This document shows positions 1 to 64,000 of a stretch of DNA of 64,000 nt, piece after piece; position 1 is the first letter of the stretch; each line of letters starts with the position of its first letter. The stretch comes from Macrocystis pyrifera (lineage: Eukaryota; Sar; Phaeophyceae; Laminariales; Laminariaceae), in the NCBI GenBank assembly GCA_031763025.1, contig JASSKH010000016.1, positions 5,270,001 to 5,334,000 on the forward strand. The letters run 5' to 3'. Position numbers and translations under genes: made by a program. The notes below the pieces were generated by a model. That model searched no databases and had not been told where the DNA came from. It saw only the letters and a program-made list of their open reading frames with translations.

Positions 1-330
1 GGAGATCCTATATTCGCTGTTAAATCATCTATTAGGTGATCTAGATCCTATTTTTGCGGAAATATCATGTAAATCATACCTTTGCCACTGGATCTAGCTC
101 ATCTACTGCAGATCCTATATTTGCCGTTAGATCATCTAGATGATTTAGATACCTGTGTTTGCCGTCAGACCACGTAGGATCCTACGACTTGCCGCCAGAT
201 AATGTACTGTAGATCCTCTGTTTGCCGTTGAACCATCCAGATGATCTACAGCAGATCCTATATTTGCCGTAACATCACGTAGATCCTACAGTTGCCGCCA
301 GATCATCTAGATCATCTAGATCATCTAGAT
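1..330. repeat. GATC-rich degenerate tandem repeat
   Basis: Units of about 40 bp around GATCCTATATTTGCCGTTAG and GATCATCTAGATGATC. Similar GATC-rich stretches recur at 9415-9680, 20395-20630, 43245-43500, 58660-58860 and 62515-62740, so this is a dispersed family. Confidence 0.7.
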
Positions 331-725
331 CCTATAGTTTCCGTTTTTGTATGTTGTGCGAGGACCGTATCCTACGGATTGTACAGGTGATACAAAGACG
401 ACGCATGCTACGGCAGAGGGGTACACCATTTTTTTTCTGGGGCTTGCCTCACTTCGAGGAGCTCGATACCATCAGCATGTAGATGCTGTTTTGGGAGGGA
501 AAACAAAATGAGTGCTACCCGACGAAACAATCAAACCCCCGCTGGCCTTTTTTCAAGAATACATCCCAAAATATTTCCGACACGAGAGTGAAACTCCGAC
601 GATTTGTTTTTGGGGCGGAGGATTTCCCCGTCATTCAGAAAACGTTTCAGCCAGTAAATGCTACCCCTTTATGCCCCTAGAACGGAGGACCATACCTGGT
701 AGTAAATAGGACCTACTGTATTGAC
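331..725. other. Unassigned upstream sequence
   Basis: No gene or repeat recognised. Short open frames are not supported. Confidence 0.4.
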
Positions 726-970
726 TTACGGGGGACCGTAGTAAATGGGACCTACTACTGTATTGACTAAAACCTATATACTGTATTCCCCTAATTTTAC
801 TAGTAATATTTACCCCTAATTTTACTGTTACAGGGGTCCATAGTTAACAGGACCAAATATTGTTCGTAAAAATAGGTAAATATATAGGTTTTTATGTATA
901 CCATAGGTCCTATTAACTATGGACCCCCGTAATAGTAATATTTGGTCCTATTTACTGTGATCCCCCGTAA
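726..970 (+). mobile_element. MITE-1 copy, interrupted by another MITE-1
   Basis: Type-A arms (TTACGGGGGACC and GATCCCCCGTAA) split by the type-B copy at 828-932. Confidence 0.85.
828..932 (-). mobile_element. MITE-1 type B, nested
   Basis: Arms GGGGTCCATAGTTAACAGG and its complement. Lies in the TTTTACTA segment of the host copy. Confidence 0.88.
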
Positions 971-1317
971 TAGTGTATAGCTCGTGTCTCATGACGTCAC
1001 ATGTCACATACATACATCCCACCCGGCAAAACACCATCTAAATCGTGCAGACATGTACATGGAACTGGGGATTTGATCTGTGTGTGTGTGTGTGTGTGTG
1101 TTTTTTTTTTCTATTATGCACGAGGGGAACATACATGGTAGCCCGAACCGAAACATGGTTGGTGAGGGTACGGGTATAAGTTAGTTTCAGGTCCATGGCG
1201 GGTTGTGAGCAATGCTATCTATTTCCCCCCCCCGTACTGCTGCTGTCGTAGAAAAGAGGTTTATATCGTCACATGAAGGCGTTTTTTGTTCTCAACTTGC
1301 CAGGTTTTGGTGTAGGG

Positions 1318-1640
1318 AGGAGGTCGGGGGGGGGGGGGGGGGGGGGGGGGGGGGCGGCGGTCGGGAGGGAGGGGGGAGGGTGTGTACTCGGTAGGGAATA
1401 GATATTATTCGATCTCATGCTTGGCCGTGGGCGTATGACCATAGACCCCCGCATCCCCTGCAATGCCGGGACGGAGCATGTCGGGTTTTCACCGACCGGC
1501 CAGACATTTGGTTGCACCAAGCGCGAAGCGAAACGTGGGGTGTTCGGCGAGTCGCATGAACGGTCGAGCTGCATCGTACTATTAGTAAGAACCGCTTGTG
1601 AGGCGGACTATCTTGCATATGGGTGACAAGGCCAGTGGAC
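1318..1640 (+). repeat. R2 dispersed repeat, partial, with G29 tract
   Basis: Left part only: CATGCTTGGCCGTGGGCG, GCCGGGACGGAGCATGTC, AAGCGCGAAGCG. Confidence 0.8.
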
Positions 1641-1798
1641 GTACCCATTTGTTGCGGCGCCTTGAGCCGCCCATGCGAGGCACGATCCATACGTACCGCT
1701 CTGTCCGGATATGCAAGGGCCGGTTTTATGAACTATGAATATGAAAATTGTCGGTATATTTTGGGACGGGATCAAGTGTGAAAAAACGCCAGTTGTAG

Positions 1799-2184
1799 TG
1801 TGGCCCGCGTTTGTATGGTTCCAACACTGCAATGTTGATGCCCGTGGGTGTGTGTTTCTCTTCATGCGCTTGAGTGTATTTCCCTCCCGACGTCTTTATG
1901 GGGTGTTATGTCTTGGGTGAACGGCATGTGTCGCCCGCGCATCCATAGTTCCAGTGCTTGGAATGTTGGCGCCCATGAACGAGAGTATGTCTCTTGATCC
2001 CTCCCGATGCCTACGGGTGTTTCGTCTTGGTGATGAGCGGCACGGGTCGCTCGCGTGTGCGTGGTTCCAATGCTGCGAATGTTGACGCCCATGCATGGGT
2101 CTGTTTGTCTCCTGATGCGTTTGAGTGTGTCTTCCTCTTTGGTGTCTTGTCTATGGGTGTTTTTGTCTCGGTGATGAACGACAG
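1799..2184 (+). repeat. Three tandem units of about 125 bp ending at the exon 1 start
   Basis: Units start near 1799, 1930 and 2050. Each ends in a version of GGTGATGARCGRCA; the last one provides the start codon and first codons of exon 1. Confidence 0.72.
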
Positions 2185-2287
2185 GGAACCGACCACTGGC
2201 CCTCCGCTGCGAATGGCGTCCAGCAGAGGCTTCTCTATTCTGCCGGAGACAGGTCTCCCTGACTCTCATGGCATCGACAAGCACGAG
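2174..2287 (+). CDS. TPC: TPC exon 1 (start codon, N-terminal cytosolic segment)
   Basis: 38 codons beginning MNDREP and ending IDKHE, donor GTAAAG, phase 0. The paralogous exon at 62850 has the same length with 19 of 38 residues identical, which supports coding status. The ATG could also be an internal Met if an unseen upstream exon exists, because the frame stays open upstream to 1994. Confidence 0.7.
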
Positions 2288-5200
2288 GTAAAGAAGGCTT
2301 CAATGGTGAGGCGAGAGGGGGGAGGGGGGGAGGTGGAAGGAGGGGGGGAGGAGGAAAGAGAGGGGGGGGGGGGTACTCGATAGGAGAGATGTACTCGATC
2401 TCATGCATGGCTGTAGTCGTATGACCATAGACCCTCGCATCCCTACAATGCCGGGACGGAGCATGTCGGGTTTTCACCGACCAGGCAGACATTGCTTGCA
2501 CCAAGCGCGAAGCGCCGTGAGGTGTCCGGCGAGTCGCATGAAGGGTGAGCTGCATCCTACTAAGAACCACTTGTGAGGCGGACTTGCATATGGACGACAG
2601 CTTCAATGAGTTAGTTTGATTTCCGGTGTGGCCACTTCCAGAGACAGCAATGGGAGTACGATGTATCTGCCTCTTGGGTGCCGTACCTTTAACACTACGT
2701 GATACGATCAATTCCCTTGTGCAGAGTAAAGGTTCTTTACTTCGCACAAATGATCTAACTAGACGACCAGCTGTGGGCGACCGCCAAAAAATAAAAATAA
2801 AACGGTACCCTGGATGTCTAGCTCACGTAGTGGGCGGCATGTTTTACAGTGTCGTTGCCAACCGACGCCAACCCAACCCATATATTAGAGGGGGGAGAGG
2901 AGGAGGCAGGAGGGGGTACTCGATATTGTGCATGGCCGGAGGGAGGGGGGGGGGGGGGGGCGTACTCATTTGTTGCTTGCCCTAGTCATTTGACCATTGA
3001 CCGCTCATCTCTGTCGAGACGGAGCACGGCTTCTACTCCTAGTAGAGACATCTCCAACATTTGGGCGCTCATCACGTGTTTCTTTACGTAATAAGAGTTT
3101 TTACTTTATCTTATCCCCCTGCTGTTTCGCAGCCTGTGGCCACCAGGTATTGTTACGGGGGACCATAGTAAACAGGACCTACGGTACATACGAAAACCTA
3201 TATATTTCCCTTTTTTTACCAACAAAATTTGGTCCTAGTTACTATGACCCCCCGTAATAGAAAAGGGGGCGGGGCGATATCATGCATGACCGCAGTCGTA
3301 CCCTATTGGGGGGGGAGGGTGTACTCATGTCATGCGTGTCCGTACTCGTGGACTGGGGGGGAGGCGGGGAGAGGAGGGGGGGGGGGGGGGGGACTACGAT
3401 CGTTGCCGGCCTTAGGTTTGGAGGTGGCGTTATTCTGATGCTTTCACTTTTTTACTCTTGTCTTCCCTAAGAGACGTATCATGTATTTCTGTCTTACCCG
3501 TATATGCCCCCCCTCACCGGCTCGCTCTCCCCCCCCCCCCCCCCCGCCGCCTCTCTGGCATGGCGCGCAGCTGGCCTCGTTCTACGTGAAGGATGCCCTC
3601 GCGGGGCGGGAGAGCCCGATTTGCATCCTCGACCAAAAATGCCTGGAGGCGTTAAGGGTGAGAGGCGGGGATAGGGGGTCTTCGATTTTAGAGTTGTATT
3701 ACTGGGGACCATAGTAAATAGGACCTACGGTACACAGTTAAACCTATATATGTACCTATTTTTACCCACAATATTTGGTCATACTTACTATGCATGGCCC
3801 CTCCTAATAGTTTCTACCCCTGTGGAGGCGTTATGGGTGAGGCGGGGATATATGGGTCGATTTCAGGGCTTCGTTAGTTTTTTTTTCCCTTTTGGGCGTG
3901 AGAGGGAAAAGCGAGAGTGACGAAGACATGCATGATATGTGTATGATTGTAAATAAGTTTGTTTTTTTTCGCTGGTAGCCATGCGTTTCGTTTTTGGGCT
4001 GTGAAGACCTTCAGTGCTGCTGAACAAAAAAAAAAAACGGCGGTACTTGTTCAGTCTTGTTTTCTGTTTGGTTTTTGTCTTCTCGCCAACAACAGAAAAA
4101 GTTGATGAGTACGTAAACGAGTACGTGAAAGTAAAAATACTCGCACTCCCGTACGTACTCTTTTTTTTTTTTTTTTTGTTCGTATGTTTTTGCGTCGTCG
4201 CGCAGACTCTGTCGTGTGCCGTATGCCCCACCGCACCACATCGCACCGCACCGCGCAGCATCTCACGCTACCGCACCCCACCCCCGCCCCCACCCCCCCC
4301 CCCCCCCCCCCCCCCCCCCCACCCCACCGCACCGCACCGCACCTCCACCACACCCTACCCCTCCCCACCTCACTCCACCCCCCCCACCTCACCACACCCC
4401 ACCCCATCCCACCCCACTATACCACACCACACCCCTCCCCACCCCACACCCCACTATATACCACACCGGACCACGCCACACCTCATCTCACCGCACTGCA
4501 CCCCACACTCCACCACGCCGGACCACGCCACACCCCATTTCACCGCACCGAACCCCGCCCCGCCCCGCCCCGCCCCCACCCCACCCCACCTCACCTTACC
4601 CCACCCCACCCCACCCCATCCCACCCCCCACTATACCACACCCCATCCCACCACACCACCACACCACACCACACCAAACCGTCTTACCTTAGCTTGTTCG
4701 GAACAAGGCATGGAACCACATGCTGAACGTGTGTACAATCATCCACCTGATAATGCCTATTATCGAGATTCAGAGATGCCTCCCCTGTATGGGGATGCAG
4801 CAGCTAGTCGACACCGAGGACGCCGACTCCCTCCACCAAGGTAAGCGAGGGCGCTGGGGGCACTGTTCATTTGCACACCGGGTTTGCAAATATATGAGTA
4901 TACCGGGTTTGCAAATATATGAGTATACCTGCAAACGCTTACGTACTACCAGGTATATGCTTCAATTGCACACCCGGCCTGCAAATGTATCTCTGCAAAC
5001 CCTGTACTGCTGTATGCTCTAATTCCACACCGGGTCTGCAAATATCGATCTCCACCCCCTTGAATGACGATGTGCTCTATTTGCAGACCGGGCATGCATA
5101 CATACCTCTGCACACCCTTCCGTACTGTATGCTCTTATTTCACGCCGGATCTGCAAGTGTATAAATCAGCAGGCCCTTAAGCACGATATGCTCTAATTGC

Positions 5201-8182
5201 AAACCGGGCATGCAAATATATCTCTGCAAACCCTTAAATACCTTATGCTCTAATTTTCACACGTGATTTGCAAACATAATTGCACGCCCTTACGTACGAT
5301 GTGCTCTAGTTGCAAACCTGGCACGCAGACACGTATCTGCACACCCTTACTTGCTGTATGCTCTAATTTTGCACCGGGTGTGAAGATATATGTATGTCCG
5401 TACGCCCTTACGTACTGTGTCTAAGCACGCACCGGGTCGGCTATTAATAGTACATATCCACACAACACCCTTACGCACTACCTGGTATGTGCTTCAATTG
5501 CTCACCGGGTCTGCAAATATACATCGATACACACTGACGTATGTGTGCTCTAATTGCGAACCAGGTCTGCACTAATATCTCTGCACACCCTTTTTACGGG
5601 GGGACCATAGTAGACAGGACCTACGGTACCCACAAAGACCTATACATTTCCCTATTTTTTCTAACAATATTTGGTCCTATTTACTATGGCCCCCCCCCCC
5701 GTAATAGTACTTTTTGGTTATATATTGTGTCGGTTCTTTTTCATCTGCAGGTACCATACTTGGTGCTGATTACAGTACACAGGTGCTGTACCCATTTTAA
5801 GACCACCCAGTGAGTAAACAAGTTATGTACGTGGTCTCATCTCAAAACAATGTAGTACCTGGTAGTCTTTCTATATTTTCTCCCGAAAAAAATGATACCA
5901 TACTATTATAGTTCCAGGTAGTTTTCTGTCGTGACTTTCAAGCCGGTTTTTCCTGGTCTCATCTTATTTTCTATTACGGGGGGCCGTAGTAAATGGGACC
6001 AAATATTGTTAGTATTTAATAGATAAATATATATAGGGTTTTTTGTGTACCGTAGGTGCTACCAGGTATTTGTTTACTATGGTCCTCCGTAGTATGTCTT
6101 AACCCTTTCAGGACTGCAGTCCCATTTTGGCGACAAACCACTTGAAGCACTATTATCAAGTGCTTCGTCCCCAAAGCGAGATTGCAGTCCCAAAAGCATT
6201 GTAAATAGTACACCGATAGAGTAGGTCCTCTCGTACAGTATTCCGGGGGATCATAGTAAATGGGACCAAATACTGATGGTTAAAGTAGGTAAGTATATAC
6301 GGTAGGTTTTTGTGTGCACCGTAGGTCCTATTTAATATGGCCCCCCGTGATAGCAGTGTTTGGAGCCGCGGCACGGTGCGGGTTGCGATCAGGGGGGTTG
6401 CGCTTGTGAGCCCAAACAATTTTTAGGGTCTTCGCTAAGAATTTTGGTTGAAACCGATTTGGTTGGGTTTCTTGTCGTTGTTGTTTTTCCTGGTACATAA
6501 AAATGACCCCAACCCACGAAACTTTCGGACCTATCTTCTCGAGGTCGTGGCAAAAAGTGACCAAAGATGGCACTTTTCACCTGATTTGTTTTTTGCGGGG
6601 TTGGGGTAAACTCTTGGGAAGGGTCCGCGGGTTGGGGGGGTCATTTTTATATGTTGGAAACGGAACTAAATAATGTCAACCGAATGGGGCGTCAACTAAA
6701 ATCTTCGCAAACGCGAGATTACTGAAGGAGCGGAGGAGCTGTGCCCGATATGGGTACGAGTAGCTGAGCAAATCCTCACGGTGTACGGGTTGCGCTTGTT
6801 TTGCCTTCTGCGGCGATATTTTGTGACCGGTTGAGCTCCTCAAGTGAGCAACTATTGGTGTATCGATTAGTGCGGTCATTGCGCAAGCGCGGGTATAGCA
6901 CGCTGGGCGGGAATCTCAGCATTGTTCAGACATCAACATGAAAGACGAAGCAAAGCGAAGGGGTCCTTACATTTCCGCCCATAGCGGTACATGGTTTGAG
7001 GACAATCACGGGGGGGGGGGGCATGGTGATCAGGACCCATCATACACACAAAAACCTATATATATTCCAGTAGTTTTACTCATCTTATTGGGTCCTGGTT
7101 ACTATGGTCGGTCGGGTTTGCGCGAAGAAACAAGCGTTCTGTCGTGTGCAGGGGGGTGATATGTTGAGCTCCTTGCTCTTGCGAGGAGGAGCTCAGAAAA
7201 GAATGAGGCACCGCCCCTACATGCCGCCAGACTTGATTGCTCGTCTTTCGATCCCGATGTGTACGTTCTGCTGCGGGTGACCATAGTAACTAGGACCAAA
7301 TATTGTCAGTAAACATAGCGAAACATACTGGTTTTTTGTATGTACCTTGGGTCCTGTTTAATATGGTCCCCCGTTCTAGTATTACCGGGGACCATAGTAA
7401 ATAGGACCAAATATTGTCAGTAAAAACAGCGAAACATATAGGTTTTTGTGTGTACCGTAGGTCCTATTTACTATGGTCCCCCGTATTAGTATTCGTCTTT
7501 TTCTGCGTGAGCGTGGTCCGGAAGTCTTTTCCCTCTCTGGATCACTTCTCGGCAGGTACCAATCCATGACAAGTCTTGCATTGCTCCCTCTACTTGGTAA
7601 AAGCAAGTAGCACCCGTCCCCGAGCGATGCTGTACAGTATGCGTCGATTTTTGCAACTCCCCGCCCTTGAACACACCGTACCGACGACACCCGATCACGA
7701 ACAGGGTGGAGACCAACCCCGCTTGGGTCTATGTGGCTGGAGTGCGCGATGTGCCTCTTCTACGCCTACGACCTCTACCAAGTCAGGATCTCGCGGTAAG
7801 GACAGGCGTGTTCATGAGGGGGGGGGCAGGGGATGCGCTTTGAACCAAGTCAGGCTCTTAAGGTATATAAAACATTGCGTCCCCGCTATGTCGAGCTCCT
7901 ACAGTAGTGGTCGGTGGCGAGGGGAGAGGAGGGGAGAGGGGAGGGGATAAGATGTGTGTTTTTGTACCAAGTCAGGATCTCGATAAACATATAGCGCGCC
8001 TTCTGGCTGTATCAAACTCCTGTAGTGGCGATCGCCCCCCCTCCCCTCGCCCATCCCTCTCCTCCCCTGTCTTTTCCCTCCACCTCCCCCCTCCTCTTCC
8101 CTTGCCTTCCCCCTCCCCTCCCTCCTGTCCCCCCCCCTCTCCCCAACATGCTCCTCCCCCACCCCCCACCCCTCTCTTCCTC

Positions 8183-8224
<42 letters not shown>

Positions 8225-11031
8225 TCCTCCCCTCTCTCCCCCCTCCCCCTTCCTCCGGACATAACAGTAGTACATACGAGCGCGCAGGGGTCAACGGCAG
8301 GCTGAGGAGGCGTTTCGCGTCGAAGATACCGCCATGGCAGCTGGCGCGGGTATGCATGGTGTTTGTCCTGTGGTCGGGGCTGGTTGCTAACATCGTCGCG
8401 CACTACGTCTTCCGGATCACTTGGCACAGGTATATGGTTTCGTGTGCCCGGGAGATAAAAAAGAGGCCGTCAAAACGGGGTTGGAATTTAAACTGTACGG
8501 TGAACGGTTCGGTAAACGGTACTGTAGACAGTGCGGTACACGGTATGGTAAAATGTGCGGTGAATGGTACGGTGCAATGTACGGTGAACGGTTCGGTAAA
8601 GCGGTACTGTAGACAGTACGGTACACGGTATGGTAAAATGTGCGGTGAAAGGTACGGTAAAATGTACGTTGAACGATACGGTAAACGGTGTCGTAAAAAA
8701 CAGCACGAAACATGTACGACAAGGGTGCGGCAAAAAAGGCGAGTTTTTTGTTTTGTTTTTTGTTTTTGTTTTGCTGGTTGCTGTTGCCGTTTTTTGTTGG
8801 TCGAAAAAACGCACAATAGCACGCAGCCCTGCTGAAAGTGCCCGACAACAGCAAGCACTACATAATCTGCCGGGAGTTGCCGGTTTTGTATTTTTCGATT
8901 CGGCTTTCTTCGCTTCAAAACAATTCGACGAAAATAAGCGGGGACGACTACTGCCTACTACTGAATCGCGTTTACCTTCAAGGGGTAGCACCTAATTGTT
9001 GTGCGGCTCTTTCACTCACTTGATTATTATTGTATATGAGCTCTGTATATACCTTACCCCACAACTGATTCAAAGAAAGACTGAAGCCGCGACCCGATGA
9101 GCAATTCCAAAGATTACTATTAACATGAATAGGTACTCGTGCATTACGAATATTAATTTTGTAGAAAAACGTTACTGGTATTGCAAAAAGTAGTTGGTTA
9201 AGAAGCCCGGTCAGTCAGAAGTCAGAAATATTTTAGCAAAAAAGTGCCACGATCCCGACATGTCGTATTATAGCACGCCTCAATTGTTGGGTGAAATCAG
9301 GGAGGACAACTACCGCCGTTTAGTTTGTTGTTGTTGTTGTGGTTTTTATTTGCTTGCTTTCGTCTCAGGCGGGAGTCGCTCAAGATTTTGGGTAGTCAAT
9401 GCTTTCACACTTGAGAGAGATCATCTGCAGATCTACGGATGTATCATGATCTAGATGATCTAGTTCCTCACTTGCCGTCGAGATAGGTTGTGCAGAGGAT
9501 CTGCCTTGTAGGACAGAGAGATCCAATCCAGCAAATATGTGATACAGTGTGTTAAACAGATTTTGCGACTCCCGCCTGGCAGCATGAGCTAGAAAAAAAC
9601 AATATCTGGAAATAGATGATCTATCTGCTTTGAAATAGAAGGGTGATCTGTAGATGATCTGTACTTGATCTGTCTGAGGTGTGATTGCTCTTTTTTTCGG
9701 GTTTTGGTGTACGAGAAAACTGGTTTCCCATGTGATGGTCCTTGGACTGAGTGTTCCGTTGTTGTTGCCCCGTGCTGGTTTGTGCACTTTGTCGCTGATT
9801 AGTGCTGTTGGGCCTATCTTGCCGCAACTTGATGCCGTATGCCTTAGGTAGTGTAGGTTCCAGTGGTCGGTTTTCGCGGCGTGTGCCTTTTGACAGAGAG
9901 AACGGTATGCTGCACCGGGACAGAAAACGATATCCCCCTGTTTTGGTTGTTCGCCTTGAAGACCTGGCGTAATTTGCTATATAGCGTCAACTGGCGGAAA
10001 ATACACCGGAATACCGTTTTATTTTTTTTTTTTCCCGAGGTGTTGCGGAAGCGCTTGGACAAAATATGTATATCCCAGGTATGAGGAAACCACTCTTGTT
10101 CTTTGAATACCATTTTTGTTTTTGTTTAGTTTCCGTTGTTTTATTTCCTTGTGTACCTTCGTCTCGGGCGGACCGCTCAAATTTTGGGAGTTGAATGATT
10201 TACAAGTTTTGGCTCGGATTTTGTACGGAACATACCAGGCCTACCACGTATCCATATAAGCATACCATTGTTTTGTTATTTATTGTTGTTTTTTCTTTCT
10301 TTTCTTTTGCCCGTCTCAGACACGAAACTTAAATGTGCCTTTTTTTGTTTTCGTTTATGGTTGTTTGTCTTGCGTCAGGCACGAAACATCCAAACGCCAT
10401 TTATTGTTTCTTCTTTTTTTTTTTTTGCATCCCCTTCTCTGCTTTGGTTTCAGGCACGAACCATGACAATGCCTCTTTCGTTTGCTTGTTTGTTTGCTTA
10501 TTTTTGCTTTTTTCGCTATCGTCTCAGGTGGACCCGCGTGATTCTGCCTTTCCTGTTCATCAGCCGGCGGACGTACCTCAAGCACTTTGTCAGTGGTATG
10601 GTTAGAGTGCTCCCCAGGCAAGAGAAGAGGGAGAGCGTCCCCCCTGCCCTCATCTCCTCATCCCTTGTTATGTACCCCGTTTTCGTTGCCATGTTTCCCG
10701 TTTTTATTTCCTTATCTGCACCTTGTTTTGCTCCGTTTCGCAGTTTCCGCTCATTTTTGCTCGTTTTGGCTCGTTTTTGTGTCAACTTTCCTCTCCTCTT
10801 TCTCCCCTCATTTTATTTCCGTTTCCCCTTCGTTGTTCCCTGGGTGTTTGCCTTGCCTTGCCTTGCCTTGTCTCTGCTCCTCACTGCTCTGCGTTTCTTT
10901 ACTCCACTGTTGTGGTTTGCCTTGACCTGCGGCGCATGGCCTTGCCTCACCGTGCCCTTCCGTTCCTTGCCTCGCCTTACTGTACGTACTTTCAACACTG
11001 CACGTTTGTTCTTCTTTTGCCTGTTGCTGCC

Positions 11032-11063
<32 letters not shown>

Positions 11064-14000
11064 CGTCGTCGATAGGATGACTCCTGTGTTTTTCCTGATG
11101 TCGTTCGTGGGCTTCTTCTACGCCTTCCTTGGCTACGTCTTCTTTCGTGGAGACTCGTGAGTACAACGAACACGTCAGACACAGCACACACACAAAAAAC
11201 ACTATTTATTACGGGGGTCCATTGTTAATAGGACCTTTGGTATACGTAAAAACCTATATATTCACCTGTTTTTACTAACAATATTTGGTCCTATTTACTA
11301 TGGTCCTCCGTAATAATTACCGTGCAACAACTATCTCACGGGTGATGAGACAACACACCACCTGCCACGAATTTCCGAGCCGAGTTTCTCCAAAGCATGC
11401 CTTAAGGGGGGGTGGGCACACAACAACGGAAATGGTGGCGTTGTAAATATCTCGACGAGACTTTTCTATGGACGCATGCATCGCTCGGCGCTTGCACCCT
11501 CCCCATTGTCGAAAAAATCAGACCCGAAGTTCGTCCGAGGGGTGGTGTGTGTTATTTACGGGGGACCATAGTGAAGAGGACCGAATATTGCTAGTAAAAA
11601 TAGGGATATATATATAGGTTTTTGGGTGTACCGTAGGTCCTATATGCTATCGTTCCCACGTAATAGCTTACCGTGAGTGTTAACCGTATACGGTAAGCAG
11701 CGGCACAGGAGCCGTGTGTCGCCGGTACCACGTGTGCGGGTCATAGGCCTCGATTCTTGCTCATGATCTGTAGTGGTGCACCTACAGCAGGAGAGTTTTA
11801 TGGGGGTCCTCAGTTGATTGTATTGATTGTAGTGTAGGAGCTCTTGTCGCCCCACCCACAACCTGACCTCGAGAGAAAAAAAAAAAAAACGAGAGACGCG
11901 TGCAAGCGATAGGGGTGTACGAGTAGCACGTTTTGGCGAGAGTATTTTCTGAATGACGGAGCTCCTTGACCCAAAGTCGTCGGAACAATGCCTTTTTCGT
12001 TTTGGAAATCAATTCCGTTTTTGGGTGCCGAGGCCGCCGTGGGATTGTTCATCAACCATTGCAGGTTGACTTTTTTTCCTAGAGCCAGCGTTTGGTTGAG
12101 GTGTAAGAGGTCCTCAAGCGCGGAGTCTTACAGAAAAAAAATGGTGCACCTCTGCTGCTGAAGCATGTGTTGAAAGTGCAATCCGATTAACAATGCAATG
12201 GCCCTAGGGTATGTATCGAAGAATACTACTGTAGAACACAAATTATGTTCCAGCGTTAAGTTTTGGCTAGTTCTTCAATGCCCTTAAGGCGCTCCGTTAG
12301 GGGCCTTAAGGAGCTCCGTTAGCGCCCTTAAGGTGCTCCGTTTGTAGCCTTAAGGAGCTCCGTCAGTGGCCTTAGAGAGCTCCGTCAGTGGCCTTAAGGA
12401 GCTCCGTTAGTGGCGTTAAGGAGCTAATGGCCTTTAGGAGCTCCGTCAGTGCCCTTAAGGAGCCAGTGGCCTTTAGGTGCTCCGTTAGTGGCCTTAAGGA
12501 GCTCGGTCAGGGGCCTTAAGCAGCTCCGTCAGTGGCCTTAAGGAGCTCCGTTAGTGGCCTCAAGGAGCTAATGGCCTTAAGGAACTCCGTCAGTGCCCTT
12601 AAGGGGTTAGTGGCCTTAAGGTGCTCCGTTAGTGCCCTTAAGGAGCTCCGTCAGCGCCCTTAAGGTGCTCCGTTAGTGCCCTTAAGGAGCTCCGTTAGTG
12701 ACGAATATTGTGGCCGAAAATAGTTCGTACTTGGTGTACCCACATATCGTGCCACGCGGCCCTCTAGGAGAGCGCTCCTTGCCGTAGAGTAGAGTAGAGG
12801 AGGTTTCGGTTGGGTGTTGATGTGGAGATGAGATACAATAATGTTGGGTGTTGAGATCGATTTTGACTATGCTGAGATTTAATCAGATGGCTGTTGAGAT
12901 TGACTATGCTACAAGACTGTTGAGCTTTTGGGGGAGATGACGGTTGATGTTGAGTAGGTGACTGTTGAGATGGGAGTAGGATTTACAATCTGTGAGTAAA
13001 AATCTTTGGGGGTGTTTTGGACTTGAAAATTGCGTAGCGCGGTCTGCACTTCGGAATCGTCGTCCGCCATTGAGAAATTTCCTCGTTCGATGCAAACGCG
13101 GCGCGGTTGCGTTTATGGCCAGTTTTGGCCCGTTTTCGCTGCGGTTTTGAGGTCAGGGCTAGGGTTAGGGGTTGGGTCTTCGCCCGTTCCTTGATCCCAA
13201 CAGGAAGCAAAATAACTGAACATCCTTCCAACCTAAAGATCCGTGCTCACATATTGTAAGAGGACAGATGACGATCTAATGTACGGTAGCTCATCTCTAC
13301 GGTATGTATCCTATGCTCGCTCTCATAATGTCCTGTGCAAGAGCCTTATCACACAGGTACATTCCACCCGGCGAGCAAGCACGCAAGAGCGCGTGGTGTC
13401 ATATATACCGCACCTTTCAAACATAATCGAGGTCGTGCAAATAATGTATATATATATATAAATATATCTAGATGATGAAATGGGGATCTGTCGCTCCCCG
13501 GAGGTGCCGACTATGCGACTTACTGGGTTTTCCATATTTGTAGGAAGGATTGTTGAATGCGGGATATGTTTTTTCTTCTCTGGGCGGGGGTCCCTCGGCT
13601 GATGCGGGCCGATTTGGCTGGCTTTCGCTCGACGGACTTACCTCGGCAAGCCGGCTGGCCATGATTTTGGTTTTGTTATCCGACTTAGCGACTAAAGTCA
13701 ATTAGTTGGCTCAAGGCACCTACCGATTAGTTATCAGTCGTGAAATCCTGCCGTCTCACAGCTCTAGTGAAGGGAGTTTGACAAGAGGCAAACCTGGCTT
13801 TGACGAACGGGGTGCTTCAATCAACATCAGGTGTAACTGCTGTAGCTCTTCCGGTGTCGGTTCCCCCCCCCCCCCCCCCCCCCCTCTTCTCCTGTTGTTC
13901 CCGCTTGCTCCACCACCGGTGGCGTATTTTTGTCCGTTTTATTCGTGCCCGTTGTGTTATTGTGTGTTTGTTCTCCTGTCCACTGTACCAGGTTTTTTTT

Positions 14001-17000
14001 TTATCCGTTCCGTTTTTTTCTGTATGGTGTTTCTATCCGTTATTTTTTTTACCGTTTCGTTGTTGTCCATTGCACTCTTTGACCGTTTTGTTTCTTTTTG
14101 CCCATGCTGGCCCATGCTGGTGCCCCCCCCCCCCCCCCCCCCGCCGTTTTTTATTATCCGTTGCGTGTGATTTTTGTCCGTTGAAACAACAAGACGGGAC
14201 GAGAGTTTTTTGACCGGTCTGCCGCTCTTCGACCAGCCTGGATCTTCCGCCATGACGTTCCTTCGGATCTTCATGTCGATCCCGTTCATGCTGGACACCG
14301 AGAAGAAGTACGGCGGACGAAAAGTAAGGACCGTTGGTGGGGGCTGTGATGAGTTGGCTGTTGCCCGACTATAAATCCCGCCGACTAGTTATTAGCTGGC
14401 TAGGCACCGTTTATCGCACGGGTGATAAGATCACACACACCCTGGGGCCGAGTTTCTCCAAAGCAAGGGGGGGCATGTATGCATGCATGCATGCGACATG
14501 CATGCATGCATGCAGAAGGAAGTCGATGGGGGCTTTGGGAATATCTCGACGGCAAGTTTCCGTAAATAGACCGTTCGCTCGTCGGTTGGGCCTTCCTTCA
14601 CCTTTGTCGAGGAGGTCTGCTTCGAAGTTCGTCCGAAGGGATGGTGTGTTAGCCTTAGCCTTAGCCTTAGCCTTAGCCTTAGCCTTAGCGTTGGCGTTGG
14701 CGTTGGCGTTGGCGTTGGCGTTGGCGTTAGCGTTAGCGTTAGCGTTGGCGTTAGCGTTGGCGTTGGCGTTGGCGCGCGTTAGCGTTAGCGTTGGCGTTGG
14801 CGTTGGCGTTGGCGTTGGCGTTGGCGTTGGCGTTGGCGTTGGCGTTAGCGTTGGCGTTGGCATGTCATGTACGGTATTAAAGTTAGTTCCGTTCACAGTA
14901 AATGTTGCTATTCATAAGAGTTTTGCGTTTTTGTATCTGACTCTGGTGTGTTTTTTTTGGCTCGCAAACGTGTGCGTGTTCTTTTTTATCGGGAAGGACT
15001 GAAAGTAGGTTGGTCGGCTTTCTTTGCCAGCCAATAAGTTTCTATTACGGGGGACCATAGTAAATAGCACCAACGGTACACACAAAAACCTATATATTTC
15101 CCTATTCTTACTCACAATATTTTGTCCTGTTTACTATGACCCCCCGTGATACTCGGTTGGTCAGCTTGCTTTGCTTCGCCAGCAAACTAGTTTCTAGTCG
15201 TTTGGTCGGCTTCTACTTCGCCAGCCAACTATTAATAGTCCCTTGTCGGTTGGTCGGCTTCTACTTCGCCAGCCAACTAATTTATAGCCGTCACGTCCAG
15301 CCAAATCACAAGGCCTATCTATATATGCCACGTGTAGGCCACTGCAATGATTTATTTCGTGCTTTGCGGCCTACGACCTGGAAAACACGATGGTGTGATT
15401 TTCATGGGGGTCGAGCGCTGAAGACAGACAATCGAGTTTTGAGCCATGTACTAGAGCGGTCGAGGGGCGTTGTTGGCGTACCAGTGTCCTTCGTGGTGCG
15501 CGAGTTCCTGTTTTGAACCACGTTCGGCCGATAATGTATTCCGAGGGGAACCATGGTAAATAGGACCCCATAATGTTGTTAAAAGTAGGAAATATATATA
15601 TACCTGGTATATATTATATATATATATATAGGTTTTTGTGTGCACCGTAGGTCCTGTATACTATGGTCCCCCGTAATAGTAACCGTTTCTAGTACAGTCT
15701 GAAAATGAAACGGTGCATTATACTCACGTCGACAGACCCGCCGGTGGCTATCGGCAGTGAAAGGGAAAGGGGTGGGAAGGCGGGGTTTCCCAGAAGGAAA
15801 AGGGCGGACGGGCAGAGGGGGTAAGGAAGGCGACTGGCGGAAGGAGGGGAAGGACTTGGGGGGGGGGGGGGGGCGGGGGTGGGTGTCGCGGGGGGTGTAC
15901 TCGATCTCATGAATGGCCGTAGTCGTATGACCATAGACCCTCGTATCCTGTAATGCCAGGACGGAGCGCGTCGGGTTTTCACCGACCGGACAGACGTAGC
16001 TTTCACCAAGCGCGAAGCGCCATGCGAGTCGCATGAAGGGTGATCTGCATCGTACTGAGAACCGCTTGTGAAACGGACTTGCAAATGGATGGCAGCTTCG
16101 AAGGAATCGATTTGTTTTTGGTGTGGCCGAATCGAGTGAGGGGTAGGGGGCTTACTCATTTGTTGCTTGCCTTAGTCATTTACCATCGACCACGCATCCC
16201 TTTCGAGATGGGGGGGGGGGGGGGGGGGGGGGGGGTTCTCGATATCATGCATGGCCGTAGTCGTTTGACCATACTCTTGCAGTCCCTACAATGCCGGGAC
16301 GAAGCACGTCGGATTTTCACCGACCAGACAGACATCGCTTGCACTAAGAAAATATGAACACCAACACCACCACCAACATCAGCCATCATCACGCCCCACC
16401 AACGTCACCACCACTAGCACCACGACCACGAACCACCAATACCACCACCAACCCTAACCACCATCGCTGTGTGGCGGCCTCCATGATCGTGTCCGACCTA
16501 ACTCGTGTGACCCCCATTTTTCATGGCAGGGGATTCAAGTGTTGGGGCTATCGTGCGGAATGATTATGGTCATCTTCATGGGTGCACTAGTGCCCGCTGT
16601 GGCCAACCGGGCTTTCAAGCTGCAGTCGGGAGAGAGGCGAGTCCGCGATTTTTTGTTGTTGTTGTTGATAGATTACTTGGAATTTGTGTGGGATACGTTT
16701 TGGTGAGCGGCGGTTTACGATTCTCGCACAGGCTGATTCAAGCTGGATTCGATAAATATAGATTTATTTTATGCGTCCGAAGTCCACGCCGTTTTCTGGA
16801 GGTAGATCCTGAAGTGTTGTAAACGTGTTCTGTCGGCGCCTTTCAATCCGTTAATGAACGGCGTGTATATATATATTTTTGTCGCCAGATATAAACATAT
16901 ATATTCGATATTTGAGCCATAAGGAATCACAAGTCCCTGGCGAAAAAACAACAAAAAACACCCTTCGTTAACGGGTCGAAAGGGGCTTTTCACAGAGCAC

Positions 17001-18203
17001 GCGTTGAAAAAACAAGTTATTTCTGCAGAAAAAGGTGTGGACCTTTTGGGCCTTTGTGGGGTAAAAATGCGAAGGTGTACGGCGCTGCCTCGAAATTGTT
17101 CAGTTTCAGTATAGTATGAGCTGGTGGCGTTAAGTGTGACTTGATACTGGCCCTACATTCGCCCGAAAGGTTTTACAGGCATGCCTCCGAATACCTGGAA
17201 CGGGCTCGTTCACCCAAAAAAAAAATGGTTTCTTGCTTCGGAAACACCTGACGGTGTTGCTGACATTTGTTGAAAGCGCTTGGTTACATTCCCGTCGCTA
17301 GCGCCAGCCCTAGGAGTCCAACTAGAGAATTGGCTCTGCAGTCCTCTGCCGCTTTTTATGGCGGCCAGTGTGATACCAAATATGTGGCATTTGAGTAAAT
17401 ATTGCAAGCGGTATTCGTGGCTGATGGTATCTGGGGCATTCGCACTTGGTTTTGGCGGGGGGGGGGGGGGGGCAGGGTGGGGTGGGGTGGGGGGGGCGCT
17501 CACTTGTTACCTGCGGTAGTTAGTTGACAATCGATCACGAGAATCCCTTTCGAGACGGAGCGACGATGAGGGGTTTGGGGGGGGTGTACTCATGCCGTGC
17601 ACGGCCGTAGTCGTATGGTCATAGACCCTCGCATTCCTACCACGCCCGGACGGAGCACGTCGGGTTTTAGCCGAGAAGCATTGCTTGTACCAAGCGCGAA
17701 GCGCCATGAGGTGTTGGGCGAGTCGCATGAAGGGTGAGCTACATCCGACTAAGAACCGCTTGTGAGGCTTGGGGGGGGGGGGGGGGGGGGGGTGTACTCG
17801 ATAGGAGATGTACTCGATCTCATGCATGGCCGTAGTCGTATGACCATAGACCCTCGCATGCCTACAATGCCGGGACGGAGCATGTCGGGTTTTCACCGAC
17901 CAGGCAGACATTGCTTGCACCAAGCGCGAAGCGCCGTGAGGTGTCCGGCGAGTCGCATGAAGGGTGAGCTGCATCCTACTAAGAACCGCTTGTGAGGCGG
18001 ACTTGCATATGGATGACAGCTTCAATGAGTTAGTTTGATTTCCGGTGTGGCCACTTCCAGAGACAGCAATGGGAGTACTATGTAACTGCCTCTTGGGTGC
18101 CTTACCTTGAACACTACGTGATACGATCAATTTCCTTGTGCAGAGTAAAGGTTCTTTACTTCGCACAAATGATCTAACTAGACGACCAGCTGTGGGCGAC
18201 CGC

Positions 18204-18235
<32 letters not shown>

Positions 18236-19620
18236 GGTACCCTGGATGTCTAGCTCACGTAGTGAGCGGCATGTTTTACAGTGTCGTTGCCAACCGACGC
18301 CAACCCAACCCATATATATAATCTATATATGGAAGGGGCGGGGGGTGTTGATGGTTAGTCTTCCGCGGTGGCCAACCGCAAGTTCCAGTACCATTCGAGA
18401 CAGAGGCGAGTCCACCCACCCACCCTTGTGTTCAACCCTTTGGATGTGTACTCACCTTTTTTATACAGATGACTCGGAATTTGTGTGGCATCATTTGTGC
18501 AGTGGTAAAATTTTTTAAGTGGTTTGCGGGGCAGGGGAGGGATGAGGAGTACGTGGGGGGGGGGGGGGAGGGGCTTAGGGTTAGGAGGGAGCGGTGCGGG
18601 GGCTCATTTTGACGTGTTTGTCTCGTTGATTACCTGGTATTTGTTTTTCTGGTTCTTGTGCGGAACGTTTCGTCCGAGCGCGTCTACAGGAGTTTGAGGA
18701 TGAATATCGCCTACCAGTTCATATAGCATGACCTGTATCTGTTTTTTGCCGATCCGTGGGTACCACCGACTGCCTCTCGATCTCTCTGTTTTCCCCTCTC
18801 GCTCTCTCTGACTTTCTCTGTTGCTCTTTCTCTGCCCGTCTCTCGTCGTATACCCCCCTGGTTGCTCCCTCTTTTCTCCCTGTCTGTTTCTGTGCACATC
18901 ATCACTCCCTCCTCCGCCCCCCCCCCCCCCTTCCCTTCCCTTTTCCCCTCCCCTCCCCTCCCTCCTTGCCAAAAACGCGGCAACAATAACAGTTACAACT
19001 GGGTGAAGGAGCAGCGTAAGCTAGCCCTAACCAGAGCGTACCTCTTGCTGGAGCAAGGGGGCACCGTTAGCAGGGACGACTGGGCGCAGCTCATATCGTT
19101 TTTCTACGACCGGACTGTGACCCAGACCACGTGAGTCATCTACATTGCTTGCTTTGCGCATGCCATGAAGTTTTTTTTTTCGTTTTTTCGTGTTGCCTGG
19201 CCTCTGCCTTGCCTCTCATTACGTTGTCTTGCCCTGCTCTACCCTACCCGACCCTACCTACCCGACCCTACCTACCCTACCCTACCCTACCCTACCCTAA
19301 CTTACCCTACCTTTCCCTACCTTACCTTACCATACCCTTGCCTTGTGTCAACGTGTCGTGTCGTGGTGTGTTTTCTACCGAGCAGACCTCAGCGCTCTTC
19401 GATGCGGCCAACAAAGCGACCCGCGTGCCTGGCGGTGGCGGCGGTGGCGGAGACACAGAGAAGGTGTCGAAGGAGGGCTTTTTCATGCTGTGCGCCTTGG
19501 GCAGGGCAAAAAGTTTTCGCAGGTGCTATTAATATCAACATTTCTGCTGCTGCTACTGCGGCTACTACAGTACTACTACTACTGCTGCTGCTGCTACTAC
19601 CACTACTACTACTACTACTG

Positions 19621-19671
<51 letters not shown>

Positions 19672-19706
19672 TACTCTTACTCCTACTGCTGCTGCTGCTG
19701 CTGGTA

Positions 19707-19741
<35 letters not shown>

Positions 19742-22700
19742 ACTATTACTGTACTACTACCACTACTACCACTTCAGTAGTTCTACTACAGTACGTACTA
19801 TGAATACTGCTATTACTACAGTACATCGCTGCAGTAAATGATAGCTCCGCTATGTCGCGCGGGCGCAAGAGTTACGTAACCCTAAGTAGTAGATCCATAC
19901 CTGGTATACAACTGGTATACAACGCCACATTGTAGATAGGGCTGCAGCTGTATTGTGTAGCATGCCCGTCTGCGGCTGCAGCGTTGAAGGACTATATCGA
20001 GACACGCGAGGTTGTTCTTGAGTTTCAGCACCGCAGTGCTACACTTCACAGATGGAATGCACTCATGAAAACATGCAATTTGAACATTTTTAATAGGACG
20101 AGCAGACATGTGGTGAACAGAGGGTCAACTCTTTCAGGAAGTTGGATAGGTAGGTCGCCCCCTTGCCTACAAAAGCTGACGGCGATGAGTTCTGACTGTA
20201 CTGCCGATCGTTCAGTCTGCAAAAGCCGACAAGAGGGGATTCCCATTATCGTGCCGAACCGTCCCCTGTCGTGCCGCCGCGTCCCGTATTACTCCGTTCA
20301 TTCTCTTCCTGTCCTGTCCTTTCCACTCCCGCCCTCAACTAACCCTGTCCCAAACTGTTCTAACTTGTTCTGAACTTTGCATACTCCTCGGGCAGATGAC
20401 GAGGCAGATATTCGAGATAATCTGCAGGAGATCATACACTACCACTATGACATGCTGTGCAGGATGATGTACAAAACAGGTTCAATCCAGGAATCGAGCA
20501 CTACAGCAGTAGATCATGCAGATGATCATACGGTTCCCACCCGACAACGTTTAGCTATCTGATCAGACAGATCCAGGGATCTACAGTATCTGCCGCGAAA
20601 AGAGAAGTTAGATCATCAAAGCGGGAATTGACTATCTCGTGTCCCGAGGATGTGTAACTTTTCCCGTCCTGTCATGCCCTGTCTTACCCTAAAGTGTCCT
20701 GTCCTGTCCTGTCATGACCTGTCTGTGTGGTCTTCTTGATGGAAGGCGCAAAAGAAGGGGGAGGAGAGGGACTTGTCATTGAGCAGCGGGCGAGCCCGAT
20801 CCCCCGTACGACCCCTCGTGCAACCCCCCAGCCGGTGGACGCGAATAAGAGTGCACCTTCGAAGTGAGTACGAGAGAGGTAGCACTTTTCCGCCAAAAAT
20901 GTTTTTCGAATGACGGGTTCCTTAATCCTAAATGGTCGGAATGATTCCAATCTTGTTTCGAAAAATGACGTTTTTGTATACTTGGGTTATGGGAGTATTT
21001 ATGGGGATGCGATTTGATTTTGGCTCAAGTCAGTTTTCGGGTGAGGTATGGAGCTCCTTAAGGTCAAGTGAGGAGCCTCAGAAAGTTTAGGATGAACCTC
21101 TATCGTAAAACGCCTCGTGAGTCAGGTGCCCATGTTGGTGGTGGTAGTGGTGGCGGCGTTTTTTTTTTTTATTAGCTTGTACATATTTTTGTCCTCCGGC
21201 GGAATGGTAAAAAATTGTCCTTTAAGCCCACCAAGCTCGCACATGTGAATGAAGGAAGTACTTGTCGCGTGTCCGTTCGACCCCGTCGCTTCCGTCGCAA
21301 ACACCAGACCAGGCTGCTTGCTGCTTTTACCTCGGGCGCGTGAGTGTGTTGACCTGACCTGATTCCGAAAGGGTCCCATATCGTATCATTCTGTTAATGC
21401 GTTGTATGAAGTATCACGAGAGGAAACACAACCCCATGTATAATAGGGAGTAGATACCTCTCTCAGGTGTGTACCACTTGCCGTGCGTTTAAGACAGAAG
21501 AGGGACACAGCGATAAGTCGCTCTCGAAACAAGACGCCTTGACCTTGTGGTGGCGCGTTGAAGGCAGCACATGCAGGGTTGATACGGAGATCGACCTCAG
21601 TTGCTGTGGTACACCGTTGACCGACGAGGTCGCTTGTTTTGAAACAACGACAGCGCTAACCGACAGCCTAACAGCTACGGCAGTGCCTTTTGCTCGTCAA
21701 GTCTGATACATCGTCTCCGTCGTACGCTCGTACTCTTACACGATAGACGTCTAGGCACTTCCCGCCAGGGGCTACAGCAATCACGCTTTTGAGGCTGTAA
21801 ACATTTAACCCGGAGCTACAGTCACGTTTTTGAGACACCAATCATGCAACCCACTCCTTTCTTACAAAAAAACCCCCCCAACATATTGTCTCGTACCCTC
21901 TATAACGATAATCCGTCACTGTCCATCGAGACTCGTGTTTTCCGTGCGCCTTGTCTGGCTTGTTGAAACCCACGTGTGGTGTGGTTCTTCCATTTCTCTG
22001 TTGCCATGGCCTGTTGCCAGTCCTATGGTCACTCATGTACACTCGTTTTTCACCGTGTATGCCCGATGTCAGTACGAGGCAAACGTTTTGTTTTGGAGCG
22101 ATCTATACCTGTTTCTGGGACCCGATGTAAATATAGTGATATTGAAATGGCGCACGCTCCCGCGGGGGGGTACCATCTCACCGTTTTTTTTTTTTTCCCG
22201 AAGACTCCTTTTTTTACCCCGATGGGGTCCATGTCTCTCACCCAAGTACGGCCTTGACCCTTATTAGGACCGCAGTCCCGTTTTTGTGGACAAACCACTC
22301 AAAAAACAATTCTAAGTAGTTTGTTCCCAAAACGAAACTTCCTACAGTTCCGAAAGGTTTGAGAAACGTTGCACGCTGAACCAAGCGAGCATTCAATGCT
22401 ACGGCTTTATAAGTGGGTCTAGAATGGAATCTGGAAATAAAAAAAAAGAAACGATAAGGTTTGTATACACCTGGTACGCGCCTTTATTGGGTAGGTTCTC
22501 AGTTGAGGAACGCCGTCAGTTCCAGCGACGAAAAAAAAATGGCCAGAAAGTGCTGGAAGGCGTATGCCCTACCGTAGGAACGTGTAAAAAAAAAAAAAAA
22601 AAATGCGGTCTTTGTTTGTCTAAGTGGTGTGAGCGCGTCGCGTATAAACTTTTACGACAAATTCGTGCTACACTTGCGCGGATCAACTCCTCCGTGCATT

Positions 22701-25700
22701 GTGGGGGTCCGACCTTGAAACGCACCATCTCCTAATCGAGCAGCTCCCGCGTTGATTCGTGTGGGCGATGCTGAAATCGTCATTCAGGATTGGGGGGTAT
22801 TGTTCGGTTTGTTTCGTTTTTGTCCCTCTGGAGTGCCAAAAGGGTTGAAAAGAAACTGTACCCTGGCTGACCTGGGTTTTTTTTTTCTCCCCTCTTAGTT
22901 TGTTTCTCAGCGCCTATTTGCTGTTTGAGCATGTTGGCTCTCTTTTGACTCGTCCCCTGTTACGCTCTCGCGCTGTACTACTGCTGTGCTGTGCTGTACT
23001 ATGCGCTGCTCTTTGCTGTGCTGCTTCTCTGCTGCACTCTGCTTTTGCTCTGTTTCTGCTCTACTTCGCTCCGCTCTGCTGTTCTTTACCGTGCTTTGGC
23101 CTGCTCTGCTTTTGCTGTGCTTTCGCTCTGCTTCTGCTCTACTCGTGCTCTGCTTTCGTTCTGCTCTGCCTTTGATCTGCGTCTGCTTTGCTCCTTTTCT
23201 GCTCTGCCTCTGTTCCGCTTGTTCTCTGATGTGCGCTGCTGTTATCTGCTCTGCTATGCTCTCCTTCTGTTTTTCCGCTTGTTCTTGTTCTGCTCCTCTC
23301 TGCTTCTCTGCGTGTGCTATGCGATGCTGTGCTGTCCTTTCCTCTCCTCCCCTCCATTTTTTTCTGCTTGTGCTGTGTTCTGCTGTGTTCTGCTCTGATT
23401 TGCTCTGTTGAACCCTGATGAAACACGGAAATCCAGAGGCATTGGCATGGTGCCTGCCCGGCATGAGCTTCCCGTTCAGCGAACTCTTGTTCAACCTGTC
23501 GGTGCTGCTTCAAGGTGAAAAAGGCTTGGATGGCGTTTCCTCGTAAAGTGCTATTACGGGGGTCTATAGTTAACAGGACCTATGCCATACATAAAAACCT
23601 ATATATTGAGGTATTTTTACTAACAATATTTGGTCCTGTTAACTATGGACCCCCGTAATAGATATTTTTTAATGATCATTTTGCAACTGCTATTACTATC
23701 CCATGTTGGTTCTAAGAGCCCCCCCTCCCCCCCCCCCCCCCCCGAAAATGTGCGTGCAGAGGTTATGTGACGTTTGTTTTCCGTCGCTCTCTTGTTGCCA
23801 CCCCCCGTGACGGGAAAACTCGTATCCAAGCTACATGTACACCTTCTCTGCAAGCACTGCTAAAATATTATATTACGGGGGGCCATAGTAAATAGGACCT
23901 ATGGTACAGACTGAAAGCTATATATTTCCCTATTTTTAGTACAATATTTGGTCGTATTAACTATGGACCCTCGTGATAGAACAAGGCCAGTTTGCACCAT
24001 AACCCCTACCACCATCGCCTTCGTGTTGAATTATGATGGTAAGGACCAGTTCGAATTACGTTCGCCAATTCTTGATACCCCTCTCTCATCTCCTGCCTCC
24101 CCTACCCTACCCTTCGACCCCCCCATCCCCCCCTCCCGCTATGGTCACTCGACTACGGCCATGCATGACATGGGTACACCCCCCCCCCCTGCCCCTTCTT
24201 CCCCCTCTTTGTGTTGAAGAGTACCAAATTGTTAAAGAGGGGGATAGTCCGGAGGACAGGCCGGATTGGGCTTACACGCTGGGTAAGGGCCTTATTGCGT
24301 ACTTTTGCGCGTTTTCTGCTGTGAGGATGGCCGCGGCGGGACCGGTGGCGTACATCAAACAATGGAGGTGACCGCCTCTGTTGATTGGTTGGGTGTTTAT
24401 TCTGCAGGTTCTTTTGATTGGTTGATGTTGTTCCTACGGCCTCTGTTGATTAGTGATGAGTTTGATTGGTAGGGGTCTAGTTGTAAACTTTTGCTGGTTT
24501 TCGTCTTTGGGGATGGCCGCGGCGGGACCGATGGCGCACATCAAGCACTGGAGGTTCCCGCTTCTGTTGATTGGTTGATTGGTTGTCGTTGCAGCCTCTA
24601 CCGACTGGATACTGCTGGTGATTGGCTTATTTGTTTACTGCTGCCGCTGGTTTGCTGATGGGTTGGTTGGTTGCTGTCGATGTTTCTGTAGAAGAACTGG
24701 AGGTGACCGCCTCTGTTGATTGGCTGCTCGGTTACTGTTGCTCCTGCGGCTTCTGTTGATTGGTTGCTGCTGCTGTTGCTGCTGATTGATTCATCCGTTG
24801 ATAGTTGTTTTTGCTCCTGCCTTCAATTGGTTGATTGGTTGGTGTTGCTCCTGCGGCCTGTGTTGATTGGTTCTTCGGTTGATCAGTTGGTACTGCCGTT
24901 TATTTTGATTGGTTGTTTTTGTTGATTGATGTGGTGTTTTTGATTGGTTGGTCCTGTTGTTTGATTGCTGCTGATTGGCTGACTTTGTTGGTAGGCTTTT
25001 GCCCCCCCCCCCCATCTCCCCCTCCCCCTGCCCCTCCTCCTCTCCTCCTCACCCTTCCTCCTCCTCTCCTCCTCTCCCCTCCTCGCCCCCTCCTCATCTC
25101 CTCTCACCCTTTCTACCTTCCCCTTCCTTGTGTCAAGACATGCGGTCGGCCTATCGCTCAACCTAGTTGGCGTGGCGTACCACATCGGGTTTTGGTTCCC
25201 TGGGCAGGAGTGGCATAGCGTGTACATCATCCTCCAGGCCTCGCGCCTCTGCGTTCTCTGGCACGTTCTGCACAGGATTGGGCCCACAACCGCTGGTGGG
25301 TTGAGTTGGGAGAGTTGCAGGTGGCTTGGCTTGGGAAGAGGCGTCTTTTAAGGGGGGATGATGCTCAACACAGGCTTGAGCCCACGATCCTCGGGTGGGT
25401 TGAGTTGAGGAAGTTGCAGGGGAAGAGGGGGGTTGATGCGGTGAATTATTCAAATGGTGTGTTTAGTAGGCCGTGTATTCTGGGGGTCCCGGGTACCTAT
25501 CCGGGTATTTATGGAAGTACCTGGGTATATCTGGGGATACCCTGGTACTTACACGGGTTTATCTGCGGATACCCGGGTATACAAAGCCTGGTTGTTTTGG
25601 TCATACTCGAGCGTTTACCCGGGCACCCCTGAGTATGCGTATGCCGTACTAAAAGCACCCTTGGAAATGTATTACGGGGGACCATAGTAAGTAGGACCAA

Positions 25701-27949
25701 ATTTTGTCAGTAAAACTGGGTAAATATATAGGTTTTTATGTATACCGTAGGTCCTATTAACTATGGACCCCCGTAATGGTGTATGTTGGTGTGTCGTGCT
25801 GCACCGCACACAAGAAAATACGATACGAAGCCGGATATAACGGTACCCTTGAGTCTCTCTTTCCTCCCCTACCCCCCCCCCCCCCCCCGCCTACCCCCCC
25901 CCCCCTATATATAATATATATGGTGGGTTGGCGTCGGTTGGCAACGACACTGTAAAGCATGCCGCTCATTACGTGAGCTAGGCAAACAGGGTATCGTTTT
26001 TTTTTTTTTTTTGGTGATCGGTCACAGCTGGTGGTCGAGTGAGATCATTTGTGCGGGGTGCAGAACATTTACTCGGCACAAGGGGGAATGATCGCATCAC
26101 GCAGTGTTTATGGTAAGGCACCCAAGAGGCAGTTACATAGTACCCCCATTGCTGTCTCTGGAAGTGGCCACACCGAAAAATAAATCAAGTCATTGATGCT
26201 GTCATCCGTATGCTAAGCCCGCCTCACAAGCGGTTCTCAGTACGATGCAATTCACCCTTTGTGCGACTCGCCGAACACCTCGCGTTTCGCTTCGCGCTTG
26301 GTGCTATTAATAGCAATGTCTGCCTGGTCGATGAAAACCCGACGTGCTTCGTCCCGGCATTGTAGGGGTGCGAAAGTCGATGGTCATACGACTACGGCCA
26401 TGCATGAAAATGAGTACACCCCCCCCCTCCCCCTCCGTCTCGAAAGGGATGCGTGGTCAATGGTCAAATGACTTAAGGCAAGCAACAAATGAGTACGCCC
26501 CCCCCCCCCCCCCCCCCCGATGCGGCGCCTTCGCGTGTCTGCCTCCGTGTCCACCGCCTTGGCGTGTGTCCGTGCTGTGTGGGACAGAGGTTGCGACGAG
26601 GTTGGAGTACGTATTTCCCTCGGTGTTTCGTGCGTCGTTCGTGCTCTTCTCGGTGACGTACTCGTACTCTGTGGTAGCCTTCGCCCTTTACTGTGACACG
26701 CCTCTGGGCATCTTGCCGGTGGACGGCGTGAAGGACGACACCATGATGCAGAGGTGGGTACTAAGGGCACTACTGTACTTACCGGTATTATAGTGGGTGT
26801 TTTTTTTTCTTTTCTTTTCTTTTTTTTTCCTCCCCCCCTTGTTTTTCACTTTGCTTGATCAAAAAGTTGGTGATGTTCTTTTGGTTCTGTTTTCGTTGAG
26901 TATATCGTGTGCCTCGTATGTGCAAAGTTGAAAACTATTGTACTGTAGTTTATGTCTTCAACTAGCACCGTATGCTCTTTTTTTTTTCTAAAATTAGTGT
27001 ATACCTGGTAGACTACATGTTCGAGTTCACACTATATGAGGATACAATTTGAACTTGAAAAGTGAAAAAAAAAACACACACACACACATGAGCTGTGAGA
27101 TCGAAGGTCACTGTCATCTCTTGGCTATCGTAGCCCAACCATGACGTATATAGTAAATTGGGTCTCGCTTTCCGGAATTGTAACACGCAAGAACACGCAC
27201 CCGTGCGCTGATTTTTTGAACCGACTTATCCCGAAACGAGGGGGGCACACAACAGGAGTACAAACTTTGGAAGTATTAAACCCCGCCCTATACTCTTTGA
27301 TACTATTACGGGGGACGGGGAACGCTAGTAAGTAGGATAGGACCTACGGTACACACAAAAACCTATATATTTGGTCCTATTTACTATGGTCCCGGGTAAA
27401 ATGATGTATATAGTAATAGTTGGTTTCGATGTTGGTTTGAATTCCGATGCCAACGGGATTCAGTGTTGATTTTGGATGCCTGTTTTGGACGGATAATTGA
27501 TTCCCCATGTTGATTCCGGATGTTCGATGCTGATTTCGATGCCACAATTGACACCCAAGACTGATTTTGACTCGGGTCTTGGTTCGGGTGCTGATTTTCT
27601 ATGCCAGGTGGATGAACTACAGTAACGTGATCTCGTTCAGCTCCTTGCTGGAGTCGTTCGCCTCGATGACGGATGTCATCATGCTTGGCTGCTGGACGAT
27701 CTTCAGTGATGCCGCTGGCGACGTGGGCAACTCGTACGTGGCGGCGTTTTTCTTCTACTCCTTCAAGGTGAGACCCTGTCGGGATATTTTCGCTGTCGTA
27801 TCACCTGCAGTCGTTCGATTTGGATCACCGTACGCGTTCGCAATGTAAAATTCGCGAATCATAATGACGATAGTGCAGCGTTCGTGTCGGGCTCGTGGCT
27901 TTTCCTGCATACACGACTCGCACCCACCACCACCTCACCCTCCCTCCAT

Positions 27950-27985
<36 letters not shown>

Positions 27986-28197
27986 CCCCTGATACCGACT
28001 GCGGTGTCAGGGGCTTACATTCTACTTCGTTATGCCAGTTATGCTCGGGTTCATTGTCCAGAGCTACATGGCCGCGCAGATACCGGAGTGTGAGCCCCCC
28101 CCGCCGCCTTTGCTCACGGCCTCTCCCGGTGAGAGTGGCAGCGGTGGCGGCGGCGGCGGCGGCGGCTTGTGGTGGAAGGTGACTTTTCTCGGTTGAT

Positions 28198-28232
<35 letters not shown>

Positions 28233-31200
28233 AGGTAGTTTGTTTGGGCCCAGTTTCACACACAATCTCATTGAAACTCTTTCGCACAAGTTCAGTGGTT
28301 TCAACTATTAATATTTATATATACGTATGTACAAGGTTCCCCTTCGGGATGTGGGTAACGTGAAATCCCGGGGGCGTCGCAAGGCGTGTATAGAGTCACA
28401 GATAACACACGTATAGGTGTTGTTGGCGGAAACGGGAGCCATCGGTTAGCGCATTGCTCGAAGGAAAGAGCGATGTTAATATTACGGGGGTCCATAGTTA
28501 ACAGGACCTATGGTACGCACAAAAACCTATATATTTACCTATTTTTACTCACAAAATTTGGTCCCGTTAACTGTGGACCCCCGTAGTAGTAGTCGGCAGG
28601 AACTGAGTGCTACTCTCCCTGTGGTGGATACTAAACTGCTACATGCACGCGTTACCGTGGGTTGACTACTACCTGGTATACCGTCACTGTGTACACCACT
28701 ACCGCTACTGCTACGCAGATGTAGTACAGGTATTACGGGGGTCCATAGTTAATAGGACCTTTGGTTTACATAAAAACCTATATATTTACGTATCTTTACT
28801 ATTAATATTTGGTCCTATTTACTACTATGGTCCCCGTAATAGAAGCAGTAAAAGCTACCAGGTACACTACTTGTACTACTATTACGGGGGACCATAGTTA
28901 ATAGGACCAAATATTGTTAGTAAAAATAGCTAAATTTTTATAGGTTTTTGTGTGTACCGTAGGTCCTGTTTACTGTGGACCCCCGTAGTACGTACTGCTG
29001 CTGACCAAACGCTTGTACCCTGCAGACAACCTCATGGTAAACAGTAGCCAGAGAGACCGAATAGCCACGCGGTATCGTGGGTTGGGGCATGACTGTGACT
29101 ATTACTATTAAGGGGGACCAAAGTGAACAGGACCAAAAAAAAAGTAAAATATATACGTAGCTAGGTTTTTGTGTATACCATTTTTTTTGTGTATACCATG
29201 AGTCCTATTTACTCTGGTCCCCCGTAATACACACCGCAACCAGTAATACGTAGAGGCAGTACAGGTAGAAGCTGCATGAATAAATACTACCTGGTACACT
29301 ACAATACTTACTGTTACGGGGGTCCATAGTTAACAGGACCAAATATTGTTAGTAAAAATAGTCAAATATATGGGTTTTTATGTATACCATAGGTCCCATT
29401 AACTATGGACCCCCGTAATACTGCTCCTGTAATGCTACAACTTCCAGACAACGGCGACGTAGCATGCAAAGGGGTACCATGAGTATGAGTTAGGGGCACG
29501 ACTACAATATTGTTACTCTTAATGTACACCACTATTACGGGGGTCCATAGTTAACGGAACCAATTTTTTTTTAGTAAAAATAGGTAAACATATAGGTTTT
29601 TATGTACACCATAGGTCCTATTAACTATGGACCCCCGTAATACCACTACTACGCAGATAGATGTACTATTAATAATAGTAACTGTTTTGTAGTAAAGGTA
29701 GAAGCAGTGTCATGGTGATCGAAAGTCCGCCTTACCGTTGGTGGTGCCCGTTGCGGTATCTTCAGAGTATGACGGCACGCCGTGAGGAATTCAAGCCATC
29801 GCTGAACTCGGGGGTTGTGTTCCGCAACCGCGTGGCGAGGCTGTCGACAATTTTTCCGTGTGAGAGCGAGAGGTACGGTCCCCTTTTGTTAACCGGTAAT
29901 CAGCCTATCTATACAGCAGGCATCCTGTCAAAGCAGCATGCACGCTAAAAACTACCAGGTACCTGGTACTGCACTACTACAACTACGCTTCATAGTGACT
30001 TTGTAATTGTACAGGCGTACAGGTACGATATACGGTTGAGGGCATCTGCTATTGGCCAGGTAGAAACGGCATACAGAGGTAGACGGACCGAAGGGAGCCA
30101 CGTACGTGCTCGGTGTGAGGTGTGTGGTGTACGTCAAAGGGCTACGTGAAACATTCATGTATGACGCTCGACAGACGTGTATTGTTGCTCCTGCTGTATC
30201 TGCTGCAGCAATGCTCCTGCTGCTGAGGTCTGAGGTTGATAAAAAACGGGCGATTTCATTTTTTTAAAGATTTTAACGCAGAGGAAATTATTGTGCTCGT
30301 GCGGGATTGATTATGGTTGACGGTTCGCCACGACTCACGAGTAGGTTTCCAAGCCTATTGCAAAAAAAAAAAAGAACCACGAGACCACGGTCACTGGATT
30401 GCTCGACCTATACCTGGTGAACACTGCACACGCATACTATACGAACACTGCTGTTGTACTGCTGCTGCTGCTGCTGTAGTGCGCACCGTGGCTGCGCGTT
30501 GCTTTTGAAATACGGAGGAAGTGTGAGTTCGTACGAATCGTCGTCCTGCCCCTGGACAGCATCCAATAAAATCTGCACCTGTCTGGAGATTCGGTATGTG
30601 TTCGTTCCTGCTCCCTAGGTTGACAGGAATCACGGCTCACACACGCACACACACAAAAAAAAATGCGCTATCCGTGGCCGTCACAAAAGGGTGAGGTTGA
30701 TGAACGACTGTTGCTGCGCCGTGGCTGCCCTTCTGTAGAGAGCTCGAGGGACGGTGTGATCAGACATGATACAGCAGTACCAAGCAGCAGACTTTTTTTT
30801 TTTTTTTTAATTTTGGAGTCTCCATTGTCCTGCTTGGTTCTATTACGGGGGGCCATAGTAAATAGGACCTACGGTACACAAAAAACCTATATATTTACAT
30901 ATTTTTACCAACAATATTCGGTCCTATTTACTATGGTCACCCGTAATAGCAGGTCGGAATGGTTCCCCGTAGTTATTTGCCAGAAATCGTGACTTCGGAG
31001 GCCCAGAGCGCGCGCCACAGACCTTGGCCGGGGCTCGCATTTGCGCCGTGGTGTACACGCGGGCTCCCTCCCTCCCTGACAGTGTCCCTGATAGTGTGCC
31101 ACGCAGACTAGAGTGCGAGAGAAGCCCCCCGGGCGGACGAGAAAAGTAAAAACATTCCGGAAAAAATTCAATCTGATCTGATACAAAGTATTATATTAGC

Positions 31201-34200
31201 CTTTTACGTACAAGGTAATATGTATGAGGTAAAATGCCTCTGGACACGTATCAGCACCACTCTGTACGTAAATGCAAGGAGCGTTTGGTCTTCATATCAG
31301 TACCGCAGCGGTCTTTACATTTCCGCCCAGCGTAGTAGGTATATATAGCCCAGAGGATTTGTTTGTCGCTCGGGTTTGTTCGTAATACACCTTCATTCTC
31401 ACAAAGCCGGCGTTCGGGTGAGGTGTACATGTACAGAGTAGACCTCTCCATGTTAAGGAACCCACGAAAAGCAAAATGGTATCCACCCTGTAGTTGGCGG
31501 CCTGACTCGTTTGTTGAAGGTCTATGTATGTACGATGTTGATGATGGCAACCTTTTGCCTCTGTGGGTTGGAGTTTGTGCTGAGTGGTTCGCTCAACCCA
31601 AAGTTTGAGGTTCGCGATCAGGTCTCAATAGTGTGAGTCGCTCAGATATACGAGGTATATACATATATACATATATTTAACGGCTCAGAGATTTATAAAT
31701 ATATACCTGGTATATATTAAACGGTTCGCCCAGGTCTAGACTGCATGCTTGGTATCGTTCAGATTTTGTTTGAACAATTTCGAAATCTAGTGTAGTTTCA
31801 CCTACATTTCTTGTATGAGTATTGCCTTTCGACTACTACTTATTATCGTACCAGCTACGTTTGGAACCTGATGACAAACATCAAGAAATACCTCCTCTAC
31901 TGTTGCATGACTCTTTTGCAAGGTAACATCGCAAGGTGGCGGTAGTAGAGAGGACGAGGGGACGTGCAAGGTTTCTCCAAGGCGCGGAAGCGCTAGTTCG
32001 CAAGACGGCAGTGGCAGGTGATGAAAATACATGCGAGGAACGGCAAACGAGACCCGTTTTCGGGTGGGGTGGGGTGGGGGTGGGTTTTGTGTGTGTTTAT
32101 TTGGGTTGGGTTGGGTTGGGCTCGGCTCGGGTGGGCGTTGCTTGCCATCAACTTATCAACAAATCATTCCATCCCATCAACCGTTCCATCCCATGCCGCC
32201 ACTCCTTCCCATGCCACCCCACCAACCCTCACCCCTAATGATCAATCCATGTCACCCCGCCAATCATTCCACCCAGGCATCCCTTCCCGTGATCCCTTAG
32301 TATCCCTTCAACCATTCCATCGCACTATTAATAGCCAACCATCTAGTCCCGACGCGGGCTACAATAGGGGCTCCTCACTTGAATATAGTATAGGACCTCT
32401 GCACCCCACCCAAGAAATGACTTCTGATTTAAACGTGAAAGTGCGTCAACCCGATGGCGTAGGTATACCACGAATAGCATATAAAACACTAAAGACCATG
32501 GAATTCTGACCATATTGGGCAGTTCTTGAGTTAAGGAGCGCCACGGCGCGTAGTCAGAAAAGATTTTTTGCGAAAACAAATGTCATCCCTGTCGTCGCAT
32601 CAACCATCCCGTCAAGCATCCCATCCCATCCCGTCCGAAAAAAATCAGGTCGCGAAGGGGGAGTTTGAACAGCGGTTTCGGGTATTCCGCTATAGCTGAC
32701 TTCGGGGAAAAGGAACTGGAGGCCGATGACATCGAGGGAAGCGGTGGCGATCATGACCCTGACGAAGACGACGAGCACCAACCGGTGAGGCAGTAGAATA
32801 ACCGACTCTTTCCAAGCTGAAAATGTGAATTAAGAATGTGGAATGATGCGGGAATATTCTAAGAGTGGGGACTGTGCTGGGAATGTTTCCTAAACTTATA
32901 CGTACCTAGTACTGATTTTTTGGACTATTCGCTATACCTGGCGTTTTTCAAAGAGGGACGCGATGACGACGATTCGTCTGACGAAGAGGACGGCAGCGAA
33001 CCGGTGAGGCAGTAACACTAGATGCTGTGAAGTGATGGGACGGAATTTTCCCGGAAGTTTCTACTCCCTCTTATTGGCCAGGAAGGCTAATCGGGGTTCG
33101 CACTTTTAAATCATGGTCCGCAATTGGGATTTTTTTACTCGACCCAAAAAAACCGCGAAGACGCGTTTTCGGTCGGGTTTGGACGGGTTTGTCTACGGGT
33201 TCGGGTTAGGAAATTGAAGGTAATGGTTAGGGGTTGGGTTGGGTCTACGCCCGTACAAAGATCCCACCAGGAAGGGATTCCTAGCCAGCAAATCTCTTGA
33301 AGTAGGGGACAGCCCTACCACCGGAAGCTTCATCCAAACACGATACTAAAAAGGACTCGGCAGTAGACTCGGCTTTTCCGAGCTAAATGTGGAATGTTGT
33401 TGGCAATATCAATTTGCTGAGCGTGGGATGTTCTGGAAATATTATCTGAGGGTGGAACGTTCCAGGAATGTTAGCTAAATGTGGATTGTTCTGGTAATAA
33501 AGGCCGAGTTATTTATGTTGTGGCTTGGTGTGGTCTGCTTGCGCCCCAGGTTGTCATCACATCCAGCTCGCGATCGATTTCGCAAGCCTTCTGGGGGGCG
33601 GAACATGCGAAAGATGACGCGGGGGGGGTCGGGGCATCTACCATGCAGGAGACTATCGCTCGCCTCGAAAACGAGGTCTCCAGGTGATATATAACAATGT
33701 ATTTAATTGGAAGCCCCAGCGAGGCATTTTCATCGATTTTATGTTTGTTGTGGGGTTTTTTGTGGTTTTTGTGTGTTCGTTTGGTTGGTCGTTCTTTGGT
33801 TTGGTTCTGTTTGATTTGATGTCTTTGGATCGGTTCAGTACGTTTTTCTTGTATTTTCTTGTTTTCCTTTTTATTCTTGTCCTTGTTGTGTTTGTTGCTA
33901 CCCAATATCGTTCCGTTTCTTTTACGCTTGTCGATCTCCTTGCGAGATCAATCAACATCCAACAACCAATCCCTAGCCTAAACCCTTCGTGGCCCTCTTC
34001 GTATTGTTCATTCTCTCGTCGCGCCGCGCCCCTGCCGTGATACACCGATGTCATGCGTATGTCTGTATCTGTTCTGCATATATTCGCGTCCGTGTATCCG
34101 CGTCTACTGTTGTGAGGTACCGGTTACCTGCGTCTTCTTTTTGTCACGTTCACCTGCATCGATGTGTTCACGGTTGCGTCTCTTTGCGGCTGCTGATGCT

Positions 34201-35911
34201 TGCGTTTTCGCGTCTGCCTGTGTTTCTTTGTTTTCGTGTTTGTGCGCGTTAGTGCCTAATTGCACTTGTGTTTGTGCTTGTTGGTGTTTGTTGTGCATGT
34301 ACTTGTGCTTCTATGTATGCTTGCGCTTGCGCTTCTTGGTGCTTGCGATTTGCTCATGTTGTGTTCGTCTGTGTTTGTGATTATGCTCGTGATTTATTGT
34401 ATGTAATATGGACTTACGTCACGCGCGTCGGTCGGTCGGCCGATACAGCCTGCGCGGGCTGGTGGACAGCCTGCAGATGGACAAGAAGATGGCCGACACA
34501 GAGCAGCGCCACGAGCAGCAGGTGTCCCCCCAGCAACCGTCGCCGAGGACGGTGAGTCTCTAACCATTGTTCTAAGAACCCCATGTGTTCCACCCGGCAG
34601 CAACCGTAAGGCTGATGTGTACTGAATTTCCTTCTCCCCACCCTTTCTCCTCCGCCTATTGCCATTATTTCGTTCCTCCTCCCCACCCTTCATGCGACTC
34701 GCCGAACACCTCACGGCGCCTTGCGCTTGGTGCACGCAATGTCTGCCTGGTCGGTGAAAATCCCACGTGCTCCGTCCCGGCATTATAGGGATGCGGGGGT
34801 CTATGGTCATGCAACCACGGCCATGCATGACATGAGTAACCCCCCCCCCCCCCCCCTCCCCTATTTACTCCTCCCCACCCTTGGTACTCCTCCTACTGTT
34901 ACCTATTTCCCTATCCGTTAACTGCTAATACGGGTGGGCCAATGTAGTAATCAGAACCCACGATGGACCGACAAAAACGTTCATACCCCTATGTTCACAC
35001 ACCATATTTAGTTCTGATTACTTGTTGCGTCGTCCTAATTACGAGCGAAGGGAGTTGCTAGTTTACGTGGCCGCCTAGAATATAGGGGATAGGGCACGTC
35101 CTACTTTCGAGCTGGATGAAACCTGAGATGCTATGTACCAGTTTGATGTAGAAATCCTGAAGCCGGAGGGAGATCCGCACGCTGCCCGACCGAGTATGTC
35201 GGCCTAATTTTTGTTTTATTTATCCCTTGCTCTAGGTACTCTAATTCCAACCATTTCGTCCCCAAAATGGGATTGCAGATGTTGGTATGGTATGTTATGA
35301 TATGGTATGTTATGATATGGTATGGTATGGTATGGTATCGGTCACAGTCGTACGTAAAAGGGCTGTAACCCTCTTAGGACTTGACAGAACACTGACGGTA
35401 TAAAAGTGAGCAGTACAGCTACGGCCACTGCGTGATCGGGATATAAATTGGTGTCCCGAGTTGCCATGGTTGAATGAAAGGAGTCGTGCGTACGGCACGG
35501 CCGCAACATGCATGATCCCACCCGTCCGGCTGGGCTCTCACGCTTTACATTCGTAGATGGTTGATATCAACCAGAGTGTATCGCTGGTCTTGTCTCTAGC
35601 TTGCAGCCCCGGACCAGAGGGGATATTCAAGCCTTTCACCAGCACACACAGTTGACGACGGCAGCTACTTTTTTCTCACCGGCGCGCGTTCTTATCGAGA
35701 GCAACGCATGCCCTATCTGACTCCTGTTTTTTTAATGAACGAGCGAATCTCGCACGTCCGACCCCGTCCGTGTGGCACGCAGGGTCTGCGCCGGGCCTTC
35801 GGAGCCGACAAGACCACGACCGGGAAGTTTGCTGTGCCGGTGTCTGCCCCGCCGCGCCAAGGGTCGGCGAACGCGATCGTGGGCATGGAACCCATCTCGG
35901 AGAGCAGCTAA
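2174..35911 (+). CDS. TPC: Two-pore channel (TPC)-like two-domain cation channel, copy 1, 23-exon gene model
   Basis: Extent of the spliced gene (exons listed separately). TPCs are endolysosomal or vacuolar Ca2+/Na+ channels made of two six-helix domains; animal forms respond to NAADP or PI(3,5)P2. Joining exons by splice sites and phase gives about 923 residues. The N-terminal YVKDALAGRES resembles the animal TPC helix before S1. IS1 lies near 70-90, IS2 117-138, IS3 155-178, IS4 188-214, IS5 216-238, pore I 255-275, IS6 286-312, an EF-hand-like linker 320-412, IIS1 418-437, IIS2 455-475, IIS3-S4 490-535, IIS5 552-576, pore II 600-640, IIS6 650-672, then an acidic, Gln-rich tail. The order and spacing fit animal TPC1/2 better than plant TPC1, which has two canonical EF hands. 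Family membership is judged by eye. The ATG at 2174 is the first in the exon-1 frame conserved in copy 2. Exon 11 has a frame conflict. Both pore filters look atypical. Confidence 0.83.
2371..2888 (+). repeat. R2 dispersed repeat, full
   Basis: About 515 bp, from GTACTCGAT and CATGCATGGC to CGACGCCAACCCAACCC. Left edge abuts a G-run. Nearly identical to the copy at 17792. Confidence 0.88.
2960..3025 (+). repeat. R3 module after a G-run
   Basis: GTACTCATTTGTTGCTTGCC and TGACCATTGACC; also at 16149, 17500 and, inverted, 26436. Usually next to R2. Confidence 0.7.
3153..3257 (+). mobile_element. MITE-1 type A
   Basis: Full length, 105 bp, arms with minor changes. Confidence 0.9.
3571..3657 (+). 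CDS. TPC: TPC exon 2 (N-terminal helix before S1)
   Basis: 29 codons, phase 0 to 0, acceptor GCGCAG and donor GTGAGA. Contains YVKDALAGRES, resembling the conserved helix ahead of S1 in animal TPCs. The copy-2 exon at 63805 shares 25 of 29 residues and the first 25 intron bases nearly exactly. Confidence 0.88.
3699..3807 (+). mobile_element. MITE-1 type A
   Basis: Right arm eroded (TGCATGGCCCCTCC). Separates exon 2 donor from its echo. Confidence 0.85.
3821..3870 (+). repeat. Echo of the exon 2/intron 2 boundary
   Basis: TGGAGGCGTTATGGGTGAGG copies the last codons of exon 2 plus its donor and following G-rich bases. A MITE-1 copy sits between original and echo. Confidence 0.75.
4220..4690. 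repeat. CCCA/CCGCA-rich low-complexity tract
   Basis: C-rich degenerate repeat with a C21 run, ending just before exon 3. Confidence 0.85.
4708..4840 (+). CDS. TPC: TPC exon 3 (IS1)
   Basis: Begins AWNHMLNVCTIIHLIM, a hydrophobic helix fitting S1 of domain I, followed by an acidic luminal loop (VDTEDAD). Starts phase 0 after AACAAG and ends phase 1 at donor GTAAGC. The upstream intron end is an unusual CCCA/CCGCA-rich repeat. Confidence 0.82.
4860..5590. repeat. Minisatellite, about 57-bp unit
   Basis: TATGCTCTAATTGC, ACCGGGTCTGCAAATAT and CACACCCTTAC recur about a dozen times. Confidence 0.85.
5594..5704 (+). mobile_element. MITE-1 type A
   Basis: Full length; C-run in right arm expanded. 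Confidence 0.9.
5975..6092 (-). mobile_element. MITE-1 type A with TACCAGGTA insertion
   Basis: Full length; interrupted near the right arm by TACCAGGTA at 6060-6068. Confidence 0.88.
6101..6197. mobile_element. MITE-2, small inverted-repeat element
   Basis: AGGACTGCAGTCCC with GACAAACCACTTGA, then the inverted half (CAAGTGCTTCGTCCCC, GATTGCAGTCCC). Confidence 0.75.
6241..6350 (-). mobile_element. MITE-1 type A
   Basis: Arms TTCCGGGGGATC and CCCCCCGTGA; moderately diverged. Confidence 0.85.
7006..7108 (+). mobile_element. MITE-1, degenerate
   Basis: Interior ACACAAAAACCTATATAT conserved; both arms eroded. Confidence 0.65.
7270..7376 (-). mobile_element. MITE-1 type A, first of a side-by-side pair
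   Basis: Only a few bases separate it from the next copy in the same orientation. Confidence 0.85.
7382..7486 (-). mobile_element. MITE-1 type A, second of a pair
   Basis: Nearly consensus; shares private bases (TTGTCAGTAAA) with its neighbour, suggesting tandem duplication. Confidence 0.88.
7705..7795 (+). CDS. TPC: TPC exon 4 (IS2)
   Basis: Phase 1 start, phase 2 end at donor GTAAGG. Encodes RPTPLGSMWLECAMCLFYAY, an S2-like segment with the acidic residue (LEC) typical of that helix. Its 3' edge is echoed twice in the following intron. Confidence 0.82.
7840..7995 (+). repeat. Two echoes of the exon 4/intron 4 boundary
   Basis: ACCAAGTCAGG from the end of exon 4 recurs at about 7845 (followed by GTATAT) and 7964 (followed by ATAAAC). 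Both sit behind a G-rich stretch and share a tail (CTCCTRYAGTAGTGG-like). Confidence 0.72.
7900..8265. repeat. Purine/pyrimidine strand-asymmetric tract
   Basis: G/A-rich then C/T-rich blocks with a C-run of about 35 near 8187. Confidence 0.8.
8301..8429 (+). CDS. TPC: TPC exon 5 (IS2-S3 loop and IS3)
   Basis: Phase 2 start after CAACGGCAG, phase 2 end at donor GTATAT. The basic start LRRRFASK is followed by the hydrophobic helix ARVCMVFVLWSGLVANIV (IS3). A nearby upstream AG (8287) would put the exon out of frame, so 8301 was chosen by phase. Confidence 0.82.
8490..8700. repeat. GGTACGGTGAAC-type minisatellite
   Basis: 11-base steps of GTACGGTAAAC/GTACGGTGAAC arranged in larger blocks. Confidence 0.8.
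9360..10475 (+). repeat. Five degenerate decoys of the exon 6 acceptor
   Basis: CGTCTCAGG-like sites preceded by pyrimidine tracts and followed by diverged exon-6-like bases occur near 9362, 10160, 10312, 10372 and 10449, before the true acceptor at 10527. Confidence 0.7.
10528..10617 (+). CDS. TPC: TPC exon 6 (IS4 voltage-sensor-like helix), GC donor
   Basis: Encodes VILPFLFISRRTYLKHFVSG and MVRVLPR: spaced basic residues as in IS4 of TPCs. Starts phase 2 after GTCTCAG. It ends phase 2 at a GC-AG donor (CAG then GCAAGA); no GT donor keeps the frame. The acceptor is preceded by five decoy copies of itself. Confidence 0.85.
10618..10619 (+). other. GC splice donor of TPC intron 6
   Basis: CAG followed by GCAAGA; frame of exon 7 requires it. 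Confidence 0.75.
11076..11156 (+). CDS. TPC: TPC exon 7 (IS5)
   Basis: MTPVFFLMSFVGFFYAFLGY is a strongly hydrophobic S5 helix continuing directly from exon 6, as in animal TPCs. Phase 2 to 2. The acceptor is GATAG after a CTG/GTC repeat and the donor is GTGAGT. Confidence 0.85.
11209..11313 (+). mobile_element. MITE-1, B-like left and A-like right arm
   Basis: GGGGGTCCATTGTTAATAGG on the left, ATTTACTATGGTCC on the right; TA on both flanks. Confidence 0.88.
11556..11663 (-). mobile_element. MITE-1 type A
   Basis: Right arm partly eroded (CGTTCCCACGTAA). Confidence 0.85.
12275..12705. repeat. Minisatellite, about 24-bp unit
   Basis: CTTAAGGAGCTCCGTTAGTG repeated about 18 times with variants; contains palindromes CTTAAG and GAGCTC. 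Confidence 0.9.
14194..14323 (+). CDS. TPC: TPC exon 8 (pore loop, domain I)
   Basis: Phase 2 start after AACAAG, phase 0 end at GTAAGG. SSAMTFLRIFMSIPFMLDTE occupies the place of pore helix 1 plus filter I of TPCs, but the usual threonine/asparagine-rich filter is not evident; filter assignment is inference. Confidence 0.8.
14464..14516. repeat. GCAT palindromic repeat
   Basis: Two GCATGCATGCAT blocks around CGACATG. Confidence 0.85.
14648..14862. repeat. Hexamer array TTAGCC then TTGGCG/TTAGCG
   Basis: About 8 TTAGCC units switch to about 28 TTRGCG units. Confidence 0.92.
15045..15149 (+). mobile_element. MITE-1 type A
   Basis: Full length with few changes. Confidence 0.9.
15155..15300. 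repeat. Tandem repeat, about 50-bp unit
   Basis: GGTCGGCTTCTACTTCGCCA recurs three times; second junction carries TATTAATA. Confidence 0.8.
15539..15676 (-). mobile_element. MITE-1 type A, interior expanded
   Basis: Contains TACCTGGTA (15601-15609) and an AT expansion. Confidence 0.85.
15895..16135 (+). repeat. R2, left half
   Basis: Ends at GGTGTGGCCG; followed by an R3 module at 16149-16210. Confidence 0.8.
16236..16351 (+). repeat. R2, left fragment
   Basis: CATGCATGGCCGTAGTCG to GACAGACATCGCTTGCAC, after a G24 tract. Confidence 0.8.
16530..16636 (+). CDS. TPC: TPC exon 9 (IS6), GC donor
   Basis: GIQVLGLSCGMIMVIFMGAL is an S6-type helix, followed by VANRAFKLQSGER leading into the linker. 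Starts phase 0 and ends phase 2 at GCGAGT, a second GC-AG intron required by the frame of exon 10. A diverged copy of its 3' half, with the same GC donor, lies at 18368. Confidence 0.83.
16637..16638 (+). other. GC splice donor of TPC intron 9
   Basis: GAG followed by GCGAGT; repeated in the echo at 18404. Confidence 0.7.
17500..17769 (+). repeat. R3 plus R2 left half
   Basis: R3 module (CACTTGTTACCTGCGG), then R2 from TACTCATGCCGTGCACGG to AAGAACCGCTTGTGAGG. Confidence 0.8.
17792..18331 (+). repeat. R2, full, with A28 tract
   Basis: Full copy in TPC intron 9; differs from the 2371 copy at few positions and has an expanded A-run at about 18206. Confidence 0.88.
18368..18412 (+). pseudogene. 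Duplicated fragment of TPC exon 9 (pseudo-exon)
   Basis: Encodes VANRKFQYHSRQR against VANRAFKLQSGER in exon 9, followed by the same GC donor context GCGAGTCC. A stop just upstream in frame and no acceptor make it unlikely to be used. Further intron-9 sequence (ACTCGGAATTTGTGTGG) is duplicated to about 18500. Confidence 0.75.
18993..19130 (+). CDS. TPC: TPC exon 10 (interdomain EF-hand-like linker, first half)
   Basis: YNWVKEQRKLALTRAYLLLE then GTVSRDDWAQLISFFYDR resembles the animal TPC linker (helix, short loop, helix) without a full Ca2+-binding EF loop. Strong donor GTGAGT at 19131, phase 2. A weak in-frame alternative donor lies at 19117. Confidence 0.85.
19386..19522 (+). CDS. TPC: TPC exon 11 (linker, second half; reading-frame conflict)
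   Basis: The family-like frame reads TSALFDAANKATRVP, a glycine run, then VSKEGFFMLCALGRAKSF, matching the second linker helix pair of animal TPCs. With the strong donor of exon 10 (phase 2) and the strong donor CAG/GTGCTA at 19523, lengths keep phase, but the exon is then read in a different, arginine/alanine-rich frame. The family frame needs weak donors at 19117 and 19513. Confidence 0.6.
19535..19790. repeat. CTA/CTG trinucleotide array
   Basis: TACTAC and GCTGCT runs directly after exon 11. Confidence 0.9.
22256..22355. mobile_element. MITE-2 copy
   Basis: AGGACCGCAGTCCCG, ACAAACCACTCAAAAAAC, then TTTGTTCCCAAAACGAAAC. Confidence 0.7.
22975..23405. repeat. GCTCTGCTTTTGCT pyrimidine-rich repeat
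   Basis: Degenerate CTCTGCTT units, nearly purine-poor, just upstream of exon 12. Confidence 0.85.
23437..23514 (+). CDS. TPC: TPC exon 12 (IIS1)
   Basis: Encodes ALAWCLPGMSFPFSELLFNL plus SVLLQ, a plausible S1 of domain II lying exactly where one is expected. Phase 1 to 1, acceptor ATCCAG and donor GTGAAA, matching exon 13. No strong sequence motif, so placement rests on phase and hydrophobicity. Confidence 0.65.
23554..23658 (+). mobile_element. MITE-1 type B
   Basis: Full length, TA on both flanks, in intron 12 of TPC. Confidence 0.9.
23873..23976 (+). mobile_element. MITE-1 hybrid (A left, B right)
   Basis: Left arm CCATAGTAAATAGG, right arm ATTAACTATGGACC. Confidence 0.88.
24220..24367 (+). 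CDS. TPC: TPC exon 13 (IIS2)
   Basis: WAYTLGKGLIAYFCAFSAVR then AAAGPVAYIKQWR resembles IIS2 and the conserved GPVEYL-type S2-S3 loop of animal TPCs. Phase 1 start after GTTGAAG, phase 2 end at GTGACC. Its 3' end is partly duplicated twice downstream. Confidence 0.85.
24510..24555 (+). pseudogene. Duplicated 3' end of TPC exon 13
   Basis: Encodes MAAAGPMAHIKHWR against MAAAGPVAYIKQWR in exon 13. The copy runs on into the same intron start (CTTCTGTTGATTGGTTG). No splice acceptor in register is visible. Confidence 0.8.
24686..24775 (+). repeat. Second echo of the exon 13/intron 13 boundary
   Basis: Begins with a shortened exon end (AAGAACTGGAG), then the exact intron start GTGACCGCCTCTGTTGATTG. 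Part of a GTTGATTGGTTG-rich array filling 24370-24970. Confidence 0.7.
25138..25295 (+). CDS. TPC: TPC exon 14 (IIS3-S4)
   Basis: HAVGLSLNLVGVAYHIGFWF is IIS3; YIILQASRLCVLWHVLHR is the S4 position but carries few basic residues (Arg, His, His, Arg), so voltage sensing may be weak. Phase 2 start after GTCAAG, phase 1 end at GTGGGT. Confidence 0.83.
25365..25430 (+). repeat. Echo of the exon 14/intron 14 boundary
   Basis: CACAGGCTTGAGCCCACG and GGTGGGTTGAGTTG repeat the end of exon 14 and the first 60 bases of its intron with scattered changes. Confidence 0.75.
25485..25645. repeat. CCCGGGTA-type repeat
   Basis: GGTACCTATCCGGGTATT and relatives recur, resembling the satellite at 40.6-43 kb. 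Confidence 0.6.
25672..25776 (-). mobile_element. MITE-1 hybrid (A left, B right)
   Basis: Left CCATAGTAAGTAGG, right ATTAACTATGGACC. Confidence 0.88.
25904..26500 (-). repeat. R2 full plus R3, inverted
   Basis: GGTTGGCGTCGGTTGGCAAC to CGGCCATGCATG, then inverted R3 with C-runs. Contains TATTAATA insertion at 26305. Confidence 0.85.
26588..26753 (+). CDS. TPC: TPC exon 15 (IIS4-S5 linker and IIS5)
   Basis: LEYVFPSVFRASFVLFSVTY plus SYSVVAFALYCDTPLG fits the S4-S5 linker and S5, ending in a luminal loop with ILPVDGVKDD. Phase 1 start after GGACAG, phase 2 end at GTGGGT. Confidence 0.85.
27305..27399 (+). mobile_element. MITE-1, internally deleted
   Basis: Interior between ACCTATATATTT and GGTCC lost; left arm rearranged. 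Confidence 0.8.
27431..27590 (+). repeat. Degenerate tandem copies of the exon 16 acceptor region
   Basis: GCTGATTTYNNATGCC-type units occur four or five times in a row directly before the true site GATTTTCTATGCCAG. Confidence 0.65.
27608..27767 (+). CDS. TPC: TPC exon 16 (pore loop, domain II)
   Basis: NYSNVISFSSLLESFASMTD then VIMLGCWTIFSDAAG aligns by eye with the animal TPC pore II segment that follows S5. The asparagine pair that sets ion selectivity in animal TPCs is not seen at the aligned site (SMTD region). Phase 2 start after GCCAG, phase 0 end at GTGAGA. Confidence 0.85.
28011..28178 (+). CDS. TPC: TPC exon 17 (IIS6 and start of C-terminal tail)
   Basis: GLTFYFVMPVMLGFIVQSYM is IIS6. 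A proline run and a glycine run (GESG then eight Gly) follow, before LWWK. Phase 0 to 0; flanked upstream by a C32 homopolymer and downstream by a G34 homopolymer. Confidence 0.82.
28482..28586 (+). mobile_element. MITE-1 type B
   Basis: Full length, TA flanks. Confidence 0.9.
28733..28839 (+). mobile_element. MITE-1 hybrid (B left, A right)
   Basis: Left CCATAGTTAATAGG, right TTACTACTATGGTCC with a 3-base insertion. Confidence 0.88.
28882..28988 (-). mobile_element. MITE-1 hybrid
   Basis: Left ACCATAGTTAATAGG, right TTTACTGTGGACCCC. Confidence 0.88.
29108..29228 (-). mobile_element. MITE-1 type A, interior rearranged
   Basis: Arms AGGGGGACCAAAGTGAACAGG and complement partly kept; GTGTATACCAT duplicated inside. 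Confidence 0.8.
29314..29418 (-). mobile_element. MITE-1 type B
   Basis: Full length, near consensus. Confidence 0.9.
29535..29640 (-). mobile_element. MITE-1 type B
   Basis: Full length; flanks CCACTA and TACCAC. Confidence 0.9.
29766..29872 (+). CDS. TPC: TPC exon 18 (C-terminal tail)
   Basis: SMTARREEFKPSLNSGVVFR then NRVARLSTIFPCESER, basic and cytosolic. It fits only because phase 0 start and phase 2 end bridge exons 17 and 19 exactly; acceptor CTTCAG, donor GTACGG. Confidence 0.65.
30843..30946 (+). mobile_element. MITE-1 type A
   Basis: Full length, TA flanks. Confidence 0.9.
32649..32784 (+). CDS. TPC: TPC exon 19 (acidic tail segment)
   Basis: SRRGSLNSGFGYSAIADFGE leads into an Asp/Glu-rich stretch ending DPDEDDEHQP. 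Phase 2 start after AATCAG, phase 0 end at GTGAGG. SRRGS is a possible phosphosite motif (inference). Confidence 0.7.
32956..33003 (+). CDS. TPC: TPC exon 20 (16-codon acidic exon, duplicate of exon 19 end)
   Basis: GRDDDDSSDEEDGSEP, phase 0 to 0. Its end and the first intron bases (CCG then GTGAGGCAGTA) repeat those of exon 19, so it looks like a tandem duplicate turned exon. Because 48 bp is a multiple of three, it could be skipped without breaking the frame. Confidence 0.6.
33550..33683 (+). CDS. TPC: TPC exon 21 (tail, start of coiled coil)
   Basis: VVITSSSRSISQAFWGAEHA then STMQETIARLENEVS; the last part has heptad spacing of a short coiled coil. Phase 0 start after CCCCAG, phase 2 end at GTGATA. 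Confidence 0.75.
34449..34551 (+). CDS. TPC: TPC exon 22 (coiled coil, Gln-rich)
   Basis: LRGLVDSLQMDKKMADTEQR continues the coiled coil of exon 21, then HEQQVSPQQPSPRT, like the Gln-rich C-terminus of animal TPC1. Phase 2 start after ATACAG, phase 0 end at GTGAGT. Confidence 0.78.
34688..34839 (-). repeat. R2 fragment, inverted
   Basis: CATGCGACTCGCCGAACACC to CGGCCATGCATGACATG. Confidence 0.8.
34926..35041. mobile_element. Possible diverged MITE-1 relative
   Basis: Inverted arms GTAGTAATCAGAAC and GTTCTGATTAC around an interior with CAAAAACG; arms differ from both known types. Confidence 0.4.
35280..35340. repeat. TATGG/TATGT pentamer repeat
   Basis: GGTATGTTATGATATGG units, last intron of TPC. 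Confidence 0.85.
35783..35911 (+). CDS. TPC: TPC exon 23 (C-terminus and stop)
   Basis: GLRRAFGADKTTTGKFAVPV to MEPISESS and stop TAA at 35909. Phase 0 start after CACGCAG. Codon use is G/C-ending like the other exons, unlike the surrounding repeats. Confidence 0.82.
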   Translation, partial: GLRRAFGADKTTTGKFAVPVSAPPRQGSANAIVGMEPISESS

Positions 35912-36060
35912 TGATCTCGTCTTCTTCTCAAAGATTTTCACGGATGTTCGAAGCTAACAAAGTTCAAGCGACGTTTGTTGCAAATCCCGGATCCGTGTTC
36001 TTTGGGTCACGATTTCACGGAAGATGTATCAGACAGATAGCAAAGGTCTGTAAACAGTAT
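35912..36060 (+). other. Region after the TPC stop codon
   Basis: Presumed 3' UTR; no clear polyadenylation signal is visible. Confidence 0.35.
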
Positions 36061-36064
36061 TGAC

Positions 36065-36640
36065 CAGTACCAGTACGATTTGTTTGGGGGTCGATACTGG
36101 AGGTACCGGGCGATATACGTCGTGCATTTCGGAGTTTGATAATGCGAGTACTGGTCTATGTATTGTATTTTTCGGGGTATCATACTGCGAGTACTGGTCT
36201 GTCGACATACATACAATATCCATCGGTCGCTGAGGGAGCTCACTTTTTCTCAACTACTAGGATTGCGAGCTCGGATACACCGCGTTTCTGTTGTCGTTTT
36301 TCTACGTATCTTTGAGGTTATTTCCTTTACATATTGCACTTCAGTCCACTCACGTGCGCTATCACCAGCAGGATTTACAAGCTCGAAAAAAAACGATTTC
36401 TGCCGTCGTTGTCCTTCGTCTTTTTGGGCGTATTTCCTTTAGATGTTGCACTTTAGCACTCCTACGAGCTGCTGGATTTTGAGACGAAAGTGTCAGCGAA
36501 TTCGATCTACGGTCTTCAAATGTTGCACGCCCCTCCTTTCTGGCGTCGTTGTCATGCGTATCTTTGGATATTTTTTTTTCGTTCGATATTGCACTTCGTA
36601 GTACTACACCGGGGAATATAAAATAGGTGCAGTTGACGGA
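36065..36640. repeat. R6 dispersed repeat, copy 1
   Basis: GCGAGTACTGG block, ATACAATATCCATCGG block, then three copies of a TTTCCTTTAGATGTTGCACT block. Related copy at 37190-37610; tail again at 39815-40060. Confidence 0.75.
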
Positions 36641-36920
36641 TTCGGTGGCCGGTGGCAGAATCATAATCTACCCCGACAAGTTGAGAGGCTGCTGGGAAAG
36701 AGAGAGAGAATACAGCGCTTGGCCAAGCGCTACGGCGATGATGGCAATGGCAAAGATCTTGGGCTGAGACTGTTGCTGCTTGCAGCTGTTACGTACTACG
36801 GCGGCGAGGCGCCCCCGCCCACGAACGAACAGAGGTCGAATGGCCAAGACAAGACGCACGGGGCGAAAACAATCGCAGCTCTGCGTCGTGTACGTAAAGC
36901 TGGGTGGGTACGGAGCTCCA
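36600..36920. repeat. R6b dispersed repeat
   Basis: GGCCAAGCGCTACGGCGA to AAGCTGGGTGGGTACGGAG; second copy at 40170-40440. Short open frames in it are not conserved between copies. Confidence 0.75.
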
Positions 36921-37189
36921 TGGTGCTTTCAGCCTATTAATACTTACGTGGCAAAGCTCCGTGTAGAGTGTACGATGCAGGGTTTATAGGGTATTTTGCG
37001 TTATTTCTCTGTTCAACCAGTAGCTCGACCACGGCGCTTTCTTCGTGCGCACCCCTCGGCAGTGATGCCGCATTTTCAGCTTCGACTTCCTTACTTTTTC
37101 GACGACATCGGGCATCCGCGGAGCCCTAGGCGGGCGTCAGCCGTCCACGGCGAAGCCCCGTGTACATGATATTCGTCGGGGTTATAACC

Positions 37190-37610
37190 TACGAGTGCTT
37201 ACGTATACTTGTATCTTGGAGGTTTGTTACTGCGAGTTCTAGACTGGTTTGACACTGCGAGTACTAGACTGGTTTGACACTGCGAGTACTAGACTGGTTT
37301 GACACTGCGAGTACTAGACTGGTTTGACACTGCGAGTACTAGACTGGTTTGACACTGCGAGTACTAGACTGGTTTGACACTGCGAGTGCTGGGCCGTATT
37401 CGGAGTATGTTCGACGTTTGATACTGCGAGTATTGGGCTATAGACATACGTACAATATCCATCGGCCGCTGAGAGACAGCTCCATTTTCCTTAACTACTT
37501 ACAGGTGTACAGGACTACGAGCTCGGAAAAAACATCCATTCTGTCGTCGTTTTTCTGAGTTTCTGTGGAATGATTTGCTTTAGATGTTGCACTACGACAT
37601 AGTGGTCCCG
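37190..37610. repeat. R6 copy 2 with 26-bp tandem array
   Basis: ACTGCGAGTACTAGACTGG repeated about six times (37236-37395), then the TCCATCGGCCGCTGAGAG and GATGTTGCACTACGAC blocks. Confidence 0.85.
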
Positions 37611-37639
37611 CACTTACTTCTATTTCCTAAACGTATACC

Positions 37640-38160
37640 AGGGTACCGGTCTAGCCATTAATAACATGCTCGGAAAACGCTAGCAGGGAAGGACCGGCCA
37701 ACAACGGAAGATCCGGGTATCATAGCCGATAACTTTGACGGGTTTGTTCGGGCGCGGACGAATAACAAAAGGGGTAGTAGGTAGGCTGCGGCGGACGTAG
37801 CTGTCTTCGAGTGGTTATGTTGGCCAGACTCACACGGTAGCGGCACGAAGCTGGTGCATATCGCTAGCTGCCCAGATGTGCGGTAGCACAGCGGCACACA
37901 GTGTCGACCCGGCGGGCACTTTAAGAGGCAGTACGCCATAGCATCCCTAGACAACGGACACGCATCGATCAAGTGCGCCATGCTAGAACAGCTCGGGAAG
38001 CTGGGCGGCTGGGATTGCGTCGAGAAACGGGGCAACCCGGTAGCGAGTCTCATGGTGGGGGGCAGCGGCGAGTATTGTAGGGGTGGGGGTGAAGTAAGCA
38101 CCCCCGGTAGTAAGTCTCATGGTGGGGAGCAGCGCCGAGTATTGTAGGGGTGGGAGTGAA
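37640..38160. other. Unassigned region with a 73-bp tandem duplication
   Basis: GAGTATTGTAGGGGTGGG and AGTCTCATGGTGGGG occur twice (38035-38165). Open frames either side are not recognised. Confidence 0.5.
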
Positions 38161-38164
38161 GTAA

Positions 38165-39815
38165 GCACCCCCGTTTGTGGGAGTTCAGCTGTGTGATCTA
38201 GTGCGAGACATGCGCCGACGCGCACGGACGCTGCTCACAACAGCTAAGCGCATCGCAATGATTCGAGACGAGACGTGGCCTTTTTCCCCGGGGCTTTCCA
38301 CATAAATGAAGCGCGGTTTCGAGCTGTCGTTAGCGGTTGCGTCACAGGTGTTGCAGCAAACGGAAGGCGAGGTGTGCATTAATTTTTTCTATTCAGGAAG
38401 ACCTTACGGATTTCCTCCCAAGTAGTTGTGGTGAGGAAGAACCTCGATTGCGGCGACATTCACGCGGTCACACCCGTGGTCGACCACCAACAGGCGCCGG
38501 AATTCATGCCGGAACCCATTTAACGGTCACTCGCTGAAGGGTTAGGGTCCCTGTTTCCGAGCGTTCTAGAAGGTGGGGAGAAGGGGGATCTGAAGTTGAT
38601 GCCGGCGCAGATGGTCACTAACCTCCAGACCCATCTGCGGGCGGCTGGCACGGAGGATAAGCGGTGCGCGATGCACTCCTCCCGATTGGCAGGGGCGGCG
38701 AGAAAAAAAAACATGGACGGTACGTACGGCCATGGACTTTCTAGTGGAATATGTGGGATGGAAGTTCGCAACCGTCGCACGCAGATAAGTAGGGGTAGGG
38801 GAAACAGCGCCCGCCGCGGCGGCGGGGGTGAAGCGTTCCCGCGAAACGACGTTCATCGAGGCGGACGCTCTGCCGCTGTCCGAGCAGTTTGCACGTTTAT
38901 AAACAGCATTCCCACGGGCCGACTGATGCCAGGCCCACTATAAATAGAGGTCAAGGTAAAAGTTTGGGTATCGTAGCAACAACGAACAAGTCGCAGGGAG
39001 GATAGTAAGAGGCGAATGGACCACGGCATTGAGGAAAGGGGAAAAGGGACCACAAAATATTATGGGTGCGATCGCATGCTGTGGCAGAGAGGCCTCATGA
39101 AAAAAGCGTCGACAAAATCTTACTGCAGGAATTTCTTAATGCACACCTTGGCAGTACTTTCGCACTCAAGGCCTCGATTTGCCTACTACATCGTCGACCA
39201 TTACGGGCGTGCGCGGAGTTGCCGTGGCAAAAGCCCCCTTGTACTCAACATCAGGCATTGTTTGTTTTATGTTGGATGCTGCAAGTACCAGAGTACTGCG
39301 AACGTGAGAGTATACTGGTACGGCCGAGTATATGCTGGGGTACCCAGTGTAATGTTAGGGCCTATTTACTGCTGCGCTCGCATTCCAGTTGTTGAAGTGT
39401 CATGGTTGCATCTCTTGCGTTATTGTCGTCGCACTCGCCGAAACATTCCCAATTGAATGGTCAACAATCGATGAAATGTCGCCTAGCCTTGCGCATGTAC
39501 CGTACGACGAAGATATTTGTGTATCCTCCCTCAGCCACATCCGCGCAGTGAAGGTCCTCGGGAACGTCGACCATAATAGCTTTCCTGTTAATAGTGGAGC
39601 CACGTATAGTCTAGCTTGTTCCTCCTGTGTCTCATACTCGGTGCTGTTGCTAGCGTCCTCGATCATATGTATGGAGTACCTCGGATACTGTCTCATTGTC
39701 CCCGTTTCTGGACACATTGATCACGTGGCCAGCGGCGAGGTCGCCGCCAGCTTGGCCATAGACCAAGGCACTCATTTTCGCGGAGAGAGCATCGATTTGT
39801 TACATGAGGATTCAT
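38165..39815. other. Intergenic region without a recognisable gene
   Basis: Several open frames up to 146 codons on both strands overlap one another; none shows domain-like sequence or splice structure I can support. Confidence 0.4.
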
Positions 39816-40639
39816 GACCTATCGTCCGCTTTCTGGCGTCGCTGTCCTGTTTCTTTGGAATTGTTTTCTTCAGATACGTATTGTGCTACAAGTGGTACGT
39901 CAGTAGTACTATGAACTGATGCGGCAGTACCATGAATTCCTCGATCTGAGACCAAGGTGCAGCGGATTCGCTGTCCTGGGTATGTTTAAAGTTATTTCCT
40001 TTAGATATTGCACTTGTCCAGTGGGATTGTTTCATGTTTCAGGTACTGCACTCCTACGGAAGTTTTCAATGATATACAGACAGAAAACTAGATGGAGGCA
40101 GCCTCTCTCACAGCCCCGAGGCCGCAGAGAATGCAAGTATTAGTAGATGCAGGTGATGGACTTGGTTGCTGGTGGGTAGAACTAGAAGCTGCGCTGAAGA
40201 CAAGTTCGGCGGCGGCTGGGAAACAAAGTACAGCGAACGGCCAAGTGCTACGGCGAGGACGGTCACAGTGATGTATTGGATTGAGACTGCTGCCGTCGCT
40301 GCTGTTCTTGTTGCGGCGATAGCGCTCCCCCCACAAACGAACAGCCGTCGGACGACAGAAAGAAAATACGCACAAGCAAGATTACTCGGAGTTTTGCCTC
40401 GTGTGAAGCCGGGTGGATACGGAGGTGTCTTTTTAATCTCTACCGGTACCTGGCAACTAGCAAATAAAAACACTACGCCCACACCATACACTGATTGATA
40501 ACCTCCGCAACCTATTATTGGTGGACCACGTATATCGATGGATAGCTTGCACAATCCATTACGACCGGCAATGCCCATCGATGGATACGTTTCCCAATCT
40601 ACTGCAGGTGGACAGCAGTGTCTATCGATTGACGTTATC

Positions 40640-40915
40640 CCCAGTATTTTGTTACCACAATAGACAATATACCAAGGGTATGTTAGTTAAGGTACGTACT
40701 TTGGTATACCCGGGTAAAATACCCGGGTGTGTACTCGTACCCGACGCTTAGGTGCGCTAAGTACGAGCCTCGATACCTTACCTAAGTGTTAGGTACGTCA
40801 GGTACTGACCACAATACCTTATCTAAGTTTAAGGTACGATAGGTACGCCGCCAAAATACCTACCCGGGTACGGGTATACCCGTCGGCGAAATATCCGGAA
40901 ATACCCGGTTTGAGG
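40640..40915. repeat. GGTACG satellite, block 1
   Basis: About 45-bp unit: TACCTTACCTAAGTTTTAGG, GTACGTTAGGTACGGAC. Blocks at 41275-41475 and 42480-43020 as well. Confidence 0.85.
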
Positions 40916-40924
40916 CTGATGACG

Positions 40925-41060
40925 ACTGTTATAAGGCTTAGATTGGGTAGGCGATCGCTGAACCTTTTACCAATAGCCCAACGGACTAAGACCTTAACAT
41001 ATGGCGTCGAGGGCAGGACATGGGTCGTTGGTCGTGAGTTCGAATCTCACGTCCATCATG
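40925..41060 (+). repeat. tRNA-derived (SINE-like) repeat, type 1
   Basis: A-box TAGCCCAACGGA (40974) and a T-arm with perfect 5-bp stem GTGAG/CTCAC around TTCGAAT (41034-41050), but no acceptor stem. Leader AAGGCTTAGATTGGGTAGG recurs at 41203. Confidence 0.6.
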
Positions 41061-41202
41061 TAATCGCTTCTTAAAGAGAAAAGTGAACTTCAATATGTCA
41101 AGAATCTGAAAAAATGCTTCTGGATCCCCAAAAGTTGGAACCGCGTGTTGGTGGCACGTCGACCCGTATATCCGGTCCGTTCCAGGGGGGGGGGAGTGTC
41201 AT

Positions 41203-41275
41203 AAGGCTTAGATTGGGTAGGCGATCGGTTAACATTTTACCAATAGCCCAACGGACTAAGACCTTTATACAACCT
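41203..41275 (+). repeat. tRNA-derived repeat, type 1, 5' half
   Basis: Same leader and A-box, then satellite sequence; B-box missing. Confidence 0.6.
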
Positions 41276-41475
41276 AAATACCTTACCCAAGTTATAGGTA
41301 CGTCAAGTACGGATCCCGGTACCTTACCTAAGTGCCAGGTACGTTAGGTACGGACCTCGGCACCTTACCTGTGTTTTAGGTACGATAGGTATGTCGCTCC
41401 AATAGTTACCTGGGTATAGGTATACCCGTCGAAAAAATACCCGGGTATAGGTACGAGCTCAAACACCTTACCTGA
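41275..41475. repeat. GGTACG satellite, block 2
   Basis: Starts where the truncated tRNA-like repeat stops. Confidence 0.8.
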
Positions 41476-41734
41476 ATTCTGGACGTAATACGAAGTCCTT
41501 ATAACGTCGTCTGCGAAAAAACTAATGCAAAATTAAAATTGCACATTAGGCATGCGGTCTTCCCGCCATACACCCAAGAGACCCACCACCTGGAACACAC
41601 ACCCAGGATACCTGTTGCCCACAGACGTGCCCAACCCAGGGAAGAGTAGCGGCGTGGACAGTGAGCGAAACCACTAGTGGAGACCACGAGGGCCAAGCTT
41701 CACCGGGCGAGGGAGCCAGCACACACGTGCTACA

Positions 41735-41840
41735 AGGATTACCCTGGGCTAGGTAATCGACCGGTCTGTTACCCCTATAGCTCAGTAGGTAATACCTTCA
41801 CATTTGACGTCGTGGAGGACACGGACTCGATTCTCACTTC
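41735..41840 (+). repeat. tRNA-derived repeat, type 2
   Basis: Perfect A-box TAGCTCAGTAGG (41778) and a B-box-like GGACTCGATTCTCAC (41823). Spacing is tRNA-like, but stems are incomplete. Confidence 0.55.
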
Positions 41841-41979
41841 GAACGTTTCTTTTGCAGAAGCGCGTGCGTGGACACATATATCTCCCTGGTTCAACAGGTA
41901 TTGAAGCGAAGCGGGTAGATCAGCGTACGGCATACGGTACCGACGCCCCAAACATCCCGCCGGTCAGAGGGGGGGAGAG

Positions 41980-42070
41980 TGTTACAAGGATTCCCCTGGC
42001 CGGCGTAATCGATCTATCTTTTACCCCTATAGCTCAGTAGCTAATATCTTCACACAGGACACTCCCGGGC
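41980..42070 (+). repeat. tRNA-derived repeat, type 2, 5' half
   Basis: Leader CAAGGATTCCCCTGG and A-box TAGCTCAGTAGC (42029); B-box eroded. Confidence 0.55.
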
Positions 42071-42256
42071 CAGCTCTCACAAACAACTCTGGCATGTCAT
42101 GTTACTTGATCGCTCCAGTCCCTGGGGTATAGGGTGGTGTTGTACACTACAGTAGTAGGCTTTCACCCAGCACAAAGCAAATGCTGGTCTACAATAGGTC
42201 TTTCGTTAAAAGACAAGTGACGTTTTTCTTCGATGTACGTGAGCTCAAACACACTA

Positions 42257-42368
42257 TTACCGGGGACCATAGTAAATAGGACCAAATATTGCTGGTAAAA
42301 ATAGGTAAATATATAGGTTTTTATGTATACCATAGGCCCTACCAGGTATTAACTATGGACCCCCGTAA
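42257..42368 (-). mobile_element. MITE-1 hybrid (A left, B right) with TACCAGGTA insertion
   Basis: Right arm split exactly at TA by TACCAGGTA (42340-42348). Confidence 0.9.
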
Positions 42369-42479
42369 TATCAGCATCTACAGTAGTAGTGTGGCAGACC
42401 TAGTCAGTTGATACTGCCAATACGTACTGTTCTAGTGCCAGCCCCATCAATTTGACGTTTTTTATCAAAATTTTGACGT

Positions 42480-43020
42480 TTTTCGTACGGGTGTGTACTC
42501 GGGTGTCGTACCCGCACTTGGGTACGGCCTCAAAAACCTCACCTAAACCTTACTAGGTACGTTACCCGGGTAGCGGGCAAACCCGTCTACGAAATACCCG
42601 GGTGCAGGTACGAGCCTGGGACGACCTCAATACCTTACCCAAGTTTTAGGTACGTTAGGTACGGACCCCGATACCTTATTTAAGTACTATTTATAGAGAC
42701 GTTACAGTAGTACGGACCTCGATACTATACCTAAGTCTTGGGTACGATAGGTACATGGCTCCAATACTTAATCAGGTATCGGGTATACCCGTCGACGAAA
42801 TACCCGGGTTCACGTACGAGCCTGGGGACGACCTCATTACCTTACCTACTAACAGTAAGTTTAGGTACGTTAGGTACGGATCCCGACACCTCGCCTTACT
42901 GCTTAGTGTTGGGTACGTTAGATACGGTCGTCAATACCTTGAGTAAGTCTTACCTGGTAGGTACGTTAGGTACGACCTCAAAAACTTATCCGAGTATAGG
43001 TATTCCTTCCCTGACATACC
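42480..43020. repeat. GGTACG satellite, block 3
   Basis: Contains TA-flanked insertions TACCTGGTA (42951), TACAGTA and TACTAACAGTA. Confidence 0.85.
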
Positions 43021-45170
43021 CTTGCGATTACAACTACAGCAGTACATAAAGGCACGTACCGGGGGGGGAAGGGATGAAACCTGTGACCACGGCTTGCCCA
43101 AAATACTGCTGAGGGTAAGACCTCCTACGAGTGAAGCTGGAAAGAAAGTGAAAGTGACGATAAAAAAAAAGGCAGAAAAAAAAAACGTGTTGCAATCAAG
43201 TTTGTGTTTCCACACCTCGGGCAGATCGTCGATTCCCGCTTGGTGATTTGATCTACAGCAGTAGATATTTCAAGGCAGATAAATCTATTCCCGATCTTGT
43301 TTGATCCAGCTCATGTTGCCGGGTGGGACCCGTATCGTCTGCATTATCGAACATGATGAAGATCCTGCACAATCTCTCACGACGGCAGGCGAGGAACTTC
43401 AGACAGTAGTAGTAGATGATCTACTGTACAGTAGATACAGCAGATCACGATCTGTCCAAGGTGTGTGAAGTTTGCCAATCTACTACTGCTGCGTTGTCAC
43501 CGACAATGGGCATCGATATAATCCCCCCTCGTCCGTTGTCGAAGTAAATTGACTAAATGGTGAGTCTTTCGTCCAGGGTGTGATTCGACTGCGCACGTAC
43601 AGTTATCACGTACAGTAGTATTAATAGTAGTCAGTCGTATCGCAGATCAGCATTCTCGCCTAAAATACTAGAATCTGGAAGAGGAGGAGGACGAGGCAGC
43701 AGCAGCAATGCCGACCTGAGAGATTGCTCGTACACCGTGGTATAAACTCGAAACAATACGGATTTAGCTGTCGTCGCTCACAGCAGTCGTCTGTTGGGGA
43801 TTGCCCAACGACCAAACCGCAGGTAGGTACGTGCGCCTGACCTACAGCATGGTACAGCAAAAAGTAGATCCAACGGCGCCATCGAGCGGGGGGGGGGGGG
43901 GGGTGTCAGAGAATGAGCGCGCGAGAGAGAAAGAGGTAATTATGCGAGAGCAAGATCACTGTCTCAGATCGGTATCGGTCACCGATCCTTGGAGGCGTGG
44001 TCACACCTTGATTCACAACGAGTATCGACACGTCACCACGACTGGATCCTTGGCAACGCATAGATGAATCATGATCATCTGGAGAGATCGTACCAAAGGT
44101 AACTCGTGAACGAACTGAACGCGGCGGAAATACTTGGGCAGAAAGATAGCAATAGCTCTACTTCGCACCTCCTGTTGAGGTCCCACCCCTCGCCAAGGGG
44201 GTGGACGGCACGGCCGGTGGAAGAACTAGAGGTTTCAATGGGCTGTGGCGAGCCATGTTTTAGGGATTCTGTACGTAGCCCTGACGCGGTACCAGAAGGC
44301 GAAAGTTCCAAACCGAAGTCGTGAAGAAACTTCCACAGTTGCTGAGGAGTTCCATTTTATGTTCAGGCCTTACTTTCTTGGGGCTATCATTGCCGTTCAT
44401 GGGTTCGGCTGGATGCACCACTTTCCAGCTTCACAAGACTGACTGAAGAGAACATGGAGAAAGACGGTGAGTGGGACGAGTACAAGGGGCTACGTTGGTG
44501 TGCCGTGGTGCCAAGCTGATCGATGTCGAGGTCACGGGCTAAATTGTTGGACAGCTGTGGTTTCTCTTACGAAGTCTTGCGCCCGGTCTGTCATATTTCC
44601 TGTTTGATGGATTTGTTCAGTGAATTGGGTCCAGTATCCCATTCTGACGTGCCAGAGGTCACTAGGCAGCAAACCTTACAACACCCTAGAAGGCGTCTAG
44701 TGTTAATAGTGCTTCTCGCTCCGTGGTGCGGTGCATCACCAATTGCACTACCTTACCGCGAAGAGAAATTTCGCCTTCGTGCACTCGTGCAGTCCTGCTG
44801 CTGGGCTATAGTTCTGATAGAAGCAAGTGGAGAAGAAAAATAATGGCTCTTTACTTTCCCATCCAACAAAGGGACGCCTCAAAACGAACAAACATCCAGG
44901 ACTGTCTGAGACATGCCAAAGGACAACCCTTCTGTACACACTTGACGATTATGTCTGTGGTCATACCGTATATCGTCGTATGCCGTATCGTAATCGATCG
45001 ACTTCTGTCGGGTAGCGTCCACTTGATTGCGCCCTCATCAATCAACGAAAGTAGGAAGATATTTAGTTTCGCGAACGTTCGCGATTGCTGCAGCAGCTGT
45101 ACCCTCCCGCCAGCATGCTTCGCGCTCCTTTTGTTGACATGTGTTGACATGTTGTTTGTGTGTTCTTCGC
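43020..45170. other. Intergenic, no supported gene
   Basis: GATC-rich repeat at 43245-43500 and a G14 tract near 43889; remaining open frames are short and unsupported. Confidence 0.4.
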
Positions 45171-45320
45171 ATGAAACCGTTCTTTTTCTACCCGTCGACG
45201 TCCAACACAACCAGTGTCCGTGCCGATTCTTCAATCCTATGTAATAGAGAGATCCGAGCTCTGGTCACAAAACTACGCCACAAGATACTACGGCAGTCGC
45301 ACTGCGATCTCTACCAGTAC
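45170..45320. repeat. R7 dispersed repeat
   Basis: GTCGACGTCCAACACAACCAG and CTCTGGTCACAAAACTACG; related at 47450-47580 and, inverted, 51740-51830. Confidence 0.65.
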
Positions 45321-45979
45321 TTCCAACATGTGTTACTTGGTCAAAATAGTCGTGTCTCTTGGCATCCAGCAGCTGGTACGAAAGTACCTGTACATTATTT
45401 ACAGTAGTACCTCGTATATATACGGCAGTACTCGTATAGGAGTGTTGGGCTATGAATAGCCCCTTCTGAGCAAAGGCGGCAACGGACAACAAAAAAAAGA
45501 GAACCGCAGCGTCAACTGCGAAACGAGTTACGCGTACTTGTTACCTGTTACCTGTTTGATACCTTGTACTGGTGCTCTACCGAGCGTGTTGTACATGAGA
45601 AATTGATGTTGTATTGATAGAAGTCGTTGCAGTGTGTATACTACTAACTGTAGCTATATACTACCTGGTGGTGTACACTCGTACAGCAGTGTCATAACTC
45701 CGGTACTAAACGTGTCGTCCCCCAACCCACAGGCAGCGCCGGGTCCAGCAGCCGGGTCGTTTTTTTTTTCGATCCCTTTTCGCCTCGCTGAGGTTTAGGT
45801 TTCACTGGTACAACAGTGGGAGTGTACGTACGTACTGAAAATATGACCTTAATCTGTTTCCAACTAAATTTCTCTCCAACAACTTGGGGTGCAACAATTC
45901 CAAACGTGGTGTAATTACAGAAAGCTCTGCAGTACCTCAGCATTGGGTAGAAAGAGCGATTTACTGCTGTGCTTTCACA

Positions 45980-46440
45980 GCAAGGGCACCAATCTCATGT
46001 GTCGAATCTCCCTTCTCCCGTCTCCTCCTCCTCCTCCTCCTTCCTCCTGATCCTCCTCCTCCCCCGCCCTCTCCCTCTCCTCGTCTTGTCTGTCGGCTTT
46101 GATCCTTCTTCGCTTTGCTCGGTCACTTTGTCACCGCTGCTATGCTGCTATGGCCTCCTATGATGGCGTTGGACAGAGCTACTACCACGCAGGCCCGTGA
46201 GGGGCGGACGAGGCGTATTGCCTGAAGACGGACGGGCGTCGAGTGCGGGCCGCGGCTTAGGAGGAGGGAGAAGAGGTGGGGAGAGGAGGAGGCGGTGGAG
46301 GCCGGGGGGGGGGGGGGGGGAGGGGGGGCAAGCTTATGCGCCAGCAACAGAAGACCTCATACGGTAAGGAAGGGAGGGAGGGAGGGGGGTGGGAGGAACG
46401 GAAGACGGAGGAAGGGACAGAGGGAGGGAAGGCGTGGGAT
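45980..46440. repeat. Pyrimidine- then purine-rich low-complexity region
   Basis: TCCTCC repeat at 46020-46085, G-rich tract with G17 at 46304 and GGAGGGA repeat leading into R2. Confidence 0.8.
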
Positions 46441-46950
46441 ATACTCGATATCATGCATGGCCGTGGTCGTATAACCACAGACCCTTGCATCCCTACGATG
46501 CTGGGACGGAGCACGTCGGTTTTTCACCAACCACACAGATACTGCTTGCACCAAGCGCGAAGCGCCGTGAGGTGTTCGGCGAGTCGCATGAAGGGTGAGC
46601 TACATCCTACCAAGAACCGCTCTTGAGGCGGGACTTGCATATTGATGACCGCGTCAATATGTTGATGTGACCACTTCCAGAGACAGCCATAGGGGTATAT
46701 GTAACTGCCTCGTGGGTGCCTTACCATAAAAACTACGTGTTACGATCACTTGTGCAGAGTAGAGGTTCTCCACCCCGCACAACTGATTTAACTCGATCGC
46801 CAGCTGTGACCGGCCGCCAAAAACAAAAAAAGAAAAATACATGGTACCCTGGTTGGTTGTCTACAGCAGTACATGACGTAGTGAGCGGCATGTTTTACAG
46901 CAGTGTCGTTACTAACCGACGCCAACCCAACCTGTACCTGGTATATAAAG
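46439..46950 (+). repeat. R2, full
   Basis: Diverged full copy with TACAGCAGTA (46862), an extra CAG and TACCTGGTA near its end. Confidence 0.85.
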
Positions 46951-47057
46951 GGGGGGGGGGGGAAGGGACGGAGGGCAAGAAGGGGGGGAGGGGCGGCAGG
47001 GAGGGAAGGAGGGAGGGAGGGGGGGAAGGCTCTTGACTAATGCACTAAAATGTCGTA

Positions 47058-47162
47058 TTACGGGGGACCATAGTTAATAGGTCCAAATGTTGTTAGTAAA
47101 AATAGGTAAATATATAGGGTTTTATGTATACCATAGGTCCTATTAACTATGGACCCCCGTAA
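47058..47162 (-). mobile_element. MITE-1 hybrid
   Basis: Left ACCATAGTTAATAGG, right ATTAACTATGGACC; TA flanks. Confidence 0.9.
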
Positions 47163-47823
47163 TAGTAAATATTTAAATACTCCAGGATTGCTGCCAAGTA
47201 CGGCACGCATGTACTTTTATACGGGTACCTGTTATTTGGGAAGAATAATAAAAACATCAGCCGCTGCCGTGAGAGGATTTCCGCTATGACAGCAGTGTTC
47301 AGTGAAATTGCCACCAGAGCACCATATCTGGATATAGTCTACTGCCGCAGCAGTATGGTGTACGTTCGCACGAAGGAAATTTTGTGGACAGAGTGGGAAA
47401 TGTTTCGGATGATACTTGAACAGCAAAGTGTGTATGCGTGTTGGCGTTCAACCCGTTAGTTCCGCCCGTCGACATCCAGCACACGCAATGTCCGCGCTGA
47501 TTCTTCACCTACCGTCGGGAGATACCAGCTCTGTGGGCACAGGACTACGCGACGGAGACCATAGTCGTATGTAGCGCTTTTGCCTGTATTAGTTGTGTGT
47601 ATGCACTGATGACGTTTAGCAGGTGAGGTCGGTGCCTTTTCTGAGTTGTTGAGTTGCTTGTCTGCCGGAAACGGTGTGAGTTCATCCGAGAGGTTATGTG
47701 ACAGCACCAATAACGAAGCTCGCTGGCATTCGAAGTTCCGTCTCACACAACAGCAGTAGTGACTCTAGTATACGTACTCTCAAATATCTCACACACGAGC
47801 GAGTCTGCAGACAGTTATTAATA

Positions 47824-47928
47824 TTACGGGAGACCATAGTAAATAGGACCTACGATACACACAAAAACCTATATATTTACCTATTTTAACCAACAATATT
47901 TGGTCCTATTTACTATGGTCCCCCGTAT
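47824..47928 (+). mobile_element. MITE-1 type A
   Basis: Full length; inserted directly beside a TATTAATA motif. Confidence 0.9.
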
Positions 47929-48130
47929 TACTACTAATATCAATGTAATAGTACGGGTCTGCCCTTATCTGGTACCAGGTACGGACAGCAGCTATCGTGA
48001 CCCATGCACAGGACCTCGTTTGTTCTGTGCGTACGCAATGCATGTGCATGTGCGTGTTGTATTTACAGCAGTGCACAATATCGACATCGAGCTCACGGAG
48101 AGCCAGTGTCTGTGCTTTTTATTCATCTTA

Positions 48131-48235
48131 TTACGGGGGACCATAGTAAATAGGACCTGCGGTAAAGACAAAAAACTATATAGTTACCTATTTTTACTCA
48201 CAGTATTTGGTCCTATTTACTATGGTCCCCCGTAA
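48131..48235 (+). mobile_element. MITE-1 type A
   Basis: Full length, TA flanks. Confidence 0.9.
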
Positions 48236-48259
48236 TAGAGAGGTACTCGTACATGCTCT

Positions 48260-49230
48260 GTGGTCGCATACTACGAGGCAGAGAGATACTCGTACATCGC
48301 AATACCGTCTGGGGTTCGGGCGGTTTGACTTTGTTTATTTTCTTTCCCGCGTGTATTTTCTTCGTCCTTCTTTTCTCCTTTCTCCCCTGCTTGCTGTATG
48401 TAGTCGTAACTGAGATCTGGGGCCACATACGAGTAGCAGGCGCCCCCCCCCCCCCCCCCCCCACCCGCTCCCCCCCCTCACTACGTGCAGTACGAGCCTT
48501 GTATTTTGTATCCCGAGAAAACGTCAGCCATTTTCTTCCCGCGTCGACTCGCGTCGAATTACATATATAGGGTTTATTGTATGTGCTATTAATATAATAC
48601 TACAGTATTACCGTATAACACGCATGACAACACCCCCCCTTCTGGCATTTTTTTCAGCTTTTTTTTTGGCGAACGGGAAGAGTGCAAACGCCGCGCGATG
48701 GGTCGTATGTCGAATGGAAATATCCACGTCGACAGGTCATTTCGAAAACTATTATTAACATTCAATAGTCATTTTCGTTGTGTTGTGCCGCCCTTGGCTT
48801 GGGAGAAAATCGTTCTCGGAAATTCAACCCAGGGGTACAGAGCTATCATTGTGTACTCGCATTACTACCTAAAGACAGCACATTTTTTGCTATGTAGAGC
48901 CATACAGCAGTAGTTAAGGACTAGGCTACTATTAACACTAATACCACCGCTGAAGGTGTAGCTGATATTATCATTTCGTTTGCCCTCCGAGAGAGTCAGT
49001 GAGTGTCCATAGCCATAATATATTATGATGACAAGACAAGAAACTCCAGGCCACCGAAAGAAAAAGCGTGAAGAGATGTTGCAAGCGATGTTGCCAACAA
49101 CCAAAGACTACGAGAACCACATGTACGACCCCTGTTCTCTGTTCTCTGATCCTTGAAACAACGTAAATGTTGGTAGAGTATTAATAACCATTCTACCCTT
49201 TTATTTTTAGTATTAATAGTAGTATAGTAC
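48260..49230. other. Intergenic, no supported gene
   Basis: C-run at 48441-48462, several TATTAATA motifs (48586, 49179, 49211) and AT-rich unique sequence. Confidence 0.4.
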
Positions 49231-49297
49231 TGGTATAGTATAGACTACTGTCACGTTTTGGGCACAAACCACTCAAATTTTATGTATGTATCTGGTA

Positions 49298-49509
49298 TTG
49301 CGGGGGACCATGATAAATGGGACCAAACATTGTTATTACGGGGGTCTGTAGTTAACAGGACCTATGGCATACATAAAAACCTATATATTTACCTTGTTTT
49401 ACTAACAATATTTGGTCCTGTTAACTATGGACCCCCGTAATAGTAAAAATAGGGAAATATATAGGTTTTTGTGTGTACCGTAGGTCCTATTTACTATGAC
49501 CCTCCGTAA
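49298..49509 (-). mobile_element. MITE-1 type A, interrupted by a type B copy
   Basis: Arms TTGCGGGGGACC and ACCCTCCGTAA; split at TA by the copy at 49336. Confidence 0.9.
49336..49440 (+). mobile_element. MITE-1 type B, nested, with TA target duplication
   Basis: TTACGGGGG...CCCCCGTAA bounded by TA (49334-49335) and TA (49441-49442). The host interior rejoins as TTGTTAGTAAAAA when the insert and one TA are removed. Confidence 0.93.
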
Positions 49510-49552
49510 TAGTTTGGCCACAAAACGGGAGTACAGTTAGTGCTAAGAGGAT

Positions 49553-49960
49553 AAATACGAAAGAACGCACACCACCCTGGGATGTGAATTTCCGAGCCGA
49601 TTTTCTCCAAAGCATGGCTCAGGGGGGGTGCACACAACGAAAGTGGTGGCCTTGGAAAGACCTCGGCGTATCGATCGCTTGACGTTAGAGCCCATCTTAA
49701 CGGGGAACACTAATTTCGTTCAATCAGATGCAAATTAAATTAGAACAAAAAACAAAATCTAGTCAAATTGAAAGAACCGAAAGTCCTCGACAAGGTGGGC
49801 CCTTAAATTAAATTAGAAAAAAAAAAATCAAGCCAAATCGAAAGAGCGAAAGTCGCCGTTAAGATGGGCCCTTACGTTTGGACTCTCCCCGTTGTCGATA
49901 ATAACAGCTTGAAAGTTCGTCCGGGAGGGTGGAAAATTCGTCGGGAAGGTGTGGGGGGGG
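49553..49960. repeat. R5 dispersed repeat
   Basis: TTTCCGAGCCGATTTTCTCC and GAAAGTTCGTCCGGGAGGG also occur at 11327-11545 and 14395-14650; interior holds a duplicated AATCGAAAGAGCGAAAGTC block. Confidence 0.75.
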
Positions 49961-50209
49961 GGGGAGGTGCACTCGATGTGATGCATGGCCGTAGTAGTCG
50001 TATGACCGTTTATCTTGAATTTTTATCCACACTGAAGGTGATTTTCAGGGCTGTGAGTCAGTTGGCTGACTTGGCAGTCACCGGCTAGTTTTTGGTCGGC
50101 TACGTACCTACTGCAACAGTTATGGTTGGTGGCGTGCGGTATTTTTGCGCGGAGTTTTGTATGGTTTGCGTCCGACTGGCGCGTTTTTTTATGGCTCGGC
50201 GTGTACCGC

Positions 50210-50545
50210 TCGGGGGCACTATTCGAATCGCTCTGATCGGCATTATTCGAATCGCTCTGACCGGCTTTATCCCAATCGTTCTGACCGGTATTATTATCGC
50301 TCTGACCGGCGTTATTCGAATCGCTCTGACCGGTATTCGATTCGCTCTGACCGACATTCTAATCGCTCTGACCGGTATTATAATCGCTCTGACCGGTATT
50401 ATAGTCGCTCTGACCGGTATTATTATCGCTCTGACCGGCACTATTATCGCTCTGACCGGTATTATAATCGCTCTGGCCAGCATTATTCGAATCGCTCTTG
50501 ACCGGTACTATAATCACTAATCTGACTGGTATTCTAGTCCCCGTT
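50210..50545. repeat. Minisatellite, 21-bp unit
   Basis: ATTATTATCGCTCTGACCGGT repeated about 15 times. Confidence 0.92.
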
Positions 50546-50679
50546 TGGACTCTGATGTGAACACCACTGTTATAAACGGGGAACATGCTCCCGGCCAAAC
50601 AAAGTGGTCTGTTTCTTTCACAAAAAACCAAGTCTGTTTTTACGAGGGGGGCATACACTGCTGTCAGCACTAGTAAATA

Positions 50680-50801
50680 TTGCGGGGGGCCATAGCAAAT
50701 AGGACCAAATATTGTTGAAAAAAATAGGGAAATATGTACCAGGTATGGGTTTTCGTCTGCTCTGTACCGGAGGTCCTTGTTACTGCTGTTGTCCCCCGTA
50801 A
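50680..50801 (-). mobile_element. MITE-1 type A with two short insertions
   Basis: Carries TACCAGGTA (50737-50745) and an altered right arm with CTGCTGTTG. Confidence 0.85.
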
Positions 50802-51146
50802 TAGTTTTCAGAAGCCCATGATGAACCGAGAAACCATGGATGATATCCCGCTACGTACTTGAGTACGGCAGCATGGGCCCTGCCAACGCAAAACACCGGA
50901 ACCTGAGCAAGCCCTACGTATAATCTTGCTGTGAAGCCATCCTTGTTTAACCTTGAGCTTCGGCTGTTGCATGTAGGAATTAGTGCAGCACTCGCCGCGG
51001 AGCATTTTTTCCTACTTGTAGTCCAGTTTTTCTTGGTGTCTCTAAAATACTGAACCTGACGTTCTTTCGTGACCCAGTCCTGTGTTGTTGGGGATAAAAC
51101 GCTTGGAATTAGAGTGGTTTGTCCCCCAAACAGGTCTGCAGTGCGA

Positions 51147-51243
51147 TTTCGGGGGTCCATAGTAAATAGGACCAAACATTGTTAGTAAAAATAGCGAAAC
51201 ACAATACAGGTTTTTGTTTGTATCGTAGGTCCTATTTACTATG
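51147..51243 (-). mobile_element. MITE-1, right end truncated
   Basis: Left arm GGGGGTCCATAGTAAATAGG; ends at TTTACTATG without the terminal G/C run. Confidence 0.85.
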
Positions 51244-51244
51244 C

Positions 51245-51945
51245 ATTTCTATTGTTTGTATGGTGTCTTCCGCAGTAGATGAGGAGCCAGAGGGAGGGTC
51301 TCCCTCTCTCCGGATCTAGCGGTCTGCAGATGCAAAGAAACTTCTGAGAGCAACCCCTCCACAGAGCGTGAGGTTGTTTGATTAATTGTTCTTTCTTCCC
51401 ATGTTTGTTTTGTGTGTGGATTGATTGAGCTTGCCTTTGCGCACCCAAAGCACCACCGATTGCGACACCGACCGTCGTTGTGGAGGCGTCTATTTTAACG
51501 GGCTGCATCCTCTTCTGTTCGCGTCTTAGCCCGTGTTGAGTTCGTTGAGCTTGGTCGTGGTAGGTGGTCGAACTGAAGATCCAAGTGCGAAATGTCACTG
51601 TGACCGGGGAAGGTTGCAGCTTATCCCGCCGCCTCTCAAGAACGCACAGCAAGACAGAGAATTACCAGCATAACCAGCAGCCACCACCAGAAAACACCAA
51701 CACCACCTCCACCACCACCATCACCAATTGTACGAGTGTCTCTACGATGGAGAATCGGCACGGACACTGGGTTTGTGTGCTGGATGTCGATGGGCGGAAA
51801 TAACGGTTCAATGTGAAAAATACACACACGCACTGCCGATACCGCAGGAAAACCGGTATTTTTTTGTTGTTCTCTTGGAATATTGGTGAGCACGGACACA
51901 ATGGGTAAAATGCGACATGTTGTTGCGTAGAAAAAACAGTTTAAC
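51245..51945. other. Intergenic, no supported gene
   Basis: Holds CCACCA-rich stretch and an inverted R7 fragment. Confidence 0.4.
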
Positions 51946-52160
51946 GCGAAGACAACACTGATAGCGACAACAACAATAACAACAAAAGCAGCAACACAAG
52001 CGACAACATCAACAACAACTCCAACGACATCTCCAACTCCAACAACAATAACAACGAAAGCAACAAGGACGAGAACACCACTAGGAAATAGAAAAATAAA
52101 AACAACAATAAATAATAACAACAACAACAAACCAACAGCAACCACATCAACACACCGGTA
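51945..52160. repeat. CAACAA/ACAATA low-complexity tract
   Basis: Degenerate AAC trinucleotide repeat. Confidence 0.85.
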
Positions 52161-52199
52161 TACGCAAGCAAGAAACGAAGCTCTTCTTGGATGTGGTTG

Positions 52200-53940
52200 A
52201 AAATTACCGAGTAACAATTAGTAACTCTTCTCTGTCGTAAAACGTTTTCAATTTTAATTGCAAGTAATAGTGGTACAAAGTGTGGCCTGGAAATGTGAAC
52301 GCGTTTCCAAAGAATCTTGAATCTCCGAATCTCTGGATGTCTTTGGATGTCATCAGTCGAGTATGGGTGACGCTATTTAATTCAGCTCTGCAATAGATAG
52401 GGGCGGGGGGGAGAGGAGGGGGGGAGGAGGAGGAAGAGAGAGGGCCATGCGTGCGTACGTGCGTGACAGGTTGTTGTGTTGGATGTCGGATCGAAAATTG
52501 CGGGTATATCGAATCGTCGAGCATTCGATGTATCGTATCGATCGCGTTCTGACCTCAACCCCCTGGCATCCGCTTGTTTTGTACCGGCATGCTGGTACTG
52601 GACAAAGTAAGAAGCGAAGCTCTTCCTTTGCTCTCGATCGACACGTAAGTAACCATGAACTCTTTGCCCGAAGTTGTAAAGTCCGGTTGGGTACTCTGTT
52701 ACTACTAATGCTTTGAGTACTGTACCCAAAGGGTCCTTGCTTTTCCGGACGGCAGCGTGATCTGGACATTGTCATACAAAATGTGGTTAATCAATTGATG
52801 TATTGTTTTTTTCACAATATTGCGTGATGTTCCCAAATCTATAGTTTCAAGGAGTGTGTATGCATTACCCAAAGAATATCAGAAAGCTTCCTGCCACACC
52901 CTTCAGCCTCAATCTTCACCGCAGCAGTATACTGCTGTGTATGTATGAATGTATAACACGTGTGATAGGATAGCACACCCCCCTTTGGGCAAATTTCCAA
53001 GGTGATTTTATCTACAACGAGGAGGGTACAACTATCGGGCGATGCATGCGTCTATGGAAGTAAGACACCGTTTGTGTGCTGTGCCGGCCCATTCTTGTTT
53101 CGGAAAAGATCGACTCGGAAATCGTTCTCAGGGGTGTGTGTTGCCGTGCGTGTCGCACGGTGGTTGTTGTCAGTCGTTTAAAAACGCAGCTTTCTTCATG
53201 TCCTCGCCTCTGCCGCAAGCTTCGCTTCTCTTGTACCCATGGTGTCCTACTGTGTCCTACTCTATCCCCTGAACGCGTGTTCACCCTCAGTCATGCTCGC
53301 TCTCTCCTATGTGTATGTATGATGCATACATGCCTCCGTAAAGGTGCGCTGCACTTCTTATTTTCTGAGACTCTTCACTTGAGTAAAGTATAGCTATATA
53401 TATTATATATATATATATATATAGCCGACACAAAACCTGAACTCGAAAAAAATGAAAGTACAACCCGATGAACAGAGAGAGTGCCATGGCCCGGGTGACT
53501 ACTGCAGTAGTATCGACAAGTAGCGTGAAAAGACGCAGATTTCATTGCAACGATATTGCGTAATTCGTCGAGGAGCCCCGCAAGTCACGAATAAATTTGC
53601 CATTGGTTTGCTATCCCTATCGCGGCACGCGTCGTATCCCCTATATACCGCCTACCGTATGATCGTATGATACAACACAAGTGGTAACATGTCACAACCC
53701 CTCGCTCGAATTCCGAAGCTACTTCTCTCCACGACGGGGGCAGTGCAAGCGTCGAGCGATGCGTCTGTGGAAAAAAATCTCGTGGAAAAATTACGAGATC
53801 TTTCCAAAAGCCACCGTTTTTCGTTGTGTGTTTGTTCTGGAGATAGTAAGAGCTCTGAAATCTATCCCAGGCGGTGTGTCCTATTGCGTGTTATACGGTA
53901 GCCAAATAATGTTGTCTCCTGTATACAGTAGTAAGATTCA
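52200..53940. other. Intergenic, no supported gene
   Basis: TATA dinucleotide repeat near 53395-53425 and R5-like fragments (52960-53110, 53700-53790). Confidence 0.4.
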
Positions 53941-53949
53941 AAACCGCTC

Positions 53950-56900
53950 CCCTTTTTACGAGCGTTCAACGGTCGTATTTAACGATTGCTACGACCTTAT
54001 TTTAACGGCCCCTTTTTACGACCGTTGAACGATCGTTTTCAACGATCCTTCTTTCCGGTTGTTGAACGATCGTATTGACCGATCCCTTTTTACCGAGCGT
54101 TGAACGATCGTTTTTAACGATATCTTTTTATGGACAATCGTTTTTTAACGATCCCTTTTTACGATGGTTGTTTTTAGGATCGTTGAACGGTCGTATTTAA
54201 CCCTTTTAGGACTGCAGTCCCGTTTTCGAGACAAACCACTCAAGGATTAACGATCCTTTTTTACGATCGTTGAACGATCGTTTTTAGCCATCCCTTTTTC
54301 ACGATCATTGAACGATCCTTTGTAACGATCGTTTTTTCCTCTTTTATAACGGTATCTGAACGATCGTTTTTAGCATGCCTCCTATCCGATCGTTGAACGA
54401 TCGTGTTGAACGATCCCTTTTATGAACGATCGTTTTTAACGATCCCTTTTATGAACGATCGTTTGCGATGGTCCCTTTTTCACGATCGTTGAACGATATT
54501 TTTTTACGTTCCTCCTTTCCGGTCGTTGAACGATCTTGTTGAACTATCTCTTTGTCCGATCGTTGAATGATCAGTGAACGTTTTGAACTAACCCCTTTTA
54601 CGATCATTGAACGATCGTATTTAACGATCTTTTGTAACGATCGTTTTCAACGATCCCTTTTCACGATCGTTTTGATCCAACCTTTGTAACGATCGTTTTT
54701 CCTTTGTAACGATCCATTTTAACGACCGCTGAACGATCGTCGTGTTGAGTGATCATTTTTACGATCGTTGAACGATCGTTTTTGACGATCTCTTTTTATG
54801 ATTGATTGTTTTTAACGATGCTGTTATACGATCGTTGTTAACGATCATTTTTCACGCTGAACGATCGTTTTCAACAATGCCTTTATACGATCGTTGAGCG
54901 ATCATATTTAACAATAATTTTTTACGGTCGTTTTTTAACGATTATTGTTTATGATCGTTCTGTTTAACAATCCCTTTTCGCGATCGTTGAACGGTCGTTT
55001 TCAATGATCCCGTTTTACGATCGTTGAACGATCGTTTTGAACGATCCCTTTTCACGATCGTTACCTTTTTCCGATCGTCCAACGATCGTATTTACGACCC
55101 CTTTTCACGATCGTTGAACGATCGTTTTCGATGTTACCTTTTTCCGATCGTTCAACGATCGTTTTTAACGATTCCTTTTGGCGATCTTTGAACGATCGTA
55201 TTTCGCTATAATTTTTTCCGATCGTTTAACGATCCTGTTTAACTATCCCTTTTTCCGATCGATCGTTCTCAGTGGTCTCTTTTTTCGAGCGTTTAACGAT
55301 AGTTTTTAACGATTTTCTTTCCGATCGTTGGACGATCGTATTGGACGATCCCTTTTTATCATCGTTTTCCGATTGTTTTTTACTTTTCTTTTTTCCCATC
55401 GTTGGACGATCTTCTTTAGCGATTTGTTTTTTCCGATCGTTGAAGAATACCAGGTACTCTTTAACGACCCTTTAACGGTCATTTTTACGATTGTCAAACG
55501 AGTGTATTCAACGACCCCCTATTTCGATCGTTGAACGATCATTCTTGACGAATCTTGTTTATGATCGTCGAACGGTCGTTTTTGACAATCCCTCGTTGAA
55601 CGATTGTTTTTTACGATTACTCTCCTGATCATTGAACGATCGTTTTCAACCCTCCCTTCTCACGATCAACGAACGATCATTTTTAACGATCCCTTTTTAC
55701 GATCGTTGAACGATCGTTTTTGACGATAACTTTTTACGATCGTTAAACAATCGTGTTTAACGGTCGCTTTTCACAACCGCTGAAAAATCATTTTTAACGA
55801 TCCTTCTTTACGATCGTTGAACGATCGTTTTTTTTTACTATCCTTCTTTCCGATCGTTCAACGATCATATTTCACAATCCTTTTTTCCGATCGTTGAACA
55901 ATTGTTTTTAACGATCCCTTCGTACGATCGTTGAACGATCGTTTTTAAACGATCCCTTTTTTCGATCGTTGAACGATCGTGTTTCACGATTCCTTTTGGC
56001 GATCGTTGAACGATCGTATTTAACGATCATTTTTCCAATCGTTTAACATCTTGTTTAACAATCCCTTTTCCCGATCGATCGTTCTCAGTGATCTCTTTTA
56101 TACGAGCGTTGAGCGATCGTTCTAACGATCCTTGTTTCCGATCGTTGAACGATCCCTTTTTACGATCGTTGAACGATCGTTTTTAGCGATACCTTTCCCT
56201 TTTCACGATGGTTGAACGATCCTTTGTAACGATCGTTTTTCCTTTCGAGCGATCCTTTTTAACGAGATTTGAACAATCGCTTTTAATGTTCCTCCTTTCC
56301 GATCGGTGAATGATTGTATTGGACGATCCCTGTTTACGATCATTGAATGATCGTTTTCAACGGTCCCTTTTTACGATTGTTGGGCGATGGTTTCTTTATT
56401 TTCCTCCTTTCGGATGATTGAACGATCGTATTGAAGCATCCCTTTTTCCGATTGTTGAACGATCGTTTTGAACGACCGCTTAAGACGATCGTTGAACGAA
56501 CGATCGTATTTAACGATCATTTGTAACGACGGTTTTTAACGATCCTATTTCACGATCGTTGAACGATCCTTTGTAACGATCGCTGACCGATCGCATTGAA
56601 TGATCCCTTTCTACGATCGTTGAACGGTCGTTTTTAACGATCCCTTGTCATGAAGGATAGTTTTCAGCGGTCCCTTTATACGATCGTTGAACGATTGTTT
56701 TTAACTATCCTTCAAAACGATCGTTTTGAACGATTCTTTGTTGCGAACGTTGCGAGCGTTGAACGACCGTTTTCAATTATCTCTTTTTTTGCGATCGTTG
56801 AACAATCGTTTTGCACGATCCCTTTTTGTGATCGTTGAACGATTCTTCCGATCATTTAACGATTGTTTTTAACACATTTAACGATTGTTTTTGACGATCC

Positions 56901-58095
56901 CATTTCGATCGTTGAACGATCTTTTCTAACGATCCCTTCTTCCCATCGTTAGTTAAACGATTGTTGAACGATCCTTTTTAACGCAATTTTATCAATCTCT
57001 TTTCACGGTTGTCAACGATCGTTTTTAACAATCCGTTGTAACCATCGTTTTTTACGATCCCTTTTCACGATCTGTGAGCGATCGTTTTCAACGATCCCTT
57101 TTTTTTCGACCGTCGATCGATCTTTTTGCCGATCGTTGAACGATTCATTTTTTCATCGTTGGATCCCTTTTTGCGATCGTTGAACGATCGTTTTTTACGA
57201 TCCCTTTTTCCGAACGTTGAACGATTGTTTTTAACGATCCTTTTTTTCCAACTGTTGAACGATCCCTTTTTCCGATCGTTGAACGATCGTTTTTAACGAC
57301 CCCCCTTTTCCCGATCGTTCCATTTTCGTTTCTGACGATCCTTTTTTTTCCGATCGTTGAACGATCCGTTTTCACGATCGCTAAACGATCGTTTTTAACG
57401 ACCCCTTTTACGATCGTTGACGATGGTATTGAACGATCCCTTCTTACGATCGTTGAACGATCACTTTCAACGATCGTTGAACGTTTTCAACGATCCTTTT
57501 TTACGTCGTTGAACGATTATATTCAACGATCCTTCTTTCGATCGTTGAACGACCATTCTTAACGATCCTTGTTTATGATCGTGGCACGGTCATTTTTTCA
57601 CCGTCTCTTTTTCCGATCGTTTATCATCGTGGAATGGTCGTTAGGTCATAATCCTTTTTCCGATCGTTTAACGATCATTATTGTTTAGGATCGTTTGACG
57701 ATCGTTGTTAACCATCCCTTTTCCCGATCGTTGAACGATCGTTTTTAGCGATCCCTACGATCGTGAATGCTCCTTTTTAACGATCCCCTTTCCCGATCGC
57801 TGGACGATCGTTTTCGACAATCCCTTTTTCCGATCGTTGAACGATCGTTTTTAACGATCCCTGTTTCCGATCGTTGAACGATCGTGTTTCACGATTTTGT
57901 TTTCCGATCGTTGAATGATCGTTTTTCGACAATCCTTTCTTTCCGATCGTTGAACGATAATATATCGCAATCCTTTTTTCCGATCGCTGAACGATCGTTT
58001 CTAAAGATCCCTTTGGACGATCGTTGAACGACCGTTTCTATAGATCCCTCTGTTTTTACGATCGTTGAACGATCGTTTTTAATTATCCCATTTTA
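53950..58095. repeat. 4.1-kb minisatellite of palindromic units
   Basis: Unit of about 36 bp: CGATCGTTGAACGATCG (a near-perfect dyad) then TTTTTAACGATCCCTTTTTA. Well over 100 degenerate units; one MITE-2 arm and one TACCAGGTA interrupt it. Confidence 0.95.
54199..54246. mobile_element. MITE-2 single arm inside the 54-58 kb minisatellite
   Basis: CTTTTAGGACTGCAGTCCCG and GACAAACCACTCAAGG interrupt the array. Confidence 0.7.
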
Positions 58096-58099
58096 CGGT

Positions 58100-60280
58100 C
58101 AACAGGATGTTCGCAGAACGAAGATGACTTTCCATGAAGCACAAGAGTTTCAACGGGCGAAAACCAGTCCGAAAAGGCGACCAGGATCCAAAGAGGAGAG
58201 GTCACAAAAAAATTTTGGAAACTCTTTATTCTGTCTCAAATCAATTCTTGTTGCCGTGGTAGCTGCCTTCTATTGATAGATTCGGTGTTCGGGAATAATC
58301 GATTTCCTTTTTTGCGTTTTTTCATTTGATCGGTTACTTGTTCGTTTGCAAAATCGAAGATCTGGCTGTTCGCCTGCTGCCTCTGATCGATTCCGCGTTT
58401 GCACGACACGGAGAGCAACAAACGGTTCGTTTTATACGTAGGCCGTCGGGTTGCACTTTTTCTTTTTTTTTTCTCAATCAAGACCAGGGCTTGGGTGACT
58501 TGCTAGTGACTTACAAATAGTATACAGCTTTTCAAGCGAGGAGCCCCAGAAGACAAGCACGTACACCCCTATTGTGTGTAACGATTATCGTATCGATAGC
58601 ATTTTGTCCCCCATCCCCTCTGACATTCCCCTAATATGCGTCCTGATTCTGAACGAAAGGTGTCACGTCGGACAGATCATGTACAGATCATCTACAGATC
58701 ATTCCTACGTCATGGCCTAGACCTTTCAGGGCAGACATGTCTATTCCTGATCTGTATGATCTTTGTGATGACCTGTACATGATCTGTATGATTTAGCCCA
58801 TGTTGCCGAGTGGGAGCCGTATAATCCGCCTATGATCTGGGACATGTTTCCTGGGTTAGATCTGTGCGAAACAGTACATCATCAGGAAATATGTACCCAC
58901 TACTAGTATGTTCGTGCATAGAGGAACCGTTTCGATTGAATAATAGTGTAAAAAATGCCATTATCTTCAGGGACTGAGCGGTACTGCACGACATCTCGCA
59001 GCGGCAGGTCGGGAACTGTACCAAGTTGTCTGTAGATCATGATATTATATGCCCGACGTGTGAGAGGTTTCGACGTAACGTATCCACACCGAAATCGTCG
59101 TATGGATTAGATTTTTCGTTTGTCAGCATCCTCCCGAACTCGATTCTCGTTCGATGTCCCATCACAACTATCATTGGTGAGCGATCGTGTCCATGAAAAC
59201 GGGATGCGACGATGTTGTCCCCCGATTTTTGCATTTTGGGTCGCCCATCACTACTAGTCGTAGTCCCTGTGAGTTTGCTGGCTTTAAAAACGCGTGGTGC
59301 GTTTTTTGGGCTTGGATTTGCGTTTTTGTTTTCATACAGACTAAGATCAATATGTTGGCGTACTCTCGCCACCCAACTACTACCTTGTCGCGAAGTTCAA
59401 TCAAAGCGCTCTTTCCGTCACGGTTTCGGCCTGTTTGCCGTCCATCACAGTCAGAGACTTTAGGCTGTCGTCTCCTAGTTTATCGTGCGTGCCATGCATA
59501 GCGCCAGGTTTTATTAGTGCTGCATGCTGCCCGCCCGACCGGGTGCCATACCAAGGAACCTGCTGCTATGGTTGTTTTTGGTGGTGGTGGCGATGGTGGC
59601 GATGTTGGTGTTGGTGCTGGTGTTGGTGGTGTTTTGTTTTTTCAGGCGTGTGTCGAATTGTAGTCCCCGAACTCCGAAATTGTTTTGTGCTAAATCAACC
59701 CCCTCAAGTTCCCCCCCCCCCCTCTCCGAACACAGCGAGCAATCAATTCATTGAAGTATGTGTTGTTAAGCATTACGCTAAGTAGTTGCTATTAAGCATT
59801 CCATTCCAGATTTAGTGGGGCCTGTCTGGCTTGTGTCCTGTCACCACGGACTAGATTATGGCGCCGAGCTTATGCGAGAAGGGTCGCACGGCAGAATTAC
59901 TGCCCTACTGCTCTACTGCTCTCCTCTAGATTGGGTTAATGTGAGAACAACGGAAGCAATTTCAACAAGAAGGGCTTATCCCAGCTTCAACGGACTGATG
60001 GATGTGGCGCGTTCTCTCGTCTCTGCAGCTTTCATTCCGAGAAGTTTCCCCGGGCTGTGGGGATACACGGCTCGTCTTGTTGTTGTTCGTGCGTGTTGTT
60101 GTTGTTGTTTTTGTTGTTGCTGATGTTGTTGACGGGAGTGGTGGTGGTGATATTTGTGTTGTTCAGCATAGGTATTATTTCACTCCAGAGATATTGGAGC
60201 CTTGCTTGTGGCTTGTGACTTGTGACATGATGGCGACGGGTTAATGTGACAGCGGCTTCCCTCTGGAGTTATCGGGGTCT
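58100..60280. other. Intergenic, no supported gene
   Basis: GATC-rich repeat at 58660-58860, GTGGTGGTTGTT-type stretches at 59575-59640 and 60075-60150; open frames are short. Confidence 0.4.
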
Positions 60281-60283
60281 ATG

Positions 60284-60510
60284 ATGATGTATGCTATTAG
60301 TAATGATGATGAGAGAATCCATGAGCCAATGATGATGATGATTATGGCCATATGATGATGCAAGAGGAATGATGATTGATGTTGATGCATGATGATGATA
60401 TGATGATGATGATAATGATGATGATATGATGATGATGATAATGATGATGATAATGATGATGATGATAATGATGATAATGATGATGATAATGATGATGATA
60501 ATGATGATGA

Positions 60511-60551
<41 letters not shown>

Positions 60552-61273
60552 ATGATGATGATGATGATGATAATGATGATGATGATGATAATGAATGATA
60601 TATGATGATGATGATGATAATGATAAATGATGATGATAATGATGATGATGATGATATGATGATGATGATGATATGATGATGATGATGATGATGATGAATG
60701 ATGATGATGAATGAAATGATGATGATAATGATGAAATGATAATGATGATAATGAATGATGATGATGAATGAATGATGATGATGATGATGAATGATGATGA
60801 TGAATAATGATGATGATAAATGATAATGATGATGATGATGATGATGAATGATGATATGATGATGATGAATGATGATGATGAAATGATGATAATGATATGA
60901 TATGATAATGATAATGATGATGATGAATGATAATGATGATGATGATGATAATGATGATGATGATGATGATGATGAATGAAATGATAATGAATGATGATGA
61001 TGATGATGATGATGATGAAAATGAATGATAATGATGATGATGAATGATAATGATGATGATGAATGAATGAATGATGATATGATGAATGATAATGATAATG
61101 ATGATAAATGATGAATGATGATGATGAAATGATATGATGATGAATGATGATGATGATGATGAATGATAATGATAATGATGAAAATGATGATATGATGATG
61201 ATAATGATGAAATGATAATGATATGATGAATGATGATATGAATGAATGATGATAATGATGATGATAATGATGA

Positions 61274-61314
<41 letters not shown>

Positions 61315-61455
61315 ATGATGATGATAATCACGCTATTCTGACATTATCAGATACCTGATACAACATGATGATGATATGCAAATGATATGATGATGATGAT
61401 GATACATGATGAATGATGATGATGATGAGCAGATGATGCTCTTTGTATGATAATG
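60284..61455. repeat. ATG/ATA trinucleotide microsatellite array
   Basis: About 1.17 kb of ATGATG with ATAATG and AATG interruptions. A 329-codon Ser/Ile/His open frame on the minus strand is a by-product. Confidence 0.97.
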
Positions 61456-61724
61456 ATAATGATGATGAACACTCCCCCCCCCTCCCGTTTCGACAATGCC
61501 TTGACCTTTACTGTTGAGGCCGTAGGTCTTGACCCCCCCTCTCCCCTCTCGTTTTAGAGAGTGCTGTCTCTGTGAGTGCATATGATAAAAGTCAAGGAAA
61601 ACACTAGTTCTAGTCTGACCCGCGTGTGGTTCCAGTATTACGAGAAGACTTATTATAAAAAAATACGATTCCACCCCTCTCCCTATGTTGTATACCTGGC
61701 ATAAATATATAAATATATATATAC

Positions 61725-62222
61725 ATAGGTTGGGTTGGGCGTCGGTTGGCGACGACGCTGTAAAACACGCCTCTCACTGCGTGAGCTAGATAACCAGGGT
61801 ACCTTTTTTTTGTTTTTGGCGGTCACCACGGCCTGCGGTCGAGTTGGATCATTTTTGTGCGAGCAGACCCTTAACTCTGCACAAGGGGGATGTTCGTATC
61901 ACGTAGTGTGTATACGATAAGGCACCCACGAGGCGGTAACATACTAACCCCATTGCTGTCTCTGGATTGGCCACACCAGGAAATATGTCAAGGCATTGAC
62001 GCTGTCATCCAAGAAAGTACGCCTGAAAAGCGGTTCTTAGAATATAGGATGGAGCTCATCCTTCATGCGACTCGCCGGATACCTCACGGCGCTTCGCAAA
62101 GCTTGGTGCAGGCAATGTCTCCTATCTTGTCGGTGAAAACCCGACGTGCTCCGTCCCGGCACTGTAGGGATGCGAGGGTCTATGACCACACGACTACGGC
62201 CACGCATGATATCGAGTACACC
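61725..62222 (-). repeat. R2, full, inverted
   Basis: GGTTGGGTTGGGCGTCGG to ACGCATGATATCGAGTAC. Confidence 0.85.
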
Positions 62223-62849
62223 CCCCCTCCCGTTTCGGCAACGCCTCCAACTCCCTCAAGCAACTCAGGCTCGAAAGAGATCCACTGAACGGCCTGACTC
62301 TTTCTTGACCCTGGGTTCGCTTGATTGTCTTGACGCCCAAAGACTTTTGCTGTAGCTCTTATCAAGACTATGGACGGCTTGACTATTTCGACAGCGAACG
62401 GCTTTCAGTCTCGACGGTGGACACACGCATGGCTTTAGCCCTTGGCGCAGAACGACGGTCCTTCAACTTTTCAACGCTACGTACGTACGGCGACTCAACT
62501 TTTTTCTTCTGTAGATGATCTTGTTCCTAACCCGCCGCTTCGAGACGATGTGCAAGGTCCATACGGTAGTACAGACCCAGCCCAGGAAACACGTCCCATA
62601 TCGTGCAGGTCGTACGGATCCCGCCCGGAAACATGGGCTAGATCATACAGATCATACAGGTAAGGAATGTAGATATATCTGCCCTGAAAGATCTAGATCC
62701 ATGAAACGGGAATCGATGATCTATCTGGCCGAGATGTGAAACACTCTGTCTAGTACCAGGTGCTTTTTTTTTTTTTTTTGTTTTGTTTTCAAGCTACAAA
62801 GTGTGTTTTTATTCACCCTTCCGAGTGTGTTCGCGTTTGTATTGCGGTG

Positions 62850-62963
62850 GTGAACGACAGGGAGCCGATGACGGGATCCCCGCCGCGGGTACTGTCTAAC
62901 GGAGAGCTCTCTCTTCTGCCGGAGATCGATCCCCACATCTCTATCGACGTCGACAAGCACGAG
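62850..62963 (+). CDS. TPC: TPC copy 2, exon 1 (start codon changed to GTG)
   Basis: 38 codons aligned without gaps to exon 1 of copy 1 (19 identical), ending DVDKHE, donor GTGTAA. The position of the copy-1 ATG is GTG (62850). Translation would have to start at an upstream exon, at the in-frame ATG at 62760, or at the ATG at 62868; otherwise the copy is impaired. Confidence 0.65.
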
Positions 62964-63479
62964 GTGTAAAGGAGGTTTCAAGGCCGGGGGGGGGCGGGTC
63001 GGGGGGTGGGTGGGTGGATGGGTGGGTAGTGGATGGGTGGGTGGGTGGGTGGAAGGGGTGGGGGAGGTGTACTCGATGGGTAGGTATACTCATGTCATGC
63101 GTGGCCGTAGTCGTATGACCATAGACTTTCGCATTCGTGCATTGCCGGGACGGAGCACGTGGGGTTTTCACCGACCAGGTAGACACTGCTTGCACCAAGA
63201 GGGAAGCGAAACGTGAGGTGTTGAGCGAGTCGCGTAAAGGGTGAGCTGCATCCTACTGAGAACCGCTCTAGAGGCGGACTTTGATATGGATGACAGCTTC
63301 AGTGAGGTACTTTATTTTCCGGTGTGACCACTTCCAGAGACAGCAAGAGGGATACTACAGTAATGTAACTGCCTCGTGGGTGCCTTACCATAAGCACTAG
63401 GTGACGCAACCATTCCCCTTGTGCGGAGTAGAGGTTCTGCACCCCGCACAAATTATATACGTCAATCGCCAGGTGACCG

Positions 63480-63514
<35 letters not shown>

Positions 63515-63804
63515 CCAAAACGGAATCTTGGTCGTTGAGCTCACGTAGTGAGCGGCATGTTTTACGGTGTCGTTGACGACCGACACCAACCCAACGTTCA
63601 TATGACATGCAGGAGGGGGGGGGGGGTAGAGGAAAGGGAGGGAGGAGGGGGGCAGGTGTTGCCATTGTCGCGTTGTTTTTGGACTGTCGTCCGTCCTTCC
63701 GATGGGTTTTCCTTTTTTTTTTTTTTTTCGAAGTCCCGAAGAGGTTGTCGTCTATTAAAGTATTTCCTGTCTTGCCCGCATGCCCTCTCCTGCATGGCGC
63801 GCAG
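62964..63804 (+). other. Intron 1 of TPC copy 2
   Basis: 841 bp intron holding a G-rich start, one nearly full R2 element (63066-63612) and a T17 tract. The copy-1 intron 1 has the same organisation, so the two introns are paralogous. Confidence 0.7.
63066..63612 (+). repeat. R2, full, in intron 1 of TPC copy 2
   Basis: Diverged full copy with a C33 tract at 63481; position matches the R2 in intron 1 of copy 1. Confidence 0.85.
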
Positions 63805-63891
63805 CTGGCCTCGTACTACGTGAAGGATGCCCTCGCGGGGCGGGAGAGCCCAATGTGCATCCTCGACCAAAAGTGCCTGGAGGCGTTCAAG
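63805..63891 (+). CDS. TPC: TPC copy 2, exon 2
   Basis: 29 codons, 25 identical to exon 2 of copy 1, including YVKDALAGRES. Acceptor GCGCAG and donor GTGAGA are conserved. Six base differences over 87, four of them changing residues, against about two in the first 30 intron bases. The rest of the gene lies beyond the window. Confidence 0.85.
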
Positions 63892-64000
63892 GTGAGAAGC
63901 GGGGATAGGGGGTCTTCGATATGGACTGTTTTTCGTTTTTTACCCCGTGGGGTTAGGGTGGGACGGGGGCTGTTTCTCGTTTTTTACCCCTCGGGGATAG

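Follow-up and report, generated by a model that had tools for sequence, protein, structure and literature searches.

The footprint word of the transposon Sleeping Beauty is TAC[A/T]GTA, Stowaway elements end in CTCCCTC, and pogo-like elements target TA. According to the description in PMC7827188, Sleeping Beauty is cut in a staggered manner, which produces 3' overhangs of 3 nt, and its footprint is identical to this overhang. The scar lengths given are 0-3 bp for ZB and Sleeping Beauty (PMC7913693) and 0-4 bp for the pogo-like Passer (PMC9976928). In the grasses, Stowaway scars are described as holding up to 6 bases in all, and those of Stowaway and Osmar5 vary, with 1-4 repeat bases beside each TA, e.g. 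TACTCC...AGTA (PMC1925063). CTCCCTC is also the end given for rice Mariner (PMC4423477). The accounts consulted examined excision footprints by means of assays, at individual loci or by comparing two genomes.

We analysed a window of 64 kb, i.e. the whole stretch C196:5270001-5334000, of a kelp genome of 537,376,219 bases in 223 contigs (largest contig fetched 26.5 Mb). Repeats in this window are interrupted by the palindrome TACCWGGTA, which resembles the product of Sleeping Beauty and other Tc1/mariner transposons as described: TA is duplicated, and an odd palindrome with W at its centre is left, which would consist of terminal bases and result from overhang repair. Unlike the 3-nt overhang and CWG scar of Sleeping Beauty, the dominant kelp scar CCWGG comprises 5 nt, our searches yielded no donor, and about 1e5 copies are estimated for a single genome. 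The kelp scar is also longer than the lengths given for ZB, Sleeping Beauty and Passer (PMC7913693, PMC9976928), which counts against excision, though the totals given for grass Stowaway reach 6 bases (PMC1925063). Stowaway and Osmar5 in grasses are similar in that the terminal bases left behind by a MITE or mariner-like element are flanked by TA, but in contrast to kelp CCWGG, these scars, as described, do not form one symmetric product (PMC1925063). Within the open-licence literature searched, we found no prior report of the kelp scars, which are best read as excision footprints.

Abundance of the palindromic words

All eight positions named in the initial annotation carry the words assigned to them, including TACAGCAGTA at 46862. 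Its counts by eye (about 20 TACCWGGTA and about a dozen TATTAATA, far above chance) proved accurate: the window contains 21 and 14 copies, compared with 0.59 and 1.02 expected from shuffles, and neither count was reached by any shuffle. The same annotation had proposed to look for enrichment elsewhere in the genome. Both words were enriched in a sample of 200 kb (GC content 50.3%), which consisted of 20 x 10 kb at fixed places, not randomly drawn, on 20 other large scaffolds (L009-L028). Here TACCWGGTA occurred 40 times (1.55 expected from an order-3 Markov model) and TATTAATA 43 times (4.68 expected), and the two words were at the top of the listed 9-mer and 8-mer palindromes, respectively. 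At least one TACCWGGTA was present in 17 of the 20 stretches. Provided that the 20 places are typical, extrapolation gives about 103,000 copies of each word per genome (95% interval about 71,000-143,000). TACCWGGTA is a real, strong and genome-wide feature.

Window and sample were combined to 264 kb for the following analyses; L001-L008, which had been fetched as MITE-1 matches, were excluded from every count. Of 101 TACCAGG in the 264 kb, 61 had TA as the next two bases, and S-centred TACCSGGTA was present at just 5 sites. TACAGCAGTA was found 25 times (1.6 expected), e.g. at positions 5005, 20502 and 30770 of the window. A further word, TACTCGCAGTA, occurred 11 times with 0.2 expected.

Restoration of interrupted repeats

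According to the initial annotation, the repeat consensus is regained in the clean cases when CCWGG and one TA are taken out. We deleted the five bases (or another insert) together with one TA and compared the best repeat match before and after deletion in the 264 kb. Of 60 CCWGG sites tried, 15 had a spanning repeat match; 11 of these matched better in the restored form, 2 matched worse and 2 were ties. The last four count against an excision model. Among other TA-N5-TA sites, 33 were better and 345 worse of 409 testable (Fisher p 7e-10 vs CCWGG). The claim is thus borne out in bulk (11/15 vs 33/409), while 42340 and 15601, two of the positions named, were not clean passes. The named positions 6060, 42951, 50737, 55448, 26305 (TATTAATA) and 46862 (TACAGCAGTA) did pass.

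The TACCTGGTA footprint in a satellite repeat at 42951-42959 improved from a score of 56 to 70, and another TACCTGGTA at 46935-46943 from 69 to 75. For TACCTGGTA at 693-701, a spanning repeat match was obtained for the restored form only (0 to 57). Two TACCAGGTA footprints in MITE-1, both with extra residual bases seen by eye, improved from 67 to 75 (6060-6068) and from 65 to 79 (50737-50745), and TACCAGGTA in a minisatellite at 55448-55456 from 0 to 51. In a repeat at 4947-4955, TACCAGGTA appeared as a TA-duplicating insertion in self-BLAST. Repeat R2 carries TATTAATA at 26305-26312, which was detected by self-BLAST and improved from 125 to 132, and TACAGCAGTA at 46862-46871.

The MITE-1 copy at 42257-42368 (plus strand) consists of the 105-bp element and 7 additional bp, has TA on both sides and was delimited with borders taken from a nested MITE-1. 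It carries TACCAGGTA at 42340-42348, at the TA of GGCCC-TA-TTAAC (consensus GGTCC-TA-TTWAC), the same site that was followed genome-wide (see below). This footprint is clean when compared with the MITE-1 consensus but absent from the better-restored sites, probably because another MITE copy, at L018:8258, is interrupted identically at this position. At 15601-15609, word scan and MITE-1 alignment placed TACCTGGTA in a TATATA run of MITE-1 within a 31-nt insertion. Altogether, 62 MITE-1 copies showed 31 insertions of at least 3 nt; five copies contained TACCWGGTA, two of them aligning cleanly, and TACCGTA and TAAATTTA were present once each. A TACGGTA insertion (CGG plus TA) in MITE-1 at 6298-6304 was seen in self-BLAST and in the MITE-1 alignment. 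The TA duplication at the CCWGG scar was observed in self-BLAST, in the MITE-1 alignment, in the restoration test and in the one-site assay described below.

An extension of the footprint reading to TACAGCAGTA in general was not supported. The insert CAGCAG gave only 2 better and 10 worse results at the 12 testable sites in the 264 kb, the copy at 46862 being one of the two. CCGG, the insert of TACCGGTA, was better at 0 of 3 sites in the 264 kb, which counts against the excision model insofar as CCGG is regarded as its by-product. Neither TACAGCAGTA nor TACCGGTA found support as a general footprint in this test.

Two CCWGG in tandem with a common TA were found twice in the 264 kb, at 29953-29968 of the window (TACCAGGTACCTGGTA, word scan) and at L012:8640-8655. 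Tandem scars were also contained in 5 of 22 rows of one search for occupied sites at the MITE-1 TA. These double scars suggest repeated hits at one site.

Insertions at a single TA of MITE-1

Insertions of 1-30 nt were collected genome-wide at one TA of MITE-1, defined by the fixed flanks TAGGTCC-TA-TTWAC. Exactly CCWGG, which represents 2 of the 1024 possible pentamers, made up 122 of 258 insertions. This total and that of the shifted split (234, see below) are whole counts, and the sequences were listed for the first 100 of each. Among the 100 listed here, CCAGG occurred 27 and CCTGG 16 times, accompanied by the near relatives CCATGG (3), CTGG (2) and single copies of CCGG, CCGGG, CCCAGG, CCCTGG, CCAGGG and CCTG as well as by one-base slips. 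In the other MITE-1 arm CCWGG accounted for 19 of 92 insertions, all of them listed. The minor products over both arms (CCATGG, CCGG, CTGG, CCAG and CCAGGG) are as expected if the same ends were joined imprecisely. CCAGG and CCTGG were present at 38:24 in the listed rows, with no departure from 1:1 (p 0.10). The parallel to Sleeping Beauty TACWGTA drawn in the initial annotation holds for the W centre, but CWG scars themselves are a minority (1 among the 100 listed, 3 of 92 in the other arm).

Among the 100 listed insertions, the arms carrying CCWGG had AA, TT, AT or TA as background, and therefore it probably arose more than once. Part of the 122 copies may share their footprint by descent, as a scarred MITE may itself have been copied, which is a further point against the excision model. 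In C220:7472538-7937950, seven MITE-1 arms (of the 92) within about 0.47 Mb have the same GTG insertion, which probably arose once and was then duplicated.

Shifting the split by two bases gave 234 insertions; in the 100 listed, CCWGG was absent from the split itself, and a single CCAGG lay at the adjacent TA. As the shifted split is next to, or interrupts, a second TA that has no TA 7 nt away, the comparison demonstrates that CCWGG is rare at such an adjacent TA and specific to the first one; it does not demonstrate that non-TA positions are spared. The pattern for ordinary uninterrupted arms gave 12,450 matches, a rough arm number, so that very roughly 1 in 100 MITE-1 arms has the CCWGG scar at this TA. 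As one scar type represents almost 50% of the short insertions found here, the MITE copies serve as thousands of parallel insertion traps. Such traps offer a route to past or hidden transposons even if the element is no longer found, with overhang length and target preference being readable from the scars.

Target preference and spacing of TA

The flanks of TACCWGGTA show A at -6 with a frequency of 0.54 vs 0.26 (p 7e-11); this A belongs to a second TA 7 nt out. A TA exactly 7 nt outside was present in 36 of 121 flanks (background 7.6%) and, after removal of flanks adjoining another scar, in 27 of 108 (p 3e-8). At least one side of 31 of the 61 CCWGG scars, and both sides of 5, had a TA at this distance; the pentamers between the paired TAs were diverse. 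The heavily scarred MITE-1 site, TA-GGTCC-TA, has the TA-N5-TA form, too. The equal 7-nt spacing in target and scar hints that the enzyme recognises TA steps at a distance of 7 nt, in the target as well as at its own end. In MITE-1, another TA was located 3 nt outside in 27 of 69 flanks (about 0.10 for any TA; copies in the window and in L009-L028), and there is also a TA 3 nt inward from its own tip. This arrangement parallels the distance of 7 nt seen with the CCWGG scars.

MITE-1 and TATTAATA

A split-alignment search for nested insertions yielded one clear case, a MITE-1 of 105 bp at 49336-49440 (plus strand) inserted at a TA of another MITE-1. It is flanked by TA on both sides (TAs starting at 49334 and 49441), as expected of a target-site duplication, and reads TA-TTACGGGGG...CCCCCGTAA-TA, its ends matching at 11 of 12 positions. 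Terminal inverted repeats are also evident from a TTACGGGGGACCAT-like sequence at both ends of many copies. Judged from the nested copy, the tips inside the TA are TT...AA. MITE-1 does not have the Stowaway terminus, its end TTACGGGGG being different from the CTCCCTC described for rice Mariner (PMC4423477). It was absent from the plasmids and viral contigs searched.

TATTAATA is probably the footprint of MITE-1 itself, because it shares the target preference of the element and its bases agree with the tips TT...AA. The flanks of TATTAATA and those of MITE-1 insertions alike favour A at -2 and C at -1; MITE-1 insertions additionally favour T at -3. Scored with the MITE-1 flanks, TATTAATA reached a mean of +0.08, compared with -0.90 for any TA and -0.90 for TACCWGGTA. 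The idea of the initial annotation that TATTAATA would fit excision of MITE-1 thereby gains independent support. It seems unlikely in the face of this shared preference and of the identity with the tips that the TATTAATA scars derive from another element or are ordinary A+T-rich words, although several observations point that way. Restoration was weaker than for CCWGG, with TTAA giving 7 better and 4 worse of 11 (other tetramers 72 better and 501 worse of 617; p 1.4e-4), and chance explains 6.5 of the 57 TATTAATA in the 264 kb. TTAA was found in 0 of the 100 insertions listed at the MITE-1 test TA, and among the 100 listed for the shifted split TATTAATA was present at the test TA in four, of which one was clean.

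Search for a donor element

The initial annotation had postulated an unseen element with CCAGG-like ends and proposed to search for such termini. We recovered 485 TA-flanked inverted-repeat pairs from the 264 kb, mostly MITE-1, and none had CCWGG at both ends; one pair had it on one side only, inside other repeats (62124/63179 of the window). TACCWGG without a following TA was present at 81 places in the 264 kb, none with a recurrent continuation that was taken for an element. The few continuation pairs among them were copies of other repeats, and A at -6 was found in 22 of the 81, which is the background rate. Beyond TACCWGGTA, 12-mers recurred in the 264 kb only in MITE-1, in one minisatellite, in G runs, in double or neighbouring scars and in one TATTAATA-bearing pair. 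Searches for occupied sites with CCWGG ends at the MITE-1 TA returned 15, 20, 8 (right ends) and 22 rows and no recurrent element. By eye nearly all of these rows were mutated or double scars; 3, 1, 0 and 4 rows (eight in all) ran into unique, mutually unrelated sequence with no matching right end.

At the protein level, Pfam DDE_3 gave 0 matches in the genome. Pogo-like DDE_1 domains gave 39, several with open frames of more than 330 codons, and with their TA target pogo-like elements resemble the sought donor. The two copies fetched (L029 and L030, 72% identical over 959 aligned bases) differ from it in that no terminal repeats linked to CCWGG were found in them. Ten open reading frames of the window had no credible Pfam match (best E 0.11), and Rfam and tRNA searches of the window found none.

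Thus, no recurrent donor with matching CCWGG ends emerged at the MITE-1 site or in the 264 kb, which agrees with the element having been called unseen and at the same time counts against the excision model. If a CCWGG-ended donor exists, it has to be scarce, to have been lost or to be excised in nearly every case. It may be a low-copy pogo-like element, extinct, or removed nearly every time. We consider it possible, if rather doubtful, that the scars record a ghost transposon, which would target TA with a preference for TA-N5-TA and form 5-nt CCAGG overhangs, having left about 100,000 scars, whereas the transposon has disappeared, is very rare or is removed nearly whenever it inserts. If this is true, the end, the cut pattern and the target rule of a transposon can be read from its scars alone.

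Excision model and alternative explanations

Very probably TACCWGGTA is the scar left at TA by cut-and-paste excision, in which CCAGG-like overhangs anneal to each other. In this model, a transposon would insert at TA with duplication of the TA. On excision, the enzyme would cut one strand at the tip of the element and the other a few bases inside, and each flank would retain a short 3' overhang of element sequence. Two CCAGG overhangs could anneal to each other by four pairs around one central A:A mismatch, and resolution of the mismatch to A or T would leave TA-CCWGG-TA. Loss of the mismatch or slippage could yield CCGG and CCATGG. For MITE-1, with its tips TT...AA, TATTAATA would be the corresponding 2+2-nt scar. 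One dominant product with a W centre would be explained by this self-annealing of CCAGG with an A:A mismatch. The footprint reading of the initial annotation is upheld by the enrichment beyond the window, the restoration of repeats, the preference for a W over an S centre and the 122 of 258 insertions at one site.

The scars might also arise directly, CCWGG and TA being added at a TA as a 7-bp micro-insertion without a full element ever having been present, e.g. by abortive transposition delivering one end. The extrapolated 1e5 scars, facing a heavily scarred MITE-1 site without a recurrent occupant, speak for this explanation, and so does the TA spacing of the insert (7), which equals the preferred TA spacing of the target. 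Annealed overhangs would nevertheless be expected to give just such a W centre and such minor products, and in the same genome MITE-1 has both an element and a scar; we regard direct insertion as quite improbable. Still much less probable is it that the words are no insertions at all, being a repeat motif inherited by descent or a functional site. Many of them do sit in repeats, the MITE copies at 42340 and L018:8258 have a common insertion, and the GTG insertions in C220 demonstrate that copies of one event do exist. But CCWGG is shared by several repeat families, both arms of MITE-1 and several backgrounds contain it, its flanks in the 264 kb are diverse, and the repeat-motif explanation is largely refuted by the one-site assay and the restoration test. 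A sequencing or assembly artefact can practically be dismissed for scars that are bound to TA, have a target preference of their own and are spread over scaffolds. Excision remains the preferred explanation, and a steady source of 7-bp insertions in the kelp genome is indicated.

Other repeats in the window

The window contains three further repeat arrays. A long minisatellite with units of about 37 bp, rich in the palindrome AACGATCGTT, extends from 54000 to 58110. A 22-bp tandem repeat (CCTTAAGGAGCTCCGTTAGTGG, about 20 copies) is located at 12282-12700, and an interrupted ATG triplet repeat of about 1.1 kb at 60329-61468.
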